Positions 1-62,390 of a stretch of 62,390 nucleotides of DNA are shown here, one piece after another (the first letter of the stretch is position 1; each line of letters starts with the position of its first letter). The position numbers were made by a program, and so were the translations under genes. Below the pieces are notes generated by a model that did not search any database, was not told where the DNA came from, and saw only the letters and a list, made by a program, of their open reading frames with translations. The DNA comes from an uncultured Alistipes sp. (lineage in GTDB: Bacteria; Bacteroidota; Bacteroidia; Bacteroidales; Rikenellaceae): positions 1-62,390 of the forward strand of contig CASDSD010000017.1 in assembly GCA_949283205.1 (NCBI GenBank). Direction: 5' to 3'.

Positions 1-1
1 C

Positions 2-694
2 GAGAGCCTCTTCGTGGTCGTGGGCGGCGGCAGCGCCGCGCGTGCGGCGTCGCGCCGTCTGGGCGGCTACCCCTTCGAGTACCGCTGGGACGTGGAGTTC
101 TCGTCGCCCGTGTCGGAGCCCTTCGCCACGAAGATGTACGATCTGAAGGACCTCTCGCAGAACGGCGAGCGGCGCATACGCTTCTTCTCGGGCCGCGCGA
201 CATACCGCAGTCTCTTCGAGGTGCGCAAGCCCGCGGGGTGCGACCGTGTCGACCTCGTGATGCGTGATGTGGGGACCTCGGCCAAGGTGTGGATCAACGA
301 CCGCTATGTGGGAGGCGTCTGGGCGGCGCCGTACCGCCTCGACGTCACGGACGCCGTGCGCAACGGCGTAAACAGCATACGTATCGAGACGGCCAATACG
401 TGGGTCAACGCCATCGTGGGTCTGATGACCTCGATGCGGGGGCCGCAGGCCGCGGCGCCGGAATCGGAAAAGACGGCGGCGGAGAGGGCGGCAGGGGAGA
501 AGATGCCGGACGGGAATGCGGCGGAGAACGGGCCGGAGAACAGGACGGAGAACGGGACGGAGGCGGACTCCCTGACGGACAAGGGCTGGCGCGCGCCGCA
601 GCTGCACTTCGTCGTGAACACCTATACGGAGCGGTCGGAGCTGCCCGTATCGGGCCTTGCGGCGGGCGTGTCGCTCATCTATTACGGCAAGTGA
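2..694 (+). CDS. C-terminal part of a rhamnosidase-like glycoside hydrolase
   Basis: The reading frame is open from the window edge, so the gene starts upstream and only the last 230 residues are seen. They form a beta-sandwich of the GH2/GH106 accessory type. A sugar-binding-like fold carries the segments KVWINDRYVGGVWAAPYRLD and ETANTWVNAIVG, which match the conserved tail of GH106 alpha-L-rhamnosidases and related GH2-like enzymes, where they sit after the catalytic barrel. The closing segment ELPVSGLAAGVSLIYYG is also typical. Between about nt 443 and 583 there is a low-complexity insert rich in Ala, Glu, Asn and Gly, built from imperfect repeats of a cggagaacggga-like unit, which interrupts the last strands. 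The catalytic domain is outside the window, so the exact substrate cannot be given. Confidence 0.7.
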   Translation, partial: ESLFVVVGGGSAARAASRRLGGYPFEYRWDVEFSSPVSEPFATKMYDLKDLSQNGERRIRFFSGRATYRSLFEVRKPAGCDRVDLVMRDVGTSAKVWINDRYVGGVWAAPYRLDVTDAVRNGVNSIRIETANTWVNAIVGLMTSMRGPQAAAPESEKTAAERAAGEKMPDGNAAENGPENRTENGTEADSLTDKGWRAPQLHFVVNTYTERSELPVSGLAAGVSLIYYGK

Positions 695-715
695 CGCGGT
701 GCGGAAAGAGAAATG

Positions 716-748
716 ATGCGGGGCGGCCTCCATGAGACCGCCCCGCAT
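716..748. terminator. Shared hairpin between convergent genes
   Basis: A perfect 11-bp inverted repeat (716-726 with 738-748, 11-base loop) lies between the glycoside hydrolase ending at 694 on plus and mannonate dehydratase ending at 771 on minus. There is no clear U-run on the plus side. On the minus side a mildly T-rich stretch follows. It probably ends transcription from both directions. Confidence 0.6.
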
Positions 749-770
749 TGCATCCGTGGGGAGCGTATCG

Positions 771-1946
771 CTACTCCTTGTAGAGCGAACGGGCTATTCC
801 CATCTCGAGGCCGCGCAGCTCGGCCAGGCCCCGCATGCGTCCGTAGCACGAGTATCCCGGGTTCGAGCGGCGGTTCAGGTCGTCGCACATCTGGTGTCCG
901 TGGTCGGGGCGCATGGGTATGCGCACCTTGCGGCGCTGCTGTATCTCGAGGAAGGCCTTCATCACCTCGTACATGGGCACGTCGCCCTCGAGGTGGTTGT
1001 CTTCCTGGAAGTTGCCGTCGGCGTCGCGGCGCGTCGAGCGCAGGTGTACGAATCCCACGCGGTCGCCGAACTCGCGCATCATGGCGGGCAGGTCGTTGTC
1101 GGCGCGCACGCCGAACGATCCGGTGCAGAGGCAGAGTCCGTTCGAGGGGTTGGGCACCGCCTCGATGATGCGGCGGAAGTCGTCGGCCGTGGACATTATG
1201 CGCGGCAGGCCGAGGATCGGGTAGGGCGGGTCGTCGGGGTGTATCACCATCTCCGAGCCGCACTCGTCGGCTACGGGGCATACCTCGCGCAGGAAGTAGA
1301 TCAGGTTCTGGCGCAGCCGCTCGGCGTCGATATCCTTGTATCGGTCGAGCGCCTCGCGGAACTGCTCCACGGTGAAGCTCTCCTCCGATCCCGGCAGTCC
1401 GGCGATCATGTTGCGCGTGAGGCGGTGGCGCTCCTCCTCGCTCATGGCGTCGAAGCGTGCGCGTGCGCGCGCCTTCTCCTCGTCGGTGTACTCCTTCTCG
1501 GCGGCGGGGCGCTTGAGTATGTAGAGGTCGAAGGCCATGAATGCCGCACGCTCGAAGCGCAGGGCGCGCGAGCCGTCCTCCACCTGGAATGCAAGGTCGG
1601 TGCGCGTCCAGTCGAGTACGGGCATGAAGTTGTACGTAATGCAGTGTATGCCGCACTCGGCCAGGTTGCGTATCGACTGCTTGTAGTTGTCGATATATCG
1701 CTGGAAGTCGCCCGTCTGGGTCTTGATATGTTCGTGTACGGGGACGCTCTCGACGACGCTCCAGACCAGGCCGGCGTCGGCTATGGTCTTCTGGCGGCGG
1801 CGGATCTCATCCACTGTCCACACCTCGCCGTTGGGGATGTGGTGCAGGGCGTGTACTATGTCGGTGGCTCCGGCCTGACGTATGTCGGAGAGCTTTACGG
1901 GGTCGTCGGGGCCGTACCAGCGCCACGACTGTTTGCAAAGATACAT
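771..1946 (-). CDS. uxuA: Mannonate dehydratase
   Basis: The 391-residue protein has the usual length of UxuA, which dehydrates D-mannonate to 2-keto-3-deoxy-D-gluconate in hexuronate breakdown. It is recognisable from the N-terminal [11 protein letters not shown] and from the metal-site segments [28 protein letters not shown] and MRPDHGHQM, which correspond to the conserved His, Cys, His and Asp ligands of the TIM-barrel enzyme. It lies 52 bases downstream of a short-chain dehydrogenase on the same strand. Together they could turn fructuronate into mannonate and then KDG. Substrates would come from pectin or glucuronoside degradation, and the partial glycoside hydrolase next door fits that setting. 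It is cytoplasmic, as no signal peptide is seen. Confidence 0.95.
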
Positions 1947-1998
1947 GTTGGGGTATCGGTTTTATCGGTTATACATTCATGTTGCAGGGTCGGCGCGC

Positions 1999-2811
1999 TT
2001 AGATCGAGAAGGCGTCGAAACCGCCGTCGATGACGGTGAGGGTGCCGCTGACGAACTTCGAGGCGTCGGATGCCAGCCACTGGAGCGTGCCGAGCAGCTC
2101 CTCGGGCTCGCCGAAGCGGTTGAAGGGGGTGTGTGCCAGGATGGTGTGCGAGCGGGGCGTGAGCGATCCGTCGGGGTTGGTGAGCAGGTCGCGGTTCTGG
2201 TTTGTGAGCAGGAAGCCCGGGGCGATGGCGTTCACGCGCAGTCCCTCGCCGAACTTTATGGCCAGCTCGCCGCACATGTACTTGGTCCAGTTGACGACGG
2301 CGGCCTTCGCCACGCCGTAGCCCGCCACGCGGGTGAGGGGACGCAGCGCCGACTCCGAGGCGATGTTTATGATCGAGCCCTGCTTGCGTGCGGCCATGTC
2401 CTTGACGAAGACCATGGTGGGGATGATGGTGCCGAAGAGGTTCAGCTCCACCACCTTGCGCACGGCCTCGATATCCAGGTCGAAGATGGTCTTCTCGGGG
2501 GGCACGGTGGCTGCGGCCATATTGCCGCCGGCGCCGTTGATCAGCACGTCGATACGGCCGTAGGCGGCGATGATGTCGTTATAGTTGCTCTCGAGGACGG
2601 CCTTGTCGAGGACGTCGCACATCAGGTACATGGCCTCGCCGCCGTCGGCCTTGACTTCTGCCGCGAGCCGCTCGCCCTGTTCGCGGGCGCGGTCAAGGAT
2701 GACGACCTTTGCGCCCTGCTCGGCGAAATGTTTTACCATGGAAGTACCGAGGATGCCGGCCGCACCGGTAATGACGACGACCTTGCCGTCGACGCTGAAG
2801 AGATTTTTCAT
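1999..2811 (-). CDS. SDR oxidoreductase, probable D-mannonate oxidoreductase
   Basis: This is a 270-residue classical short-chain dehydrogenase. The cofactor motif TGAAGILG is near residue 15, NGAGGN follows in the middle, and the catalytic Ser plus YGVAK (Tyr-x-x-x-Lys) follow later. The C-terminus FVSGTLTVIDGGFDAF is standard for the family. It is the first gene of a two-gene unit with uxuA, so the likely reaction is reversible reduction of D-fructuronate to D-mannonate with NAD(P)H. The classical UxuB is a long-chain dehydrogenase, so this would be an unrelated enzyme in the same step, a replacement often seen in Bacteroidetes. The substrate is inferred from the neighbour. A gluconate 5-dehydrogenase or KduD-like activity is the main alternative. 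Confidence 0.82.
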   Translation of the reverse strand: MKNLFSVDGKVVVITGAAGILGTSMVKHFAEQGAKVVILDRAREQGERLAAEVKADGGEAMYLMCDVLDKAVLESNYNDIIAAYGRIDVLINGAGGNMAAATVPPEKTIFDLDIEAVRKVVELNLFGTIIPTMVFVKDMAARKQGSIINIASESALRPLTRVAGYGVAKAAVVNWTKYMCGELAIKFGEGLRVNAIAPGFLLTNQNRDLLTNPDGSLTPRSHTILAHTPFNRFGEPEELLGTLQWLASDASKFVSGTLTVIDGGFDAFSI

Positions 2812-2890
2812 TTGCGTATAGTTTTAATGGTTGTTTGTGTCTTGTTCCCGTTCCGGGCGGGGCGGAGTCCCGCACGGTGCTAACATTATG

Positions 2891-2898
2891 CAAAGATA
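2891..2898 (-). promoter_or_regulatory. Probable -7 box for the SDR-uxuA unit
   Basis: On the minus strand this reads TATCTTTG, a perfect match to the Bacteroidetes TAnnTTTG -7 element, about 80 bases before the SDR start codon. The -33 region is weak (TTTTCG), so the match rests on one box. Confidence 0.5.
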
Positions 2899-2982
2899 AG
2901 TTTTTCGAGTCGAAAATGCAACAGCGTGGCGCCGCCGCACCGGCAAAAAGGCCTTGCGGCGGATGATATTGTGGTGATAAAG

Positions 2983-3013
2983 TTTGCGTTTCGGAAATAA
3001 AAGAGTAACTTTA
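2983..3013 (+). promoter_or_regulatory. Probable promoter of the Gfo/Idh/MocA gene
   Basis: TTTG at 2983-2986 is followed after 19 bases by TAACTTTA at 3006-3013, one mismatch from TAnnTTTG. It points at the plus-strand gene at 3096 and is back to back with the SDR-uxuA promoter. Confidence 0.45.
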
Positions 3014-3095
3014 TTGCGGAATTGCGTTTTTTGTTCCAAAAACGGTTCCAGAAACAACCTGCCGGAAATCTTTTTCCAATCAAAAACTATAACCT

Positions 3096-4376
3096 ATGGC
3101 TATTAACAGAAAGGACTTTTTGAAGACTCTGGGGGGCATGGCGCTCTTTACCATCGTGCCGCGCCGCGTACTCGGAGGCCCGGGTCATGTCGCACCCAAC
3201 GACCAGCTGACCAAGGGTATCATCGGAACGGGCGGTATCGGCCGCACCAGCTACCACTTCACCAGCGACGAGAAGTGCCGTCTGGTGGCCCTGTGCGATG
3301 TGGACAGCATCCATCTGGATCAGGCGCTCGATCAGGCGAAGACGCAGCTGGGCGTGACTCCCAAGACCTACCATTTCTACCGCGATCTGATCAACGACCC
3401 CGACGTGGACGTGGTTCACATTGCCACGCCGCCGCACTGGCACGGCATCATGGCCGTCGAGGCGGCGAAGGCCGGCAAGGACATCTGGTGCGAGAAACCC
3501 ATGACGCGCACCATCGGCGAGGGCAAGCGGGTGATGGAGGCCGTGCGCCAGAACAACCGTATCTTCCGTCTGAATACGTGGTTCCGTTTCCAGGACACCT
3601 TCTACGGTCTGGGCACCACGGTCAAGCCCCTGAAGAAACTCGTCGACAGCGGCATGCTGGGCTGGCCCCTGAAGGTGACCATTTCGGGCTACACGGGCTT
3701 CAACTGGAAGTTCTTCTGGGTGGGCAAGGAGAATCTTGTTCCGCAGCCCGTGCCGAAGAACCTCGACTACGATCTGTGGCTGGGCCCGGCACCCTACAAG
3801 CCCTACAACGAGCACCGCACGCACCAGACCTTCCGCGGATACTGGGACTACGACGGCGGCGGCCTGGGCGATATGGGACAGCACTATATCGACCCCGTGC
3901 AGTATATCCTGGGCAAGGACAACACCTCGCCGGTGAAGGTCGAGGTGGACGCTCCGCAGCAGCACCCCGACGCCATCGGCACCTGGCGCAAGATCGTCTA
4001 CACGTATGACGACGGCTGTCAGATCATCCTGCAGGGCGAGGACCACGGCGACCCCACGGCTCCCTACATCGAGGGCCCGAAGGGCAAGCTCTACCAGGGC
4101 TTCAACTGCACCATACCCAACATCATGAACAAGCTGGCGGAGCTGCCCGATCCGGAGCCGCAGAACACCGACTTCATCAAGTGTATCCACAACCGCGAGA
4201 AGTTCGCCCTGAACGAGGTGAACGGCTTCCGCTCGGCGACGATCGTCAACATGGGCCTCTGCGCCCTGCGTCTGAACCGCTCGCTGGAGTTCGACCCCGT
4301 GGCGCTGAAGTTCATCAACGACGACGCTGCGAACGCCCTTATCGACCAGCCCATGCGCGCACCGTGGAAAATCTGA
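3096..4376 (+). CDS. Gfo/Idh/MocA family oxidoreductase
   Basis: The 426-residue protein has a hydrophobic N-terminus (NRKDFLKTLGGMALFTIVP) that resembles a Tat or Sec leader but has only one arginine where twin arginines are expected. A Rossmann fold follows with GIIGTGGIGRTSYH near residue 41. HIATPPHWH and the family hallmark WCEKPMTRT come later, and GGGLGDMGQHYIDP supplies the conserved C-terminal histidine region. This is the secreted subgroup of Gfo/Idh/MocA proteins common in Bacteroidetes and Planctomycetes. Relatives oxidise the C3 hydroxyl of glycosides to 3-keto sugars. The next gene, 27 bases downstream, ends in a DUF1080 domain, the family that cleaves 3-keto-glycosides, so the pair may be an oxidise-then-eliminate route. 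That role is inferred. The fold assignment is firm. Confidence 0.9.
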   Translation: MAINRKDFLKTLGGMALFTIVPRRVLGGPGHVAPNDQLTKGIIGTGGIGRTSYHFTSDEKCRLVALCDVDSIHLDQALDQAKTQLGVTPKTYHFYRDLINDPDVDVVHIATPPHWHGIMAVEAAKAGKDIWCEKPMTRTIGEGKRVMEAVRQNNRIFRLNTWFRFQDTFYGLGTTVKPLKKLVDSGMLGWPLKVTISGYTGFNWKFFWVGKENLVPQPVPKNLDYDLWLGPAPYKPYNEHRTHQTFRGYWDYDGGGLGDMGQHYIDPVQYILGKDNTSPVKVEVDAPQQHPDAIGTWRKIVYTYDDGCQIILQGEDHGDPTAPYIEGPKGKLYQGFNCTIPNIMNKLAELPDPEPQNTDFIKCIHNREKFALNEVNGFRSATIVNMGLCALRLNRSLEFDPVALKFINDDAANALIDQPMRAPWKI

Positions 4377-4403
4377 CACAAAAACACCTAAACTGTTAAG
4401 ACA

Positions 4404-7193
4404 ATGAAAAAACTGTTCATATCGATACTCCTGCTGGCGATGATTCCCTTTGCGGTCGTCGAGGCGCAGGATGCGCGCGGCCGTGTCACGTCGACCATCG
4501 TCGCCGACGCGTTGAACCAGCTGCCGGCGGAGGATGCCGGCCTGTATAACCAGCTCATGGGGGAATTGGCCGCCACGGGCAGCGAGGGCGTGGAGATGAT
4601 CGCCGCAATGCTGAAGCCCGCGGCCGAGGGTGTCAACAACTCGCCCATGGAGTATGCCCTGAACGGCGTGGCGTGGTACGTCACCGCCGAGGGTAACGAC
4701 GCCCTGCGCGACGGCGTGCGCGAGGGTCTGCGCAATGCCGCCGACAAGTGCGGCGACGCCACGACGAAGGCTTTCCTGCTGACGGTGCTGGAGCGTTGCG
4801 CCACGGCCGAGGATGCCGGATATTTCGCCGCGCTGCTGGGTGACGGGTACCAGGGCGACTTCGCGGCGCGCGCGCTTGCCACGCTGCCCGGAACCGAGGA
4901 GACGGTGCTGTCGCTCATGCAGGAGCAGAACGCAAACGGCCTGAGCCGCGCGCGTCTGGCACATATCGCATCGTACAAGAATATGGAGGGTGCCGAGGAT
5001 ATCCTCCTCATGTGGGCCGCCGAGGGCGGCGAGGATGCCGAGATGGCGGAGATCCACCGCGCCCTGGCATCGTGCGGCACCGCCAAGTCGGTCAAGGCGC
5101 TGGATGGCGCCGCCAAGGCTGTCGGCTACGCTTTCGAGGCGACGGATGCCTATGCGTCGTACGTGGCGCTGCTGACGAAGCTGGCGAAGACGGACCCCGC
5201 TGCCGCGCTGAAGGCCGCCAAGAAGCTCATGAAGGCCTCGCCCAAGGTGAACGTACGCTCGGCCGGTCTGGAGATCGTGGCCCGTGTCGAGGGGGCGGAT
5301 GTGCTTCCCACGCTCGAGAAGGCCATGAAGGATGAGAACCGCGAATACCGTGTGGGTGCGCTGCGTATGGCCGATGACTATGCCGACGATGCCGTCTATG
5401 CGTCATTTGCCGCCATGCTTCCCTCTCTGGAGGGCGCGGCGAGGGCCGATGTGCTGAACTGGCTCGGCACGGCTCACGCCGCCTCGCAGATCGACGCCGT
5501 GGCTGCCGCCATGAATGACGCGGATGCCGAGGTTGCGGCTGCGGCCGTGGCTGCCGCCAGCAAGATCGGCGGCGAGAAGGCCCTTGCCGCCATCGTGGCC
5601 AAGGCCGGAAGCCTTGCAGGCGATGCCGCTCCTGCCGAAAAGGATGTGATCACGAATGCCCTCCTGTCGTTCAACGGCCGTGTTAACGGGGGTGTTGTCG
5701 AGATGTTGGGCAAGGGCGGTGCCGCTGCCGAGATCGCCAGGAACGTCCTCGCGTCGCGCCGCATCCCCGAGGCTGCGGATGCCGTGCTGGCCATGGCCGA
5801 GGCGGGAGACGACGTAGCCGCCATCCTGCCCAACGTTGTTTCGGAGGCGAACTTCGAGGCTCTGTGCGGGCTCTACGAGAGCGGCAAGTGCAACGATGCC
5901 GCCGTGAACGAGGCCATCATCGACAAGCCGGCTGCCGAGCAGGTCGCAATGATCGAGGCACGCATGAAGAAGGCCGGCGACAAGGCCTATATGTACTATC
6001 CCGTTCTGGCCGCCACCGGCTCGTCGGAGGTGATTCCGATGCTGGTGGAGGGTTACGAGGCCGGCAACAAGCAGGGGTATGCCTTCGCGAGCATGCTTAA
6101 GGTGGCCGACGATGCCATGATACCTTATATGTATCGGATCGCGGGCGAGAATGCCTCCCTGAAGGATGCGGCCCTGGAGCGTTACATCTATCTGACGCAG
6201 GCGTCGCAGGCGCTGAATGCCCAGGTCAAGTACATGAACTACCGCCAGGCTCTCGAGATGAACCCGAAGACGGAGCTCAGGAACATGGCTCTGCGCGCGC
6301 TGTCGCCGACGCAGACCTATCAGGGCATGATGCTGGCGGCGGAGTACCTCGATGACGCCGAGACGGCGCAGGCTGCGGCCAACACGATTCTCGAGATCGC
6401 CACCAAGCACCCCGAGTTCTACAGCGCCGAGGTGAAGGCCCTGCTGGAGAAGGTGGGCGCGACGTTGAACGACCCCGATGCCGTCTACAAGCGCAAGGAT
6501 ATCGAGAAGTTCATCTCGGAGAACACCGCCCGTGCTTCGCACTCGATCGTATCGAAGCTGACCCCCGAAGAGGAGGCCGAGGGCTTCGAGATGCTCTTCG
6601 ACGGCGTGTCGATGGACAAGTGGCAGGGTAACCTGGCCGCCTACCAGCCCATCGACGGCTACATGTACGTGACGGCCGCCTACGGCTCGACGGGCAACCT
6701 CTACAGCAAGAAGGAGTACAAGGACTTCGTGCTGCGCTTCGAGTTCTGCTTCGACCGTGCCGGCGTGAACAACGGCGTGGGCATCCGTGCCGAGATGGGC
6801 AAGGACGCCGCATACTACGGCATGGAGATCCAGATCCTGGACCACGACGACCCGATCTATGCCAACCTGCGCGAGTATCAGGTGCACGGTTCGGTCTACG
6901 GCATCATCCCGGCCAAGCGTATCGTGTCGCCCGAGCTGGGACAGTGGAACACCGAGGAGATCCGCGTACAGGGTGACCGCATCAAGGTTACGGTGAACGG
7001 CGAGGTTATCGTCGACGGCAATATCCGCACCGCCTGCAAGGGCCACAACGTGGCTCCCGACGGCAGCGACCACAACCCCTACACCGTTGACCACCTGAAC
7101 CACCCGGGCCTCTTCAACAAGACGGGCTATATCGGTTTCCTGGGCCACGGCGAGGGTCTCAAGCTGCGCAACGTGCGTATCAAGGAGCTCTAA
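4404..7193 (+). CDS. HEAT-repeat protein with C-terminal 3-keto-glycoside hydrolase (DUF1080) domain
   Basis: The 929-residue secreted protein starts with a Sec signal peptide (MKKLFISILLLAMIPFAVVEAQ). Residues about 30-700 are alanine-rich helical repeats of the HEAT/armadillo type, with recurring units such as REYRVGALRMADDY and DAEVAAAAVAAASKIG. Residues about 725-929 form a beta-sandwich DUF1080 domain (EMLFDGVSMDKWQGN, FCFDRAGVNNGVGIRA, EYQVHGSVYGIIPA, TGYIGFLGHGEGLKLRNVRI). DUF1080 members hydrolyse 3-keto-glycosides made by Gfo/Idh/MocA oxidoreductases, and one is encoded just upstream. The HEAT array is long for the family and could be a scaffold or partner-binding surface. Domain calls are from motifs. 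No catalytic residue was verified. Confidence 0.85.
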   Translation: MKKLFISILLLAMIPFAVVEAQDARGRVTSTIVADALNQLPAEDAGLYNQLMGELAATGSEGVEMIAAMLKPAAEGVNNSPMEYALNGVAWYVTAEGNDALRDGVREGLRNAADKCGDATTKAFLLTVLERCATAEDAGYFAALLGDGYQGDFAARALATLPGTEETVLSLMQEQNANGLSRARLAHIASYKNMEGAEDILLMWAAEGGEDAEMAEIHRALASCGTAKSVKALDGAAKAVGYAFEATDAYASYVALLTKLAKTDPAAALKAAKKLMKASPKVNVRSAGLEIVARVEGADVLPTLEKAMKDENREYRVGALRMADDYADDAVYASFAAMLPSLEGAARADVLNWLGTAHAASQIDAVAAAMNDADAEVAAAAVAAASKIGGEKALAAIVAKAGSLAGDAAPAEKDVITNALLSFNGRVNGGVVEMLGKGGAAAEIARNVLASRRIPEAADAVLAMAEAGDDVAAILPNVVSEANFEALCGLYESGKCNDAAVNEAIIDKPAAEQVAMIEARMKKAGDKAYMYYPVLAATGSSEVIPMLVEGYEAGNKQGYAFASMLKVADDAMIPYMYRIAGENASLKDAALERYIYLTQASQALNAQVKYMNYRQALEMNPKTELRNMALRALSPTQTYQGMMLAAEYLDDAETAQAAANTILEIATKHPEFYSAEVKALLEKVGATLNDPDAVYKRKDIEKFISENTARASHSIVSKLTPEEEAEGFEMLFDGVSMDKWQGNLAAYQPIDGYMYVTAAYGSTGNLYSKKEYKDFVLRFEFCFDRAGVNNGVGIRAEMGKDAAYYGMEIQILDHDDPIYANLREYQVHGSVYGIIPAKRIVSPELGQWNTEEIRVQGDRIKVTVNGEVIVDGNIRTACKGHNVAPDGSDHNPYTVDHLNHPGLFNKTGYIGFLGHGEGLKLRNVRIKEL

Positions 7194-7217
7194 AGGCTTC
7201 CGCAAACCGGAACTTCC

Positions 7218-7253
7218 GCGGGCGGGCATCTTCGGGTGCCCGCCCGCTGTTTG
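7218..7253 (+). terminator. Terminator hairpin after the HEAT/DUF1080 gene
   Basis: A perfect 11-bp GC stem (7218-7228 with 7237-7247, 8-base loop) is followed by TGTTTGT, 24 bases after the stop codon. The right half recurs about 90 bases downstream. Confidence 0.65.
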
Positions 7254-7496
7254 TATGTGGGGGGGGCGGTCTCGAGGTTCTGCGGTTCCGGCCCGTCTGT
7301 ATGTAGGGGCGGTTTCGGGTTTTTCGGGTGCCCGCCCGTTGTTTGTGTGGAGGACGGATCTCGGACAGCGTGCGGGGAGGGTTGTGTCGATATGCGGATT
7401 TGCGCTGCGGGAGGCTTCGAAAATGCTGCTGCGGGCGGCTTCGGGGACGGCGGAGAGCATGATTTGCATCTTTCGGGCGTTTTTTTTCGGCAAAAA
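7254..7496. other. Intergenic stretch with partial repeats, no gene seen
   Basis: No credible gene is seen here. The stretch holds degenerate copies of the preceding terminator region: TTCGGGTGCCCGCCCG appears at 7231-7246 and again near 7321-7336, each followed by a TGTTTGT-like tail, and TGTATGT followed by a G-run also appears twice. Confidence 0.5.
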
Positions 7497-7527
7497 TTTG
7501 CAGAATGTTTTTTTTGCCCTATCTTTG
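7497..7527 (+). promoter_or_regulatory. Promoter of tRNA-Glu
   Basis: TTTG at 7497-7500, a 19-base spacer and TATCTTTG at 7520-7527 match the Bacteroidetes sigma-A promoter exactly. The tRNA begins 17 bases later. Confidence 0.8.
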
Positions 7528-7543
7528 CACCACAATCGAACGA

Positions 7544-7618
7544 GGTGGATTCATCTAAGGGTTAGGATACATGCCTCTCACGCATGACATAGGGGTTCGA
7601 ATCCCCTATCCACTACCA
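7544..7618 (+). tRNA. tRNA-Glu (anticodon CTC), CCA encoded
   Basis: A full cloverleaf can be drawn. The acceptor GGTGGAT pairs with ATCCACT with a G-U at the first pair, the anticodon stem CATGC/GCATG encloses the loop CTCTCAC giving anticodon CTC (codon GAG), and the T arm is AGGGGTTCGAATCCCCT. Discriminator A and an encoded CCA follow. It has its own promoter and terminator. Confidence 0.93.
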
Positions 7619-7619
7619 G

Positions 7620-7647
7620 GCCTGCTGATATTCAGCAGGCTTTTTTT
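7620..7647 (+). terminator. Rho-independent terminator of tRNA-Glu
   Basis: A 9-bp stem (GCCTGCTGA with TCAGCAGGC, loop TAT) is followed at once by seven T residues. It starts two bases after the tRNA CCA end. Confidence 0.9.
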
Positions 7648-7847
7648 GTTTGTTGTCGGAGGAGGCGAGGGGCGGCCGGCATGCGGGCGCGAAATGTCTG
7701 GCCTCCGGCCGCAAACTTATCATCCACCTCCGTCCCCCTGTTCGCATGGCGGGGCGGCATGCGGAGCCGAGGTGCGGTTGCCGGCATCTTGTGAAAACAG
7801 ATATGGATATATGGTGATATGAGGCGTGGCGGTGTTGTCGGCGCGTG

Positions 7848-9917
7848 CTATTCCGCGGCCCTGCCCTTGCCCCACTTGGGCCGTATGTCGAGGAAGACCT
7901 CGAAGTTCATGCGGGGCATGGGGTGCGAGAGCACCGACCGGTACTCCTCGTTGAAGAGGTTGTTTATCTGCACCTTGATCGAGGTGTCGGCCCACCGCAG
8001 CGGGATGAGCCGCTCGAGCGACACGTCGCTCATGAAGTAGGGCGTAAGGTAGCCCGTGATGGAGGTGTCGTTGCTCGACATGGTGTAGCGCTCGGAGTAG
8101 TAGCACCAGCGGTAGACGAGCCTCCACGGGCCGCAGGCGAGGCGCCCCGTCACCGATGACGAGTATTCGGGCACATATACGAGCTGCTTGCCCACCGAGC
8201 GGTCGGCGTCGCTGATCTTCTCGCCCTGGTTTATCGAGGGGGTCCATGCGAAGTTGCCGTCGAGGCCGAGGCTCCAGCGCTCGCTCATGCGCCAGCGGAG
8301 CGATCCCTTGAGTTCGACGCCGTAGGCGTGTACGCGCTTTATGTTCTTTGGCGTCCAGTAGCCCTTGGCGTTGGGCAGCCATATGATCCAGTCGTCGATG
8401 TAGGAGTCGAATGCCGTGGCCGAGCCGCTTATGGAGAAACGGTCTCCGTCGCCCGCGGAGGCCTCGATGCCGCCGTCGTAGGAAAATCCGTTCTCCTTGC
8501 GCAGGTCGGGGTTGCCCCCCGGCAGGAAATAGAGGTCGTTGAGCGTCGGGAAGCGGTAGTTGCGCGAGACGGAGGCCTTCAGCACCACCTGGCCGCGCCG
8601 CGAGACGAGGTAGTCGACGAAGGCGGCGGGGATCAGGGGCGAGGCGTCGCGGCCGTAGAGTTCCTCGCGCAGCGCGGCCGAGATGCCGAGGCGTTCCGTG
8701 GGCCGCCACTTGGCCGAGACGTATGCCGAGAGTTCGATGCGCGCCTTGTCGTAGCCGACGACGGCCTGTCCGCCCTGCTGCGTGATGATGTTCCTGTCGG
8801 AGCTGACGACGAAGTGCTGGTGTGCCGTGAGGTCGGCCGTCAGCAGCCATTTGTCGCCGGCGTAGTATTCGCCCCCGACCTGTCCGTAGATGGTGTTCAC
8901 GCGGCTGCGCGAGCGTATCATCTGGGCCATCGTGCCGTTGCCCAGGTCGCGGCTGTAGTCGTATGCCAGCCACGAATTGACATATCCCGCCTTTGCCGAG
9001 ACCTTGTATCCGGAGCGTATGCGGTCCCACGACATCACGCTGCGGAAGGTGTGCTCGCGCTGCAGGTTCTCGTAGTTGTCGTCGGCATAGCTGACGCTCA
9101 GCAGCGGGATGCCGCGCCGTGAGTTGACGTACCACGCCGTGAGGCCGAGGCGGTCGCCCCGCCCCGTATTGTAGTATGCCTCCTGCAGCAGGTGCAGGTC
9201 GCGGAAGGCGCCGTTGCGGTTGCGTTCGACGGGGTGGTACTGGCCGATGATGTTGTGGTCGTCGTCGTAGATGTTCTCCTTCTTGTCGCGGTTGACGTAG
9301 CGGAAGTCGTTGGGCGAGGATGAATATACGACGCGTGTGGACACCTGCCAGCGGTCGCTGCCGTATGTCAGGCGCAGGTACTCGTCGAAGGTGGAGAACG
9401 ACCCCGCGCCCTGCACGTACTGCAGGCCGAATCCCCGCTGCCGCGCCGGCTCCGTCGAGAGGACTATGGCGCCGCCGAGGCCGCCGCCCGTGACGTTCAC
9501 CGACGAGGTGCCGTGCAGCAGCGACGCCTCGTCGATGAAGTAGGAGGGTATCATCGAGAAATCGGTCATGCCCAGCATGGGCGAGTTGATCTTCATGCCG
9601 TTCCAGGTGACCTGCGTGTGCGAGGGGGATGTGCCGCGGAAGGATGCCGTCGAGAGGGTCGCGCGGCCGTACTGCTTGATGAAGACCGTGGAGTTGAAGG
9701 TGAGGGCGTCGGCCAGCGACATGGATATGTTGTCGTGCAGCACGGCCGAGTCGAGGTGCGTGCGCTGCACGCCGATCTGTTTCATGGGGCGCGAGGCGGT
9801 GACGTCGACCTTCTCGATGTCGACGGTATATGCCGTGCGGTCGGTCTCCTGGGCTGCGGCCGCGGCGGGCAGCAGCAGGCAGAGCAGCAGTAGCGTATGT
9901 CGTGCGAGTCTCTCCAT
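7848..9917 (-). CDS. BtuB-like TonB-dependent corrinoid receptor
   Basis: The 689-residue outer-membrane receptor has a signal peptide (MERLARHTLLLLCLLLPAAAAAQ), a plug domain beginning around VDVTASRPMK with the plug segments TASFRGTSPSHTQVTWNG and TGGGLGGAIVLSTEP, and a long beta-barrel of alternating aromatic strands to the C-terminus. Active uptake is powered by TonB/ExbBD, which lie elsewhere. It is the last gene of an operon led by a cobalamin riboswitch and follows a BtuG-like lipoprotein by 9 bases, so vitamin B12 or related corrinoids are the likely substrate. The overall plug sequence also fits siderophore receptors. The riboswitch and BtuG neighbour decide the call. Confidence 0.88.
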   Translation of the reverse strand: MERLARHTLLLLCLLLPAAAAAQETDRTAYTVDIEKVDVTASRPMKQIGVQRTHLDSAVLHDNISMSLADALTFNSTVFIKQYGRATLSTASFRGTSPSHTQVTWNGMKINSPMLGMTDFSMIPSYFIDEASLLHGTSSVNVTGGGLGGAIVLSTEPARQRGFGLQYVQGAGSFSTFDEYLRLTYGSDRWQVSTRVVYSSSPNDFRYVNRDKKENIYDDDHNIIGQYHPVERNRNGAFRDLHLLQEAYYNTGRGDRLGLTAWYVNSRRGIPLLSVSYADDNYENLQREHTFRSVMSWDRIRSGYKVSAKAGYVNSWLAYDYSRDLGNGTMAQMIRSRSRVNTIYGQVGGEYYAGDKWLLTADLTAHQHFVVSSDRNIITQQGGQAVVGYDKARIELSAYVSAKWRPTERLGISAALREELYGRDASPLIPAAFVDYLVSRRGQVVLKASVSRNYRFPTLNDLYFLPGGNPDLRKENGFSYDGGIEASAGDGDRFSISGSATAFDSYIDDWIIWLPNAKGYWTPKNIKRVHAYGVELKGSLRWRMSERWSLGLDGNFAWTPSINQGEKISDADRSVGKQLVYVPEYSSSVTGRLACGPWRLVYRWCYYSERYTMSSNDTSITGYLTPYFMSDVSLERLIPLRWADTSIKVQINNLFNEEYRSVLSHPMPRMNFEVFLDIRPKWGKGRAAE

Positions 9918-9926
9918 GAACGATTC

Positions 9927-11015
9927 CTATTTCCAGCAGAAGGCGCCCGGGGTTATGCCGACGTAGAACGAGTCGAGGAGCTGCCCCGAGGTGTCGTAAC
10001 GGTATATGATGCCGTTCTGCACATAGTCTATGGCGTCGGCCACATATACCTCCTCGGTGGCGGGGTCGACCGTGAGCCCGTAATATATCGTGCCGCGGCT
10101 CTCGATGAAGGGGCGTACGGGGAGGCGGTCGTCCTCGACCCCCATGCGCCAGATGTCGTCGTTTATCCAGTAGAGTGTGGAGCCCGTGCCGTCGATGGTG
10201 ATCTCCGAGGGGGCGTCGCCCAGACGGAAGCGGAACGTCTGCTCGACGGTGAACGTCTCGGGGTCGATGCGGCAGAGCGTCGGGGCCTCGTAGCCGTAGG
10301 GGCTGCCCTCGTATCCGCCGTCGGTGACGGTCCACAGCTTGCCGTTGCGGTCGAGGACGAGCGACGTGGGCTGTATCCCCACCTCGAGCTCGGCGACAAC
10401 GGTGTCGGTGCGGGTGTCGATCTTGAGCAGGCGGTTCTGGTACGACCAGCAGTTGACGTAGACGTAGTCGCCCGCCTGCACCATCTGCTCCGTGGAGGCG
10501 TTCTCGGCCGTCATGCCCGGGCACTCGATGTAGCCCGTGACCTCATAGCGCTGCGGGTCGACGACGTATATGCGCGTGTCCCATATCTGTGTGACATAGG
10601 CCTTCGTGTCCGATACGAAGTGCATGTAGCGCGGGGATGTGAAGCCCGTGATGCGCCCCACCTCGCGGAATGTCTCGAGGTCGATGGCGAAGACCACGTG
10701 CGAGTTGTTCACCGTGATCCATCCCAGGTCGCCGTGTATGGTCATCGACTGCGCCACGTCGCCCAGCTTCATGCCGTTGGCGCGGTAGAAGACCTCGTTC
10801 TGCACGGTGCGGGTGTCGGGGTCGTAATAGGACAGCGTGGCGTTGCCGTACATGAAGTTGCCCTCGTTGACGATGAAGAGCCCGTCTCCCGCGGCCTCGG
10901 TGAGGTCGCCGTAGCCCATGTCGGCGGGCAGGTCGTAGTCGTACTTCATGCAGGCCGCGGCGCAGAGGGCGGCGGCGATGACGAACATGCGTGCGGGGCG
11001 TTTCATGAGGTTCAT
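9927..11015 (-). CDS. BtuG-like surface corrinoid-binding lipoprotein (DUF5074/YncE-type propeller)
   Basis: The 362-residue lipoprotein has a signal peptide ending at a lipobox (ALCAAC, Cys about residue 22). The body is a seven-bladed propeller-like repeat of the YncE/DUF5074 type, with units such as GLFIVNEGNFMYGNATLSYY, YVNCWSYQNRLLKIDTRTDT and EVYVADAIDYVQNGIIYRYD. In Bacteroides, BtuG is a very high-affinity cobalamin binder that caps BtuB. The gene sits directly upstream of a BtuB-like receptor under a cobalamin riboswitch, so the same role is inferred. The start at 11015 (MNLMKRPARM) was chosen because it puts the signal peptide at the N-terminus. Another ATG three codons in (11006) is equally possible. 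The long upstream extension of the frame overlaps the previous gene and is not used. Confidence 0.85.
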   Translation of the reverse strand: MNLMKRPARMFVIAAALCAAACMKYDYDLPADMGYGDLTEAAGDGLFIVNEGNFMYGNATLSYYDPDTRTVQNEVFYRANGMKLGDVAQSMTIHGDLGWITVNNSHVVFAIDLETFREVGRITGFTSPRYMHFVSDTKAYVTQIWDTRIYVVDPQRYEVTGYIECPGMTAENASTEQMVQAGDYVYVNCWSYQNRLLKIDTRTDTVVAELEVGIQPTSLVLDRNGKLWTVTDGGYEGSPYGYEAPTLCRIDPETFTVEQTFRFRLGDAPSEITIDGTGSTLYWINDDIWRMGVEDDRLPVRPFIESRGTIYYGLTVDPATEEVYVADAIDYVQNGIIYRYDTSGQLLDSFYVGITPGAFCWK

Positions 11016-11041
11016 GACGGGGCGTGTCGTTTGCGTTGTGT

Positions 11042-12781
11042 TCAGAGAGTCTCGTCGGCGATGCCCAGCACCTCGGTCGAGAGCTCGCCGAGCGACTCCG
11101 TGGCGTGGTTTATTCCCGTCTGCACCTTCACGAAGTCGATATATTCGAGGTCGGCGGGGGTGCCGTCGGCATTGACGGCGTTCGAGATGTCGAAGTAGCA
11201 CTTCGCGGCCCCGGCCTCGGCGTTGTCGCCCGCCTCGCAGTCCGTACCGCGGTTGTCGGCATAGCCCCAATCGTAGGGGGCGTTGATGATGTTGCCCGTG
11301 GCGGTGTCGGTGTATGTGTTCGCGGGCAGGCACACCCCGTAGAGGGTATAGCTGTCGGCCTCGACCCACTGCGGATAGTAGAAGTCGTGTTTGTGGAATG
11401 AGTTGCGCGGCACCTCGCCCTCGCCGCCGCGGTTGTCTCTCCAGCGCACGGACATGCCGGCACCGCTCGGGCGGTAGTATGTCACGGCATAATCCTCGAC
11501 AGTCTCCTTTTTGCCGTACTCCGACCCCTTGAGCTGGTACCACTCGTCGTCGGGCAGGCCGTTCCCGTTGGTGTCCTGCATTACCCACACTATGCCGGGC
11601 TCCGACGAGCCGTCGAACATGTTGCCCGAGACGGAGAACTCGCCGCCCGCGGCGCGGGCGATGCTGTGGTCGAAGCCGGCGACGATGTATCCGCCCCAGG
11701 CGCCGAGCGAGACATAAAGGCCCTTGTCGATGCGTGCGGCGGCATACTCCGCAGCCGCTGCGGGGGTGGTGACGCCGTCGAAGCCCGAGCGCTCCTCGTT
11801 TATGAACTGCCCGGGGGCGGGCGTGTATTCATATATGCGGTCGGGGGCGCTCTTCGACGCTGCCGTGGCGGCGCGGCGGAAGGTGCCCTCCCCGGGGCAG
11901 CAGACGACCTTCACGGCGGCCTCGCCGCGCGATCCCGCGGCATCGGTCACCCGTACCGAGATCTCGTACTCGCCCTGTGCGTCGGGGGTGAATGAGAATA
12001 TGTTGCCGTCGGCATCCGCGGGCGCGCCGTCGACATACCACTCGTATGAGGGGTCCGCCGCAGGACCCGTCACGGGACGCAGGCAGATGGTGCGGCCCGC
12101 GGCGACGCTTCTCGTGCCGGCCTCGCCGTACAGGGTCGAGGGGGCGGGGAATGTCACCGCCAGAGGCATGTACTCCACCACGCGCACCGTCACCGTGGCT
12201 TCGGCATCCCCGTCCTCGTTCTCGACGGTGAGGCGGAGCGTATGGTCGCCCGCGGCGTCGCTGTGGAAGAGGTATGTGGGGTCGGTGCCGACGCTCTCCC
12301 CGTCGAGCGTCCATGCGTAGGCGGCACCCTCGGCGTTGGCCACCGAGGGCGTTATGACGGTGTCGTCGCCCGCGGCGGCTGTGATGACACCCTCCACGGC
12401 CTCGGGAAACGTTATGACGGGGGGCAGCAGCTCCAGAACCTCGATGCGCATCTCCTCCTCGTCGCTGCCCGTGCTGTTTGTCACGCGCAGCAGCAGGTAG
12501 TAGGTTCCGGCCTCCGCGGCCGAAAAGGTATAGGAGGTGCCGGTGCCGACGCTCTCCCCGTCGATGATCCACTCGTAGGCGGCGCCCTCGCCGTTCTCGA
12601 CGGCGGGGGTTATCGTTATGCTGCGGCCGGCCTTGACGGTATAAATCCCGTCGGGCGAGTCGAGTGTTATGACGGGTTCGGGCAGGGCCGTTATCACTCC
12701 GTCCTTGTTGCAGGCGGCGGGGCCCAGAGCGACGGCCGCCGCGAGCAGGAGCATGGTCGAAAGACGTTTCATGGTGCGCAT
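11042..12781 (-). CDS. Lipoprotein with three PKD-like domains, first gene of the corrinoid operon
   Basis: The 579-residue lipoprotein has its lipobox at GPAAC (Cys 24). Three PKD/Ig-like domains follow at about residues 35-117, 120-203 and 206-293. The first two are close copies (AAYEWIIDGESVGT and AAYAWTLDGESVGT) and stay similar at DNA level. A distinct C-terminal domain of about 270 residues carries a Ca-loop-like DTNGNGLPDDEW and ends near TGINHATESLGELSTEV. It is the first gene behind the cobalamin riboswitch and 26 bases before the BtuG-like gene. A role as an extra surface corrinoid-binding or receptor-assembly protein is inferred from position only. I do not recognise a named function. 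The frame stays open upstream to 13069, but that extension is arginine-rich and would bury the signal peptide. Confidence 0.75.
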   Translation of the reverse strand: MRTMKRLSTMLLLAAAVALGPAACNKDGVITALPEPVITLDSPDGIYTVKAGRSITITPAVENGEGAAYEWIIDGESVGTGTSYTFSAAEAGTYYLLLRVTNSTGSDEEEMRIEVLELLPPVITFPEAVEGVITAAAGDDTVITPSVANAEGAAYAWTLDGESVGTDPTYLFHSDAAGDHTLRLTVENEDGDAEATVTVRVVEYMPLAVTFPAPSTLYGEAGTRSVAAGRTICLRPVTGPAADPSYEWYVDGAPADADGNIFSFTPDAQGEYEISVRVTDAAGSRGEAAVKVVCCPGEGTFRRAATAASKSAPDRIYEYTPAPGQFINEERSGFDGVTTPAAAAEYAAARIDKGLYVSLGAWGGYIVAGFDHSIARAAGGEFSVSGNMFDGSSEPGIVWVMQDTNGNGLPDDEWYQLKGSEYGKKETVEDYAVTYYRPSGAGMSVRWRDNRGGEGEVPRNSFHKHDFYYPQWVEADSYTLYGVCLPANTYTDTATGNIINAPYDWGYADNRGTDCEAGDNAEAGAAKCYFDISNAVNADGTPADLEYIDFVKVQTGINHATESLGELSTEVLGIADETL

Positions 12782-13074
12782 ATCGTTTACTTTGCTTGTC
12801 GGTTCCGGTGCGGAGGCTGCGGCTGCGGTGCCGTGACAGCATGACGTAAGAGCCTCCGGTCGTGGATTGCGGCCGGAGGCGGTGTGCCGGTGTGTCGGAT
12901 GTGAAAGGAGGTGTGTGATGCTCCGGAGCGTGAGCGGAGTGTCGGGCACCTGTCGTGCCCTTCCCCTGCGCGGCCGTCGCCGCGACGCGGGCGGAGTCCG
13001 CCGCCGTGTCGTGCGTGGGCGGCAATCTCCGGATATCCTTTCGATCCGGCCCGAGACTCGCGGGCGCAATCATC
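12782..13074 (-). other. Long 5' leader between riboswitch and first gene
   Basis: 293 bases separate the end of the aptamer from the start codon, with no credible gene. A strong stem (10 pairs, 12852-12861 with 12871-12880, including one G-U) lies about 70 bases before the start codon. It has no U-run, so it looks more like a translational or processing element than a terminator. The expression platform of the riboswitch should lie here or at its 3' end. Confidence 0.45.
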
Positions 13075-13250
13075 CGTCCGGGCAGGTCTTCTGACTCGTT
13101 CCTCGCCGTGCGCCTTCCCGACCGACGGGTCAGTGGCGTGATGCACGATGACATTACCCCTTGCGGGGCGGAACTCACAGCAGCGAGTACTGTTCCGGTT
13201 TCGCACCGGATTCCCTTTTAACCCCGCCCTTGCGGACGTGGGCCCGAACG
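13075..13250 (-). promoter_or_regulatory. Cobalamin riboswitch
   Basis: Read on the minus strand, the closing helix P1 is a 9-bp pairing of CGTTCGGGC (13250-13242) with GCCCGGACG (13083-13075). Inside are the conserved blocks GGGAATCCGGTGCGAAACCGG, AACAGTACTCGCTGCTGTGA, the B12-box region around GCCACTGAC, and GTCAGAAGACCTGCC at the 3' side. These are the conserved core of the AdoCbl class. It precedes a PKD lipoprotein, BtuG-like and BtuB-like operon, the expected repressed target when cobalamin is plentiful. Confidence 0.95.
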
Positions 13251-13253
13251 CTG

Positions 13254-13283
13254 CAAAGGTATATCTTTTCCTCGGAATATCAA
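13254..13283 (-). promoter_or_regulatory. Promoter of the corrinoid operon
   Basis: On the minus strand TTG (13283-13281), a 19-base spacer and TACCTTTG (13261-13254) match the Bacteroidetes promoter. The -7 box ends three bases before riboswitch helix P1, so the transcript should begin almost exactly at the aptamer. Confidence 0.75.
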
Positions 13284-13570
13284 TATTTTTTTACGTCTCG
13301 CCGGCCCGCAGCCCCTGAAGCACGGCTGTGGCATCCTGCCGGCGGGGGTGCCCGGGGTGGCGCGTGGCGGGCGGGAGGCGTCGCCGGATGCGGCCGCGCG
13401 GGGCGTTTTGCGCTGTTTTGGGGCGCGAAAGGCGGGCGTTTCGAATAATATTTATAACTTTGCAAGTTACAATGCCTTTATACGGCCTTGCCGCACGGGC
13501 GCGGCCCTGCGCAGGGCCGTGAGACAGAACCCCGTGCCTGAAAGGTTTTCGAAAAGGTTGTTCGGAAAGG
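13284..13570. other. Divergent intergenic region before the flippase
   Basis: A G-rich stretch with no gene. On the plus strand TAACTTTG at 13455-13462 is a good -7 box, though without a clear TTTG partner, giving a roughly 100-base leader for the flippase gene. That leader contains the palindrome GGCCCTGCGCAGGGCC (13503-13518), which can form a 6-bp hairpin. Confidence 0.45.
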
Positions 13571-15046
13571 ATGCTTGAGAAGTTAGCCAAACAGACCGCC
13601 ATATACGGCATAAGCACCATCGTCGTGCGCTTCCTCAGCTACCTGCTCACCCCGTTCTACACGCGGTGGCTGGGGCAGGAGGAGTACGGGGTCATCACCG
13701 ATATCTATGCGCTGATACCCTTTGCGCTGGTGGTGCTCACGATGGGCATGGAGTCGAGCTACTTCCGTTTCGCGGCCAAGGCCGACGAGGCGGGGGGCGA
13801 CACGGCCGCCGCGAAACGCCGTCTCTTTGCCACGACATGGGGTGCCACGCTGGTGGCGGCGTTGCTGTTCTTCGCCGCGGTGGCGGTGTTCCGCGACGGT
13901 GCGGCCCGCGCCATGGGCGAGGCGTATGTCGAACATCCGCAGTATGTGGTGCTGGCGGCGGCCATCATCCTGTTCGACGTGGCGGCCATGATCCCCTTCG
14001 CGCGGCTGCGCGAGCGGGGCGAGGCGGGGCGGTATGTCATGCTGAAGGCTTTGGGCGTATGCGTGAACGTGGTTCTGGCCTTCGCCTTCGCCGCGGCGGG
14101 GCTCTACGATACCTCTTTCGGCGTGGGGTGGGTCTTCGTGGCCAACCTGGCGGCAAGCGCCGTGACGCTGGCGGTGATCGTCGCCGTGACGGAGCGCGTG
14201 CGACCCGTTATCGACCGTCGTCTGCTGGTGCGCATCTTCGCTTACTCGCTGCCGCTGCTCATAGGCGGCATCGCGGGCACGGCGAACGAGTTCATCGACC
14301 GCCAGATGATCAAGTACCTCGTCCCCGACGGGGCGATGGCCCAGCTCGGAATATACGGCGCCATTACGAAGATCGCGGTGGTGATGACGCTCTTCACGCA
14401 GATGTACCGCCTGGCGGCCGAACCCTTCTTCCTGGCGAACTTCCGCAAGGAGGAGTTCGTCGAGTCGAACGCCGCGGCCCTGAAATACTACATGATGGTG
14501 TCGATGGCCATATTCCTCGGCATAGCGCTCTTCCGCGACCTCTTCGCGCTGATCGTGGGGCGCGACTTCCGTGAGGGGATCTTCATCCTGCCCGTGGTGC
14601 TGGGGGCGAACGTCCTGAGCGGCGTGTGGCTCAACCTCTCGTTCTGGTACAAGCGCGAGGAGAAGACCCGCTTCGCCATCTACGTGACCTTCACGGGGCT
14701 GTTGTTCACCGTCATCTTCAACGTGGCGCTGGTGCCGCGCTGGGGATACTACGGCGCCGCGTGGGCCCGTTTCATTGCCGAGGGGTCGATGGTTGCCGTG
14801 AGCTATGCGCTCAACCGGCGCTACTATCCCACGCCATACCAGACGGGGCGCATCGCGGGATATGTGGCCGTGGGGTTGGCGCTCTTCGCCGCGAGCGAGC
14901 TCTTCGCACGCTATGCCGGGGCGCCCGTGGCGGTGCAGTATGCGGTCAATGCGGTGCTGTTCGGCCTCTATTGCCTCTATGCCGTGCGGCGCGAGAAGAT
15001 CGACGTGCGGGCCCTGGCCCTGGCTGTGGTGCACCGCCGCAGATAA
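13571..15046 (+). CDS. Wzx-type oligosaccharide flippase
   Basis: The 491-residue polytopic membrane protein has about 12-14 hydrophobic helices. It opens with LAKQTAIYGISTIVVRFLSYLLTPFYTRWL followed by EEYG, the N-terminal signature of the polysaccharide-transport/MATE-like (MVF) superfamily. The later segment PLLIGGIAGTANEFIDRQMI also fits. Such proteins flip lipid-linked oligosaccharides across the inner membrane for O-antigen, capsule or peptidoglycan-related assembly. It is not in a glycosyltransferase cluster but is followed 24 bases later by dUTPase, an arrangement of housekeeping type. The substrate is unknown. Confidence 0.85.
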   Translation: MLEKLAKQTAIYGISTIVVRFLSYLLTPFYTRWLGQEEYGVITDIYALIPFALVVLTMGMESSYFRFAAKADEAGGDTAAAKRRLFATTWGATLVAALLFFAAVAVFRDGAARAMGEAYVEHPQYVVLAAAIILFDVAAMIPFARLRERGEAGRYVMLKALGVCVNVVLAFAFAAAGLYDTSFGVGWVFVANLAASAVTLAVIVAVTERVRPVIDRRLLVRIFAYSLPLLIGGIAGTANEFIDRQMIKYLVPDGAMAQLGIYGAITKIAVVMTLFTQMYRLAAEPFFLANFRKEEFVESNAAALKYYMMVSMAIFLGIALFRDLFALIVGRDFREGIFILPVVLGANVLSGVWLNLSFWYKREEKTRFAIYVTFTGLLFTVIFNVALVPRWGYYGAAWARFIAEGSMVAVSYALNRRYYPTPYQTGRIAGYVAVGLALFAASELFARYAGAPVAVQYAVNAVLFGLYCLYAVRREKIDVRALALAVVHRRR

Positions 15047-15070
15047 GGCGGATGGGAATGATAACGCAAA

Positions 15071-15517
15071 ATGAAAGATAGCATTATGAAGGTAAGGATA
15101 GTAAACCGCTCGCGCCATGCGCTGCCCGCGTACCAGACGCCGCTGTCGGCGGGGATGGACGTGCGCGCCGACCTGGACGAGAGCGTCACGCTCGCGCCGC
15201 TCGGGCGTGCGATGATACCCACGGGGCTCTATGTCGAGCTGCCCGCGGGCTATGAGATGCAGGTGCGGCCCCGCAGCGGCCTGGCGGCCAAGCACGGCGT
15301 GACGGTGCTGAACTCGCCCGGTACGGTCGATGCCGACTACCGCGGCGAGATACGGGTTATACTCGTCAACCTGAGCGGCGAGCCCTTCACCATAGAGCCG
15401 GGCGAGCGTATCGCACAGCTTGTGGTGGCACGCCACGAACAGGTGGAGTGGGAACCTGTCGAGGAGCTCGGGACGACGGAACGCGGTGCCGGCGGCTTCG
15501 GCTCGACGGGACGGTGA
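15071..15517 (+). CDS. dut: dUTP diphosphatase
   Basis: At 148 residues this is a normal trimeric dUTPase, which turns dUTP into dUMP and PPi, keeping uracil out of DNA and feeding dTMP synthesis. All five motifs are visible: SAGMDVRA, the PRSGLA motif, [29 protein letters not shown], and the C-terminal [11 protein letters not shown] that closes over the substrate. The start at 15071 (MKDSIMKV) could instead be 15086 (MKVRIVN), which is nearer the usual N-terminus. It is cytoplasmic. Confidence 0.96.
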
Positions 15518-15533
15518 CGGAAAAAGTTTGGCG

Positions 15534-17243
15534 ATGAGGCGAACGGTCCATATGTCTCTGTGCGTGCGGCACGTTGTTGCGGCCATGACGGTCGCTGCGG
15601 CGGCTCTGTGGCTCTCTGCCTGCGGCGGAAGCGGCGGGAACGGCGGAAGCGATGCGGCGACGGACGGGAGTGCGGCGGGAGATACGGCCGCAAACGTGCG
15701 CGAGCTGATCGCCGACAGGAGCTTTGCGGACGGGTTCGCCCTTGCTCCGGTGAGTACCGAGACGGTGACTGCGGGCGGGGGGTTCGCCGCGACGAATGTC
15801 GATACGCTCCGCTTTACGGAGGGGACGGAGGCCCCGGCGTGGCAGATGTGCCAGTGGTGGAGCCGCCACGACCTGGCGGGGACGCCTGCCGAAACCACGG
15901 CGGAGGGCGTGTACTATGCCAATGCGGGCAAGAGGGTCGAGCGGCGCGGAGACGGCACGCTGCTGCTGGGTATAACCGCCTCGGCCGAGTACGACGCCCC
16001 GCGCAGGGAGGGGGAGCAGTGGCCCCACCTTCTCGTGCAGCAGGATTTCGACCCCGCGCCGAGTGTCGGGGCGATGGAGAGCCTGACGCTGGAGATGGAG
16101 TTGCGGCTCGTCGGGTGCGGGAACCGCATGACGGAGGGTACGTATGACGCGGCGCTGCATACGGCGCAGGCGCCCTTCTACCTCCACCTGCGCAATGCCA
16201 ACCCCGCGTCGGAGGATTACGGCAGCGCCCTGTGGGTGGGTATTCCCACCTTCGACTACCGCTACGAGCGGCTGGCCGACACCGAGACGGTGCATTGGGA
16301 CAAGGGTACCGCCACATACATATACACCGTGCCGCCGCGCAGCGTCTGGGGCGACATATCGTTCCATGACCGCCGGGCGCACGCCGTGTGTCGCGATATC
16401 CTGCCGGCGGTGCTGCGGGCCCTCGAGGCGATGCGCGAGCGGGGCGAGCTGACGCACTCGGCGGCCGGCGACATGGTCGTCACGGGGATGAACTTCGGCT
16501 GGGAGGTGCCGGGCACCTTCGATGCGGCGCTCGAGGTGCGGGGTATCTCGCTGCGGGCGGAGATGCGCGGGGAGACGAAACCGCTGCGCGTGCATCTCAC
16601 CACGACGATGGGCGACATCGTCATCGAGCTGGACGACCGCACGCCGCAGCACCGCGACAACTTCGCCGCGCTGGTGCGGGAGGGCTACTACGACTCGCTG
16701 CTCTTCCACCGCGTGATCGAGGATTTCATGATACAGGGCGGCGACCCCCGCACGCGCGACATCACGGGCGCGGAGTTCGACGCCGAGGGGCCCGAGACGG
16801 GTGATCCGCGATATTGGGAGACGATCCCCGCCGAGATACGCTTTCCGGAGCTGTACCACCGCCGCGGCGTGGTGGCGGCGGCACGCGAGGGCGACGACGT
16901 GAACCCCGACCGGCGGTCGTCGCGCACGCAGTTCTACATCGTGTGGGGCCGCACCGTGGACGACGCGGCGCTGGATGCCACGCAGGAGCGCGTGCGGCGG
17001 CAGCTGGGAGAGTCGTTCTCCTATCCCGACGCGGTGCGCGAGGCATACCGTACGGTGGGCGGCACGCCCCATCTGGACGGTGCATATACGGTCTTCGGAC
17101 ACGTAGTCGAGGGTATGGAGACGGTGGATGCCATACAGCGCACGCCGACCGACTCGCTCGACCGCCCGCTGCGGGATGTGCGTATCCTGCGGGCGTATGT
17201 CGAGGGAGACGGGAACGGTACGGAAGAGAATGAATCAAGGTAA
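15534..17243 (+). CDS. Lipoprotein fusing an unknown N-terminal domain to a cyclophilin-type peptidyl-prolyl isomerase
   Basis: The 569-residue lipoprotein has a signal peptide ending in LSAC (Cys 30), then a Gly/Ser-rich linker. Residues about 95-345 form a domain I cannot assign; its segments (QWPHLLVQQDFDPAP, PFYLHLRNANPASEDYGSAL, GMNFGWEVPGTFDAALEV) look like a beta-sandwich of lectin or lyase type. From about residue 350 there is a cyclophilin domain: TTMGDIVIELDDRTPQHRDN, FHRVIEDFMIQGGDP, SSRTQFYIVWG and HLDGAYTVFGHVVEGMETVD, which keep the catalytic Arg, Phe and Gln. It catalyses prolyl cis-trans isomerisation, here presumably in the periplasm or on a membrane face. An insertion of about 40 residues before the TVFG motif is typical of bacterial envelope cyclophilins. 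The start at 15534 follows the dut stop by 16 bases. Confidence 0.85.
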   Translation: MRRTVHMSLCVRHVVAAMTVAAAALWLSACGGSGGNGGSDAATDGSAAGDTAANVRELIADRSFADGFALAPVSTETVTAGGGFAATNVDTLRFTEGTEAPAWQMCQWWSRHDLAGTPAETTAEGVYYANAGKRVERRGDGTLLLGITASAEYDAPRREGEQWPHLLVQQDFDPAPSVGAMESLTLEMELRLVGCGNRMTEGTYDAALHTAQAPFYLHLRNANPASEDYGSALWVGIPTFDYRYERLADTETVHWDKGTATYIYTVPPRSVWGDISFHDRRAHAVCRDILPAVLRALEAMRERGELTHSAAGDMVVTGMNFGWEVPGTFDAALEVRGISLRAEMRGETKPLRVHLTTTMGDIVIELDDRTPQHRDNFAALVREGYYDSLLFHRVIEDFMIQGGDPRTRDITGAEFDAEGPETGDPRYWETIPAEIRFPELYHRRGVVAAAREGDDVNPDRRSSRTQFYIVWGRTVDDAALDATQERVRRQLGESFSYPDAVREAYRTVGGTPHLDGAYTVFGHVVEGMETVDAIQRTPTDSLDRPLRDVRILRAYVEGDGNGTEENESR

Positions 17244-17255
17244 CGGAGGAGAGAT

Positions 17256-18401
17256 ATGAGATTTGCCGACATAACGGGACAGCGCGAGCTGGCGCGGCAC
17301 CTGACGGAGGGTGTCGACCGCGGGCGCGTGAGCCATGCGCTGCTCTTCACGGGGGCGGCGGGAGCGGGGACGCTGCCCCTGGCCATAGCCTATGCGCAGT
17401 ATCTCAACTGCACCGACCGCCACGACGGCGACTCGTGCGGGCGGTGTCCGAGCTGCGTGCAGACGGCGGCGCTGGCACACCCCGACCTGCACTTCGTCTT
17501 TCCCGTGAACAAGCAGGGCAAGAAGAGCGGCGAGGCGGTGCTGAGCAGCGACTTCATGCCGCTGTGGCGCGAGACCGTGGCCGCGACGGGGGGATATTTC
17601 TCGCAGCAGCAGTGGTACGACCGTCTCGACCTGGGGCGCACGCTGCGGGGGACGATCTCGGCGCGCGAGGCCGACGAGATAATCCGCCGGCTGTCGTTCA
17701 AGAGCTTCGAGTCGGAGTACAAGATAACGATCGTGTGGCAGGCGGAGACCATGACGGAGGATGCCGCCAACAAGATCCTGAAGATACTGGAAGAGCCGTG
17801 GGAGAAGACCATCTTCCTGCTGGTGTCGGAGCGTCCCGACCTGCTGCTGCCGACGATCGTGTCGCGCACGCAGGAGGTGGCGGTGCCGCGTGTGGACCCG
17901 GAGTCGCTGGCGGCGCTGGCGGCGGCCGAGCCCGACGAGCGCAAGCGGCGCAACATGGCGCGGCTGGCTGCGGGCGACGTGCTGCGTATGCGGCGCCTGA
18001 TAAGCGGCGAGGACGATGACCAGCAGCGCGAGGGGTTCGACCTCTTCTGCCGGCTGATGCGTCTGTCGTACAACGACCGCCATCTGGAGCTTATCGAGTG
18101 GGCCGAGGAGGCGGCGCAGCTCTCGCGCGAGCAGCAGCGCGCGATGCTGGTCAATGCGGCGCGTCTTTTGCGCGAGAGCTACATGCTCCATGCGGGACTG
18201 GGCGGCATCAGCTACCTGTGGGGCGAGGAGGCGACCTTCTGCGGCAACTTCGCACCCTATATCGGCAACGGCAACATCGAACCGCTCGTGGAGCAGATCG
18301 AGACGGCCATGCGCCAGATCATGCAGAACGGCAACCCGCGCATCGTCTTCACGCACTTTGCGCTGGCCGTGAGCAAACACATAAACCGCCTGCCGCGATG
18401 A
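17256..18401 (+). CDS. holB: DNA polymerase III subunit delta'
   Basis: The 381-residue AAA+ clamp-loader subunit has an N-terminal DITGQRELARHL, a P-loop position reading GAAGAGTLPL, a zinc-binding cysteine cluster (C-x8-CGRCPSC), SFESEYKITIVWQAETM with TEDAANKILKILEEP (the SRC-like region), and a helical C-terminal domain. The Walker A lysine is replaced by Thr, as in other delta' subunits, which do not bind ATP. It acts with DnaX and HolA to load the sliding clamp. The C-terminus overlaps folK by four bases (ATGA), implying translational coupling. Confidence 0.9.
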   Translation: MRFADITGQRELARHLTEGVDRGRVSHALLFTGAAGAGTLPLAIAYAQYLNCTDRHDGDSCGRCPSCVQTAALAHPDLHFVFPVNKQGKKSGEAVLSSDFMPLWRETVAATGGYFSQQQWYDRLDLGRTLRGTISAREADEIIRRLSFKSFESEYKITIVWQAETMTEDAANKILKILEEPWEKTIFLLVSERPDLLLPTIVSRTQEVAVPRVDPESLAALAAAEPDERKRRNMARLAAGDVLRMRRLISGEDDDQQREGFDLFCRLMRLSYNDRHLELIEWAEEAAQLSREQQRAMLVNAARLLRESYMLHAGLGGISYLWGEEATFCGNFAPYIGNGNIEPLVEQIETAMRQIMQNGNPRIVFTHFALAVSKHINRLPR

Positions 18402-18988
18402 CGACGCACCGTGCCATACTCCTTGCCGGCGGCAACCGCGGCGACGTGGCGGCGGCGATGACGTTCGTCGAGGGGCTGCTGTCGGAGCGTGCGGGACGCG
18501 TGACGGCCGCCTCGCGCCTCTATGAGTCGGAGCCGTGGGGTTTCGAGTGCAGGAACCGTTTCCTGAACCGCGCCTTTGTCGTGGAGACGGCGCTCGGGGC
18601 GGAGCAGCTGCTCGACGTGACGCAGCAGATCGAACGCGAGGCGGGGCGCAACGGCATGGCCGAGGCCCTGGAACGCGCCTGTACGGGCGAACGCTACGCC
18701 TCGCGGACGATGGACATAGACATGATACTCTACGACGGGGAGATAATCGACACGCCGCGCCTGACGGTGCCGCACCCGCTGTTCCATGTGCGGCCGTTCG
18801 CCCTGCGCCCCGTGTGCGAGGTGGCGGGAGACGTTATCCACCCGGTGCTGGGACGCACGGTGCGGGAGCTGTGCCGCGAGGCGTGCGAGGCCGAGGAGGC
18901 GGAGCGTCGCCGTGCGGAGGCGTGCGGCGGCGACAACGAAAAACCTTTGAGACTATGGGACGACGATTTGGACGATTTGTCAATATGA
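18398..18988 (+). CDS. folK: 2-amino-4-hydroxy-6-hydroxymethyldihydropteridine pyrophosphokinase
   Basis: The 196-residue HPPK transfers pyrophosphate from ATP to the hydroxymethylpterin in folate synthesis. Visible motifs are AILLAGGNRGD (N-terminal loop), SRLYESEPWGF, NRFLNRAFVVET, the metal-binding SRTMDIDMILYDG (DIDxxxY type), and PHPLFHVRPFALRPV. The start at 18398 overlaps the holB stop. The C-terminal acidic tail after about residue 165 is longer than usual and overlaps the start of the next gene by 34 bases. Confidence 0.95.
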   Translation: MTTHRAILLAGGNRGDVAAAMTFVEGLLSERAGRVTAASRLYESEPWGFECRNRFLNRAFVVETALGAEQLLDVTQQIEREAGRNGMAEALERACTGERYASRTMDIDMILYDGEIIDTPRLTVPHPLFHVRPFALRPVCEVAGDVIHPVLGRTVRELCREACEAEEAERRRAEACGGDNEKPLRLWDDDLDDLSI

Positions 18989-19581
18989 CGGCCGTGGCCG
19001 TGGCGGCGCTGCTTGCGGCGGGATGCTTCAAGAGCGTGGTGACATATACCCGCTACACGGCGGCGATATATAACCAGACGACGGAGTCGGGGCCCTATGC
19101 GCGTGCGCAGCAGATTGACTCATACGCCTACTACGTCGATACGACCGAGTGGCGCGTTGCGAGCTACGAGGATGCCGTCGACCGCATAATAACGAACAAG
19201 AGCACGGGCGAGCAGCGGAGCGTGCCCGACGTGCTGGGGGCGTTCAACTCCTCGAAGGAGTACTCGATGTCGATGATCCTGCAGCAGGAGCTGTCGATGA
19301 TCGTGGTTGTGAACCCCGAGCTGAAGCTCTATGCCTACCGCAGCTACGAGCTGCCGGTGAATCTCGAGAGCGTGGCCACGAAGCTCTACATGTGTTCGTG
19401 GCGGCGCACATACGCCTCGTCGGGGTGGATCGTGGTGAACGACTTTTATGTGGAGGAGACGCCCGAGGAGACGCCCGGCGGGACCACGGACGATGCGGGT
19501 GCGGGCGGTGATGAGGATACCGATACGGGAACGGGAGCCTTCACGGCGGCCGGCACTGCCGGCGGCGGCAAAACATTATAG
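18955..19581 (+). CDS. Small lipoprotein of unknown function
   Basis: The 208-residue protein starts inside the end of folK. Start 18955 (MGRRFGRFVN) gives a basic n-region before the hydrophobic stretch and lipobox AAGC. ATG at 18985 would also work. The mature part is mixed alpha/beta (YTRYTAAIYNQTTESGPYAR, KEYSMSMILQQELSMIVVVN) and ends in an acidic, Gly/Thr-rich low-complexity tail. I do not recognise the family. Being in an envelope-gene run with the Ig-like lipoprotein next to it suggests a periplasmic or outer-membrane role. Confidence 0.6.
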   Translation: MGRRFGRFVNMTAVAVAALLAAGCFKSVVTYTRYTAAIYNQTTESGPYARAQQIDSYAYYVDTTEWRVASYEDAVDRIITNKSTGEQRSVPDVLGAFNSSKEYSMSMILQQELSMIVVVNPELKLYAYRSYELPVNLESVATKLYMCSWRRTYASSGWIVVNDFYVEETPEETPGGTTDDAGAGGDEDTDTGTGAFTAAGTAGGGKTL

Positions 19582-19587
19582 CAGACT

Positions 19588-21639
19588 ATGGTCATGAAAT
19601 GCAATACGGGACACGGCCGTGGCGCCACGGCGCTGGTGCTTCTCTTCTTCGCGGGGGCCTTCCTGAGCCGCTGCGCCTCGATCGGCACCCCGACGGGCGG
19701 GCCGAAGGATACGCTGCCGCCGGTGGTGGTGGCTGTGGTGCCCGAGGACGGGACGACCGACTTCAAGAGCAAGTCGGTATATATCGAGTTCGACGAGTAT
19801 GTCCAGCTGAAGGATCAGCAGAAGGAGATCTTCGTCTCGCCGGCGATGGGCAAGAAGCCGGTCTTCTCGCTGCGCGGCCGCGGCATATACATCCAGATCA
19901 AGGACGACTCGCTGCTGCCGGAGACCACCTATGCCATAGAGTTCGGCTCGGCCGTTGCGGACAACAACGAGGGCAACCCGCTGCACGGCCTGCGGTACGT
20001 CTTCTCGACGGGGCCGACGATCGACTCGCTCGTCTGCTCGGGATACACCGAGGACAGCTATACGGCCGACTCTCTGGGCAAGACCTTCATCTGGTTCTTC
20101 GAGGCCGACTCGGTCGAGACGCCCGGCGACTACGACTCGACGATCTTCAAGTACAAGCCCTCGAAGATCGCCCGCTCGCAGAACAACGGTATCTTCATCG
20201 CCCAGAACCTCAAGCCCGTGCCGTACCGTGTGTATGCCTTTTTCGACACCAACGACAACCAGACCTACGAGCCTTCGATCGACCAGGTGGGGTTTGTCGA
20301 CGGGACATACAATCCGGCCGAGATGCCGGGGTTCTCGATATGGTACGACTCGGTGCGGCGTTATCCGTCGGCCGACCCGCAGCTCTATTTCCGGCTCTTT
20401 ACGGACGTGAGCTTCCGCCGCCAGTCGCTGCAGGAGTCGTCGCGGCCCGACCAGCACAAGGTACAGCTCTGCTTCGGCGCGCCCAACCCCGAGATCTTGT
20501 CGTTGCGGCTGGATTCCATCCCGAGCGACCGCATCATCGTGGAGCCCCTGAGCAAGGGGCGCGACACGCTGGCGTTGTGGCTCAACGTCCCCTCGGAGAG
20601 CCTGCCCGACACGTTGAAGGGCGAGATCGTCTTCATGGCGCACGATACGCTGAACGTGTTGCGCGAGACGACCGAGGAGTTGAAGCTGCCGTGGCGGCGC
20701 GTGGAGTCGCGCGAGCAGGAGCGCGAGCGCGAGCGCAACGAGCGCGCCAAGGCGAAGGCGGAGGCTGCGGGCGAGGAGTGGCGGGAGCCGCAGGCGGCCT
20801 CCACCTTCACGATGATAGGGTTCGAGAAGACGGCCGAGGTGAATCCCGAGCTGGACCTGCCGCTGGAGTTCGCCACGCCGCTGACGCGTTTCGACTCGAC
20901 GGCCGTGGAGCTGCTCTCGTTCGGCACGGGGGGCGATACGCTGCGCGAGAGGGCGATATTCATCCCCGATACGGCGAACGTGCGGCGGTGGCGTCTGCGG
21001 TCGCGGTGGCTTCCCGAGCGCCAGTACCGTCTGCGTATCCCTCCCGACGCGCTGGCCGACATTACGGGCGAGGGGAACGACTCGATCACGGCATCGCTTA
21101 CGGTGTCGAAGGTGGAAGACTATGCCACGCTGCGTCTGAACGTCATACCGCGGCATGAGGGTGACGTATACCTGCTGCAGCTGGTAAACAGCGACGGCAA
21201 GCTGCTGCGTGAGGAACGCAACGTGGGTGGCGGCGAACATGTATTCTACTACGTGCCGGCGGGGGATATGCGGCTGCGCATAATAGAGGATGTGAACGGC
21301 AACGGCGAGTGGGACGGCGGCAACCTGGTGGAGCGTCGCCAGAGCGAGCGGGCCGAGTTCTACAAGAACGACGAGCAGGAGGAGCTGTTCACGACAAAGA
21401 CGGGGTGGGAGTTCGATCTCACGCTCGACATGAACGATATATTCGCGCCGGTGACGATGGAGGAGCTTATCCAGCGTCTGGATCGTCGCGAGCAGACGCG
21501 TCTGCGCAAGGAGGCGGAGCGCCGCGCCAAGGAGGGCCCCCGCAAGGAGGAGCAGCAACAGCAGCAGGGCGGCGGCCTGAACATGGGCGGCATGGGCGGT
21601 CTCGGTGGCCTGGGCGGAATCACGGGCAACATGTTCTGA
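19588..21639 (+). CDS. Ig-like domain lipoprotein (conserved Bacteroidetes envelope protein)
   Basis: The 683-residue protein has an N-terminal signal and lipobox (FLSRC). An N-terminal Ig-like domain of the type SIGTPTGGPKDTLPPVVVA begins right after the cysteine and is common in large Bacteroidetes lipoproteins. Further beta-rich regions include KSVYIEFDEYVQLKDQQKE and TTYAIEFGSAVADNNEGNP. A charged Arg/Glu helix follows at about residues 372-393. The C-terminus has a Gln run followed by a Gly/Met-rich tail. No catalytic motif is seen. The sequence after the Cys lacks acidic residues, so it is less clearly a surface lipoprotein than those of the SusCD locus. Confidence 0.7.
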   Translation: MVMKCNTGHGRGATALVLLFFAGAFLSRCASIGTPTGGPKDTLPPVVVAVVPEDGTTDFKSKSVYIEFDEYVQLKDQQKEIFVSPAMGKKPVFSLRGRGIYIQIKDDSLLPETTYAIEFGSAVADNNEGNPLHGLRYVFSTGPTIDSLVCSGYTEDSYTADSLGKTFIWFFEADSVETPGDYDSTIFKYKPSKIARSQNNGIFIAQNLKPVPYRVYAFFDTNDNQTYEPSIDQVGFVDGTYNPAEMPGFSIWYDSVRRYPSADPQLYFRLFTDVSFRRQSLQESSRPDQHKVQLCFGAPNPEILSLRLDSIPSDRIIVEPLSKGRDTLALWLNVPSESLPDTLKGEIVFMAHDTLNVLRETTEELKLPWRRVESREQERERERNERAKAKAEAAGEEWREPQAASTFTMIGFEKTAEVNPELDLPLEFATPLTRFDSTAVELLSFGTGGDTLRERAIFIPDTANVRRWRLRSRWLPERQYRLRIPPDALADITGEGNDSITASLTVSKVEDYATLRLNVIPRHEGDVYLLQLVNSDGKLLREERNVGGGEHVFYYVPAGDMRLRIIEDVNGNGEWDGGNLVERRQSERAEFYKNDEQEELFTTKTGWEFDLTLDMNDIFAPVTMEELIQRLDRREQTRLRKEAERRAKEGPRKEEQQQQQGGGLNMGGMGGLGGLGGITGNMF

Positions 21640-21663
21640 TCGCAGGCGGATATTTGATACGGT

Positions 21664-22509
21664 ATGAAGAAAATTATACATATGTCGGTTCTTGCAGCCG
21701 TGGCGGCACTCTGCATGGGGGCGCACACGGTGCGGGCACAGCATACCCTGGGAGTCTTCGGCGGCTACGGCACGGCGTCGGCACGCTTCTATCCCACGCA
21801 GGAGACGAAGATGATATTCGGACGGTATGACTTCGGCCTCTCGTGGCGCTACTACTCGCTGCCGCGTTTCGTGGGGGCCGTGGGCGTCGACCTGGAGCTG
21901 TTGCAGCGCGGGTTCTCATACGGCTACACCTACACCACCTCGATGAACGAGGACGGCGAGGAGGAGCGCGAGTATTCGTTCTACACGCGCCGCTTCAACT
22001 CGATCATGCTGCCCATAGTGTGGCAGCCGCACGTGTATATGGCGCGCAACCATGTGAGGCTCTATCTCGAGGCGGCGGTGACCTTCTCCTATAACATGAG
22101 CGGCGACTATGCCTACGAGGATACGGGCGCCACGGGAGAATATGAGATGCGGGCGGAGCGCGACAACCGTTTCGGCTACGGCCTTGCCGGCGGCGGCGGT
22201 TTCGCGCTGCTCTTCGGGCGCTACGAGGTGGGTTTCCGCGCGCGGTACTACTTCGGCTATTCGGATATCCTGCGCAACATGAACCGCTACTACGACAACG
22301 CCACCGACGGTGCCGAGAACCCCTTTACGCGCACGCCCCTCAAGTCGCCCATCGACAACCTGTCGTTCAGCGTGACGCTCGCCTACCGGTTCAACAAGGA
22401 GGGCTTCACCGCGTGGACCTACAAGCCGCCGCGGCGCGAGAAGATGAAGAAGGAGTTCCGCTTCTCGCAGAAGGGCGACATGCCCGCCACGAACGGCATG
22501 CGTCGTTAG
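21664..22509 (+). CDS. Outer-membrane beta-barrel protein (PorT-like)
   Basis: The 281-residue protein has a signal peptide (MKKIIHMSVLAAVAALCMGAHTVRAQ) followed by alternating hydrophobic/aromatic strands (GVFGGYGTASARFYP, FGLSWRYYSLPRFVGAVGVD, YEVGFRARYYFGYSDILR, FSVTLAYRFN), as in 8-stranded PorT/OmpW-like barrels of Bacteroidetes. The tail after YRFN is basic and probably periplasmic. It follows the Ig-like lipoprotein by 24 bases. Function is unknown. Confidence 0.7.
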   Translation: MKKIIHMSVLAAVAALCMGAHTVRAQHTLGVFGGYGTASARFYPTQETKMIFGRYDFGLSWRYYSLPRFVGAVGVDLELLQRGFSYGYTYTTSMNEDGEEEREYSFYTRRFNSIMLPIVWQPHVYMARNHVRLYLEAAVTFSYNMSGDYAYEDTGATGEYEMRAERDNRFGYGLAGGGGFALLFGRYEVGFRARYYFGYSDILRNMNRYYDNATDGAENPFTRTPLKSPIDNLSFSVTLAYRFNKEGFTAWTYKPPRREKMKKEFRFSQKGDMPATNGMRR

Positions 22510-22576
22510 CGGCCGTAGGAGGGGGGATATGCGCTTTTGTGAATGAAGATTGTAATAATGTAAAATACACGGTGTT

Positions 22577-22924
22577 ATGGAATCAAATCAGAACACGCGT
22601 CAGCAGAAGATCGCGCGGCAGATACAGCGCGACATGGCGGAGATCCTGCAGAAGGAGGGTGCCGCCATCGTGGCGGGGCGTATGGTCACGGTGACCACGG
22701 TGCGCGTATCGCCCGATTTCGCCTATGCCAAGATATACCTGAGCGTCTTCCCGTTCGAGCGGGCGCAGGAGACGATGGAGGCCGTCAAGAAGAACAACTG
22801 GTTTCTGCGGCGCGAGCTGGGACGGCGTATCCGCAACCAGCTGAAGGTGGTGCCGGAGCTGCAGTTCTTCCTTGACGACTCGCTGGAGTATATCGAGAAC
22901 ATAGACTCGCTGCTGAACAGGTAA
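22577..22924 (+). CDS. rbfA: 30S ribosome-binding factor A
   Basis: The 115-residue KH-fold protein matures 16S rRNA and the 30S subunit. Typical features are the N-terminal RQQKIARQIQRDMAEILQKE, the strand TVTTVRVSPDFAYAKIYLSV, and the end VPELQFFLDDSLEYIENID, all conserved in RbfA. The length is normal. It is followed 12 bases later by the permease gene, a neighbour pair often seen in Bacteroidetes. Confidence 0.95.
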   Translation: MESNQNTRQQKIARQIQRDMAEILQKEGAAIVAGRMVTVTTVRVSPDFAYAKIYLSVFPFERAQETMEAVKKNNWFLRRELGRRIRNQLKVVPELQFFLDDSLEYIENIDSLLNR

Positions 22925-22936
22925 CCGACAGGTCGG

Positions 22937-24154
22937 ATGGTTCGGTGGCTGCCATACTTCATCGCGGGACGCTATCTGCGCTCGCGCAAGTCGCACTCGG
23001 TGATAAACATCATCTCGGGTGTGAGTGTTGCCGCGATGGCTACGCCCGTTGCCGCGATGGTGATCCTGCTGTCGGTCTTCAACGGCCTGGAGAGGATGGT
23101 GAGGTCGCTCTATGCGGCTGTGGATGCCGACATTACGGTGCGGGCCAGGGAGGGCGCGGTTTTCGACCTGTCGTCGCTCGACATGGAGGCGCTGCGGTCG
23201 GCCGACGGCGTGGAGGCTCTCTCCCCGGTTCTGGAGCAGGGGGCCATGGCCGAGGCCGGCGGCCGTCGCACGATCGTGCGGCTGCGGGGCGTGGGTCCCG
23301 ACTACGTGCGTGTGGTCCCCGTCTCCGACCACATGTATGCGGGGACGTTCGCCGTGGCCGTGGAGGATGCGCGCAGCGCGGTGGTGGGCCACCGCACGGC
23401 GCAGGAGCTGGGCATGTCGCGGCAGGCGGCGGGCGATACGGTCGCCTTCTATGCCATCAACCGCGCGCGTTTCTCGTCGCTGCTGCCCGTGGGCGGCTAT
23501 ACGCGGCGGGCGCTGCCCGTGGCGGGATTCTACTCTATCGACGACGAGAACGGCGATGTGGTCTACGTGTCGATGGATGAGGCGCAGCGGATATTCAACT
23601 ACGGGGGGCGTGCCTCGTCTCTCGTGGTGAAGGTTGCTGCCGGGGCCGATGCCGATGTCGTGGCGGAGCGGCTGCAACGTCTGGCGGGGGATGGCATGGA
23701 GGTGCTTACGCGCGAGCGCAGCAACTCGATCTACCGCCTCATGGCGCTCGAGAAGTGGGGCATCTTCGCCGTGGCGCTGCTGGTGCTGGCGGTGGCGTCG
23801 CTCACGGTGGTGGGGACGATAGTGATGGTGATGATAGACAAGCGCGACGATGCGGCCACGCTGCGCACGATGGGTGTGCGCCGCACGGCGGTGCGCGACA
23901 TATTTGTCGGCGAGGGTCACCTTCTCTCGGCTGTGAGCCTCGTGCTGGGGCTCGCGGCGGGCGTGGGCATCACGCTGCTGCAGCAGACGCTGGGGCTGGT
24001 GCGGCTGCAGACGCAGACGCTCATGGTGGATGTCTACCCCGTCGAGCTGCATGTGACGGATGTCGTGCTTACGGCCGTTGCCTATCTGGTCGTGGCGCAT
24101 GTGGTTGCGCGCCTGACCGTGGGCGCCGTGTTGAAAGATAACGGAACGATATGA
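22937..24154 (+). CDS. LolC/E-type ABC transporter permease
   Basis: The 405-residue FtsX-fold permease opens with YFIAGRYLRSRKSHSVINII, the hallmark of LolC/LolE proteins. A first transmembrane helix, a large periplasmic domain (residues about 50-250) and three C-terminal helices (LLVLAVASLTVVGTIVMVMI, the region after DDAATLRTMGVRR, and VVLTAVAYLVVAHVV) follow. Such proteins release lipoproteins from the inner membrane to LolA. The LolD ATPase is not nearby. The stop overlaps the next start (ATGA). Confidence 0.88.
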   Translation: MVRWLPYFIAGRYLRSRKSHSVINIISGVSVAAMATPVAAMVILLSVFNGLERMVRSLYAAVDADITVRAREGAVFDLSSLDMEALRSADGVEALSPVLEQGAMAEAGGRRTIVRLRGVGPDYVRVVPVSDHMYAGTFAVAVEDARSAVVGHRTAQELGMSRQAAGDTVAFYAINRARFSSLLPVGGYTRRALPVAGFYSIDDENGDVVYVSMDEAQRIFNYGGRASSLVVKVAAGADADVVAERLQRLAGDGMEVLTRERSNSIYRLMALEKWGIFAVALLVLAVASLTVVGTIVMVMIDKRDDAATLRTMGVRRTAVRDIFVGEGHLLSAVSLVLGLAAGVGITLLQQTLGLVRLQTQTLMVDVYPVELHVTDVVLTAVAYLVVAHVVARLTVGAVLKDNGTI

Positions 24155-25029
24155 AAAGAGTGATTTTGATAGTGCTTGCGGCTCTGGCCGTGGTGTCTAC
24201 GGGGTGCCGCCGCTATAAGGTTATCCCCGACCGCACGCTGGGAGAGATCTTCCACGATGCCATGCTGACGAACGCTTATATAGATAACCACGGCGTGAAT
24301 TTCGACTCGCTGAATATCTACGAGCCGGTCTTTGCCCGCTACGGTTATACCACGGCCGACGTACAGTATACGTTGGACGAGTTCTCGCGCCGCAAGAGCG
24401 CCCATCTGAGCGATGTCGCGGAGTATATGATCCTGATGTTCGACCGTGAGGCGGCGGAGCTGGAGCGTCAGGTGGCCGTACTCGATACCATCGACAACGT
24501 GGCGCGGCGCCGTTCGATGCGTATCGTGCTGCACGATACCATGGTGCGGGCGTCGCGTGCGGCCGATACGACGCTGCTGCGCTTCGTCGTGGACGATGTG
24601 CGGGAGGGGGAGTATGAGGTCTCGGCCACATACCGGCTCGACTCTCTGGACAAGGTGTCGGGGCGGCGTTACAGGATCTACTGGATATGCGACGACTCGA
24701 CGGAGCGTATCGGCTTCGGCGGGGCGATGTTCAAGGATGGCGATCGCAAGATACGCCATACGTTGAAGTGCGCTGCGGGCGAACCGAAGTCACAGCTTGT
24801 GATCGACCTGAACTATTCCGGCATGCGTCGCGGCCCCGCGCCTGCGACACGCATCACGGTCAAGGATATAGAGGTTACATATACGCCCCCTGCGGAGGAG
24901 TGTGTCGATGCGCTCTATCGCGAGCAGCTGGGGCTGCGTATCTTCTCCGACAGCATGATACGCATGATCGAGGGCCCGGCCATAGGGTCGGCCGACGGGT
25001 CGGAAGGGGCGGCCGCGGAGGAAAAGTGA
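24151..25029 (+). CDS. DUF4296 lipoprotein
   Basis: The 292-residue protein has lipobox VSTGC (Cys 19). The N-terminal region carries VIPDRTLGEIFHDAMLTNAY, FARYGYTTADVQYTLDEFS and KSAHLSDV, the recognisable DUF4296 domain of small Bacteroidetes lipoproteins. The C-terminal half is beta-rich and ends in an Ala/Glu tail. It is translationally coupled to the LolC/E-type gene and overlaps the amidohydrolase start by one base. The role is unknown. Confidence 0.8.
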   Translation: MKRVILIVLAALAVVSTGCRRYKVIPDRTLGEIFHDAMLTNAYIDNHGVNFDSLNIYEPVFARYGYTTADVQYTLDEFSRRKSAHLSDVAEYMILMFDREAAELERQVAVLDTIDNVARRRSMRIVLHDTMVRASRAADTTLLRFVVDDVREGEYEVSATYRLDSLDKVSGRRYRIYWICDDSTERIGFGGAMFKDGDRKIRHTLKCAAGEPKSQLVIDLNYSGMRRGPAPATRITVKDIEVTYTPPAEECVDALYREQLGLRIFSDSMIRMIEGPAIGSADGSEGAAAEEK

Positions 25030-26162
25030 TGCGCCGCATAGCCTCGCACCTGCTGCTGGACCGGGGGCGTGTCGTGCGTCGTCCTGTCGTCACGGTGGAC
25101 GATGACGGACGTATCCTTTCGGTGGGGCAGTGGGAGCGGCTCGACGGCGACGCCGCGACGGAGTTCTACGCCGGGGCGCTGTGTGCCGGCTTCGTCAATG
25201 CCCACTGCCATCTCGAACTGTCATATCTGCGGGGCGCCATCGCCCGCGGTAGCGGTTTTGCGGGTTTTGCCCGTGCCATCGGGGCCGTGCGCGGCAACTT
25301 CTCCATGCCGGAGCGGCTGCGGGCCGTCGCGGCGGCCGATGCCCGCATGTGGTATGAGGGCGTGCAGGCCGTGGCGGATATAGTCAACGGCGATACCTCG
25401 TTTGCGGCAAAGGCCGGCAGCGCGATATGCTACCGCAGCTTTGCCGAGGTCTTCGGTCTGAACGCCTCCACGTCGGCGGTGCGGCCCCTGCTGCGATATC
25501 CCGACACGACACTTACTCCCCACTCGACATATTCCGTCCAGGACGATGTCTTCCGCGAGATTGCGGCGGAGGCGCCCGACAGTCCCCTGTCGATACACTT
25601 CATGGAGTCGGAGGACGAGGCGGCGCTCTTCCGCGGCGAGGGGGCGCTGGCGTCGTGGTACGGACGTATGGGGTGGTCGTGCGACTTTCTGGGCTACGGC
25701 TCGCCCGCGCGCCGCGTGGCGGAGAGCGTGCCGGCGGGGCGCCGCGTGATGCTGATCCACAACTGCTGCGTCGGCGAGCAGGAGTACGATATCGTCTCGG
25801 ACCGGTTCGCGGAGCGTGTGTCGTGGGTTCTCTGCCCGCAGTCGAACGGCTATATCTCGGGCCTGCGGCCGCCGGTGTCGCTGCTGCGGCGGCACGGCGC
25901 CCGCATATGCGTCGGCACCGACTCGCTCGCCTCGAACGACAACCTCTCGATGGTGGAGGAGCTGAAACTTCTCGGTGACGTGCCTCTGGAGGAGGCCGTG
26001 GCGTGGGCCACGATAAACGGCGCGCAGGCGCTGGGCCTCGACGACAGGATCGGGTCGGTCGAGGAGGGCAAACGCCCGGGCGTGGTGCTCCTCGAGAATC
26101 TCGAGATCGGCGGCAGCGGTGTGCGCCTTACGGCGGAGAGCCGCTCGCGCCGCCTGGTGTGA
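25029..26162 (+). CDS. Amidohydrolase-superfamily metal-dependent hydrolase
   Basis: The 377-residue TIM-barrel enzyme carries the metal site NAHCHLELS near residue 58, SIHFMESEDEA with a conserved His, LIHNCC with another His, and CVGTDSLASNDNLSM with the catalytic Asp. It resembles the deaminase/chlorohydrolase branch (cytosine or aminodeoxyfutalosine deaminase, SsnA). The substrate cannot be fixed. The start at 25029 fits the TGATG overlap with the previous gene. It is cytoplasmic. Confidence 0.82.
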   Translation: MRRIASHLLLDRGRVVRRPVVTVDDDGRILSVGQWERLDGDAATEFYAGALCAGFVNAHCHLELSYLRGAIARGSGFAGFARAIGAVRGNFSMPERLRAVAAADARMWYEGVQAVADIVNGDTSFAAKAGSAICYRSFAEVFGLNASTSAVRPLLRYPDTTLTPHSTYSVQDDVFREIAAEAPDSPLSIHFMESEDEAALFRGEGALASWYGRMGWSCDFLGYGSPARRVAESVPAGRRVMLIHNCCVGEQEYDIVSDRFAERVSWVLCPQSNGYISGLRPPVSLLRRHGARICVGTDSLASNDNLSMVEELKLLGDVPLEEAVAWATINGAQALGLDDRIGSVEEGKRPGVVLLENLEIGGSGVRLTAESRSRRLV

Positions 26163-26184
26163 CGGCGGGCGGGAGTGTAAAGAC

Positions 26185-26210
26185 GGGGTGCGGACCGGCG
26201 TCCGCACCCC
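26185..26210. terminator. Shared hairpin between convergent operons
   Basis: A perfect 11-bp stem GGGGTGCGGAC with GTCCGCACCCC, loop CGGC, lies between the amidohydrolase (plus) and the MacB-like permease (minus). There is no strong U-run on either side. Confidence 0.6.
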
Positions 26211-26236
26211 GTGTGCATATCTGTGCCATTGTGCCG

Positions 26237-27439
26237 CTACTCGTATCGCAGGGCGTCGATGGGGTTCAGGCGGCTGGCCTTGCGCGCGGGGTACCACCCG
26301 AAGAATACTCCCGTCACGGTACATACGGCGAACGAGATGAATATGGCGAACCCGTTGAAGATGAACGGGTAGTCGAGCAACTTGATGATGAGCGTCGAGA
26401 AGCCTACGCCGAGGGTCACCCCTATGATTCCGCCGGCGAGGGATATGATGACCGACTCGATGAGGAACTGCAGCAGGATGTGGCGGCTCTTGGCGCCGAT
26501 CGACATGCGGAGGCCGATCTCGCGCGTGCGCTCCGTCACCGAGACATACATTATGTTCATGATGCCGATGCCTCCCACCAGGAGCGAGATGCCGGCGATG
26601 CAGGAGAGGATCATGGTCATGATGCCGAGGATCGAGTTGAGCGACTCGAGCATCTCGGTCATCGACATCACCTGGAAGTCGTCCTCCTCGTCCTCGCGTA
26701 TCTGGTGCTGTTCGCGCAGGATATCCTTTATCTCCTCTACGGCCGTTGCCGAGACCTCCTCGGTGACGGCCGAGGCATAGATGGCATTCAGGTGGCGTAT
26801 GCCGGCCATGCGGCGCTGCACGGTGGTGTAGGGCATGAAGATGCGGTCGTCGTTGTCGCCGCCCTTCTCCTTGAGCGTGGCCACGACCTTGACGGGGATC
26901 GAGTTGAAGCGTATGGTCTGGCCCACGGGCGACGATCCGTCGGGAAAGAGCTTGCTGCATACCTCCGATCCTATGACGCAGACCTTGGCCGCGGAGCGTA
27001 CCTCGGCGTCGCCCCACATGGCGCCGTCGTCGATTGTATAGTTCTCGATATCGAGCTGCTGGGCCACGCACCCTGTGATGGTGGCGGGAGTGTTGTTGGC
27101 GCCCATTATGGCCTGGCCCGAGGCCGAGACCACGGGCGAGACCGACCGCAGGTAGCTTGACTGGTTGCGCAGCGCCTCGAAGTCCGTCACGCGCAGCCGC
27201 TGCAGGTCGGCCGCCGAGGCGCGCACGCCGCCCCGCTCCCATGCGGGCTGTATGATGATGAGGTTCGTTCCCATGCCGCTGATCTCGCGGCGTATGCTCT
27301 GTTTCTGGCTCTCGCCGAGGAACATCATCGTGATGACCGACGAGACGCCGATGATGATGCCGAGCATCGTCAGCAGGCACCGCATCTTGTTGTTCGAGAG
27401 GGCGCGCAGGGCTATGTGTATGAGGTTCGCGAAGTTCAT
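26237..27439 (-). CDS. MacB-type ABC transporter permease
   Basis: The 400-residue permease has an N-terminal helix (IALRALSNNKMRCLLTMLGIIIGVSSV), a periplasmic MacB core domain (residues about 45-280, including NLIIIQPAW), and three C-terminal helices (SILGIMTMILSCIAGISLLV, FLIESVIISLAGGIIGVTLG, FAIFISFAVCTVTGVFFGW). It acts as a mechanotransmission protein pulling substrates from the periplasm to TolC, using the ATPase encoded next to it. It is the last gene of a four-gene efflux operon. Confidence 0.93.
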   Translation of the reverse strand: MNFANLIHIALRALSNNKMRCLLTMLGIIIGVSSVITMMFLGESQKQSIRREISGMGTNLIIIQPAWERGGVRASAADLQRLRVTDFEALRNQSSYLRSVSPVVSASGQAIMGANNTPATITGCVAQQLDIENYTIDDGAMWGDAEVRSAAKVCVIGSEVCSKLFPDGSSPVGQTIRFNSIPVKVVATLKEKGGDNDDRIFMPYTTVQRRMAGIRHLNAIYASAVTEEVSATAVEEIKDILREQHQIREDEEDDFQVMSMTEMLESLNSILGIMTMILSCIAGISLLVGGIGIMNIMYVSVTERTREIGLRMSIGAKSRHILLQFLIESVIISLAGGIIGVTLGVGFSTLIIKLLDYPFIFNGFAIFISFAVCTVTGVFFGWYPARKASRLNPIDALRYE

Positions 27440-27457
27440 TGTGCCGGTGTTAAAGGG

Positions 27458-28210
27458 TTACTCCTCGGGCGGCATGGCGGCGAGGGTCTCGGCGGCCGAA
27501 GCCACGTCGGTATTTATGCGGTCCTCGATGATGCGGCCGTCGCGCAGGGTGATCGTGCGCGACGAGTAGAGCGCGATCTCGGGGTTGTGCGTCACGAAGA
27601 TTATCGTACGCCCCATTGCGTTGAGCCGCTGGAAGAGGGTCAGGATCTCGAACGAGGTGCGCGTGTCGAGGTTTCCCGTGGCCTCGTCGGCGAGGATGAT
27701 CACCGGGTCGTTCACCAGCGCGCGGGCTATGGCCACACGCTGCTGCTGCCCGCCCGACATCTGGTTCGAGCGGTGGTTCATGCGGTCCTGCAGCCCCACG
27801 TCGCACAGCGCCTGCTCGGCGCGGGCGCGGCGCTCGGCACGCGTCACGGTGCTGTTGTAGAGCAGCGGCAGCTCGACATTCTCCACGGCCGTGGTCTTGG
27901 GCAGCAGGTTGTACGACTGGAAGACGAAGCCTATCTTGCGGTTGCGCAGCGTGGCGCGCTCGTTGCCGCTCATGCGGCGCACGGGCGTGCCGTCGAGGTA
28001 GTACTCTCCCGCCGTGGGTACGTCGAGGCACCCCAGCAGGTTCAGCAGCGTCGACTTGCCCGAGCCGCTGGTGCCCATGATGGTGACGAACTCCCCCTCG
28101 CGGATCGAGAACGACACCCCGCGCAGGGCATGCACCGTCTCGCTTCCCACGTGGAAGTCGCGCCGTATCTGCTCCATACGTATGATTTCGGTCTTTGCGC
28201 TCTCTCCCAT
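27458..28210 (-). CDS. MacB-type ABC transporter ATP-binding protein
   Basis: The 250-residue ATPase has Walker A (MGTSGSGKST), a Q-loop (IGFVFQSYNLLP), the ABC signature (QMSGGQQQRVAIARAL), Walker B (VIILADEATGNLD) and the H-loop (IIFVTHNPE). The start at 28210 (MGESAKTEII) was chosen over the longer frame because it follows the adaptor stop by 4 bases and gives the normal length of LolD/MacB ATPases. It pairs with the permease downstream. Confidence 0.95.
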   Translation of the reverse strand: MGESAKTEIIRMEQIRRDFHVGSETVHALRGVSFSIREGEFVTIMGTSGSGKSTLLNLLGCLDVPTAGEYYLDGTPVRRMSGNERATLRNRKIGFVFQSYNLLPKTTAVENVELPLLYNSTVTRAERRARAEQALCDVGLQDRMNHRSNQMSGGQQQRVAIARALVNDPVIILADEATGNLDTRTSFEILTLFQRLNAMGRTIIFVTHNPEIALYSSRTITLRDGRIIEDRINTDVASAAETLAAMPPEE

Positions 28211-28214
28211 GGCG

Positions 28215-29339
28215 TTACATTGATATGCTGACCGACACGTCGGCCTCGTTGTCTTCCGTGGATGCCAGCCCGACCACGATCTCCTCGCCTGCGGCGAGTC
28301 CCGACGTGATCTCGGTCTGGATGCCGTTTGATATGCCTGTCGTGACCTCGCGCGGCGAGAGTTTGCCTTCGGCGTCACGGACATATACGTGCTGTGCGGG
28401 CAGCTCCTTGCGCTGCTGTGCCGTCACGTCCGAGGGGACGAAGCGCAGGGCTTTGGCCGGTACGACGAAGACGCCGCCCTTCTCCCTGGTGTATATCGTG
28501 GTGGTGGCCGTCATGCCGGGCTTGAGCTTCAGCTCGGGGTTCGGCGCGTCGATAACCACCTCGTACGTCACCACGTTCGACGTGGTGGTCGACTGCAGGC
28601 GCACCTGCCGCACGCGCCCCTCGAAGGTGTCGTCGGCGTAGGTGTCGACGGTGAACTCCACCCTCTGCCCCTCGGCCACGGCGCCGATGTCGGCCTCGTC
28701 GACATTGGCTATGACCTGCATCTGGCGCAGGTCGTTGGCGATGGTGAAGAGCGTGGGCGTAGAGTATCCCGATGCCACGGTCTGTCCCTCGTCCACGGCG
28801 CGCGACAGAACCACACCGCTGATGGGCGAATAGATCTGCGTGTATCCGAGGTTGATCTCGGCGCGCTCGAGCGAGAGTTTCGACTGGCGGTAGCTGCTCT
28901 CGGCCTTGAGGTAGGCCGTCTCGGCATCGTCGTACTCGGTGTCGGAGATGAGCCCCTGTTCGAAGAGGCTGCGCTGCCGCTCGTAGTTCTTCTTCTGGAG
29001 CCTGTAGTCGAGCTCCGCCGCGCAGAGCGACTCCTCGGCCACGGCCTTCTCGGCCTCGAGCGTCGAGCGGTCCAGCTGCGCTATGAGCTGGCCCTCCGTG
29101 ACCTCCGAGTTGAAGTCGACGTATATGTCGGATATTATTCCCGACACCTGCGTACCCACATCGACCTTGTTCACGGGGTTTACCGTTCCCGTGGCCGTGA
29201 CCGAGAGGGTGATGGTGTCGGCGGCGATGACCTGCGTCTCGTAGTTTACCGCAGGGCCCTTGCCTCCGCGGCCGAAGATGGTTGCCGCTGCAATCACGAC
29301 GGCGAGCGCCACGGCAATCCAAATGATCCTTTTCTTCAT
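28215..29339 (-). CDS. MacA-type periplasmic adaptor protein
   Basis: The 374-residue membrane-fusion protein has one N-terminal membrane anchor (IIWIAVALAVVIAAATIFG), a lipoyl-like half (VGTQVSGIISDIYVDFNSEV with GQLIAQLD), a coiled-coil hairpin (about residues 85-150) and beta-barrel domains with YSPISGVVLSRAVDEGQTV. Its role is to bridge the MacB permease to TolC. It lies 39 bases after the TolC gene, within one operon. Confidence 0.94.
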   Translation of the reverse strand: MKKRIIWIAVALAVVIAAATIFGRGGKGPAVNYETQVIAADTITLSVTATGTVNPVNKVDVGTQVSGIISDIYVDFNSEVTEGQLIAQLDRSTLEAEKAVAEESLCAAELDYRLQKKNYERQRSLFEQGLISDTEYDDAETAYLKAESSYRQSKLSLERAEINLGYTQIYSPISGVVLSRAVDEGQTVASGYSTPTLFTIANDLRQMQVIANVDEADIGAVAEGQRVEFTVDTYADDTFEGRVRQVRLQSTTTSNVVTYEVVIDAPNPELKLKPGMTATTTIYTREKGGVFVVPAKALRFVPSDVTAQQRKELPAQHVYVRDAEGKLSPREVTTGISNGIQTEITSGLAAGEEIVVGLASTEDNEADVSVSISM

Positions 29340-29378
29340 CTTATGTCGTTGTTATTCGTTATACGGCGGTTGGTGGTG

Positions 29379-30770
29379 TCAGAGCGTTATCGGCTCGCCG
29401 CGGTAGAAGGCGAGGATTTTGACCGACAGCACGGACTGGTACTTCGCCTGCAGGCGCGCCGAGAGCGCCGCAAGGTAGTTGTTCTTCTCGGTGTTGAGCT
29501 CCACGGCGTTGTTCTTGCCCTGTTCGAATGCCGCTGCGGCCAGCCGGTAGCTCTCCTCGGCATAGGCGAGTTTCTGCTCCGAGGCCATGTAGTTGGCCTG
29601 TGCCGCCACGGCGTCGCGGTGCAGCGACTCGATTGTCGAGAGCAGATCCTTGCAGGCGTTGCGGCTGTCGATCTCGGCCTGGCGCGTTGTCAGGCGTGCC
29701 TGCCGCACCGAGGTGCGGGCGCTCTTGCCGTTGAAGATGGGGACGCTGAGCGAGAGTCCGATGCTCTCGTTGAGCTTCTGTCCCAGCTGCGACCCCATCG
29801 AGGCGCTTGTTCCCGACTGGTGTCCCGTCGAGACGTTGGCCGAGAGCGACACCTGCGGGTAGAATGCCGCCCGCGCCGCCCGCTCGGCATACTCCGAGGC
29901 CTCGACCAGGATCTCCGCCTGCCGCGTCTCGGGCATCGTCTCCACGGCCACGCCGTAGACCTCCTCCACCGAGGGTATCATGCGCAGCACCTCGTCGTCC
30001 GATATCTCGGGGAACTCCACCTCGAACTGCGCCTCGGGCCCCAGCTCGAGCAGCTGCTTGAGCTGCAGGCGGTATTGCGCGAGGTTGTTCTGCGCCGTGG
30101 TGAGGTCGTATTTGGCCGAGCCCAGCTGCGAGAGCATCTGCGCCACCTCGGTGCGGGCGACGGCACCCTCGTCGAACATGCGCTGTGCGCGGTCGGCCTG
30201 CTGCCGGGCCAGCTCGACAGCACGGCGGTTGATCTCGACGGTCTCGGCGGCATACATCGTCTGCAGATACGCCTGCACGACGCTTACGGTGATGTCGTTG
30301 AGGCTCTTCTCCACGCCGAGACGGCTGCTCTCGGCACGCCGCTCCTGCTGGCGTATGTTGTTGCGCAGGCGCCCGCCCTGGTATATCGTTGTGGTGGAGC
30401 CTATGCCGTAACTGCCGCCGTAGGAGAACGACCCGTTCGAGACAACCTCGCCGTAGTCGTTTATGAGCTTGATGGCGCTCTGGTGCGAGACATCCTGTCC
30501 CGTATTGAACGAGAGCGTGGGGTAGCGCGACGCCTTGGCCGCCTCGAGCTCTATGTCGCTCGCTTCGGCCGAGACCTGCGCACTCTGCACCTGCAGGTTG
30601 TTGGCGCGGGCATACTCTATGCAGCGGGCCATGCTCCACGGCTCGGCCGCAACGGTCCGTTTCTCCTCTTGCTGAGGCTGCCCGGGGGTCTGCGCCGCAG
30701 CGGGCGCGGCGGTGGCGAGAAGCGCGGCGGCGACGTACAGGGCCGGGCGGAGGAATCTGTTGTTGAGCAT
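29379..30770 (-). CDS. TolC-family outer-membrane efflux protein
   Basis: The 463-residue protein has a signal peptide (LYVAAALLATAAPAAAQ) and two structural repeats of long helices with short strands, including SVVQAYLQTMYAAETVEI and QADRAQRMFDEGAVARTEVA in the first half and the equivalent YRLAAAAFEQGKNNAVELN in the second. It forms the trimeric exit duct for the MacAB-type pump encoded downstream. The first gene of the operon is placed so that the exit duct is made with its partners. No repressor gene is adjacent. Confidence 0.93.
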   Translation of the reverse strand: MLNNRFLRPALYVAAALLATAAPAAAQTPGQPQQEEKRTVAAEPWSMARCIEYARANNLQVQSAQVSAEASDIELEAAKASRYPTLSFNTGQDVSHQSAIKLINDYGEVVSNGSFSYGGSYGIGSTTTIYQGGRLRNNIRQQERRAESSRLGVEKSLNDITVSVVQAYLQTMYAAETVEINRRAVELARQQADRAQRMFDEGAVARTEVAQMLSQLGSAKYDLTTAQNNLAQYRLQLKQLLELGPEAQFEVEFPEISDDEVLRMIPSVEEVYGVAVETMPETRQAEILVEASEYAERAARAAFYPQVSLSANVSTGHQSGTSASMGSQLGQKLNESIGLSLSVPIFNGKSARTSVRQARLTTRQAEIDSRNACKDLLSTIESLHRDAVAAQANYMASEQKLAYAEESYRLAAAAFEQGKNNAVELNTEKNNYLAALSARLQAKYQSVLSVKILAFYRGEPITL

Positions 30771-31006
30771 CTCTTTCTGTTTTTCGGGAATTTCAGATAT
30801 AACGCCTCATGTGGACGTTTCGTATATATGGTCGCCGACGGAGGGGTAAAATTACACGTTGCGGCGAATTTTTTTCTTTATGTCGTGGCTCGGGTGTGTC
30901 TGTGACGCTATTCGGTGGGGGCTATGGTGTGGTCGGGGGGCGTTCGTGTCGTGGTTTGGAGTGCGTTCGTGGCTTATGGCGTCGGGGCTTGTGCGGAGGC
31001 GCCGGT
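30771..31006. other. Intergenic region upstream of the efflux operon
   Basis: A GC-rich stretch with no credible gene. On the minus strand a -7-like TAATTTTA near 30846 lacks a clear partner. A promoter for the tolC-first operon should be here but cannot be pinned down. Confidence 0.3.
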
Positions 31007-31501
31007 TCAGAGTATCTGCATGGCGATGACGGCGCATGCCTCGGCATCGGCCAGGGCGTGGTGGTGCTGCCGCAGGTCGTAGCCGCATGCCGCAGCCACG
31101 GTATGTAGCTGGTGGTTTGGCAGCGCGTGCCCGAAGCGGCGGCGCGAGGCGCGGCAGGTGCAGTGGAAGGTGTAGCCGGGGTATGCCATCCCGTAGTGGT
31201 CGAAGGCGGCGCGCAGGCACCCCTCGTCGAAGGGGCTGTTGTGCGCCACGAGCGGCAGCCCCTCGATCTGCGGCGCGATCTCGGCCCACACGTCGGGGAA
31301 ATGGGGTGCGGGGTCGGTGTCGGCGCGCGTGAGGCCGTGTATCTCGGTATTCCAATGCAGGTAATAGTTGGGATAGGGGCGTATGAGACGGTACTCGTGT
31401 CCGACGATCTGCCCGTCGCGCACGATGACCACACCCACGCTGCAGACGCTGGTGCGGGCGTTGTTCGCCGTCTCGAAGTCTATGGCCGCAAAGTCCTTCA
31501 T
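31007..31501 (-). CDS. DnaQ-like 3'-5' exonuclease
   Basis: The 164-residue DEDDh exonuclease shows the motif FAAIDFETA (Asp 8 and Glu 10), HNSPFDEGCLRAAF (second Asp) and HHALADAEACA (His and third Asp). It is the length of a stand-alone exonuclease domain, like Orn or the DnaQ core. The substrate (RNA, DNA or oligonucleotide) is unknown. The start codon is only seven bases from a -7 box, so the message may be nearly leaderless. Confidence 0.88.
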   Translation of the reverse strand: MKDFAAIDFETANNARTSVCSVGVVIVRDGQIVGHEYRLIRPYPNYYLHWNTEIHGLTRADTDPAPHFPDVWAEIAPQIEGLPLVAHNSPFDEGCLRAAFDHYGMAYPGYTFHCTCRASRRRFGHALPNHQLHTVAAACGYDLRQHHHALADAEACAVIAMQIL

Positions 31502-31508
31502 GGCGTGA

Positions 31509-31516
31509 CAAAGATA
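31509..31516 (-). promoter_or_regulatory. -7 box close to the exonuclease start
   Basis: TATCTTTG on the minus strand ends eight bases before the start codon at 31501. If used, transcription would start at or just before the ATG. No TTTG partner was found upstream. Confidence 0.4.
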
Positions 31517-31538
31517 GTGCTTTTCGTCCTAAAACGAT

Positions 31539-31568
31539 AAAAAAAACCGCGACTTCGGGAAGCCGCGG
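31539..31568 (-). terminator. Terminator after the isochorismatase-type gene
   Basis: On the minus strand an inverted repeat (31568-31547, one G-U pair) is followed by eight T residues. It is 28 bases past the stop of the hydrolase at 31596. Confidence 0.85.
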
Positions 31569-31595
31569 AGGTATCGTCTGCATGGTGCCGGCGTG

Positions 31596-32147
31596 TCAGA
31601 ACATCGCTATGAGTTCCTCGTTCGAGTATGCGTCGGCGCCGTAACAGGTCTTCAGGTATGCCAGGCCGTTGAGGTAGTCCTCCTCGGTGAAGGAGTCTGT
31701 GGCCTGCTTGGCCACCACCACGTCGTAGCCGAGGCAGAAGGCGTCGGCCGATGTGTGGCGTACGCACATGTGTGCATGGAGTCCCGTCATGACGACAGTC
31801 TGCACGCCCAGCTCGCGCAGCAGAATGTCGAGATCGGTCTGGAAGAATCCGCTGTAACGGCGTTTGGGCACGACGTAGTCCTTGTCCGAAACCTTGAGTT
31901 CGGGTATCACCTCGGCACCCGGGGTGCCGACGATGGCGTGGTCGCCCCAGATCTTGAGTTCGCGGTCGACGCCGGCGATATGGGCGTCGTTGCAGAAGAT
32001 TACGGGCACGCCCGCCTTGCGGGCGGCGTCCAACAGTTCGGCCGTGGCCGGTACGATTGCTTTGGCGCGGTCGCATGTGAGCGCGCCGGTCACGAAGTCG
32101 TTGAGCATGTCGACAACGAGAATCGCGGGGTTCTTGAGTTTTTCCAT
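31596..32147 (-). CDS. Cysteine hydrolase of the isochorismatase/nicotinamidase family
   Basis: The 183-residue protein has the family triad Asp 13 (LVVDMLNDF), Lys 95 (VPKRRYSGFF) and Cys 128 (TGLHAHMCVR). NDAHI near residue 53 and the later GDHAIVGTPGAEV resemble the metal-binding site of nicotinamidases. It most likely hydrolyses nicotinamide or a related amide, with exact substrate unknown. It has its own terminator and lies between unrelated genes. It is cytoplasmic. Confidence 0.88.
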   Translation of the reverse strand: MEKLKNPAILVVDMLNDFVTGALTCDRAKAIVPATAELLDAARKAGVPVIFCNDAHIAGVDRELKIWGDHAIVGTPGAEVIPELKVSDKDYVVPKRRYSGFFQTDLDILLRELGVQTVVMTGLHAHMCVRHTSADAFCLGYDVVVAKQATDSFTEEDYLNGLAYLKTCYGADAYSNEELIAMF

Positions 32148-32195
32148 GTTTTCGAATAGTTAGCTGTTAGCAGCCCTTAAAGATATGAAAAATTT

Positions 32196-32234
32196 TACAA
32201 AATACGGCCGGGAAATGTTTTTCCTCGGCCGTAT
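32196..32234 (-). terminator. Terminator after the GtaA-like gene
   Basis: On the minus strand ATACGGCCG (32234-32226) pairs with CGGCCGTAT (32210-32202), with a further inner pairing, and is followed by TTTTG and AT-rich sequence. It is about 30 bases after the stop at 32263. Confidence 0.75.
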
Positions 32235-32262
32235 CGTCATGTGCGCCCTTCGCACGCGCCTG

Positions 32263-34731
32263 TTACAGGCCGCGGTCCGAGAGCATCTTGATGAAGTATC
32301 CGCCCACGACCGAACGCGCCTGGAAACCCACGTGCGTCGTGCTGTCGGTGTTGTACCAGTCGCTCATCGGGATGCGGTCGGTGGTCTCGTTCATGAAGTC
32401 GTACATCGGGGCGATGAACTTCTCGAAGGTGGCCCTGTCGGGCGACATGGTCGCCGTCCATACGATCCAGTCCGACTTGGTGTAGTTGCGGCGGCAGTCC
32501 AGCGGCAGTCCGTAGCGGTTCTGCCTGGTGAGGTAGTAGGCGATCTCGGTGGGGGCGATGTCGTCGTCGAAGACGTTGTATCCGAGCATCTTGTCCCACA
32601 CGAGGTTGTACTTCTGGCTCCATGTGTCGCCCTCGTCGAAGGTCAGGCGGTAGTGGTCGCCCGCCGTCGCCATCTTCTTCCATGCGGCGGCCATGTCGCG
32701 GGCGGCATTGGTGTACTTCTCCGCCACGTCGGCCTTGCCCGCCATGCGCGCCATGTCGCCGTAGGCGGCAACACCCACGATGGCCTTGATCGAGAGGTTG
32801 GCATTGCGTGCCCAGTGGCCGGCGAAGTCGTCCGTGCAGAGCTGGTTGGCGGGGTCGAGACCGTTCTCCACCAGGTATTCGGCCCATGCGGTGAGTGCGT
32901 CCCAGTGTTTGAGGGCATAGCCGGCGCTCCCTTCCGTCTTGCAGATGGCGCCGGTGAGGATGAGCATGTTGCCGCTCTCCTCGACGGGCATGTCGCCGCC
33001 GTAGGTCTGGCCGTTTGCCAGGGGATATGTACCTATGTCATGCGCGGGGAAGGGCTTCGTCCACTTGCCGCTCTCGGTGTAGTAGAAGATGAAGTTGAGA
33101 AGGGCCTTCGCCAGCTCGGGGTTGTAGTAGAGGAAGAGCGGCGCCGAGGGGTAGGTGACGTCGACCGTGCCGATCGAGCCGTTGCTGAAGTTCTCCTTCG
33201 AGAGCCATGCCAGCTCACCCTGCGGCGTCTCGATGAGCTTGTGCGCGGCGATGGCCTGGCGGTATGCCAGGGCGCAGAGTTCGGCATACTGCTTTCCGCC
33301 GGCTGCGGCGGCATCCTTCATGAGCTGTGCGTCGAATGCGGCGCAGCGCTTCATGAGCGACTTGTACTCCTTGGCGGCGGCGGCGAACTGCTCCTCGATC
33401 GAGCTGTTGCCGTTGCGGTTCCAGTAGGGGCGCATGTTCTCGCCGAAGTACTGTATCGAGTAGATGTCGTCGTATCCCAGCATGATGTATCCCGAGGCTC
33501 CCTTTGCGTCCACGGAGCCCAGGGGTGCGGTGATTGCCATGCGGTCGCCCTCGCTGCGGCCCTCGACGGTGCCGCGGTCGGCGAACTCGCGGCGCATGGC
33601 CACGGCGTTGCCCACAGAGCTGCGCGAAGAGGCCTTGTCGGCCGCCATGTAGAAGTATCCCCAGTCGATGCGCACGTCGTCGCCCTTGCGGCCCAGGATC
33701 TTCTGCTCTACGGTGCCGCTCTTGACGTAGTTGAAGCGGGCATCGTCATAGCGCTCGCTCACGCATGCCTGTCCGGAGCCGTTGCGCGCCCAGTCGGGAG
33801 ATGCCTCGAAGTAGATCTGCACGTCGTGCTGCGCGCCGTCGTTCGACGCCACGTCGTAGGTGATGTAGTTCACGGGGCGCGACACGAGATCGAGGTTGTC
33901 GAGCAGCAGCGGCGCCGTGAAGCGCAGCGTGAGGTCTACGCCTCCGCAGGTGAAGGTATATACGGTGCTTGTGGCCTGCACGTCGGCCGAGGTCTGCTCG
34001 GCCGTCGCGGTCATCACCTGCGAGTTGTTGTCGCGGCGGTAGAGCCCGACATCCACCAGGGCGCCTCCCGTGCGGTTGTTGCAGTGCGCCGCCAGCACGA
34101 TACGGCCGTCGGCGGCCGTCGCGGCCAGCTCGGCCGGGATCTCCACCCAGCGGTCCTTCTTCCACTCGTAGGGCGTGGCGACGATCTGCTCCCCGTTGAA
34201 ATAGAGTTCGAAGGTGTCGTCATGCGAATACTTCACGAAGAGTGTGCCGCCGGCCAGCTGCGCGGGGTCGATCTCGATGGTGCGGCGCACCCAGATGTCC
34301 TTTGTGGGCCAGAGCGTCTGGACGTTGGTCTCCTCGGGCGTGCCGAAAGCGGCCGTGCCGCTCTTCCATGCCCTGTCGTCGAAGTCGCGCTGCTCCCACC
34401 CGGCGCGGGGCGTGTCGAAGATGTACCGGCCCTGCCACGTCTGCTCGTACGAGATCGGGGCCAGCGGCTCCATGGGTATCTCCTCGGCTCCCATGAAGCG
34501 GTAGAGCGTGCCGTCTACGCGCAGCGTACCCATCAGTGGGAAGTCGCGTCCGGTCCAATGCTTCACCTGGCTGTCGTAGAGACGGTCTGTCGTGGACCAG
34601 GCGCTGGTGTAGGGGTCGATGGTGATGAGCGGATAGGCCGGAGCCCGCAGCTCGTTTTTCACGGCCTCGGGCGCGGAGCACGAGGCCAAGAGCGCCGCTG
34701 CAGCGGCTGCCATGAATGTCTTTGCGGTCAT
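32263..34731 (-). CDS. GtaA-like glutaminase-family lipoprotein (DUF4965/DUF5127/DUF1793)
   Basis: The 822-residue lipoprotein (lipobox LLASC) is of the multi-domain family labelled glutaminase A-like in Bacteroidetes and fungi. An N-terminal DUF4964/GH2-like beta-sandwich begins at APAYPLITIDPYTSAWSTTD, followed by a galactose-binding-like region, a DUF5127-like domain (SVDAKGASGYIMLGYDDIY) and an (alpha/alpha)6 barrel with AYGDMARMAGKADVAEKYTN. The fungal members have glutaminase activity, but bacterial relatives are uncharacterised and a glycosidase function is possible. The start at 34731 is supported by the promoter ending at 34776, which rules out the longer frame beginning at 34806. 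Confidence 0.8.
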   Translation of the reverse strand: MTAKTFMAAAAAALLASCSAPEAVKNELRAPAYPLITIDPYTSAWSTTDRLYDSQVKHWTGRDFPLMGTLRVDGTLYRFMGAEEIPMEPLAPISYEQTWQGRYIFDTPRAGWEQRDFDDRAWKSGTAAFGTPEETNVQTLWPTKDIWVRRTIEIDPAQLAGGTLFVKYSHDDTFELYFNGEQIVATPYEWKKDRWVEIPAELAATAADGRIVLAAHCNNRTGGALVDVGLYRRDNNSQVMTATAEQTSADVQATSTVYTFTCGGVDLTLRFTAPLLLDNLDLVSRPVNYITYDVASNDGAQHDVQIYFEASPDWARNGSGQACVSERYDDARFNYVKSGTVEQKILGRKGDDVRIDWGYFYMAADKASSRSSVGNAVAMRREFADRGTVEGRSEGDRMAITAPLGSVDAKGASGYIMLGYDDIYSIQYFGENMRPYWNRNGNSSIEEQFAAAAKEYKSLMKRCAAFDAQLMKDAAAAGGKQYAELCALAYRQAIAAHKLIETPQGELAWLSKENFSNGSIGTVDVTYPSAPLFLYYNPELAKALLNFIFYYTESGKWTKPFPAHDIGTYPLANGQTYGGDMPVEESGNMLILTGAICKTEGSAGYALKHWDALTAWAEYLVENGLDPANQLCTDDFAGHWARNANLSIKAIVGVAAYGDMARMAGKADVAEKYTNAARDMAAAWKKMATAGDHYRLTFDEGDTWSQKYNLVWDKMLGYNVFDDDIAPTEIAYYLTRQNRYGLPLDCRRNYTKSDWIVWTATMSPDRATFEKFIAPMYDFMNETTDRIPMSDWYNTDSTTHVGFQARSVVGGYFIKMLSDRGL

Positions 34732-34775
34732 AGTATGATGTATGTGTTTTTTGATTTGTGCAGGCTTTGTACGGA

Positions 34776-34807
34776 CAAAGATACGAAAAGGTGAGGGCAG
34801 AGACAAA
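34776..34807 (-). promoter_or_regulatory. Promoter of the GtaA-like gene
   Basis: On the minus strand TTTG (34807-34804), a 20-base spacer and TATCTTTG (34783-34776) fit the Bacteroidetes consensus exactly. It leaves a leader of about 38 bases before the start codon. Confidence 0.8.
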
Positions 34808-35345
34808 TCGAAAATGGAATTTTCGGTATTTGGCCGTGCCGGGGCGGCGCCTGTTTATAATAGGTATTGAAATATCAGGGGGCGGACAAATGAAATATCC
34901 GCGGCGGAACGGACTACATGCCGGCATAACGGAGGGGCGTTCCGGAATATTGCCCATGGTGCGGGGGAGGGGCATGACAAATCTGCATAAATATGCAAAT
35001 ACGCAGGTCCCTGCATGTGGCTGCCGGAGGATCGCCGGACGATCTCTTTTGCGGTTATCGTTCGGAGCCACGGCACTGTGGCCCGTCGTGACGGCTGTAT
35101 GCGACGCGATGCCGGCCGATGTGTGCAATATGCAAATTTATGATGATAAAAGTATATACCGTAAAATATTGCGCCGGGAATAGCAATTTATTGTCGAAAG
35201 GCATAAGTGCAAACAATCAATACATAAAATTTTTAGGAACGAACGATAGACAGAACGGATCACCGCGACGGATATCGTCTGGTGTCTCGTTGTGCGGATC
35301 CGTGGCAATCGTTTTTTTGCAACGTAAGAAGAAGGTATTTTCACC
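34808..35345. other. Divergent intergenic region before the SusCD locus
   Basis: No credible gene. It becomes AT-rich toward the susC-like gene. AATATGCAAAT occurs twice (34990-35000 and 35127-35137), possible regulator sites. No TAnnTTTG box is clear in the last 200 bases, so the locus probably uses a non-standard promoter or an ECF sigma factor. No regulator gene is adjacent. Confidence 0.4.
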
Positions 35346-38291
35346 ATGCAAAAAACCAGATCTCTATTGATGAACATCGCGCTGTTGATGTTCGCGCTGC
35401 CTGCGTTGGCGCAGAGCGGCGGGACTGTCACGGTGAGCGGTGTCGTAACCTCCGCGGAGGACAAGCAGCCTCTCGTCGGGGTACATGTGATTGCGGGCGA
35501 CAACAGCGGTGTGAGTACGCTCATCGACGGCACCTACTCCGTAGAGGTGAAGGCCGGTGACGTGCTGACCTACTATTATGTCGGTTACGAGGTTGTCGAG
35601 TACACCGTACCCCAGGGGGCCGCAGCAGTAAAACACAATGTCGAGCTGAAGCCCGAGACGCAATCTCTCGAGGATGTCGTAGTGATAGCCTACGGCGTGC
35701 GCAAGAAGGGCACCATTGCCGGGTCGGTCTCGACGGTCAAGGCCGAGAAGATCGAGAACACCCCCACGGCGGCGTTCGACCAGGCGCTGCAGGGACAGGT
35801 CCCCGGACTGACGGTCCTCTCGAGCTCGGGCGAGCCGAGCGTCGCGGCGACGCTCAGCATCCGAGGCACCAACTCTATCAACTCGGGCACGGCCCCGCTC
35901 TACATTCTCGACGGCGCCGCGATCTCGAGTGCGGACTTCAACGCCATCAACCCCGCCGATATCGAGTCGATCTCGGTGCTGAAGGACGCCTCGTCGACAT
36001 CCATCTACGGAGCGCGTGCCGCAAACGGCGTGGTCGTCATCACGACCAAACGCGGACAGATGGCTTCGAAGCCGACGATATCGTACCGCATGCAGCTGGG
36101 ATTCTCGCAGCTGGCACAGGGCAACTGGGACCTGATGAATACCGCCGAGCGTATCCAGTACGAGAAGGAGATCGGCCTCACCTCGGGCAAGAACTACGAC
36201 CTGCTGAGCAAGACTGACGTCAGCTGGCTCGATGCCGTATATAACAATGCGGCGCTGTTGCAGAACTACGAACTGTCTGTTTCTGGCGCCAGCGAGCGCA
36301 CCAACTATTACATCTCGGGCGGCTACTACAACCAGGACGGTATCGCCGTAGGGTCGTACTTCGACCGCTATTCGCTGCGTGCCAACATCGAGCAGCGTGC
36401 CGCCGACTGGCTCAAGGTGGGTACCAACACCATGCTCAACTACCAGGGCATAGAGCAGGCCGACGAGGGATCGTATACGCTGGTGACGCCCATCTCGGCC
36501 GCACGCTTCATGCTCCCGTACTGGAACCCCTACAATCCCGACGGGTCGCTCGCCTCGATCGACGACGGCACCTGGAAGGGCGACGGCCAGAACCCGCTCG
36601 AGTGGCTCGAGAAGAACCGCCGCGAATACAAGAAATACAAGCTGGTATCGAACCTCTTCGCCGAGGCTACCCCCATCGAGGGCCTGACGATACGCTCGCA
36701 GTTCACCATCGACTACTCGCACATGACGGGCTTCGGTTCGTCGACGCCGAGCTACGGGCCCAACCTGGGCGAGGGCAGCGCACAGCGCATATCGACCGAC
36801 GGCATGTCGCTCTCGGTGACCAATACGGTGAACTACCAGTTCCGCAAGGGGGCCAAGCACTCGTTCAACTTCCTCGTGGGACAGGAGGGCGTGGACTACC
36901 ACTACGAGGACTTCTCGATCCTGACCGAGGGGCAGAACAACGACCGTCTGGTCAACATCTCGACCGGCACGCGCGCCTCGTCATGGAGCGATACCACCGA
37001 TGACGACTACGCCTACCTGTCGTTCTTCGGCCGCGGCGAGTACAACTACGACAACCGCTACTATGCCGACTTCTCGATACGTACCGACGCTTCGTCGCGT
37101 TTCGGCGCCGACCGCCGCTGGGCGGGCTTCTGGTCGGTGAGCTTCATGTGGAACCTGCGGCAGGAGCGCTTCATGGACAACGCCAGCCGCTGGCTCACGA
37201 ATGCGCAGATCGCCGTCAGCACCGGTACTTCGGGTAACTCGTCGATACCCAACTACGAGCACCTCGCACTGGTATCGGGCGGCTCGGACTACTACGGCGA
37301 TGCGGGCATCGCACCCTCGCAGCCGGGCAGCGACAACCTCGGATGGGAGAAGCTCTGGACGACGAACCTCGCCTTCCACCTCGGATTCTGGAACCGCCTG
37401 AACGTAGACCTCGAATTCTACAACAAGCGTACCTCGGACATGCTGATGCTCGTGCCCGAACCCTATGCCAACAAGGGCTACGGCTACCGCTGGGACAACA
37501 TCGGCGTGATGGTCAACCGCGGCGTCGAGCTCAACGTCACGGGCACGATATTGTCGACCAAGGATTTCATGTGGTCGGTAAACGCCAACGTGTCGTATAA
37601 CCGCAACCGTATCCTGGAGCTCTACAACGGCGTGCAGGAGTACGAGATGTCGCAGACCTCGATGAAACTCGTCGTGGGCCACGACTCGGGCGAGTTCTAC
37701 ATCAACCGTTTTGCCGGCGTCAATCCCGTCAACGGCGACGCCCTGTGGTATACGAAGGACGGCGAGCTGACGAACGAGATGCGCGACGAGGACAAGGTGC
37801 TCGTCGGCAAGAGCATGACGGCGCCGTGGATCGGCGGTTTCGGCACCAACATCTCGTGGAAGGGTCTGGCGCTGTCGGCGCAGTTCTCGTGGGTGGCCGA
37901 CCGCTGGATGATAAACAACGACCGCTACTTCGACGAGTCGAACGGCCGCTACAGCTCGTACAACCAGTCGCGGCGTCTGCTCGACCGCTGGAAGGAGCCC
38001 GGCGACATCACCGACATTCCGCGCCACGGCGTATATACCGAGTTCGACGACCGTCTTCTGGAGGATGCCTCGTTCCTGCGCCTGAAGAATATCATGCTCA
38101 GCTACAGCCTGCCGTCGGAGCTGCTGCGCCGCAGCCGCTTCATCAGCGGCGTGCGCATCTATGCCCAGGCGCAGAACCTGTTTACCATAACGGGCTTCTC
38201 GGGTCTCGACCCCGAGGGCGTGGGCAACATGTACCAGGCGCAGTACCCCATGTCGCGCCAATTTACTTTCGGCCTCGATCTTATGTTCTAA
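35346..38291 (+). CDS. SusC/RagA-type TonB-linked outer-membrane transporter
   Basis: The 981-residue protein has a signal peptide (MNIALLMFALPALAQ). An N-terminal carboxypeptidase-D-like extension runs from VTVSGVVTSAEDKQPLVGVH to TYYYVGYEVVEYTV. The plug domain carries DVVVIAYGVRKKGTIAGSVS, AFDQALQGQVPGLTV, IRGTNSINSGTAPLYILDG and VLKDASSTSIYGARAANGVV, the SusC/RagA signature. A 22-strand barrel follows. It imports ligands delivered by the SusD partner, which follows 4 bases later. It may take oligosaccharides or peptides, like RagA. The protease and LRR neighbours and the lack of glycosidases favour peptides, which is inference. Confidence 0.95.
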   Translation: MQKTRSLLMNIALLMFALPALAQSGGTVTVSGVVTSAEDKQPLVGVHVIAGDNSGVSTLIDGTYSVEVKAGDVLTYYYVGYEVVEYTVPQGAAAVKHNVELKPETQSLEDVVVIAYGVRKKGTIAGSVSTVKAEKIENTPTAAFDQALQGQVPGLTVLSSSGEPSVAATLSIRGTNSINSGTAPLYILDGAAISSADFNAINPADIESISVLKDASSTSIYGARAANGVVVITTKRGQMASKPTISYRMQLGFSQLAQGNWDLMNTAERIQYEKEIGLTSGKNYDLLSKTDVSWLDAVYNNAALLQNYELSVSGASERTNYYISGGYYNQDGIAVGSYFDRYSLRANIEQRAADWLKVGTNTMLNYQGIEQADEGSYTLVTPISAARFMLPYWNPYNPDGSLASIDDGTWKGDGQNPLEWLEKNRREYKKYKLVSNLFAEATPIEGLTIRSQFTIDYSHMTGFGSSTPSYGPNLGEGSAQRISTDGMSLSVTNTVNYQFRKGAKHSFNFLVGQEGVDYHYEDFSILTEGQNNDRLVNISTGTRASSWSDTTDDDYAYLSFFGRGEYNYDNRYYADFSIRTDASSRFGADRRWAGFWSVSFMWNLRQERFMDNASRWLTNAQIAVSTGTSGNSSIPNYEHLALVSGGSDYYGDAGIAPSQPGSDNLGWEKLWTTNLAFHLGFWNRLNVDLEFYNKRTSDMLMLVPEPYANKGYGYRWDNIGVMVNRGVELNVTGTILSTKDFMWSVNANVSYNRNRILELYNGVQEYEMSQTSMKLVVGHDSGEFYINRFAGVNPVNGDALWYTKDGELTNEMRDEDKVLVGKSMTAPWIGGFGTNISWKGLALSAQFSWVADRWMINNDRYFDESNGRYSSYNQSRRLLDRWKEPGDITDIPRHGVYTEFDDRLLEDASFLRLKNIMLSYSLPSELLRRSRFISGVRIYAQAQNLFTITGFSGLDPEGVGNMYQAQYPMSRQFTFGLDLMF

Positions 38292-38295
38292 ACGT

Positions 38296-39819
38296 ATGAG
38301 AATGACTATGTTAAGAAATATAAAGTACTATCTTGCGGCCCTTCTGCTGATAGCGGGGCCCACCTCGTGCCTCGAAAAGTTGCCCGAGTCGGCCATCCCC
38401 GAGGGAGAGGCCATGCAGACCTACAGCGATGCCGAGCAGGTGGTTACGGGCATCTACGCCGGCCTGAAGAGCAGTGCGCTCTTCAGCGGCTCGCTCACCG
38501 TCATGCCCGACATACAGGCCGATCTGGTATATGCCGTGGAGAACTTCACCAATGTCTACGGCAGCATCTGGCAGTGGGACATCCTCTCGACGGACAGCGA
38601 CGTGGAGGCGGTCTATGCCGGACTCTACACCATCATCGCGCGCTGCAACTTCTATCTCGACAATATAGAAGCCGTGATGTCGCAGGAGACCGATGTCGCG
38701 AAGCTCGACAACCTCGAGATGTATACGGGCGAGGTATATACGGTCCGCGCGCTCTGCTACTCGAAGCTGCTGGAGTGCTTCTGCAAGGCCTACGATCCCG
38801 CCACGGCGGAGAACGAACTGGGCGTGGTGCTGCGTACGAAGTACAGCGAGCCCGAACCCATGAAGCGCGCCTCGCTCAAGGATTCCTACGCGCTTGTCAT
38901 ATCCGACCTGGAGCAGGCGGAGGAGCGCCTGGACAACGACTATGACCAGTACAACTCGATCTATGCCACGGCAGCGGCGGCACAGGCGCTGCATGCGCGC
39001 GTGGCGCTCTACATGCAGGACTGGCAGACGGCCATCGACTATGCCACGATGCTTATCGACAACGACGCCTTCGAGCTGGCCGACGGTACGGTGAGCTACT
39101 CGTCGACGGATACCTATCTGACTTACATGTGGAACTACGACTCGAGCTTCGAGATCATCTGGGAGCTGGGTTTCACGACCACCTCGTACGGCGGCGCCCT
39201 GGGCCAGGTGTTCCTCAATGCCGACCGCGACTACATGTATACCTATCCCGACTATGTTCCGGCGCAGTGGGTGCTGGACGCATACTCGGACAGCGACCTG
39301 CGGTACGAGGCCTACTTCTCGACCTACACCACGGGATATGCCAACGGCCTGACGTGGCCCCTGCTGATAAAGTATTTCGGCAACCGCAACCTCATCTCGG
39401 CGGCCAACATGTACATGTACTCGATGCCCAAGCTGTTCCGTCTCTCGGAGCAGTACCTGATCCGCGCCGAGGCGTACTGCAACCTGCCCACGCCCAACTA
39501 TTCGGCCGCGAGCAAGGACCTGACGGAGCTGCGCGCCAAGCGTTACAGCGGCGGTGCCGGCGCCCTGACGGTAGGCAGCGGCAACTGGCTCGAGACGATC
39601 TCGGAGGAGCGCATGCGCGAACTCTACATGGAGGGCTTCCGTCTGAACGACCTCAAGCGCTGGCATATGGGCTTCGAGCGTACGCCCCAGACCAACTCCC
39701 TGTCGGAGGGCAGCTCGCTCAAGATCGAGGCCGACGACCCGCGCTTCGTATGGCCCATCCCGCGCCACGAACTCGAGGCCCCGGGATCGGAGGTCGAACC
39801 CAATGAAAGCAATAAATAA
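38296..39819 (+). CDS. SusD/RagB-type nutrient-binding surface lipoprotein
   Basis: The 507-residue lipoprotein has lipobox GPTSC (followed by Leu-Glu-Lys-Leu). The SusD fold is shown by the TPR-like helical region (YAGLYTIIARCNFYLDNIE, VRALCYSKLLECFCKAYDP), the loop near ELGVVLRTKYSEPEP, LIRAEAYCNL and the closing ERMRELYMEGFRLNDLKRWH. It covers the SusC transporter as a lid and binds the ligand. ATG codons at 38296 and 38305 both suit the signal peptide. Confidence 0.95.
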   Translation: MRMTMLRNIKYYLAALLLIAGPTSCLEKLPESAIPEGEAMQTYSDAEQVVTGIYAGLKSSALFSGSLTVMPDIQADLVYAVENFTNVYGSIWQWDILSTDSDVEAVYAGLYTIIARCNFYLDNIEAVMSQETDVAKLDNLEMYTGEVYTVRALCYSKLLECFCKAYDPATAENELGVVLRTKYSEPEPMKRASLKDSYALVISDLEQAEERLDNDYDQYNSIYATAAAAQALHARVALYMQDWQTAIDYATMLIDNDAFELADGTVSYSSTDTYLTYMWNYDSSFEIIWELGFTTTSYGGALGQVFLNADRDYMYTYPDYVPAQWVLDAYSDSDLRYEAYFSTYTTGYANGLTWPLLIKYFGNRNLISAANMYMYSMPKLFRLSEQYLIRAEAYCNLPTPNYSAASKDLTELRAKRYSGGAGALTVGSGNWLETISEERMRELYMEGFRLNDLKRWHMGFERTPQTNSLSEGSSLKIEADDPRFVWPIPRHELEAPGSEVEPNESNK

Positions 39820-39846
39820 CGAAATAGCGACAAACAGATACGAACC

Positions 39847-40797
39847 ATGAGACGAATTACCGCATTGTTGTTTGCGACCCTGTCGGCGGGCCTTCTCGCC
39901 GTGGGTTGCGACTCGGGTAAAACGACCTACTCGGATGCCGAATACATCATGTTTACCGATACGCTGTCGACGAACATGGTGTTCCCCGACGAGGAGTATT
40001 TCCCCGTTCCCATAGCGTCGACGGTGGCGTGCGACTACGACCGCACCATCGGTGTGGAGGTTGTGGACCGCGGCAGCACCGCCATCGAGGGCTACCACTA
40101 CCGCCTGCGCTCGAATACGGTCACCATCAAGGCGGGCGAGCGCACCGCCAACGTGGAGGTCGCCGGCATATACGACCATATCGAGGCTACGGACTCCCTG
40201 GGCTTCACGCTCAAGCTGGTGATGCCGGAGCAGGTGACGTGGAACGACCTCTATAAGGACTACGACAAGACGGATGTAGTGTTATACAAGGGCTGCCACT
40301 GCGAGGACGACACCTTTACGGGGTGGTGCGTTGTGACCTCGATGCTGCTCTACAGCTATCCGAGCGCACTGGATACGAGCTACCAGCGTCTGATCCTCAC
40401 GGAGAAGCACCCCACGGAGCCCAACACCATCATCCTGCACGATTTCCTCTACGACGGCTATGACGTCACCATGCGCCTGAACACGGAGGATCCGTCGGAT
40501 CCCGTGGTCGAGATGGACGAGGACCAGGTGCTGAGCGACGAACAGACGGTCTTCGGCCAGATCAACGCCGACGACAAGATTCTGGGTACGGTGAGCCCCA
40601 ACTACTACTCGTACTACAATACCTGCCAGCGTTTTGCCGCCATATGGCTATACGTGTACCTGCAGGATGTGGGCCAGGAGGTCGGCACCGTGGGCGATTT
40701 CTACAATATACTGGAGTGGGTGTCATTCGAGGAGGCCGTGCGTCTGAAGGCCGAGGAGAACATGTCGGGCGCCCGCGATCCGCGCGACTATATGTGA
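39847..40797 (+). CDS. DUF4984-like surface lipoprotein
   Basis: The 316-residue lipoprotein has lipobox LAVGC followed by Asp-Ser. An N-terminal Calx-beta-like segment (STAIEGYHYRLRSNTVTIKA, DSLGFTLKLVMPEQVTWND) is joined to a C-terminal domain with GCHCEDDTFTGWCVVTSMLL and ILHDFLYDGYDVTMRLNTED, which resembles the DUF4843/DUF4984 families found next to SusCD pairs. It is probably surface exposed and ligand-binding, like SusE or SusF. The exact family name is less certain than the type. Confidence 0.7.
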   Translation: MRRITALLFATLSAGLLAVGCDSGKTTYSDAEYIMFTDTLSTNMVFPDEEYFPVPIASTVACDYDRTIGVEVVDRGSTAIEGYHYRLRSNTVTIKAGERTANVEVAGIYDHIEATDSLGFTLKLVMPEQVTWNDLYKDYDKTDVVLYKGCHCEDDTFTGWCVVTSMLLYSYPSALDTSYQRLILTEKHPTEPNTIILHDFLYDGYDVTMRLNTEDPSDPVVEMDEDQVLSDEQTVFGQINADDKILGTVSPNYYSYYNTCQRFAAIWLYVYLQDVGQEVGTVGDFYNILEWVSFEEAVRLKAEENMSGARDPRDYM

Positions 40798-40884
40798 TAT
40801 AAATAAATATATAATGCAGAGAAAAAGTACAAACCCCATTCTCTTTAATTATAGTATTTAAGTACAACCAAAAAACAATGCCTT

Positions 40885-42574
40885 ATGAAATCAATCTTAC
40901 AATGGGCTTCGATTCTGTTGGCAGGAGCCGCAATGTTGTTTACCTCGTGTAAGTCTGAAGATGAGGTGGTATTGCCGATCTTTCCCGATATGGTGATGGG
41001 AAGCATCCCTGTCGGCGAGACTACATGTGATATTACGTTTACGCCCAACCTCGATTGGACGGTAAGCATTCCTACCGACAGCGAGACGGCACAGTGGTTC
41101 GATCTGCTGGATGGCGACATGGCCGTTAGCTCGATCTCGGGCAAGGCCAGCACCACTCCTGTAACCGTTACCGTCGTTACGTCGGATCAGGAGCTCTTCG
41201 ATATGACCCCCGTATGCGAGGTGTCGCTCACGATGGGCGGCGAGACGAGGGTTATCGCTACCATTACTCGAAGCTCGTCACTCCGTACGTTCGACCTCTA
41301 TGCATCGGTGTATGACGAGGCCGAGGACGACTTCATCATGCCGTTCGAGTATTCGGAGACGGCGCTGGAGAAGTACAGCGGCGAGGATGTCCCCGAAACG
41401 GCTCCCGAAGGCGCCACGGCGCTGCGCTGGCCCATACGCGTCGGCGGTTACATGCAGGTATTCAAGACCACGAGCAACTTCGAGTGGCTGGCTTCGGCCC
41501 CCCTCATGGATCGAGCTGACGCAGACGGCGATCGAGGGTGAGGACGGCGCATACCAGGTTATGGTAAACGGCCTGTTCACCGAGGAGAACATCGATGGCG
41601 GCGTCGGCATCATCGACTTCTACGATGCGAACATAGACAAGGACGAGGATCCGGGCAACAACGCACACAACAGGTATTGCGTGACGATGCCTGCGTTCCG
41701 CGATCTGGTAAGACACAAGCAGGCCAATGCGGTCTTCTCATTCAACGCCGACGGACAGTATGTTTCGAGCACCGACGGCGGCACTGCCGAGAGCGCCGTA
41801 TCGAGCGTGTCGAGTACGGCCGGCATGAAGTTCTTCGTGATCGTTCCCGACGGTTATGGCGGTTACTATGCAGCCAAGGAGATGACCAACTGGGTAACCG
41901 TTACGGATACGTGGGATGAGAATGGCGAGATCTTCCAGAGCCACGACTACACCATCACCGTTGCGCCCAACGCGATGGCGGCTCGTACCGCCGTGCTGAT
42001 AGCGCTGCCGCAGACGCTGGCCGCCGGGATCGACGAGAACGGCGACCTGGAGGGACAGCTGCTCAAGGACGACAACAGCTTCGACCTGAAGGACGAGTAC
42101 AAGCCCTATGTGTTCGCTACGGTCGAGCAGGAGCAGGCCGGCAGCTCGGGTGACGGCGGTTTCGAGCTCTCATACTCTGCGGATGCCGAGTGGTATCTCA
42201 ACAGCGGTTTCTTCTCGCTGGAGGATCTTACGGCCGTTGATCCCGAATCGGATCCCGATGTAGCCGAATACGCCGGCGAGATCGAGATGGGAGGCAAGCT
42301 CTACCGTCTGACCTACAACAACCCGAGCATGAGCGAGGGTTCGCTTATGCTGAACATCAGCGGCGATTACAAGATGTCGATGGTTTACCCCATGGGCAAC
42401 GAATGGCTTGTCTTCTACGATGCCGCGTCGGGTATGGTCGATACGGGCTATTGCGTCATAGGAATGTCGGGCGAGGATCTGTCGTCTGGCGAGAAGGGCA
42501 GCAAGGGCTCGATCGCATTGTACGATTCGAACTTCCAGGTGGTTGCACGTATCATTTGCGTGCGCAACTACTAA
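40885..42574 (+). pseudogene. Frameshifted BACON-like surface lipoprotein
   Basis: A lipoprotein start (lipobox LFTSC, then Lys-Ser-Glu-Asp-Glu, a surface-export signal) opens a frame ending early at 41541. A second frame continues the protein to 42574. The break is at a run of six C (41498-41503). Dropping one C joins LASAP to SWIELTQTAIEGE and gives one continuous protein of about 560 residues. The N-terminal part has a BACON-like repeat (CDITFTPNLDWTVSIPTDSE), and the later part has beta-rich domains. Either a genuine frameshift, a phase-variable tract, or a sequencing error in the homopolymer is possible. The part after the break keeps normal codon use, so any loss is recent. Confidence 0.7.
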
Positions 42575-42615
42575 TATGACGGGGTGCCGGCCCCGGCCGG
42601 TGTCCGGATGATTTG

Positions 42616-42649
42616 CGGTGCCCCGTTGAATGGGGCGGGGCGCCGTTTT
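42616..42649 (+). terminator. Attenuator-like hairpin inside the locus
   Basis: CGGTGCCCC pairs with GGGGCGCCG (9 bp, 12-base loop), followed by TTTT. It lies between the frameshifted gene and the LRR gene at 42691. As no new promoter is obvious in the 41 bases after it, partial read-through is likely. Confidence 0.65.
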
Positions 42650-42690
42650 CATTAAACTATAATTAAAGAGTTTTCAAGACAAGGTTTTTT

Positions 42691-45447
42691 ATGAAACTTT
42701 TCAGACATAACGTAATGACCGTCGTGGTTGCCGCCGCGGTCGCTCTCTTTGCCGCGGGCTGCACCAATGACGACGGTATAGACAATCGCGAGCTGGACTA
42801 CGGATACGTACAGTTCAAGCTCTACAAGGAGGCGTCGGCGCCCGTATCGCAGCCGGCTGCGGAGTCGAACGGGACCCGTGCCGTTGTGGAGGAGCTCGAT
42901 TATCTGTCCGATGCCTGCAAGATAGAGATACGCCTGCTGTCGGGGAGCACGACCATAGCGCAGACCCTGACGCTCAACTACTCGGACAAGGAGACGGCCG
43001 AATACGGCATCCGCAGCGACAAGTTGCAGCTTCTGGCAGGGGAGTATCAGATTGTCGCCTTCATCCTCTACGATGCGGGTGACGAGCCGCTCTACCGCGG
43101 CACCACCGAGAACAGCACGCTCAACGTGGTGGCGGGCGGCCTTACGGTACAGGACCTCACGGTGAATGTTACGCCGCGCGGAAAGGTACGATTCAATCTG
43201 AAGAAAAGTTTCGAGGGTTTCGACGGCGATCTGGACTACGATCCGGCACCGACGCGTTCGGTGAACATCGCGCGCGAGTATACCTTCGATGAGATAAAGA
43301 CGTTCGACATGACCGTGCAGAAGGTCAACTCGGACGAGCTGCCCGTAACCTTCACGGACCTGAAGGCCGACTTCTCGATACACTTCGACGAGGATGATGA
43401 AGAGAGCGACGAGTTCGGATACCAGACCTCGTCGATCACGTGCGATTCATTGCTGTCGCTGCCTGCGGGCACATACGAGGTCGTGGGGTATGTGACCTAC
43501 GACACGAACGACATCATGCTCGAGGAGCGTTACAACGAGGTCATCGAGGGGAGCCAGTTCACCGTCGAGGACAACACCACGACGGATGCCACGGTCGCCG
43601 TCACGCTGCGCGAGGCCGACGAGTACATGAAGGACAACTACGCGCTGAAGGCGATATGGGAGGCTCTGGACGGCCCCAACTGGCACTACGGCGGCGAGTC
43701 GTACAGCAAGGGCTGCAACTGGGACTTCAACAAGTCGCCCGACCTGTGGAGCGACCAGCCCGGCGTCGAGGTGCACTCGAACGGACGTGTCGCCAAGCTT
43801 GTGCTGAGCGAGTTCGGCATCAGCGGCCACATGCCTGCCGCCATAGGGCAGCTCACGGAGCTTGTGGAGCTCTACCTCGGCACGCACAACGATATGAACT
43901 CGGGCACGTTCGACCCGATGCTCGACATGAGCAAGTCGCTCGAGGATCGCAACCGCAACCGTCTGGAGTATAACAGGCAGTACCTTGCGGCGACGCACCC
44001 CGCGACGCAGATGTCGTATCCGTGCGCTCTGGCGCTCAAGGAGCACGGCCTGACCAGCCCGGCGATGGCACTCTATGAGGAGGGCTATTCGGAGTCGGAG
44101 GTGATCGACCGCAGGACGGGCCGCCATCTCGAGATCGAGCCGAAGGATGTCATCGCGGGCCGTTTCTGCAACAACCTGCTGTCGCTGCCCAACGACATAG
44201 GGCGTCTGTCGAAGCTCGAGTATCTCTATATCGGCAACAGCCCCATCGAGATGCTCCCCGACTCTATCGGCCGCCTGAAGTCGTGTACGCTGCTGGAGAT
44301 ATACAACTGCCCCAACATGCACGGTCTGCCGGCTGCGGTGAAGGATCTGCCGGCCCTGGTGCAGGTGAACATATCGTGCAATTCGGGTACGGCCGCCGTG
44401 CCGGGATGGACGCACGAGGAGATCTCGCAGGCCATAGACTACTTTGCGCAGGGTGCCTCGAAGAACCTCATACAGATGCTCTACGCCCGCGACAACAACC
44501 TTGAGTCGGTTCCGGCCTCTATCGGAGGCATGGAGCGTCTGGGTCTGCTCGATCTGGCATACAACAAGATCTCGGGCGAGGTCGAGGCCTTCGGCCCCAA
44601 CTTCGCACCCGAGGAGGTGCACTTCGAGCACAACCGCATCACGGGATTCAAGTCGGTGGATTACAACGGTACGCGGATCTTCTGCAGTCTGGACAATCTG
44701 GATTCGTTCTCGGCATCGTACAACAACCTGACGCTGGTGCCGGACATCTTCTCGAGCAAGACGGACTATATAATGTCGGGCGTCGAGTTCGCCTATAACG
44801 ACATCACGGGCTTCGAGAACGGCAACAACGGCAAGTATCAGGGCATCAACGTCACCACCTTCACCCTCTCGGGCAACAAGATCAGGCAGTACCCCGCGTG
44901 TCTGGCCAAGAGTGCCTCGCAGATAAGCTATATCCTTCTGAGCGGCAACGGCATGACGGGCTTCGAGGAGGGCAGCTTCACGCCCGCCAAGGCGGAGAAT
45001 CTGGCAAACCTCATATCGATAGACCTTACGTACAACCGTCTCACGAAACTGCCGGATGATTTCCATGCGGGCAATATGCCGTATCTGTACGGCGTGGACC
45101 TGTCGTACAACGCCTTTGCGTCGTTCCCGTGGAACCCGACCGACGCATTGAGCCTTACGGTCTACGGGCTGCGCGGACAGAGGGCCGACGACGGTTCGCG
45201 CTGCCTGCGCGAGTGGCCTACGGGAATATACAAGCATACGGGTCTGCGCGGACTCTTCTTGGGTTCGAACGACCTGCGCAAGATCGACGATACGATATCG
45301 TATATGATATACAATCTCGATATCAGCGACAACCCCAACATAACCTTCGACGCCAGCGAGATATGCTACTATTGGCAGGCCGGCGCCTTCAACCTCATTT
45401 ACGACAAGACGCAGAATATAGTGAATTGTCCCGAAATGCTTGAATAA
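42691..45447 (+). CDS. LRR surface lipoprotein with N-terminal DUF4458-type domains
   Basis: The 918-residue lipoprotein has lipobox FAAGC (Cys 24), then Thr-Asn-Asp-Asp, a surface-export signal. Residues about 30-305 form two beta-sandwich DUF4458-like domains (LDYGYVQFKLYKEASAP, ITCDSLLSLPAGTYEVVGYV). From about residue 360 a leucine-rich-repeat array follows: LPNDIGRLSKLEYLYIGNSP, ESVPASIGGMERLGLLDLAY, NLISIDLTYNRLTKLPDDFH and similar units of about 23 residues. LRRs are protein-binding scaffolds, so a protein or peptide ligand at the surface is plausible. The companion LRR gene follows 9 bases later. Confidence 0.85.
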   Translation: MKLFRHNVMTVVVAAAVALFAAGCTNDDGIDNRELDYGYVQFKLYKEASAPVSQPAAESNGTRAVVEELDYLSDACKIEIRLLSGSTTIAQTLTLNYSDKETAEYGIRSDKLQLLAGEYQIVAFILYDAGDEPLYRGTTENSTLNVVAGGLTVQDLTVNVTPRGKVRFNLKKSFEGFDGDLDYDPAPTRSVNIAREYTFDEIKTFDMTVQKVNSDELPVTFTDLKADFSIHFDEDDEESDEFGYQTSSITCDSLLSLPAGTYEVVGYVTYDTNDIMLEERYNEVIEGSQFTVEDNTTTDATVAVTLREADEYMKDNYALKAIWEALDGPNWHYGGESYSKGCNWDFNKSPDLWSDQPGVEVHSNGRVAKLVLSEFGISGHMPAAIGQLTELVELYLGTHNDMNSGTFDPMLDMSKSLEDRNRNRLEYNRQYLAATHPATQMSYPCALALKEHGLTSPAMALYEEGYSESEVIDRRTGRHLEIEPKDVIAGRFCNNLLSLPNDIGRLSKLEYLYIGNSPIEMLPDSIGRLKSCTLLEIYNCPNMHGLPAAVKDLPALVQVNISCNSGTAAVPGWTHEEISQAIDYFAQGASKNLIQMLYARDNNLESVPASIGGMERLGLLDLAYNKISGEVEAFGPNFAPEEVHFEHNRITGFKSVDYNGTRIFCSLDNLDSFSASYNNLTLVPDIFSSKTDYIMSGVEFAYNDITGFENGNNGKYQGINVTTFTLSGNKIRQYPACLAKSASQISYILLSGNGMTGFEEGSFTPAKAENLANLISIDLTYNRLTKLPDDFHAGNMPYLYGVDLSYNAFASFPWNPTDALSLTVYGLRGQRADDGSRCLREWPTGIYKHTGLRGLFLGSNDLRKIDDTISYMIYNLDISDNPNITFDASEICYYWQAGAFNLIYDKTQNIVNCPEMLE

Positions 45448-45456
45448 TACGCAACT

Positions 45457-47193
45457 ATGAAAATACTGAACTATATCGTATTGTCGCTTCTCGTGGCATC
45501 CGCATGGGTCGGGTGCAACAACAGCGAGAGCCTCGTTCTCGACCTCGACAACAACTCGATCGAGATAGATGCGGCGGGCGGCACCCGCAGCATCAAGGTG
45601 TCGTCCTCGGACAACTGGGTCGCCTCGGCCTCGGTGCCCTGGGTTACCGTAACGCCGGCCAACGGCTACGGCTGCCGGGAGTGCAAGATCGTAATCGACT
45701 CGGCCCTGACGACGGAGGTGCGTACCGGCGTGGTGCGTATCGCCAAGACGGAGAACAGCTCGGAGTTCAAGGAGATCGCCATCCGTCAGGACGGTTTCGA
45801 CTATTCGATCTCGCTGGATGAGCCCGAGGTGTCGATTGACAACTACGCTGCGCTTGAGGAGCGTCATCTGGATGTCCGGGTAAGGTCGAATGTCGATTTC
45901 GACGTCAGGATTCCGGACGACGTGGCGAGCTGGGTGCGTACCGACGACTATGCCCTGACGCTCGACCGCGGCCTGCGTCCGCGCGAGGTTACGGTGCGTT
46001 TCAACTGGGGCATCAACTCGGTGCCGCAGGAGCGTATCGCCGAGATCGAGTTTGTCCCCAAGGACGAGAGCGGTGTCTCGTCGGATATGCTTGCGCGCAA
46101 CGACCGTCTCACCATCCGTCAGAATGCGGCCGCGGAGATCAAGCGCGGCACGCGCGAGGGCGACTCGGTTGCGCTGCTGGGCATAGCGCGCACGCTCGGC
46201 GTCTGGGGCGACAGCTGGGAGAGCTCGGGCGAGAAGATGGACAACTGGGATAACGTCGTGCTGTGGGAAGAGGGAATGGACGGATATGTCGATTCGCTCA
46301 AGGGTCGTGTCAAGTCGGCGCGGTTCTACATGTTCTCGACCAAGGAGGGCCTGCCCTACGAGGTGCAGTATCTCACGGGTGCCGAGGAGCTGGAGTTCTA
46401 CAGCAATGTCAACACGTTCCAGCTCAGCCTCAGCACGGGCGAGTATATATGCAAGCTGGAGCATCTGAAGCGTCTGACCATCGGTGCGTACGGTTTGACC
46501 GAACTGCACGAGGACTTCAAGAACCTCCGGGAGCTGGAGTATCTCGATCTGGGCAGCAACAACTTCCAGAGGGTGCCGGATGTAATCAATCCGCAGAACT
46601 TCCCCAAGCTTCACGTGCTCAGACTGGCCAACAACCAGCGTAGGCTTATCTACGACCTGAGCAACAACATATCGACCAATTTCGGCGGGTTCTATGACGA
46701 GACGGCGCACAACGGCGAGCAGTTCGGGCCGTTCCCATCGCGGCTGCTCAAGTGGACGGCCGACGAGGCCAACGGCGTGACGGGTCTCGACACGCTTGTG
46801 CTCTCGGTGAATTACCTGCAGGGCAGCATCCCGTCGTTCGAGGATGACAATACGATCGGTTACTATACCGAGCAGGATATAGTCAACAGTGCCGACACGC
46901 TGCCGCGCAAGATGCTCACGGTAAAGAAGGTTATGCCGCAGCTGAAGATGTTCACCATAAACCTGAACCGTCTGACGGGGCCTCTGCCCGAGTGGCTGCT
47001 CTACCACCCGTCGCTCGACTGGTGGGATCCCGGCACGCTGGTATTCACGCAGGAGGGCAAGGACGAGCTGGGCAACCTCTCCGGGTTCAGCAACCAGCCC
47101 GCCAACATGAATTATTACTACGAGGTTTATACGAAGAAGAAGCTTGCGAACGGCGTCGGGGATGAGGACGATACCGACTCTTCGGGCGAATAA
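45457..47193 (+). CDS. BACON-domain LRR surface lipoprotein
   Basis: The 578-residue lipoprotein has lipobox WVGC, then Asn-Asn-Ser-Glu. Residues about 25-115 form a BACON-type beta-sandwich (IEIDAAGGTRSIKVSSSDNW, then VASASVPWVTVTPANG), and a second beta-sandwich begins near YSISLDEPEVSIDNYAALEE. LRR-like segments appear from about residue 320 (LEHLKRLTIGAYGLTELHED, LRELEYLDLGSNNFQRVPD, LKMFTINLNRLTGPLPEWLL). It is likely a binding protein next to the subtilase gene, which follows 12 bases later. Confidence 0.8.
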   Translation: MKILNYIVLSLLVASAWVGCNNSESLVLDLDNNSIEIDAAGGTRSIKVSSSDNWVASASVPWVTVTPANGYGCRECKIVIDSALTTEVRTGVVRIAKTENSSEFKEIAIRQDGFDYSISLDEPEVSIDNYAALEERHLDVRVRSNVDFDVRIPDDVASWVRTDDYALTLDRGLRPREVTVRFNWGINSVPQERIAEIEFVPKDESGVSSDMLARNDRLTIRQNAAAEIKRGTREGDSVALLGIARTLGVWGDSWESSGEKMDNWDNVVLWEEGMDGYVDSLKGRVKSARFYMFSTKEGLPYEVQYLTGAEELEFYSNVNTFQLSLSTGEYICKLEHLKRLTIGAYGLTELHEDFKNLRELEYLDLGSNNFQRVPDVINPQNFPKLHVLRLANNQRRLIYDLSNNISTNFGGFYDETAHNGEQFGPFPSRLLKWTADEANGVTGLDTLVLSVNYLQGSIPSFEDDNTIGYYTEQDIVNSADTLPRKMLTVKKVMPQLKMFTINLNRLTGPLPEWLLYHPSLDWWDPGTLVFTQEGKDELGNLSGFSNQPANMNYYYEVYTKKKLANGVGDEDDTDSSGE

Positions 47194-47205
47194 TCGAATG
47201 CAGAG

Positions 47206-49329
47206 ATGAAAACGAACAGACATATTCTAATGATTGCGATCGGCGCATTGTCGTTGATCCTCTTCGGCGCCTGCACCAAGGATGACAGTTTCGATACGAC
47301 CCCTGCGGGGCCTGTCGAGCCGGCCGAGATGACGGGCGAGGTAATAGTGAAATTTGCCCCATACGTGAGCGATATCCTCGACAGCGTGGGCGTGGCAACC
47401 ACACGCAGCGGCGCCGCTGCCACGCGCTCGGGCATATTGCCGGTGGACGAGGTGCTGGATCTCCTGGGCGGCTGCGAGGTGGAGCGTATCTTCCCCGTGG
47501 ATACACGTACCGAGGAGCGTACGCGCGAAGCGGAGCTGCATCTGTGGTATGCGGTGCGTTTCAGCAAGGAGCACACCGTGGATGAGGTCATTGCGCGCCT
47601 CTCGCAGATAGGCGAGGTGCAGACGGCCACGCCCAACCGCGTGATCAAGCGCGCCTACCGCGACGACCGCAAGGCCATTCCGGTGTCGCGGCGCATGCTG
47701 GACGGCGCCGTGACGCGTGCCGCGGGCGGTTACGTCTATAACGACGCTCTGCTGCCGTGGCAGTGGCACATCATCAACCAGGGCTACCGCGACAACTTCG
47801 TCATCGGCGACACCGACGGCAAGACGGTGGAGGAGGTGCAGGCGAAGTTCCGCGCCGGCGCCGACGTCAACTGCGAGGCGGCGTGGACGCGTACCACGGG
47901 CGATCCCTCGATCGTCGTGGCCGTCCTCGACGAGGGTATCTACTGGCGCCATCCCGACCTTATGTACAACATGTGGGAGAACGAGGACGAACCCTACTAC
48001 TCGGATGAGGCGGGCAGTCACGTGTCGTACGAGGACCGTGACGGCAACGGCTATGCGGGCGACCACTACGGGTTCAACTTCATCGACAATACGGGCGTCA
48101 TCTCGTGCGACGCCTCGGCCGATACGGGCCACGGTACGCACGTTGCGGGCGTCATCGCCGCACGCAACAACAACGGCATAGGCATCGCGTCTATCGCGGG
48201 CGGTACGGAGCAGAATCCGGGCGTCAAGGTCATGTCGTGCCAGATATTCTCGGGCGACAAGGCCAGCAGCACGATAAGCCTCGTGCGCGCCATCAAGTAT
48301 GCGGCCGACAACGGCGCCGTAATCCTGCAGTGCAGCTGGGGATATGCGTCTCCCGCAGCCAACGGCTACGAGTACTCTCCGGGTTTCGCCACGGAGGAGG
48401 AGTGGGAGTCGATGTGCCCTCTCGAGAAGGCCGCTCTGGATTACTTCGTACATAACGCCGGCTCGCCCAACGGCCCCATCGAGGGTGGTATCCCCATCTT
48501 CGCGTCGGGCAACGAGTATGCCGCTGCGGGCGGTTTCCCGGGCGCTGCAGACTATTGCGTCTCGGTAAACGCCACGGCTGCAGACTATACCATCTCGACT
48601 TTCTCGAACTACGGCGAGTTCACCGATATCGCGGCCCCGGGCGGCGACCAGGACTACTACTACGAGTTCTTCGACGTGGATAACGCCCGCGGTGCCGTGG
48701 GATGCGTCCTCTCGACGCTGCCGCCGCAGGTGAGCAACCAGACGGGATACGGATACATGGAGGGTACCTCGATGGCATGCCCGCACGTGTCGGGCGTGGC
48801 GGCGCTGGGCCTCTCGTACGCCGTGCAGCTGCGCAAGCACTTCACGGCCGACGAGTTCCGCAAGCTGCTCGTGGAGAGCGTTACGCCGATCGACGAGTAT
48901 CAGGTGGGCATGAAGTACTACTACACGTATGTCACCGACCTGGACAAGGCGCGCTATACGTCGGTGCCCCTGTCGCAGTACTACGGCTGCTCGGGCGGTA
49001 TGGTCAATGCCGAGAAGCTGCTCGAGGCCATTGCCGACGATGCCGCCGGCTCGAAGGTGACCTTCCCCAACATATATCTTGCTCCGGGCGAGGAGAATGC
49101 CGTCACGGAGACTCCGGCACACTATTTCGTCGGAGGCGAGGCGCTGAGCTACACGCTGCAGATCGCCGATGCGTCAGTGGCTACGGGCGTGATCACGGCA
49201 GAGGGCAAGGCCGTCTTTACGGGTGTCGCCGAGGGTGTTACCACGGCCTCGATCACGGCTTCGAACGGTGAGACGCACAATTTCAATATCACGGTGCGCA
49301 AGGGTGCCAACGGCAGCGGCTGGCTCTGA
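47206..49329 (+). CDS. Subtilisin-like (S8) surface lipoprotein protease
   Basis: The 707-residue lipoprotein has lipobox LFGAC (Cys 23), then Thr-Lys-Asp-Asp, a surface-export signal. Residues about 43-150 form a fervidolysin-like prodomain. The S8 catalytic domain has Asp 242 (VAVLDEGIYWRHPDL), His 309 (DTGHGTHVAGVIAA), oxyanion Asn 436 (FASGNEYAA) and Ser 522 (EGTSMACPHVSGVAALGLS), so all triad residues are present. A BIG2-like C-terminal domain follows from about residue 620 (GVITAEGKAVFTGVAEGVTT). It would cleave proteins at the cell surface and feed the SusCD pair. Substrate preference is not predictable. Confidence 0.9.
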   Translation: MKTNRHILMIAIGALSLILFGACTKDDSFDTTPAGPVEPAEMTGEVIVKFAPYVSDILDSVGVATTRSGAAATRSGILPVDEVLDLLGGCEVERIFPVDTRTEERTREAELHLWYAVRFSKEHTVDEVIARLSQIGEVQTATPNRVIKRAYRDDRKAIPVSRRMLDGAVTRAAGGYVYNDALLPWQWHIINQGYRDNFVIGDTDGKTVEEVQAKFRAGADVNCEAAWTRTTGDPSIVVAVLDEGIYWRHPDLMYNMWENEDEPYYSDEAGSHVSYEDRDGNGYAGDHYGFNFIDNTGVISCDASADTGHGTHVAGVIAARNNNGIGIASIAGGTEQNPGVKVMSCQIFSGDKASSTISLVRAIKYAADNGAVILQCSWGYASPAANGYEYSPGFATEEEWESMCPLEKAALDYFVHNAGSPNGPIEGGIPIFASGNEYAAAGGFPGAADYCVSVNATAADYTISTFSNYGEFTDIAAPGGDQDYYYEFFDVDNARGAVGCVLSTLPPQVSNQTGYGYMEGTSMACPHVSGVAALGLSYAVQLRKHFTADEFRKLLVESVTPIDEYQVGMKYYYTYVTDLDKARYTSVPLSQYYGCSGGMVNAEKLLEAIADDAAGSKVTFPNIYLAPGEENAVTETPAHYFVGGEALSYTLQIADASVATGVITAEGKAVFTGVAEGVTTASITASNGETHNFNITVRKGANGSGWL

Positions 49330-49334
49330 TAAAT

Positions 49335-50186
49335 TTGACAAATAAGATAAGGGAGACTATGCGCCGGGGCGGAACAATATGCTGTATGGTGGTGTCGGCG
49401 GCGGCCGCATTCCTTGCGGCGGTGCCGGCGCAGGCGCAGTGGCATACGGTTTCGCGCAGCCGGCTGGACAGCCTGGCCAATCCGCCGCTGGCGGCGGGAC
49501 GCGAGGCCATGGTCTTCGAGCGGACGACGGTGACGACGGACCCTATCGAGGAGGACGGCGGTGCCAGAAACTACACCTTCAGCTGGAGCAACGAGGGGCG
49601 GACGCCGCTGGTTATAACGCGTGTGAAGAGTACCTGCGGCTGTGCCGTCGCGGCGTACGACCGCAAGCCGGTCGCTGCGGGTGCCAAGGGCACGGTTACG
49701 GTAACGTACCACCCGAAGGGCCATCCGGGGGCTTTCCGCCAGCGGATATTCCTCTACACGCAGCTGGACGACGAGCGCCCGACGGCCATCCTGACCCTGG
49801 CGGGTGAGGTCATAGCATCGGTGCGGCCGACATACGCCTATCCCCATGCCCGGGGAGCGCTGCTCTTCAAGCAGGAGGAGGTCACCTTCGCCGCCTCGCG
49901 CCGTGGCGTCGAGAGCATCGAGTGCCTTAACGGCGGCAAGGATACGCTGCGCATAAGCGTCGATACGCTGCTGCTGCCGTCATGCCTCAAGGCGGTGTTC
50001 GAGCCGGCGACGCTCGCACCCGACGGCGTGGGGGAACTGACGATCCGTTTCGATCCCTCTGCGGGACGTGCGCCGCAGCGCATGCCCGTCGTGCTGCAGG
50101 GGCTTGGAGTGCCGCCCGCGCAGGGCAGTATCACGGTGCGCGTAGCCCCGGAGGAGAATGAGATGCAACATGAGAATAATAATTGA
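49335..50186 (+). CDS. DUF1573 secreted protein
   Basis: The 283-residue protein has a signal peptide (SAAAAFLAAVPAQAQ) and a DUF1573 domain (FSWSNEGRTPLVITRVKSTC, then GCAVAAYDRKPVAAG) with KGTVTVTYHPKGHPGAFRQR, followed by a second similar beta domain with TLAPDGVGELTIRFDPSAGR. The first start is at 49335. A start at 49359 (MRRGGTICC) gives a more normal n-region. Function is unknown. DUF1573 often accompanies surface loci of Bacteroidetes. It overlaps the upstream end of the next frame only in non-used sequence. Confidence 0.8.
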   Translation: MTNKIRETMRRGGTICCMVVSAAAAFLAAVPAQAQWHTVSRSRLDSLANPPLAAGREAMVFERTTVTTDPIEEDGGARNYTFSWSNEGRTPLVITRVKSTCGCAVAAYDRKPVAAGAKGTVTVTYHPKGHPGAFRQRIFLYTQLDDERPTAILTLAGEVIASVRPTYAYPHARGALLFKQEEVTFAASRRGVESIECLNGGKDTLRISVDTLLLPSCLKAVFEPATLAPDGVGELTIRFDPSAGRAPQRMPVVLQGLGVPPAQGSITVRVAPEENEMQHENNN

Positions 50187-50193
50187 CAATGAT

Positions 50194-50676
50194 ATGAAAA
50201 GAATCTTTACACTGATGCTTCTGTCGCTGGCTGTGGTGATGAGCGGCTGCGAGAAGGACAATACCTACGAAGACCCGGGGCTCGATGTCTCGCTCTACAA
50301 CATTGCGGGCGTCTGGCGCCTCGCATCGTGGAACGACGGCACGGAGATGGCCGAGGGCAGCTACGTGTATGTCGAGTTGTCGTACCGCGACGGCAACGAC
50401 TTCACGATCTACCAGAACCTCGACAGTTTCGGCCCGCGCCGTATTACGGGTACCTACAACCTCTATACGGACGATGCGCTGGGTGCCGTCATACGCGGCA
50501 TGTATGACTATGAGAACGGCGACTGGGCGAGCTGTTACATCATCCGCGACCTCTATGAGGACCGTATGACGTGGATCGCCGTGGGTGACGAGACCAATGT
50601 CTCGGAGTATGTCCGCTGCGAGGCCGTCCCCGAGGAGATCCTCTCGCAGTTCGAGCCCGAGGAGGTGGAGGAGTAA
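50194..50676 (+). CDS. Small lipocalin-like surface lipoprotein
   Basis: The 160-residue lipoprotein has lipobox VMSGC (Cys 19), then Glu-Lys-Asp-Asn. The body (YNIAGVWRLASWNDGTEMAE, YVYVELSYRDGNDFTIYQNL, GPRRITGTYNLYTDDALGAV) matches small lipocalin-like proteins of Bacteroidetes. The start at 50194 was chosen because it begins the signal peptide. It is the last gene of the SusCD run and is followed by a terminator. Confidence 0.75.
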   Translation: MKRIFTLMLLSLAVVMSGCEKDNTYEDPGLDVSLYNIAGVWRLASWNDGTEMAEGSYVYVELSYRDGNDFTIYQNLDSFGPRRITGTYNLYTDDALGAVIRGMYDYENGDWASCYIIRDLYEDRMTWIAVGDETNVSEYVRCEAVPEEILSQFEPEEVEE

Positions 50677-50730
50677 TCCCACAATGTGTTTCTGACGGTC
50701 CGGCGGAGTGTGCGGGCCGTATGCGATAGC

Positions 50731-50765
50731 GGCGCCGTCCCCGATGGGGCGGCGCCTTGTGTTTG
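50731..50765 (+). terminator. Terminator of the SusCD-LRR-subtilase locus
   Basis: A stem of 11 pairs (GGCGCCGTCCC with GGGCGGCGCC region, one G-U) is followed by TTGTGTTT. It is about 55 bases after the last gene. Confidence 0.6.
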
Positions 50766-50886
50766 CGGGTGCGACGTTTCGGGATTGCCGCCGCGTGAGG
50801 GTGGTGTTGCGCCGTGTCGCGGCGGGGGTGGCGGGACGGATGTGGTTTGAGGAGGGAGATGTATGGCGTATTTGTTACTTTTTGCC

Positions 50887-50894
50887 TATTTTTG
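50887..50894 (+). promoter_or_regulatory. -7 box of the S46 peptidase gene
   Basis: TATTTTTG fits TAnnTTTG, 33 bases before the start codon at 50928. A -33 TTTG at the right distance is not clear. Confidence 0.5.
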
Positions 50895-50927
50895 CGTATC
50901 GAAACAGTCGAGATATTACGTAACGCT

Positions 50928-52982
50928 ATGATAAGAAAAGTTTTGCTGGCCCTGTCGCTCGCGCTGGCGGCGGTCGCGGCCCGCGCCGACGAGGGGATGT
51001 GGCTGCCGAGCCTCATAGGTTCGCGCATAAAGGATATGCGCAGCAAGGGATTCCGTCTCACGGCCGAGGACATATATTCGGTCAACAGGGCCTCGATGAA
51101 GGATGCCGTAGTGCTCTTCGGCGGCGGCTGCACGGGCGAGTTCGTCTCGGCCGAGGGGCTGCTCCTGACGAACCACCACTGCGGTTACGGGTCGATACAG
51201 CAGCTCTCGTCGGTGGCGAACGACTACCTGACGGATGGTTTCTGGGCCTCGTCGCGCGAGGGTGAGCTGCCTGTGCCGGGGCTGTCGGTAAGCATCCTGG
51301 TGCGCATGGAGGATGTGACGGAGCGCGTGGCCGCGGGCGAGAAACCCGAGGATATCGTCGCCGCGGCCGAGAAGGAGGGGCACAGGGCCGACGTGCAGCA
51401 GATGTACTACGGCAACCAGCAGTTCCTCTTCGTCTACGACGTCTTCCGCGATGTGCGCCTTGTGGGTGCGCCCCCCTCGTCGATAGGCAAGTTCGGCGGC
51501 GACACCGACAACTGGGTATGGCCGCGCCATACGGGAGACTTCTCGGTCTTCCGCGTCTATGCCGACGCCGAGAACCGTCCCGCCGCCTACTCGAAGGATA
51601 ACCGGCCCTACCGCCCGAAGCGTCACTTCACGGTCTCTACGCGCGGCGTGGAGGAGGGTGACTTCACAATGATATACGGCTTCCCGGGCTCGACGCAGGC
51701 GTATGTGACCTCGGATGCCGTGGAGTATGTGGCCGAGGTGTCGGACCCGATGAAGATAGCGCTGCGCACCGAGCGCCTCGACATCATCGCGGCGGCGCAG
51801 GCCGAAGATGCCGCCGTGCGCATACAGTACGCCTCGAAGCACGCCTCGATAGCCAACGCGTGGAAGAAGTGGCAGGGCGAGGTGCTGGGGTTGCGGCGCC
51901 TGGGCACCGTGGAGAAGAAACGCGCCTACGAGCGGCGCTTCGCCGCATGGGCCGCCCCGCGCCCAGAGTATGCCCACCTGCTTGACTCGATACATGCCGC
52001 CTATGAGGCCGTGCGCCCCGAATACTATATTGCGGAGTTGTACTCCGAGTCCGTGGGGGCGATCGAGGTCCTCTCGCGTGCGCAGGCCCTTGCCGGCACG
52101 CGGTCGCGGATGACAGATGGTGCGAAGTTTGCCGATCTTGCGGCCGGGACTCAAGCATCGTTCCTCAAGAACTACAACGCGGGGATCGACCGCGCCATAG
52201 CCAAACGCATGGTTGCCGAATTTATGGAGCGCATGCCTGCTGGCGAGGTGCCGGCGAAGTTCGCGGCGGCGGTGTCGGAGCATGGCGGCGTCGATGCCTA
52301 TGTCGACTGGCTCTTCGACAACACTGTGCTGACACGCGACAGATTCTCGGCGGCGGAGTTCGACGCCGACCCCGTGGTGGGTATGGCCGCCATGCTGGCG
52401 CCGCTGCGGAACCGCATGGCGGCGGTGCGGGCGCGCAACATGAGCGACATACCTGAAGTACGCCGCTGGTACACGCCCTACATGCGGGCGCTGATGGAGT
52501 GGGATACGGACCGGGCCTTCTACCCCGATGCCAACCTCACGCTGCGCGTGGCCTACGGCTCGGTTGCGGGGTACGAGTATGCCGACGGCGAGTACCACGG
52601 CCCCGTCTCGACCCTCGAGGGCGTCATCGAGAAGGACAACCCCGACATCTACGACTACGACGTGCCGCAGCGCCTGCGCGACATCCACGAGGCGAAGGAT
52701 TACGGCCGCTGGGGCTGCGACGTCGACGGCCGCCTGACGGTCCCCGTGTGCTTCATCGCCACGAACCACACCTCGGGCGGCAACTCGGGCTCGCCCGTGC
52801 TGAACGGCCGCGGCGAACTGGTGGGAATAAACTTCGACCGCACGTGGCGCTCGACGATGAGCGACATGGAGTTCGACCCCGAGATCTGCCGCAACATCGC
52901 CGTAGACATACGCTACGTTCTCTTCGTCATCGACCGCATAGGCGGGGCGTCGTACCTGCTGGAGGAGATGGAGATACGATAA
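50928..52982 (+). CDS. S46 dipeptidyl-peptidase, probably DPP11 (Asp/Glu-specific)
   Basis: The 684-residue periplasmic serine peptidase has a signal peptide (MIRKVLLALSLALAAVAARA). The triad region is TNHHCGYGS (His 84), the block GGDTDNWVWPRHTGDF (Asp) and SGGNSGSPVLNG (Ser 620). In Porphyromonas DPP11 the triad serine 655 is followed 18 residues later by Arg 673, which reads the acidic P1 side chain. Here the serine is followed 18 residues later by Arg 638 in NFDRTW, whereas DPP7 has Gly. So cleavage of dipeptides ending in Asp or Glu from peptide N-termini is inferred. The start at 50928 is chosen for the signal peptide. The next gene is an AspT-type transporter 24 bases on. Confidence 0.93.
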   Translation: MIRKVLLALSLALAAVAARADEGMWLPSLIGSRIKDMRSKGFRLTAEDIYSVNRASMKDAVVLFGGGCTGEFVSAEGLLLTNHHCGYGSIQQLSSVANDYLTDGFWASSREGELPVPGLSVSILVRMEDVTERVAAGEKPEDIVAAAEKEGHRADVQQMYYGNQQFLFVYDVFRDVRLVGAPPSSIGKFGGDTDNWVWPRHTGDFSVFRVYADAENRPAAYSKDNRPYRPKRHFTVSTRGVEEGDFTMIYGFPGSTQAYVTSDAVEYVAEVSDPMKIALRTERLDIIAAAQAEDAAVRIQYASKHASIANAWKKWQGEVLGLRRLGTVEKKRAYERRFAAWAAPRPEYAHLLDSIHAAYEAVRPEYYIAELYSESVGAIEVLSRAQALAGTRSRMTDGAKFADLAAGTQASFLKNYNAGIDRAIAKRMVAEFMERMPAGEVPAKFAAAVSEHGGVDAYVDWLFDNTVLTRDRFSAAEFDADPVVGMAAMLAPLRNRMAAVRARNMSDIPEVRRWYTPYMRALMEWDTDRAFYPDANLTLRVAYGSVAGYEYADGEYHGPVSTLEGVIEKDNPDIYDYDVPQRLRDIHEAKDYGRWGCDVDGRLTVPVCFIATNHTSGGNSGSPVLNGRGELVGINFDRTWRSTMSDMEFDPEICRNIAVDIRYVLFVIDRIGGASYLLEEMEIR

Positions 52983-53006
52983 ACCCGCCAAAGAGAGTTC
53001 CCGATC

Positions 53007-54662
53007 ATGTTCGAATCGCTGTTCGTTACGCACTCGGCCCTGCAGGCCATCGTCGTCATCTCGATCATCTGCGCCGTGGGGCTCATGCTGGGAAAGGTAC
53101 ACCTCTGGGGCGTATCGCTCGGCGTGACGTTCGTCTTCTTCGCCGGCATCGTGGCCGGGCACTTCGGCGTGACGATAGATGCGCAGATGCTGCTCTTTGC
53201 CGAGACCTTCGGCCTGGCGATCTTCGTCTATGCACTCGGCCTGCAGGTGGGGCCGGGCTTCATGAGCGCCTTCCGCGCCGGCGGCGTGCGGCTCAACATG
53301 CTGGGGCTGGCCGTAATAGCGTTGGGAACGGCGATGGCCGTGGGCTTCTCCTACGCCTTCGGGGTGCCGCTGCCCGACATGGTTGGCGTGCTGTGCGGCG
53401 CCACCACAAACACCCCGGCGCTGGGCGCCTCGCAGCAGACCCTCGCGCAGATGGGGCTGCCGACGGCGGCTCCGGCGTTGAGCTGCGCCGTGACATACCC
53501 GCTGGGCGTGCTGGGCGTGATTATCGCCATCCTGCTGATGAACCGCCTGTGGGTGCGTCCGGGCGACGTCGCGGCACCGAACGAGCAGCACGTTAACAAT
53601 ACCTTCATCGCCACGCTGCGCGTGCAGAACCCCGGTATCTTCGGCCGCGACCTGCACACCATAGCCGAGCTGGCGAATGTCCAGTTTGTCGTCTCGCGCC
53701 TGTGGCGCGACGGGCAGGTGATGCTGCCGTCGAACGACACGGTGCTGCGCGAGGGGGACCGCGTGCTGGTGGTCACCTCGCGCAAGGATATCGATACCGT
53801 GGAGGCGATGATAGGGCGCCGCGAGAGCATCGACTGGAACCGCGACAACGTCGACTGGAACTCGATCGACAGCCAGCTTGTCTCGCGCCGCATCATCATC
53901 ACGCGTCCCGAGATAAACGGCAAGCGGCTGGGGTCGCTGCGCCTGCGCAACAGTTACGGCATCAACATCAGCCGCATCTACCGCAGCGGCATGGCGCTGC
54001 TGGCCACGCCCGACCTGATGCTGCAGATGGGCGACTGCGTGGTCGTGGTGGGCGGCAAGCCCGCCGTCGAGAAGGTGGAGAAGGTGCTGGGCAACGCCGA
54101 GCGCGAGCTCAACGAGCCGAACCTCACGGCCATATATATCGGTCTGGTGCTGGGCCTCGTACTCGGAGCCATACCCCTGACGCTGCCGGGGATCACGGTG
54201 CCGGTGAAGCTGGGACTTGCCGGCGGCCCCATCATCGTGGGCATGTTAATCGGCATCTACGGACCGCGCCTGCATCTTGTGACCTACACCACGCAGAGCG
54301 CGAACCTCATGTTGCGCGCCTTCGGGCTGTCGCTCTACCTGGCGTGCCTCGGGCTCGGCTCGGGCGGCGAGTTCTTCGAGACGGCGGTGAGTGCCGACGG
54401 CGCCCTGTGGGTGGGGCTGGGATTCCTCATCACGGTGGTGCCGACTGTCGTGGTGGGTGTCGCGGCCATGCGGTGGGCGCATGTCGACTTCGGCTCGACG
54501 TGCGGCATGCTCTGCGGCAGCATGGCAAACCCCATGGCACTGAACTACGCCAACGACACCATCGCGGGCGAGTATGCCTCGGTGGCATACGCCACGGTCT
54601 ATCCGCTGTCGATGTTCGTGCGCGTGATCGTGGCGCAGCTGGTGCTGATGGTGTTTTTATAG
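53007..54662 (+). CDS. AspT/YidE-type transporter with two RCK_C domains
   Basis: The 551-residue inner-membrane protein has two hydrophobic halves (the AspT/YidE/YbjL duplication domain, with GVLCGATTNTPALGASQQTL in the first and GMLCGSMANPMALNYANDTI in the second) around a central cytoplasmic part with two TrkA_C/RCK_C domains (TVLREGDRVLVVTSRKDIDT and LLATPDLMLQMGDCVVVVGG). The family includes the aspartate:alanine antiporter AspT. Directly after DPP11, it may exchange or export acidic amino acids. The substrate is inferred. Confidence 0.88.
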   Translation: MFESLFVTHSALQAIVVISIICAVGLMLGKVHLWGVSLGVTFVFFAGIVAGHFGVTIDAQMLLFAETFGLAIFVYALGLQVGPGFMSAFRAGGVRLNMLGLAVIALGTAMAVGFSYAFGVPLPDMVGVLCGATTNTPALGASQQTLAQMGLPTAAPALSCAVTYPLGVLGVIIAILLMNRLWVRPGDVAAPNEQHVNNTFIATLRVQNPGIFGRDLHTIAELANVQFVVSRLWRDGQVMLPSNDTVLREGDRVLVVTSRKDIDTVEAMIGRRESIDWNRDNVDWNSIDSQLVSRRIIITRPEINGKRLGSLRLRNSYGINISRIYRSGMALLATPDLMLQMGDCVVVVGGKPAVEKVEKVLGNAERELNEPNLTAIYIGLVLGLVLGAIPLTLPGITVPVKLGLAGGPIIVGMLIGIYGPRLHLVTYTTQSANLMLRAFGLSLYLACLGLGSGGEFFETAVSADGALWVGLGFLITVVPTVVVGVAAMRWAHVDFGSTCGMLCGSMANPMALNYANDTIAGEYASVAYATVYPLSMFVRVIVAQLVLMVFL

Positions 54663-54711
54663 GCGCAGGGGTTCGGCGACAGACTGCAGATGGAGTTTTT
54701 TGGCGAAAAAT

Positions 54712-54742
54712 TTTGCAGATAATAAAATCGTGGCTATATTTG
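54712..54742 (+). promoter_or_regulatory. Promoter of tRNA-Leu
   Basis: TTTG at 54712-54715, a 19-base spacer and TATATTTG at 54735-54742, an exact Bacteroidetes promoter with the same spacing as the tRNA-Glu promoter. Confidence 0.8.
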
Positions 54743-54790
54743 CACACCTTTTCGGACGTATGTGCATGCACGGCGTACGGAAAACCGCCT

Positions 54791-54879
54791 GCCCAGGTGG
54801 TGAAATTGGTAGACACGCTACTTTGAGGGGGTAGTGAACAATTAGGTTCGTGCAAGTTCGAGTCTTGTCCTGGGCACCA
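54791..54879 (+). tRNA. tRNA-Leu (anticodon GAG), CCA encoded
   Basis: Acceptor GCCCAGG pairs with CCTGGGC, the anticodon loop TTGAGGG gives GAG (Leu codons CTC/CTT), a long class II variable arm follows, and the T arm is present, then A and CCA. 89 bases. Confidence 0.93.
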
Positions 54880-54883
54880 TGAG

Positions 54884-54920
54884 CCGCGTCAGACGAATGT
54901 TTGACGCGGTTTTTCTTTTT
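54884..54920 (+). terminator. Rho-independent terminator of tRNA-Leu
   Basis: CCGCGTCA (54884-54891) pairs with TGACGCGG (54902-54909) and is followed by TTTTTCTTTTT. It marks the edge of the high-GC region. Confidence 0.9.
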
Positions 54921-55123
54921 CCGTGTCCGCACCGACCGCTTCTTCCGGCATCCCTTCAATATGTATGGAACGGAAGTCTCTGTCAGGACTCCGAATTTTC
55001 CGTATTCTTGCGAATCGGAGGCCTCTAAAAAACGGTTCCTTCTGTTAAAAGAGAGTTCCGGCCCGAATCCTTGTGTTCTGTCGGCACAGGATGGGGAAAA
55101 TGCCCGATTCGGGATTTATGCAA

Positions 55124-56023
55124 TCAGATATCCATTTCCGGGCTGCCGTTAAAGGTGGAAAATATTTCATTCGTAAATGTCTTGAATAACGGATTGTTAT
55201 TTTTCCCTTTCATCCACAAAAGGCATACGGAAAGTATTTCCTTCTTGTTTTCTACGGGGATGGCTACACACTGACTGTTTTTCTCAATACTGATCGGTGT
55301 CAGCATTGAATACCAGTCCCCTGATGATATGAGGCTCAAAATAAGATTTGTGTCGTTTACTTCTATTTGCGGAACTATATTCACATTGTTTTTCATAAAG
55401 AAATGTTCCGTTATGCTCCTTGTATGTGTCCCCTTCAGCAGGGTGACGAAAGAGTATCTGCTCAGTTCATCGAACGTAAGTATTTTCTTTCCGGCAAGAG
55501 GGTGCCTTTTACTCAATATTGCAGCCAGATAGGTTGACGCAAGCTCCATGGATGATATTGAGGCCTGGAATCTTTTGGGTTTATAGGTCACTGCCATATC
55601 TATTTTATTGTTTTGCAGGCTATGTATAATCTCCTCAACCGTGGTAAACATAATTATGGTAAGCTTTACGTCCGGAAATTTCTCGGTATATTTCATTATA
55701 CACGGATTCAATATTTCCATCATGCTGAATGTCACTCCGATGGTCAATTTGCCTCTGTAGATGTTGCTGTCGGCATTTATTCTCTGAATCCCATTGTCGA
55801 TGCTTAAAACAGCCTGAAGCGCATACTCGCGAAATATTTCTCCGGTTTCCGTCAGAAACACCTTTTTCCCTATGCGCTCAAATAACCGGCAGTTAAGTTC
55901 CTCCTCAAGTTGTTTGATGCTGATTGACAACGCACTCTGAGTAACAAACAATGCTTTTGCCGCTTCTGTGAAATTAAGTATATCCGCAAGTTTTATAAAG
56001 TATTTTATTTGCGTGAGTTCCAT
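55124..56023 (-). CDS. LysR-family transcriptional regulator
   Basis: The 299-residue regulator has an N-terminal winged HTH (MELTQIKYFIKLADILNFTE, AAKALFVTQSALSISIKQLE) followed by the type 2 periplasmic-binding-like effector domain (NIYRGKLTIGVTFSMMEILN, LLKGTHTRSITEHF). It is transcribed away from a BASS-like transporter gene 101 bases off, the usual arrangement of a LysR regulator and its target. Base composition is much lower in GC than the rest of the window, a sign of a different origin. The effector is unknown. Confidence 0.93.
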   Translation of the reverse strand: MELTQIKYFIKLADILNFTEAAKALFVTQSALSISIKQLEEELNCRLFERIGKKVFLTETGEIFREYALQAVLSIDNGIQRINADSNIYRGKLTIGVTFSMMEILNPCIMKYTEKFPDVKLTIIMFTTVEEIIHSLQNNKIDMAVTYKPKRFQASISSMELASTYLAAILSKRHPLAGKKILTFDELSRYSFVTLLKGTHTRSITEHFFMKNNVNIVPQIEVNDTNLILSLISSGDWYSMLTPISIEKNSQCVAIPVENKKEILSVCLLWMKGKNNNPLFKTFTNEIFSTFNGSPEMDI

Positions 56024-56049
56024 AAAACAAATTTATGTATAGGATAAAA

Positions 56050-56074
56050 ATGATTAATTATGCAAATATATCAT
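56050..56074. promoter_or_regulatory. Candidate LysR operator
   Basis: An imperfect dyad with outer arms ATGAT (56050-56054) and ATCAT (56070-56074) lies between the divergent LysR and transporter genes, just upstream of the transporter -7 box. Position and AT-rich, interrupted symmetry fit a T-N11-A-type LysR site. Confidence 0.45.
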
Positions 56075-56091
56075 TTCTGATCCGAATATGC

Positions 56092-56099
56092 TACTTTTG
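56092..56099 (+). promoter_or_regulatory. -7 box of the BASS-like transporter
   Basis: TACTTTTG, an exact TAnnTTTG match, 26 bases before the start codon at 56125. TTTC lies about 20 bases upstream. Confidence 0.65.
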
Positions 56100-56124
56100 T
56101 CGAGAAATTAAAAAAACATAAAAA

Positions 56125-57081
56125 ATGAAAGTTGTAGCATTCTTAAAAAACTGGAGTCTTATCATCGCAATCTTCACGGGAATAGCAACATATTTCATAT
56201 ATACGTCTATCCCTGCCCTGAACCCGACTCATCAGATGGCATCGAGAGCCGTTGAAATCATACAGCCCATACTGATTTTCGCAATGCTTTTCATTACATT
56301 CTGCCGTGTAAATCCCAGGAAACTGCGCCTGTGTAAATGGCATCTGTCGCTCCTTTTGTTTCAATGCGGAATGTTCGGTCTTATTTCATGCATACTGTAC
56401 TTTTTACCGCAAACCGGATTGAGGGTGACCATGGAAGGCGCAATGATCTGTCTGATTTGTCCTACGGCAACCGCAGGAGCCGTCATTACCCGAAAACTCG
56501 GCGGCAACATAGCACATATAACAACCTACACCATCCTGATCAATATTGCCAATGCCATTTTGATACCCGTAATCGTCCCATTTATTCATCCAAATGCTGA
56601 AATGGATATCTTCAGTTCCACGATTCTGCTTTTGGGTAAAGTGTTCCCATTGCTGCTCTTGCCGCTTTTGGCTGCGATATTGCTCCGATACGTTTCTCCC
56701 AGGCTGCATTTCATTATTTCTCATTATCATGAATTGAGCTTTTATCTTTGGGCTGTAGCTCTTGCACTTGCAATGGCCGTTACGACACGGAGTATAATGC
56801 ATTCGGAAGTTTCATTTGCCACGGAGATGTGCCTGTTTGCGGTATCGCTGGCCTCCTGCCTGATTCAATTCTATTTTGGGCGCAGGATCGGCAAGAGATT
56901 TGACGATCAAGTCACTGCGGGGCAATCCCTCGGACAGAAAAACACGGTGCTTGCAATATGGATGGGATATACGTTCTTTACCCCGATAACTTCTATAGCC
57001 GGCGGGTTCTATAGCATCTGGCATAATGTTATCAACTCATACCAGCTCTATAGGAAAAGGAAGGAAACCACCGGTTTATAA
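56125..57081 (+). CDS. BASS-family (bile acid:sodium symporter-like) transporter
   Basis: The 318-residue polytopic protein has about nine hydrophobic helices. ICPTATAGAVITRKLGGN and LGQKNTVLAIWMGYTFFTPI are the paired motifs of the BASS/ACR3 fold. ACR3 arsenite carriers are distant relatives, but their Cys motif is not seen. The substrate is likely an organic anion such as a keto acid, with a Na gradient. It is divergent from the LysR gene. AT-rich codon use matches its neighbours. Confidence 0.8.
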   Translation: MKVVAFLKNWSLIIAIFTGIATYFIYTSIPALNPTHQMASRAVEIIQPILIFAMLFITFCRVNPRKLRLCKWHLSLLLFQCGMFGLISCILYFLPQTGLRVTMEGAMICLICPTATAGAVITRKLGGNIAHITTYTILINIANAILIPVIVPFIHPNAEMDIFSSTILLLGKVFPLLLLPLLAAILLRYVSPRLHFIISHYHELSFYLWAVALALAMAVTTRSIMHSEVSFATEMCLFAVSLASCLIQFYFGRRIGKRFDDQVTAGQSLGQKNTVLAIWMGYTFFTPITSIAGGFYSIWHNVINSYQLYRKRKETTGL

Positions 57082-57123
57082 TGTGGCTGTCACGATGGCG
57101 TGCGGACCGGTATGGTTCGCTTG

Positions 57124-57960
57124 TCAAAGCTGCTGCCGGGTACGGAACTCCTTGGGTGACAGACCTGTATTCTTCTTGAAGAAACGGCTCAGGTAGGAGG
57201 CGTCCGGGAAGTGGCATGCGGCGGCAATTTCGGCGATGGATAGTGCCGGATTGTTTAACAATACTTTCAATTCCGCCGTTAATTGTTCGTCGATGAGTGC
57301 CTTGGGTGTCTTCCCTCCAGATTGGGTTCCGGTAATATCATTGAGATAGCGTGGGGAGATGCAGAGTCGTTCTGCATAGAACGAAACCTGATGCATTTGT
57401 GCGGCATGTTCGTGTACCAGGTACATAAACTTGTGAAAAAGCTGTTGCTTCCGCGTATATGATTGAGCTGCGGATATGTATGTGTCAGGAATGGTGCTGA
57501 AAATCCACATCAGCATACTTTGCAGGAAGTTCAGTTCGATTCTTTCCCTGAAGGCGGAGGCGGGCTGTGTGAAAAGCATTTCTCCCAGGTCTATCCACAA
57601 GTTGATGTTTTTCCAGCTCTTTTCTCCATGATTGTATAGAGGAGATTCTTCCATGTAATTGAAATACGTCGTATCCAATGCAATGGCCGCCTGCAGGAAA
57701 ACCTTTTTGGGATAGAGCAGCATCCGCACGCGGAAATCATCCGAGGCTTCCATTAACTGCATGATGCTTCCTCCCCAGAATATCAGCTCCGACATTTTGT
57801 ATAGGCGAAATTGTTGCGCTCCCGTGGAAATGAGGCCTTCTCCGCAGGTGCATAACAGCTGTACGCCGCAATTAAAGTATAGCGGGGCTGATGCCAGCGC
57901 CTGCAGGTCGCCTTCCTCATAATGTATTTCGGGAAGGGCCGAAAGTAAGGATAGATCCAT
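57124..57960 (-). CDS. AraC-family transcriptional regulator
   Basis: The 278-residue regulator has a cupin-like N-terminal sensor domain (residues about 1-160) and a C-terminal double HTH with LSIAEIAAACHFPDASYLSR and FFKKNTGLSPKEFRTRQQL. The gene is divergent from the Bcr/CflA-type pump, so it is likely its regulator. A -7 box lies at 57982-57989. Confidence 0.92.
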   Translation of the reverse strand: MDLSLLSALPEIHYEEGDLQALASAPLYFNCGVQLLCTCGEGLISTGAQQFRLYKMSELIFWGGSIMQLMEASDDFRVRMLLYPKKVFLQAAIALDTTYFNYMEESPLYNHGEKSWKNINLWIDLGEMLFTQPASAFRERIELNFLQSMLMWIFSTIPDTYISAAQSYTRKQQLFHKFMYLVHEHAAQMHQVSFYAERLCISPRYLNDITGTQSGGKTPKALIDEQLTAELKVLLNNPALSIAEIAAACHFPDASYLSRFFKKNTGLSPKEFRTRQQL

Positions 57961-57981
57961 GGTTAATGTACTTTTTTACAA

Positions 57982-57989
57982 CAAAAATA
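57982..57989 (-). promoter_or_regulatory. -7 box of the AraC-family gene
   Basis: TATTTTTG on the minus strand, 22 bases before the start codon, matching TAnnTTTG. Confidence 0.55.
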
Positions 57990-58077
57990 AGCGTTTTGGG
58001 GCATATAAAACCGCCTTTGTTCGTTTTTTGAAAACTATTCTGCTGTAAAAGGTATGAACTTCCTCCTTAATGTTGGC

Positions 58078-58085
58078 TAATTTTG
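58078..58085 (+). promoter_or_regulatory. -7 box of the MFS pump gene
   Basis: TAATTTTG on the plus strand, 22 bases before the start codon at 58108. Together with the opposing box it makes a typical divergent regulated promoter. Confidence 0.6.
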
Positions 58086-58107
58086 CCACAGTTAAAAAGA
58101 GTATATT

Positions 58108-59310
58108 ATGGCAAGAGGCAATTCTCAAATTTTCATTCTGGTATTTCTTGGAATGCTTACGGCTTTTGGCCCTTTCGTGATCGATATGTATTTGCCCACA
58201 TTGCCGGCCATGACCGATTTTTTTCACGCAAATTCCTCGCAGGTGCAGTTGGGATTGACTGCCAGTATGATCGGGCTGGCCGTGGGGCAACTTTTTTTCG
58301 GCCCGCTTAGTGACAAGTATGGACGTCGTCTTCCATTGATTGCGGCCATGTGTCTGTTCCTTTTGTCTACGTTGGGTTGCATTTATTCCGGTACCATCAT
58401 GCAGTTTGCAGGCTGGAGACTTATACAGGGGATGGCGGGTGCAGGCGGTATCGTCATCTCTCGTTCCATCGCCACGGATAAATACACGGGCAGGGACCTG
58501 GCGAAAATGCTGGCCATCATCGGGGCGATCAATGGCGTGGCTCCTGTGGCGGCTCCTATCGCCGGTGGGGCAATGGCCGGCAGCGTGGGGTGGCAGGGGA
58601 TTTTCTGGACCTTGTTCGGGCTGGGGATCCTGCTGGTTTTCGGAAGCCTGCATTTCAACGAGACGTTGCCGGCGGTACGCCGTCAGCATACCCGCTGGGC
58701 GGATGTGTATAAAAATTTTGTCACGATTCTGAAGAACCGGCAATACGTCTGTTACATTCTTCAATATGGTTTCGCACAGGGAGTGTTGTTCTCCAATATT
58801 GCCTCGTCGCCTTTTATTGTGCAGCAGCATTACGGTTTTTCTCCGTTGGTATTCAGCGTTTGTTTTGGAGTCAATGCTATTGCAATCATGTTGTCTGCGG
58901 TTTCCGCGGTTAAGTTTGCCCATCCGGAGCAGGCGCTGTACAGAGGAAGCGCAGGTATGGTGATTGTCTCTTTCTTCCTCTGTTTGGCCCTTTGCGCGGA
59001 TTGCAGTTTCTGGGTGTATGAGCTGCTGCTCCTTGGATTGCTTTCCATGCTGGGACTCACCTTTACAGCGTCCAATACACTGGCAATGGATAGTGAACGA
59101 GCCAATGCCGGTATGGCATCTGCCTTATTGGGCGCACTGGGATTTGCGTTTGGCGGAATCGTTTCGCCTCTTGTCGGGATAGGCAATATCATGGTGTCTA
59201 CGGGGATAATGTTTTTTGTCGGCTCCGTGTGTGCGTTGGGCTGTACCCATATGGCCCTTCATCGGGTATTTTCGAGGGCAAGGCATTATAGAGGACAACG
59301 GAAGCCGTAA
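58108..59310 (+). CDS. Bcr/CflA-family MFS drug efflux transporter
   Basis: The 400-residue MFS protein has 12 predicted helices. The N-terminal FVIDMYLPTLPAMTDFF, QVQLGLTASMIGLAVGQLFF, then GPLSDKYGRRLP (loop 2-3 motif) and QGMAGAGGIVISRSIATDKY are the Bcr/CflA signatures. It would export drugs such as bicyclomycin or chloramphenicol, or a natural metabolite, in exchange for protons. The divergent AraC regulator fits inducible control. The block it ends is lower in GC than the surrounding genome. Confidence 0.92.
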   Translation: MARGNSQIFILVFLGMLTAFGPFVIDMYLPTLPAMTDFFHANSSQVQLGLTASMIGLAVGQLFFGPLSDKYGRRLPLIAAMCLFLLSTLGCIYSGTIMQFAGWRLIQGMAGAGGIVISRSIATDKYTGRDLAKMLAIIGAINGVAPVAAPIAGGAMAGSVGWQGIFWTLFGLGILLVFGSLHFNETLPAVRRQHTRWADVYKNFVTILKNRQYVCYILQYGFAQGVLFSNIASSPFIVQQHYGFSPLVFSVCFGVNAIAIMLSAVSAVKFAHPEQALYRGSAGMVIVSFFLCLALCADCSFWVYELLLLGLLSMLGLTFTASNTLAMDSERANAGMASALLGALGFAFGGIVSPLVGIGNIMVSTGIMFFVGSVCALGCTHMALHRVFSRARHYRGQRKP

Positions 59311-61045
<1,735 letters not shown>

Positions 61046-61069
61046 TCCAACCCGAAACAGTTACGCGCC

Positions 61070-61345
61070 ATGACCCTGACCATTATAGCTCCGTGCGGTA
61101 CGCTGTGCAGCACGTCAACCGACAAGGTTTCGTTCCCGGGGACGGTGGGACGTTTCACCGTGCTGCCGAACCACGCTCCGCTGATCGCCGGGCTCGCTCC
61201 CGGAGAGATCGTCTACTCCGCCAAAGAGGGTGACGTCCGCCTGCGGATCAAGAACGGATGCGTGCGCGTCTTCGAAAACCGGATTGAAGCCTGCGTCGAA
61301 AAGGCCGACGAAGGTGCCGGAAAACCGGAGGATGAACAATCATGA
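61070..61345 (+). CDS. atpC: ATP synthase F1 subunit epsilon (short form)
   Basis: The 91-residue protein is mainly the N-terminal beta-sandwich of epsilon (FPGTVGRFTVLPNHAPLIAG, GDVRLRIKNGCVRVFENRIE). The C-terminal helical hairpin used for inhibition in other bacteria is missing, as is usual in Bacteroidetes. The stop overlaps the atpB start (ATGA). Confidence 0.93.
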   Translation: MTLTIIAPCGTLCSTSTDKVSFPGTVGRFTVLPNHAPLIAGLAPGEIVYSAKEGDVRLRIKNGCVRVFENRIEACVEKADEGAGKPEDEQS

Positions 61346-62390
61346 AATTGCTGAAAACATTTCTGAAAATTGTACTGCTGGCCGCCCTGCTCGTCCCGGC
61401 GGGCACGCTCCGGGCCCAAGAAACGGAGCAGGCCCCGGACATCAAGCAGATCGTTCTGGGGCACCTTGGCGACAGTTACGAATGGCACATCCTGTCGACA
61501 TCCGACAGCGAATGGAGCCTGCCGCTGCCGGTCATCGTTCACAGTCCTGCAAGCGGCTGGCACTGCTTCTCGGCCGCCCGACTCCGTGAGGGGGCCGAAT
61601 ACGAAGGGCTGCGAATCGCCTCGGAGGGCGAATACGCCGGGAAAATCGTCGAACGACAGGACGACGGATCGGACCTCCGCCCGCTGGACCTCTCGCTGAC
61701 CAAAACCGCCGCCGCCCTGGTGCTGAACTGCCTGCTGCTGCTCTGGATGGTGATGTCCGCAGCCCGCTGGTACCGCCGCAACAAGGCGACAGACCGGGCC
61801 CCGAAAGGTTTTGTCGGACTCTTCGAGATGCTCGTCACGGAGATTGTCGACGGGGTGATAGAGCCCTGCGTGGGGCCGCGTTACCGCAAGTTCGCACCCT
61901 ACCTGCTGACGGCCTTCTTCTTCATCCTGGTGAACAACCTCATGGGGCTGATTCCCTTCTTCCCGGGCGGTGCCAACGTCTCCGGAAACATCGCCGTGAC
62001 CTTCATCCTGGCGTTGGCCACGTTCCTCGCCGTCAACATCTTCGGCTCGAAGCACTACTGGAAGGATATTCTCTGGCCCGACGTCCCGGTCTGGCTCAAG
62101 GCCTTCCCGCTCATGCCGCTGATCGAGTTCGTGGGTATCTTTACGAAGCCCTTCGCGCTGATGATCCGTCTGTTCGCCAACCTGATGGCCGGACATGCCG
62201 TCATTCTCAGCCTCACGTGCGTGATCTTCGCCACGGTGAGCATGGGGGCCGCGATCAACGGATCGATGACCGTCGTGTCGGTCCTCTTCACGATCTTCAT
62301 GTACTGTCTCGAACTGCTGGTGGCCTTCATCCAGGCCTATGTCTTCACGATGCTCTCGGCCGTCTTCATCGGACTGGCCCAGGAGGAGCC
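61342..62390 (+). CDS. atpB: ATP synthase F0 subunit a, partial
   Basis: The frame starts at 61342 and runs off the end, so the C-terminus is missing. 349 residues are seen. The N-terminus has a signal-like helix (LKTFLKIVLLAALLVPAGTL) and a long extracytoplasmic domain, typical of Bacteroidetes AtpB. The membrane core has FFFILVNNLMGLIPFFPGG and LMIRLFANLMAGH, whose arginine (RLFAN) is the essential residue of the proton path. An AtpI-like gene that often lies between atpC and atpB in Bacteroides is absent. Confidence 0.95.
   Translation, partial: MKLLKTFLKIVLLAALLVPAGTLRAQETEQAPDIKQIVLGHLGDSYEWHILSTSDSEWSLPLPVIVHSPASGWHCFSAARLREGAEYEGLRIASEGEYAGKIVERQDDGSDLRPLDLSLTKTAAALVLNCLLLLWMVMSAARWYRRNKATDRAPKGFVGLFEMLVTEIVDGVIEPCVGPRYRKFAPYLLTAFFFILVNNLMGLIPFFPGGANVSGNIAVTFILALATFLAVNIFGSKHYWKDILWPDVPVWLKAFPLMPLIEFVGIFTKPFALMIRLFANLMAGHAVILSLTCVIFATVSMGAAINGSMTVVSVLFTIFMYCLELLVAFIQAYVFTMLSAVFIGLAQEE

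What the first reader, a model, noticed from the sequence alone, without database searches (positions are those of the whole stretch)
35346..50676. A SusCD locus built from LRR, BACON and subtilase lipoproteins instead of glycosidases
SusC and SusD are followed by a DUF4984-like lipoprotein, a BACON-like lipoprotein, two LRR lipoproteins, an S8 protease with an intact triad and surface-export signals, a DUF1573 protein and a lipocalin-like protein, all on one strand. No carbohydrate-active enzyme and no local regulator is present. Several lipoproteins carry acidic residues just after the lipid cysteine (Lys-Ser-Glu-Asp, Thr-Asn-Asp-Asp, Thr-Lys-Asp-Asp), the surface-export signal of Bacteroidetes. 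The reading is a protein-capture and proteolysis system feeding a RagA-like importer, which I have not seen described as a unit.
Basis: partly seen in the sequence, partly recalled or inferred. Interest (0 to 1): 0.75.

Follow-up and report, generated by a model that had tools for sequence, protein, structure and literature searches.

The report
Gut bacterial protein-capture and import operon
Gut bacteria of the Alistipes kind and their relatives carry a nine-gene cassette that looks built to catch proteins, cut them and import the pieces, and its protein-cutting enzyme is nearly always accompanied by a small barrel-shaped lipoprotein that may hold it in check.

Summary
The nine genes are a conserved unit. 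Of 85 distinct relatives with enough flanking sequence, 72 have all nine in order on one strand; flanking genes differ almost everywhere. B. thetaiotaomicron appears to have the same operon (annotation of BT0207-08 and BT0211-13); I found no paper treating it as a unit. The importer is RagA-like (RagA imports oligopeptides). New here: the S8 protease, DUF1573 and lipocalin-like genes come as a block (105 loci: 95 with all three, 10 without, none mixed on that strand), so the protease is an optional module on a core of SusCD, DUF4984, gene 4 and two LRR lipoproteins. Over 61 genomes, counts of lipoprotein-type S8 proteases and of this lipocalin agree in 60 (59 if one frame-broken S8 is counted). 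The lipocalin model is an eight-stranded barrel; potempin E, a Tannerella protease inhibitor, is among tied fold matches. Best reading: peptide uptake from captured proteins, with a probable protease guard. Substrate, binding and inhibition are untested.

The parts
35346..38291 (+). SusC/RagA-type TonB-dependent importer
   Evidence: TIGR04056 779 bits; best PDB match RagA 591 bits against 380 for the next SusC type
38296..39819 (+). SusD/RagB-type lipoprotein lid
   Evidence: PF07980 and PF14322; RagB among tied best PDB matches, 69 bits
39847..40797 (+). DUF4984 lipoprotein
   Evidence: PF16372 140 bits
40885..42574 (+). gene 4: Ig-like/BACON-type lipoprotein, reading frame broken in this window
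   Evidence: two overlapping frames; open in relatives; model of the L078 homologue is nearly all beta (pLDDT 85, pTM 0.58), Foldseek matches are multi-Ig chains at low TM-score
42691..45447 (+). LRR1: DUF4458 x2 + LRR_10 + leucine-rich repeats, lipoprotein
   Evidence: profile matches solved LRR protein 4ecn over its length, 929 bits
45457..47193 (+). LRR2: BACON + leucine-rich repeats, lipoprotein
47206..49329 (+). S8 subtilase with S8_N domain, lipoprotein, C-terminal -GWL
   Evidence: D, H, N and S catalytic positions 98 of 98 in relatives, -GW[LMIVF] end 94 of 98
49359..50186 (+). DUF1573 protein with a type I-like signal peptide (AQA|Q, by eye), so probably periplasmic
   Evidence: PF07610 92 bits; present or absent together with S8
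50194..50676 (+). lipocalin-like lipoprotein, proposed partner/guard of the S8 protease
   Evidence: model pLDDT 87, eight strands; lipocalin and potempin E matches; paired with S8
50731..50756 (+). terminator-like hairpin after the last gene
   Evidence: 11 pairs, 10 G-C; 1 found, 0.6 expected in shuffles

Best explanation
A self-contained surface system for taking up peptides from captured proteins. LRR1, LRR2, the Ig-like gene-4 protein and the DUF4984 lipoprotein form a surface capture array on a RagAB-like SusC-SusD importer (inferred). An optional module adds a lipid-anchored S8 endopeptidase that cuts what is held (inferred from intact catalytic residues), a probably periplasmic DUF1573 protein of unknown task, and a lipocalin-like beta-barrel lipoprotein that binds the protease as inhibitor or guard, as potempins do for the KLIKK proteases of Tannerella (inferred). 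Peptides then enter through the SusC barrel by TonB (inferred from RagA). Shown here: gene order, block-wise presence and absence, RagA-likeness, catalytic residues, fold of the lipocalin model, and the S8-lipocalin tie.
For: All nine genes in order on one strand in 72 of 85 distinct loci with room, and in 12 of 20 loci of a second family (20 taken of 36 hits). Flanks unconserved: 76 upstream clusters over 79 loci, largest in 7 loci; 101 downstream clusters, largest in 9. In 150 genomes of the window's family LRR1 occurs in 56; S8 orthologues (>=556 bits) in 56 of 56 and 1 of 94 without LRR1; SusD orthologues (>=510 bits) in 52 of 56 and 0 of 94. SusC: RagA 591 bits against 380 and 323 for other solved SusC homologues; two other SusCs of the own genome show the reverse, 406/395 against RagA 259, and 373 against 328. 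S8 catalytic residues 98 of 98. S8/DUF1573/lipocalin present or absent together in 105 of 105 loci. Lipocalin-S8 tie: 36 of 41 unclipped short S8s outside the main set paired, 0 of 14 long ones; counts agree in 60 of 61 genomes (59 if G005 is counted as short).
Against: 10 of 105 loci have the LRR-SusCD core with no S8 in the fetched stretch, so the core does not need a linked protease. Four loci (L060, L061, L166, L167) have LRRs and S8 but no SusCD beside them; their genomes lack the SusD orthologue and their best SusC elsewhere is only 30-34% identical. The SusD is no closer to RagB than to other SusDs. A GH2 beta-galactosidase-type gene lies upstream in 4 of 79 loci. Deleting BT_0212 in B. 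theta did not remove the one cleavage tested (PMC6282197), which neither supports nor excludes a digestive role. Potempin E is only one of several tied fold matches, with no sequence-level match. Two of 11 strong lipocalin hits have no S8 nearby. No expression, binding or transport data.
Confidence: 0.58

Rival explanations
1. The core (LRRs + RagAB-like SusCD) imports something else that is protein-linked, such as glycopeptides or wall fragments. S8 is an occasional accessory that trims the protein part.
For: Core without S8 exists (L161-163; 7 of 20 in the second family). A GH2-type gene lies upstream in 4 of 79 loci. BACON and Ig-like accessory domains are common in glycan systems (recalled).
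Against: No CAZyme in the unit and no flank gene in more than 9 of 79 loci; SusC nearest to the peptide importer RagA; S8 present in 95 of 105 loci.
Confidence: 0.2
2. S8 is a maturation or signalling protease of the operon's own surface proteins, with the lipocalin as its chaperone; nutrition is not its purpose.
For: About one lipocalin per lipoprotein-type S8; S8 and lipocalin kept in four loci without SusCD beside them; N-terminal S8_N domain present.
Against: In other loci S8-lipocalin pairs stand beside different SusCDs without LRR1 or LRR2 matches (L188-190; L193 the same with one S8), so no common local substrate; 22 of 36 paired S8s there have a SusC in the fetched stretch; the core occurs without S8.
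Confidence: 0.13
3. The lipocalin-like protein is not an inhibitor but binds a small ligand or product, or docks S8 on the importer.
For: Fold matches include true lipocalins and Bacteroides lipocalin-like proteins at tied or near Z; conserved S8 C-terminus -GW[LMIVF] in 94 of 98 and 41 of 44 lipoprotein-type S8, 0 of 14 long forms, which could be a docking tail.
Against: The tie is to the protease rather than to SusCD: 14 of 36 pairs have no SusC in the fetched stretch; whole-genome counts follow S8.
Confidence: 0.4
4. Iron or other micronutrient scavenging.
For: BT0207-08 and BT0211-13 appear in an iron-response table (PMC10434189, passages).
Against: The listed changes are negative (read as lower without iron) and, if the second column is a p value as I read it, not significant (0.084-0.57).
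Confidence: 0.04

Closest known systems
RagAB oligopeptide importer of Porphyromonas gingivalis
   Same: SusC closest to RagA (591 bits); SusD lid of the same family; no glycosidase in the unit
   Different: Here seven further genes incl. LRR lipoproteins and a linked protease; RagB is not the clear best SusD match. RagAB function is recalled, and seen as the start of an abstract in a listing (PMC11817032)
B. thetaiotaomicron BT0206-BT0214
   Same: Published annotation gives BT0207 SusD, BT0208 DUF4984, BT0211 BACON, BT0212 S8, BT0213 DUF1573 in this order; solved LRR 4ecn matches LRR1 over its length (that 4ecn is BT_0210 is recalled)
   Different: Apparently the same operon; BT0206, BT0209 and BT0214 are inferred by position, and the B. 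theta sequence was not fetched, so orthology rests on annotation
Polysaccharide utilisation loci / SusCD utilisomes
   Same: SusCD plus surface lipoproteins in one operon (recalled; utilisome paper PMC7618045 seen as abstract start in a listing, and a few methods and reference passages)
   Different: No CAZyme in the unit and no adjacent regulator in the window; a protease instead
KLIKK protease-potempin pairs of Tannerella forsythia
   Different: Here mostly downstream of the protease, and the protease is itself lipid-anchored with a -GWL end; inhibition unknown; no sequence similarity found in the PDB

Membership tests
Polysaccharide utilisation locus | SusC-SusD pair | tested here: met
Polysaccharide utilisation locus | linked carbohydrate-active enzyme | tested here: not met
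   none in the unit. In relatives a GH2-type gene is upstream in 4 of 79 loci; other flank genes of relatives were not scanned by family
Polysaccharide utilisation locus | adjacent regulator (HTCS, ECF sigma/anti-sigma, SusR) | tested here: not met
   none in the unit or next to it in the window; in relatives no flank gene recurs in more than 9 of 79 loci, flanks not scanned for regulators
RagAB-type peptide importer | SusC nearest to RagA rather than to other solved SusCs | tested here: met
   591 against 380 bits; two of the own genome's other SusCs show the reverse
RagAB-type peptide importer | SusD nearest to RagB | tested here: inconclusive
   69 bits, tied with other SusDs
RagAB-type peptide importer | binds and imports oligopeptides | not testable with these tools
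   needs purified complex
Peptidase S8 (active) | Asp, His, Ser and oxyanion Asn | tested here: met
   98 of 98 nine-gene S8 frames of at least 600 aa, aligned to the window
Potempin-type protease inhibitor | small lipoprotein encoded beside one protease | tested here: met
   36 of 41 short unclipped S8s; 9 of 11 strong genome-wide hits
Potempin-type protease inhibitor | gene directly upstream of the protease | tested here: not met
   of 31 pairs within 300 bp, 23 downstream, 6 upstream, 2 on the other strand
Potempin-type protease inhibitor | fold of potempin E | tested here: inconclusive
Potempin-type protease inhibitor | inhibits the linked protease | not testable with these tools
   needs an assay; no complex model was run

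The most novel reading that the evidence does not exclude
Lipid-anchored S8 proteases of gut Bacteroidales each have a dedicated beta-barrel lipoprotein guard, a potempin-like system present about one to one per genome, and these protease-guard pairs are plugged as modules into different SusCD importers. The nine-gene operon is the fixed protein-eating version, a protein counterpart of the polysaccharide utilisome.
Probability: 0.4. Interest if true: 0.78.

Novelty: new variant of a known kind. Interest (0 to 1): 0.6.

Why it matters
How gut Bacteroidales eat protein is poorly mapped compared with glycans (recalled). A portable operon that joins capture proteins, an optional protease and a RagA-like importer gives a testable counterpart of the polysaccharide locus, apparently also in a model organism (BT0206-BT0214). 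A dedicated inhibitor for surface subtilases would explain how a cell keeps an active protease among its own surface proteins, and would show that the Tannerella protease-inhibitor arrangement is a commensal theme.

Tried and rejected
S46 peptidase and AspT carrier as part of the unit: rejected. They lie 254 bp beyond, after a terminator-like hairpin, and gave no match in the other fetched loci. GtaA-like neighbour: matched only beside the nearest relative L078. RNA: no Rfam match above gathering score in 30-56 kb. Upstream DNA is alike only in close relatives. Universal Sus-type surface signal: only about half, by a crude script that also mis-picks some cysteines. A recurring tenth gene after the lipocalin: 10 loci. 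Sequence link between lipocalin and potempin: none.

Limits of the counts. Coupling in the 150 genomes depends a little on the threshold: at 500 bits one more LRR1-negative genome (G139) would join G093. Fisher and Mantel values ignore phylogeny. The 134 of 134 lipocalin result is on loci chosen for S8 or LRR; the unselected test is, whose first look scored at most 61 (lipocalin) or 19 (S8) candidates per genome, so hits may be missed. G005 has an S8 split over two frames, with no -GWL end and no lipocalin on its contig; I left it out as unclassified, and counting it as short gives 59 of 61. L072-L077 (short duplicates) and L164 were left out: 130 loci gave 107 distinct, 22 of them clipped; within the 85, L150 and L151 are near-duplicates. 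The 47 stretches with further S8s (L182, L188-L233) were picked by hand from capped lists, some because SusC or tandem S8s lay near.

Literature: ten searches, held open-access library only. PMC7610489 (RagAB structure) is not held, so its content is recalled.
Full report
What is there. The window is contig C17 of a 2.39 Mb, 92% complete genome; the 80 relatives kept with names are Alistipes, Tidjanibacter, Candidatus Cryptobacteroides and others titled Rikenellaceae or Bacteroidales, nearly all MAGs. Between 35346 and 50676 lie nine genes on the + strand: SusC, SusD, DUF4984 lipoprotein, gene 4, LRR1, LRR2, S8 subtilase, DUF1573 protein, lipocalin-like lipoprotein. Gaps are 4-29 bp except 87 and 116 bp beside gene 4. 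A terminator-like hairpin follows at 50731-50756. Gene 4 is broken by a frameshift here. The nearest relative L078 (LRR1 91% identical) has it open at 562 aa, so it is a recent change or a MAG consensus error.

Is it a unit. I fetched 130 loci around LRR1 relatives, of which 107 are distinct and 85 have at least 7 kb before and 5 kb after LRR1. All nine genes in order on one strand, by BLAST: 72 of 85 (70 plain; L101 and L134 with an extra hit). L149 has all nine, but its SusC is inverted. Gene 4 not found by BLAST: 6 of 85; 5 of these have a 397-526 aa ORF with a signal-like start at that place and L057 has none. No S8, DUF1573 or lipocalin: 3 (L161-163). No SusCD: 3 (L060, L061, L166); a clipped fourth, L167, also lacks them. 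Outside the unit little is shared: 76 upstream and 101 downstream clusters over 79 loci including the window, the largest in 7 and 9 loci (the ORF caller sometimes takes antisense frames). One upstream cluster, in 4 loci, is a GH2 beta-galactosidase-type gene. So the cassette is conserved while its place is not, and no flank gene travels widely with it.

Distribution. LRR1 is in 56 of 150 genomes of the window's family, 3 of 22 genera; 7 of 393 genomes and 5 of 207 genera drawn over the order; and 34 of 301 genomes, 8 of 30 genera, of a second large family (f60; unnamed, its size and a 5.2 Mb genome suggest Bacteroidaceae, inference). In the 150, S8 orthologues at 556 bits or more are in 56 of 56 LRR1 genomes and 1 of 94 others; SusD orthologues in 52 of 56 and 0 of 94. 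The four LRR1 genomes without the SusD orthologue are those without SusCD beside the locus; their best SusC elsewhere is 30-34% identical.

Two locus types. I took 20 of the 36 f60 hits. Twelve have the full set; one (L258) is clipped upstream but has S8, DUF1573 and lipocalin; seven have SusC-SusD-DUF4984-LRR1-LRR2 (gene 4 matched in five) and none of the last three on that strand, though two of them (L246, L253) have a DUF1573 match on the other strand. One genome (G802) has both types. Added to the 85 (82 all three, 3 none), S8, DUF1573 and lipocalin are all present or all absent in 105 of 105; the two sets share no near-identical stretch. In L161 and L163 LRR2 is followed by a further LRR lipoprotein. 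The protease block is therefore an optional module on an LRR-importer core.

Importer. The SusC's best solved relative is RagA (591 bits), then other SusC homologues at 380 and 323, and BT_2264 at 121. Two of the own genome's other SusCs (five full-length ones seen) give 406 and 395 against RagA 259, and 373 against 328, so RagA-likeness belongs to this locus, not to the genome. The SusD does not decide. That RagAB imports oligopeptides is established knowledge (recalled; abstract start of PMC11817032 in a listing).

Protease. Asp, His, Ser and the oxyanion Asn are present in 98 of 98 nine-gene S8 frames of at least 600 aa, 44 of 44 short S8s of L182-L233 and 14 of 14 long ones. The lipoprotein-type S8s end in -GW[LMIVF] in 94 of 98 and 41 of 44, the long ones in 0 of 14. 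Three long ones were scanned: all match the type IX sorting-tail family (Por_Secre_tail), one above and two below its cut-off.

Reading. Shown: unit, modules, RagA-likeness, intact protease, S8-lipocalin tie, barrel fold. Inferred: LRR and Ig-like proteins capture protein, S8 cuts it, SusCD imports peptides, lipocalin guards S8. Against: the core occurs without S8, a few loci lack SusCD, the fold match is not specific, and no function has been measured.

Known or new. By published annotation B. theta BT0207-08 and BT0211-13 match positions 2, 3 and 6-8 (PMC10434189, passages). BT_0212 was deleted in a screen for EspB cleavage without effect (PMC6282197, passages). Locus-tag and domain-name searches found no paper on the operon as a unit in the held library. 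I rate it a new variant of a known kind, with the protease-guard tie as the new element.

Noticed in passing
window 41300-41541: Frameshift in gene 4 at a short C run; open in relatives. MAG error or recent break not decided.
   Followed up: partly
window 50931-54662: S46 dipeptidyl peptidase closest to Asp/Glu-specific DPPs (560 bits against 327 for DPP BII) followed after 24 bp by an AspT-type carrier: a possible acidic-dipeptide unit, not matched beside other copies.
   Followed up: partly
window 32263-34806: GtaA-type glutaminase-like protein, divergent from SusC; also beside L078.
   Followed up: no
window 54001-60000: G+C falls to 0.45-0.51 from about 0.63, with a LysR regulator and an MFS carrier: possible acquired stretch.
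   Followed up: no
L188, L189, L190, L193: A second kind of SusCD locus: SusC, SusD, a 760-870 aa lipoprotein, then one (L193) or two S8-lipocalin pairs.
   Followed up: partly
L191 (G037:C8), L228: Tandem long S8 proteases (seven in 20 kb in L191), none with a lipocalin partner; the two scanned from L191 match the sorting-tail family below its cut-off.
   Followed up: partly
S8 C-termini, nine-gene and short S8s: Conserved C-terminal -GW[LMIVF] in lipoprotein-type S8 (94 of 98, 41 of 44) and 0 of 14 long ones. Role unknown.
   Followed up: partly
L060, L061, L149, L160, L166, L167: A 640-810 aa lipoprotein without a Pfam match over its cut-off (two scanned) after the lipocalin; BLAST relatives in 10 loci.
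   Followed up: partly
L149:231-6863: Candidatus Cryptobacteroides locus with SusC-SusD-DUF4984 inverted and a partial second SusD and second DUF4984 in the forward unit: possible duplication or inversion.
   Followed up: no
L194:7840-9318, L195, L222: Lipocalin domain inside longer stop-to-stop frames (420-490 aa) upstream of S8; true protein ends not determined.
   Followed up: no
L264 (G005:C387) 7389-9258: S8 homologue split over two frames with no -GWL end and no lipocalin on its 14 kb contig.
   Followed up: partly
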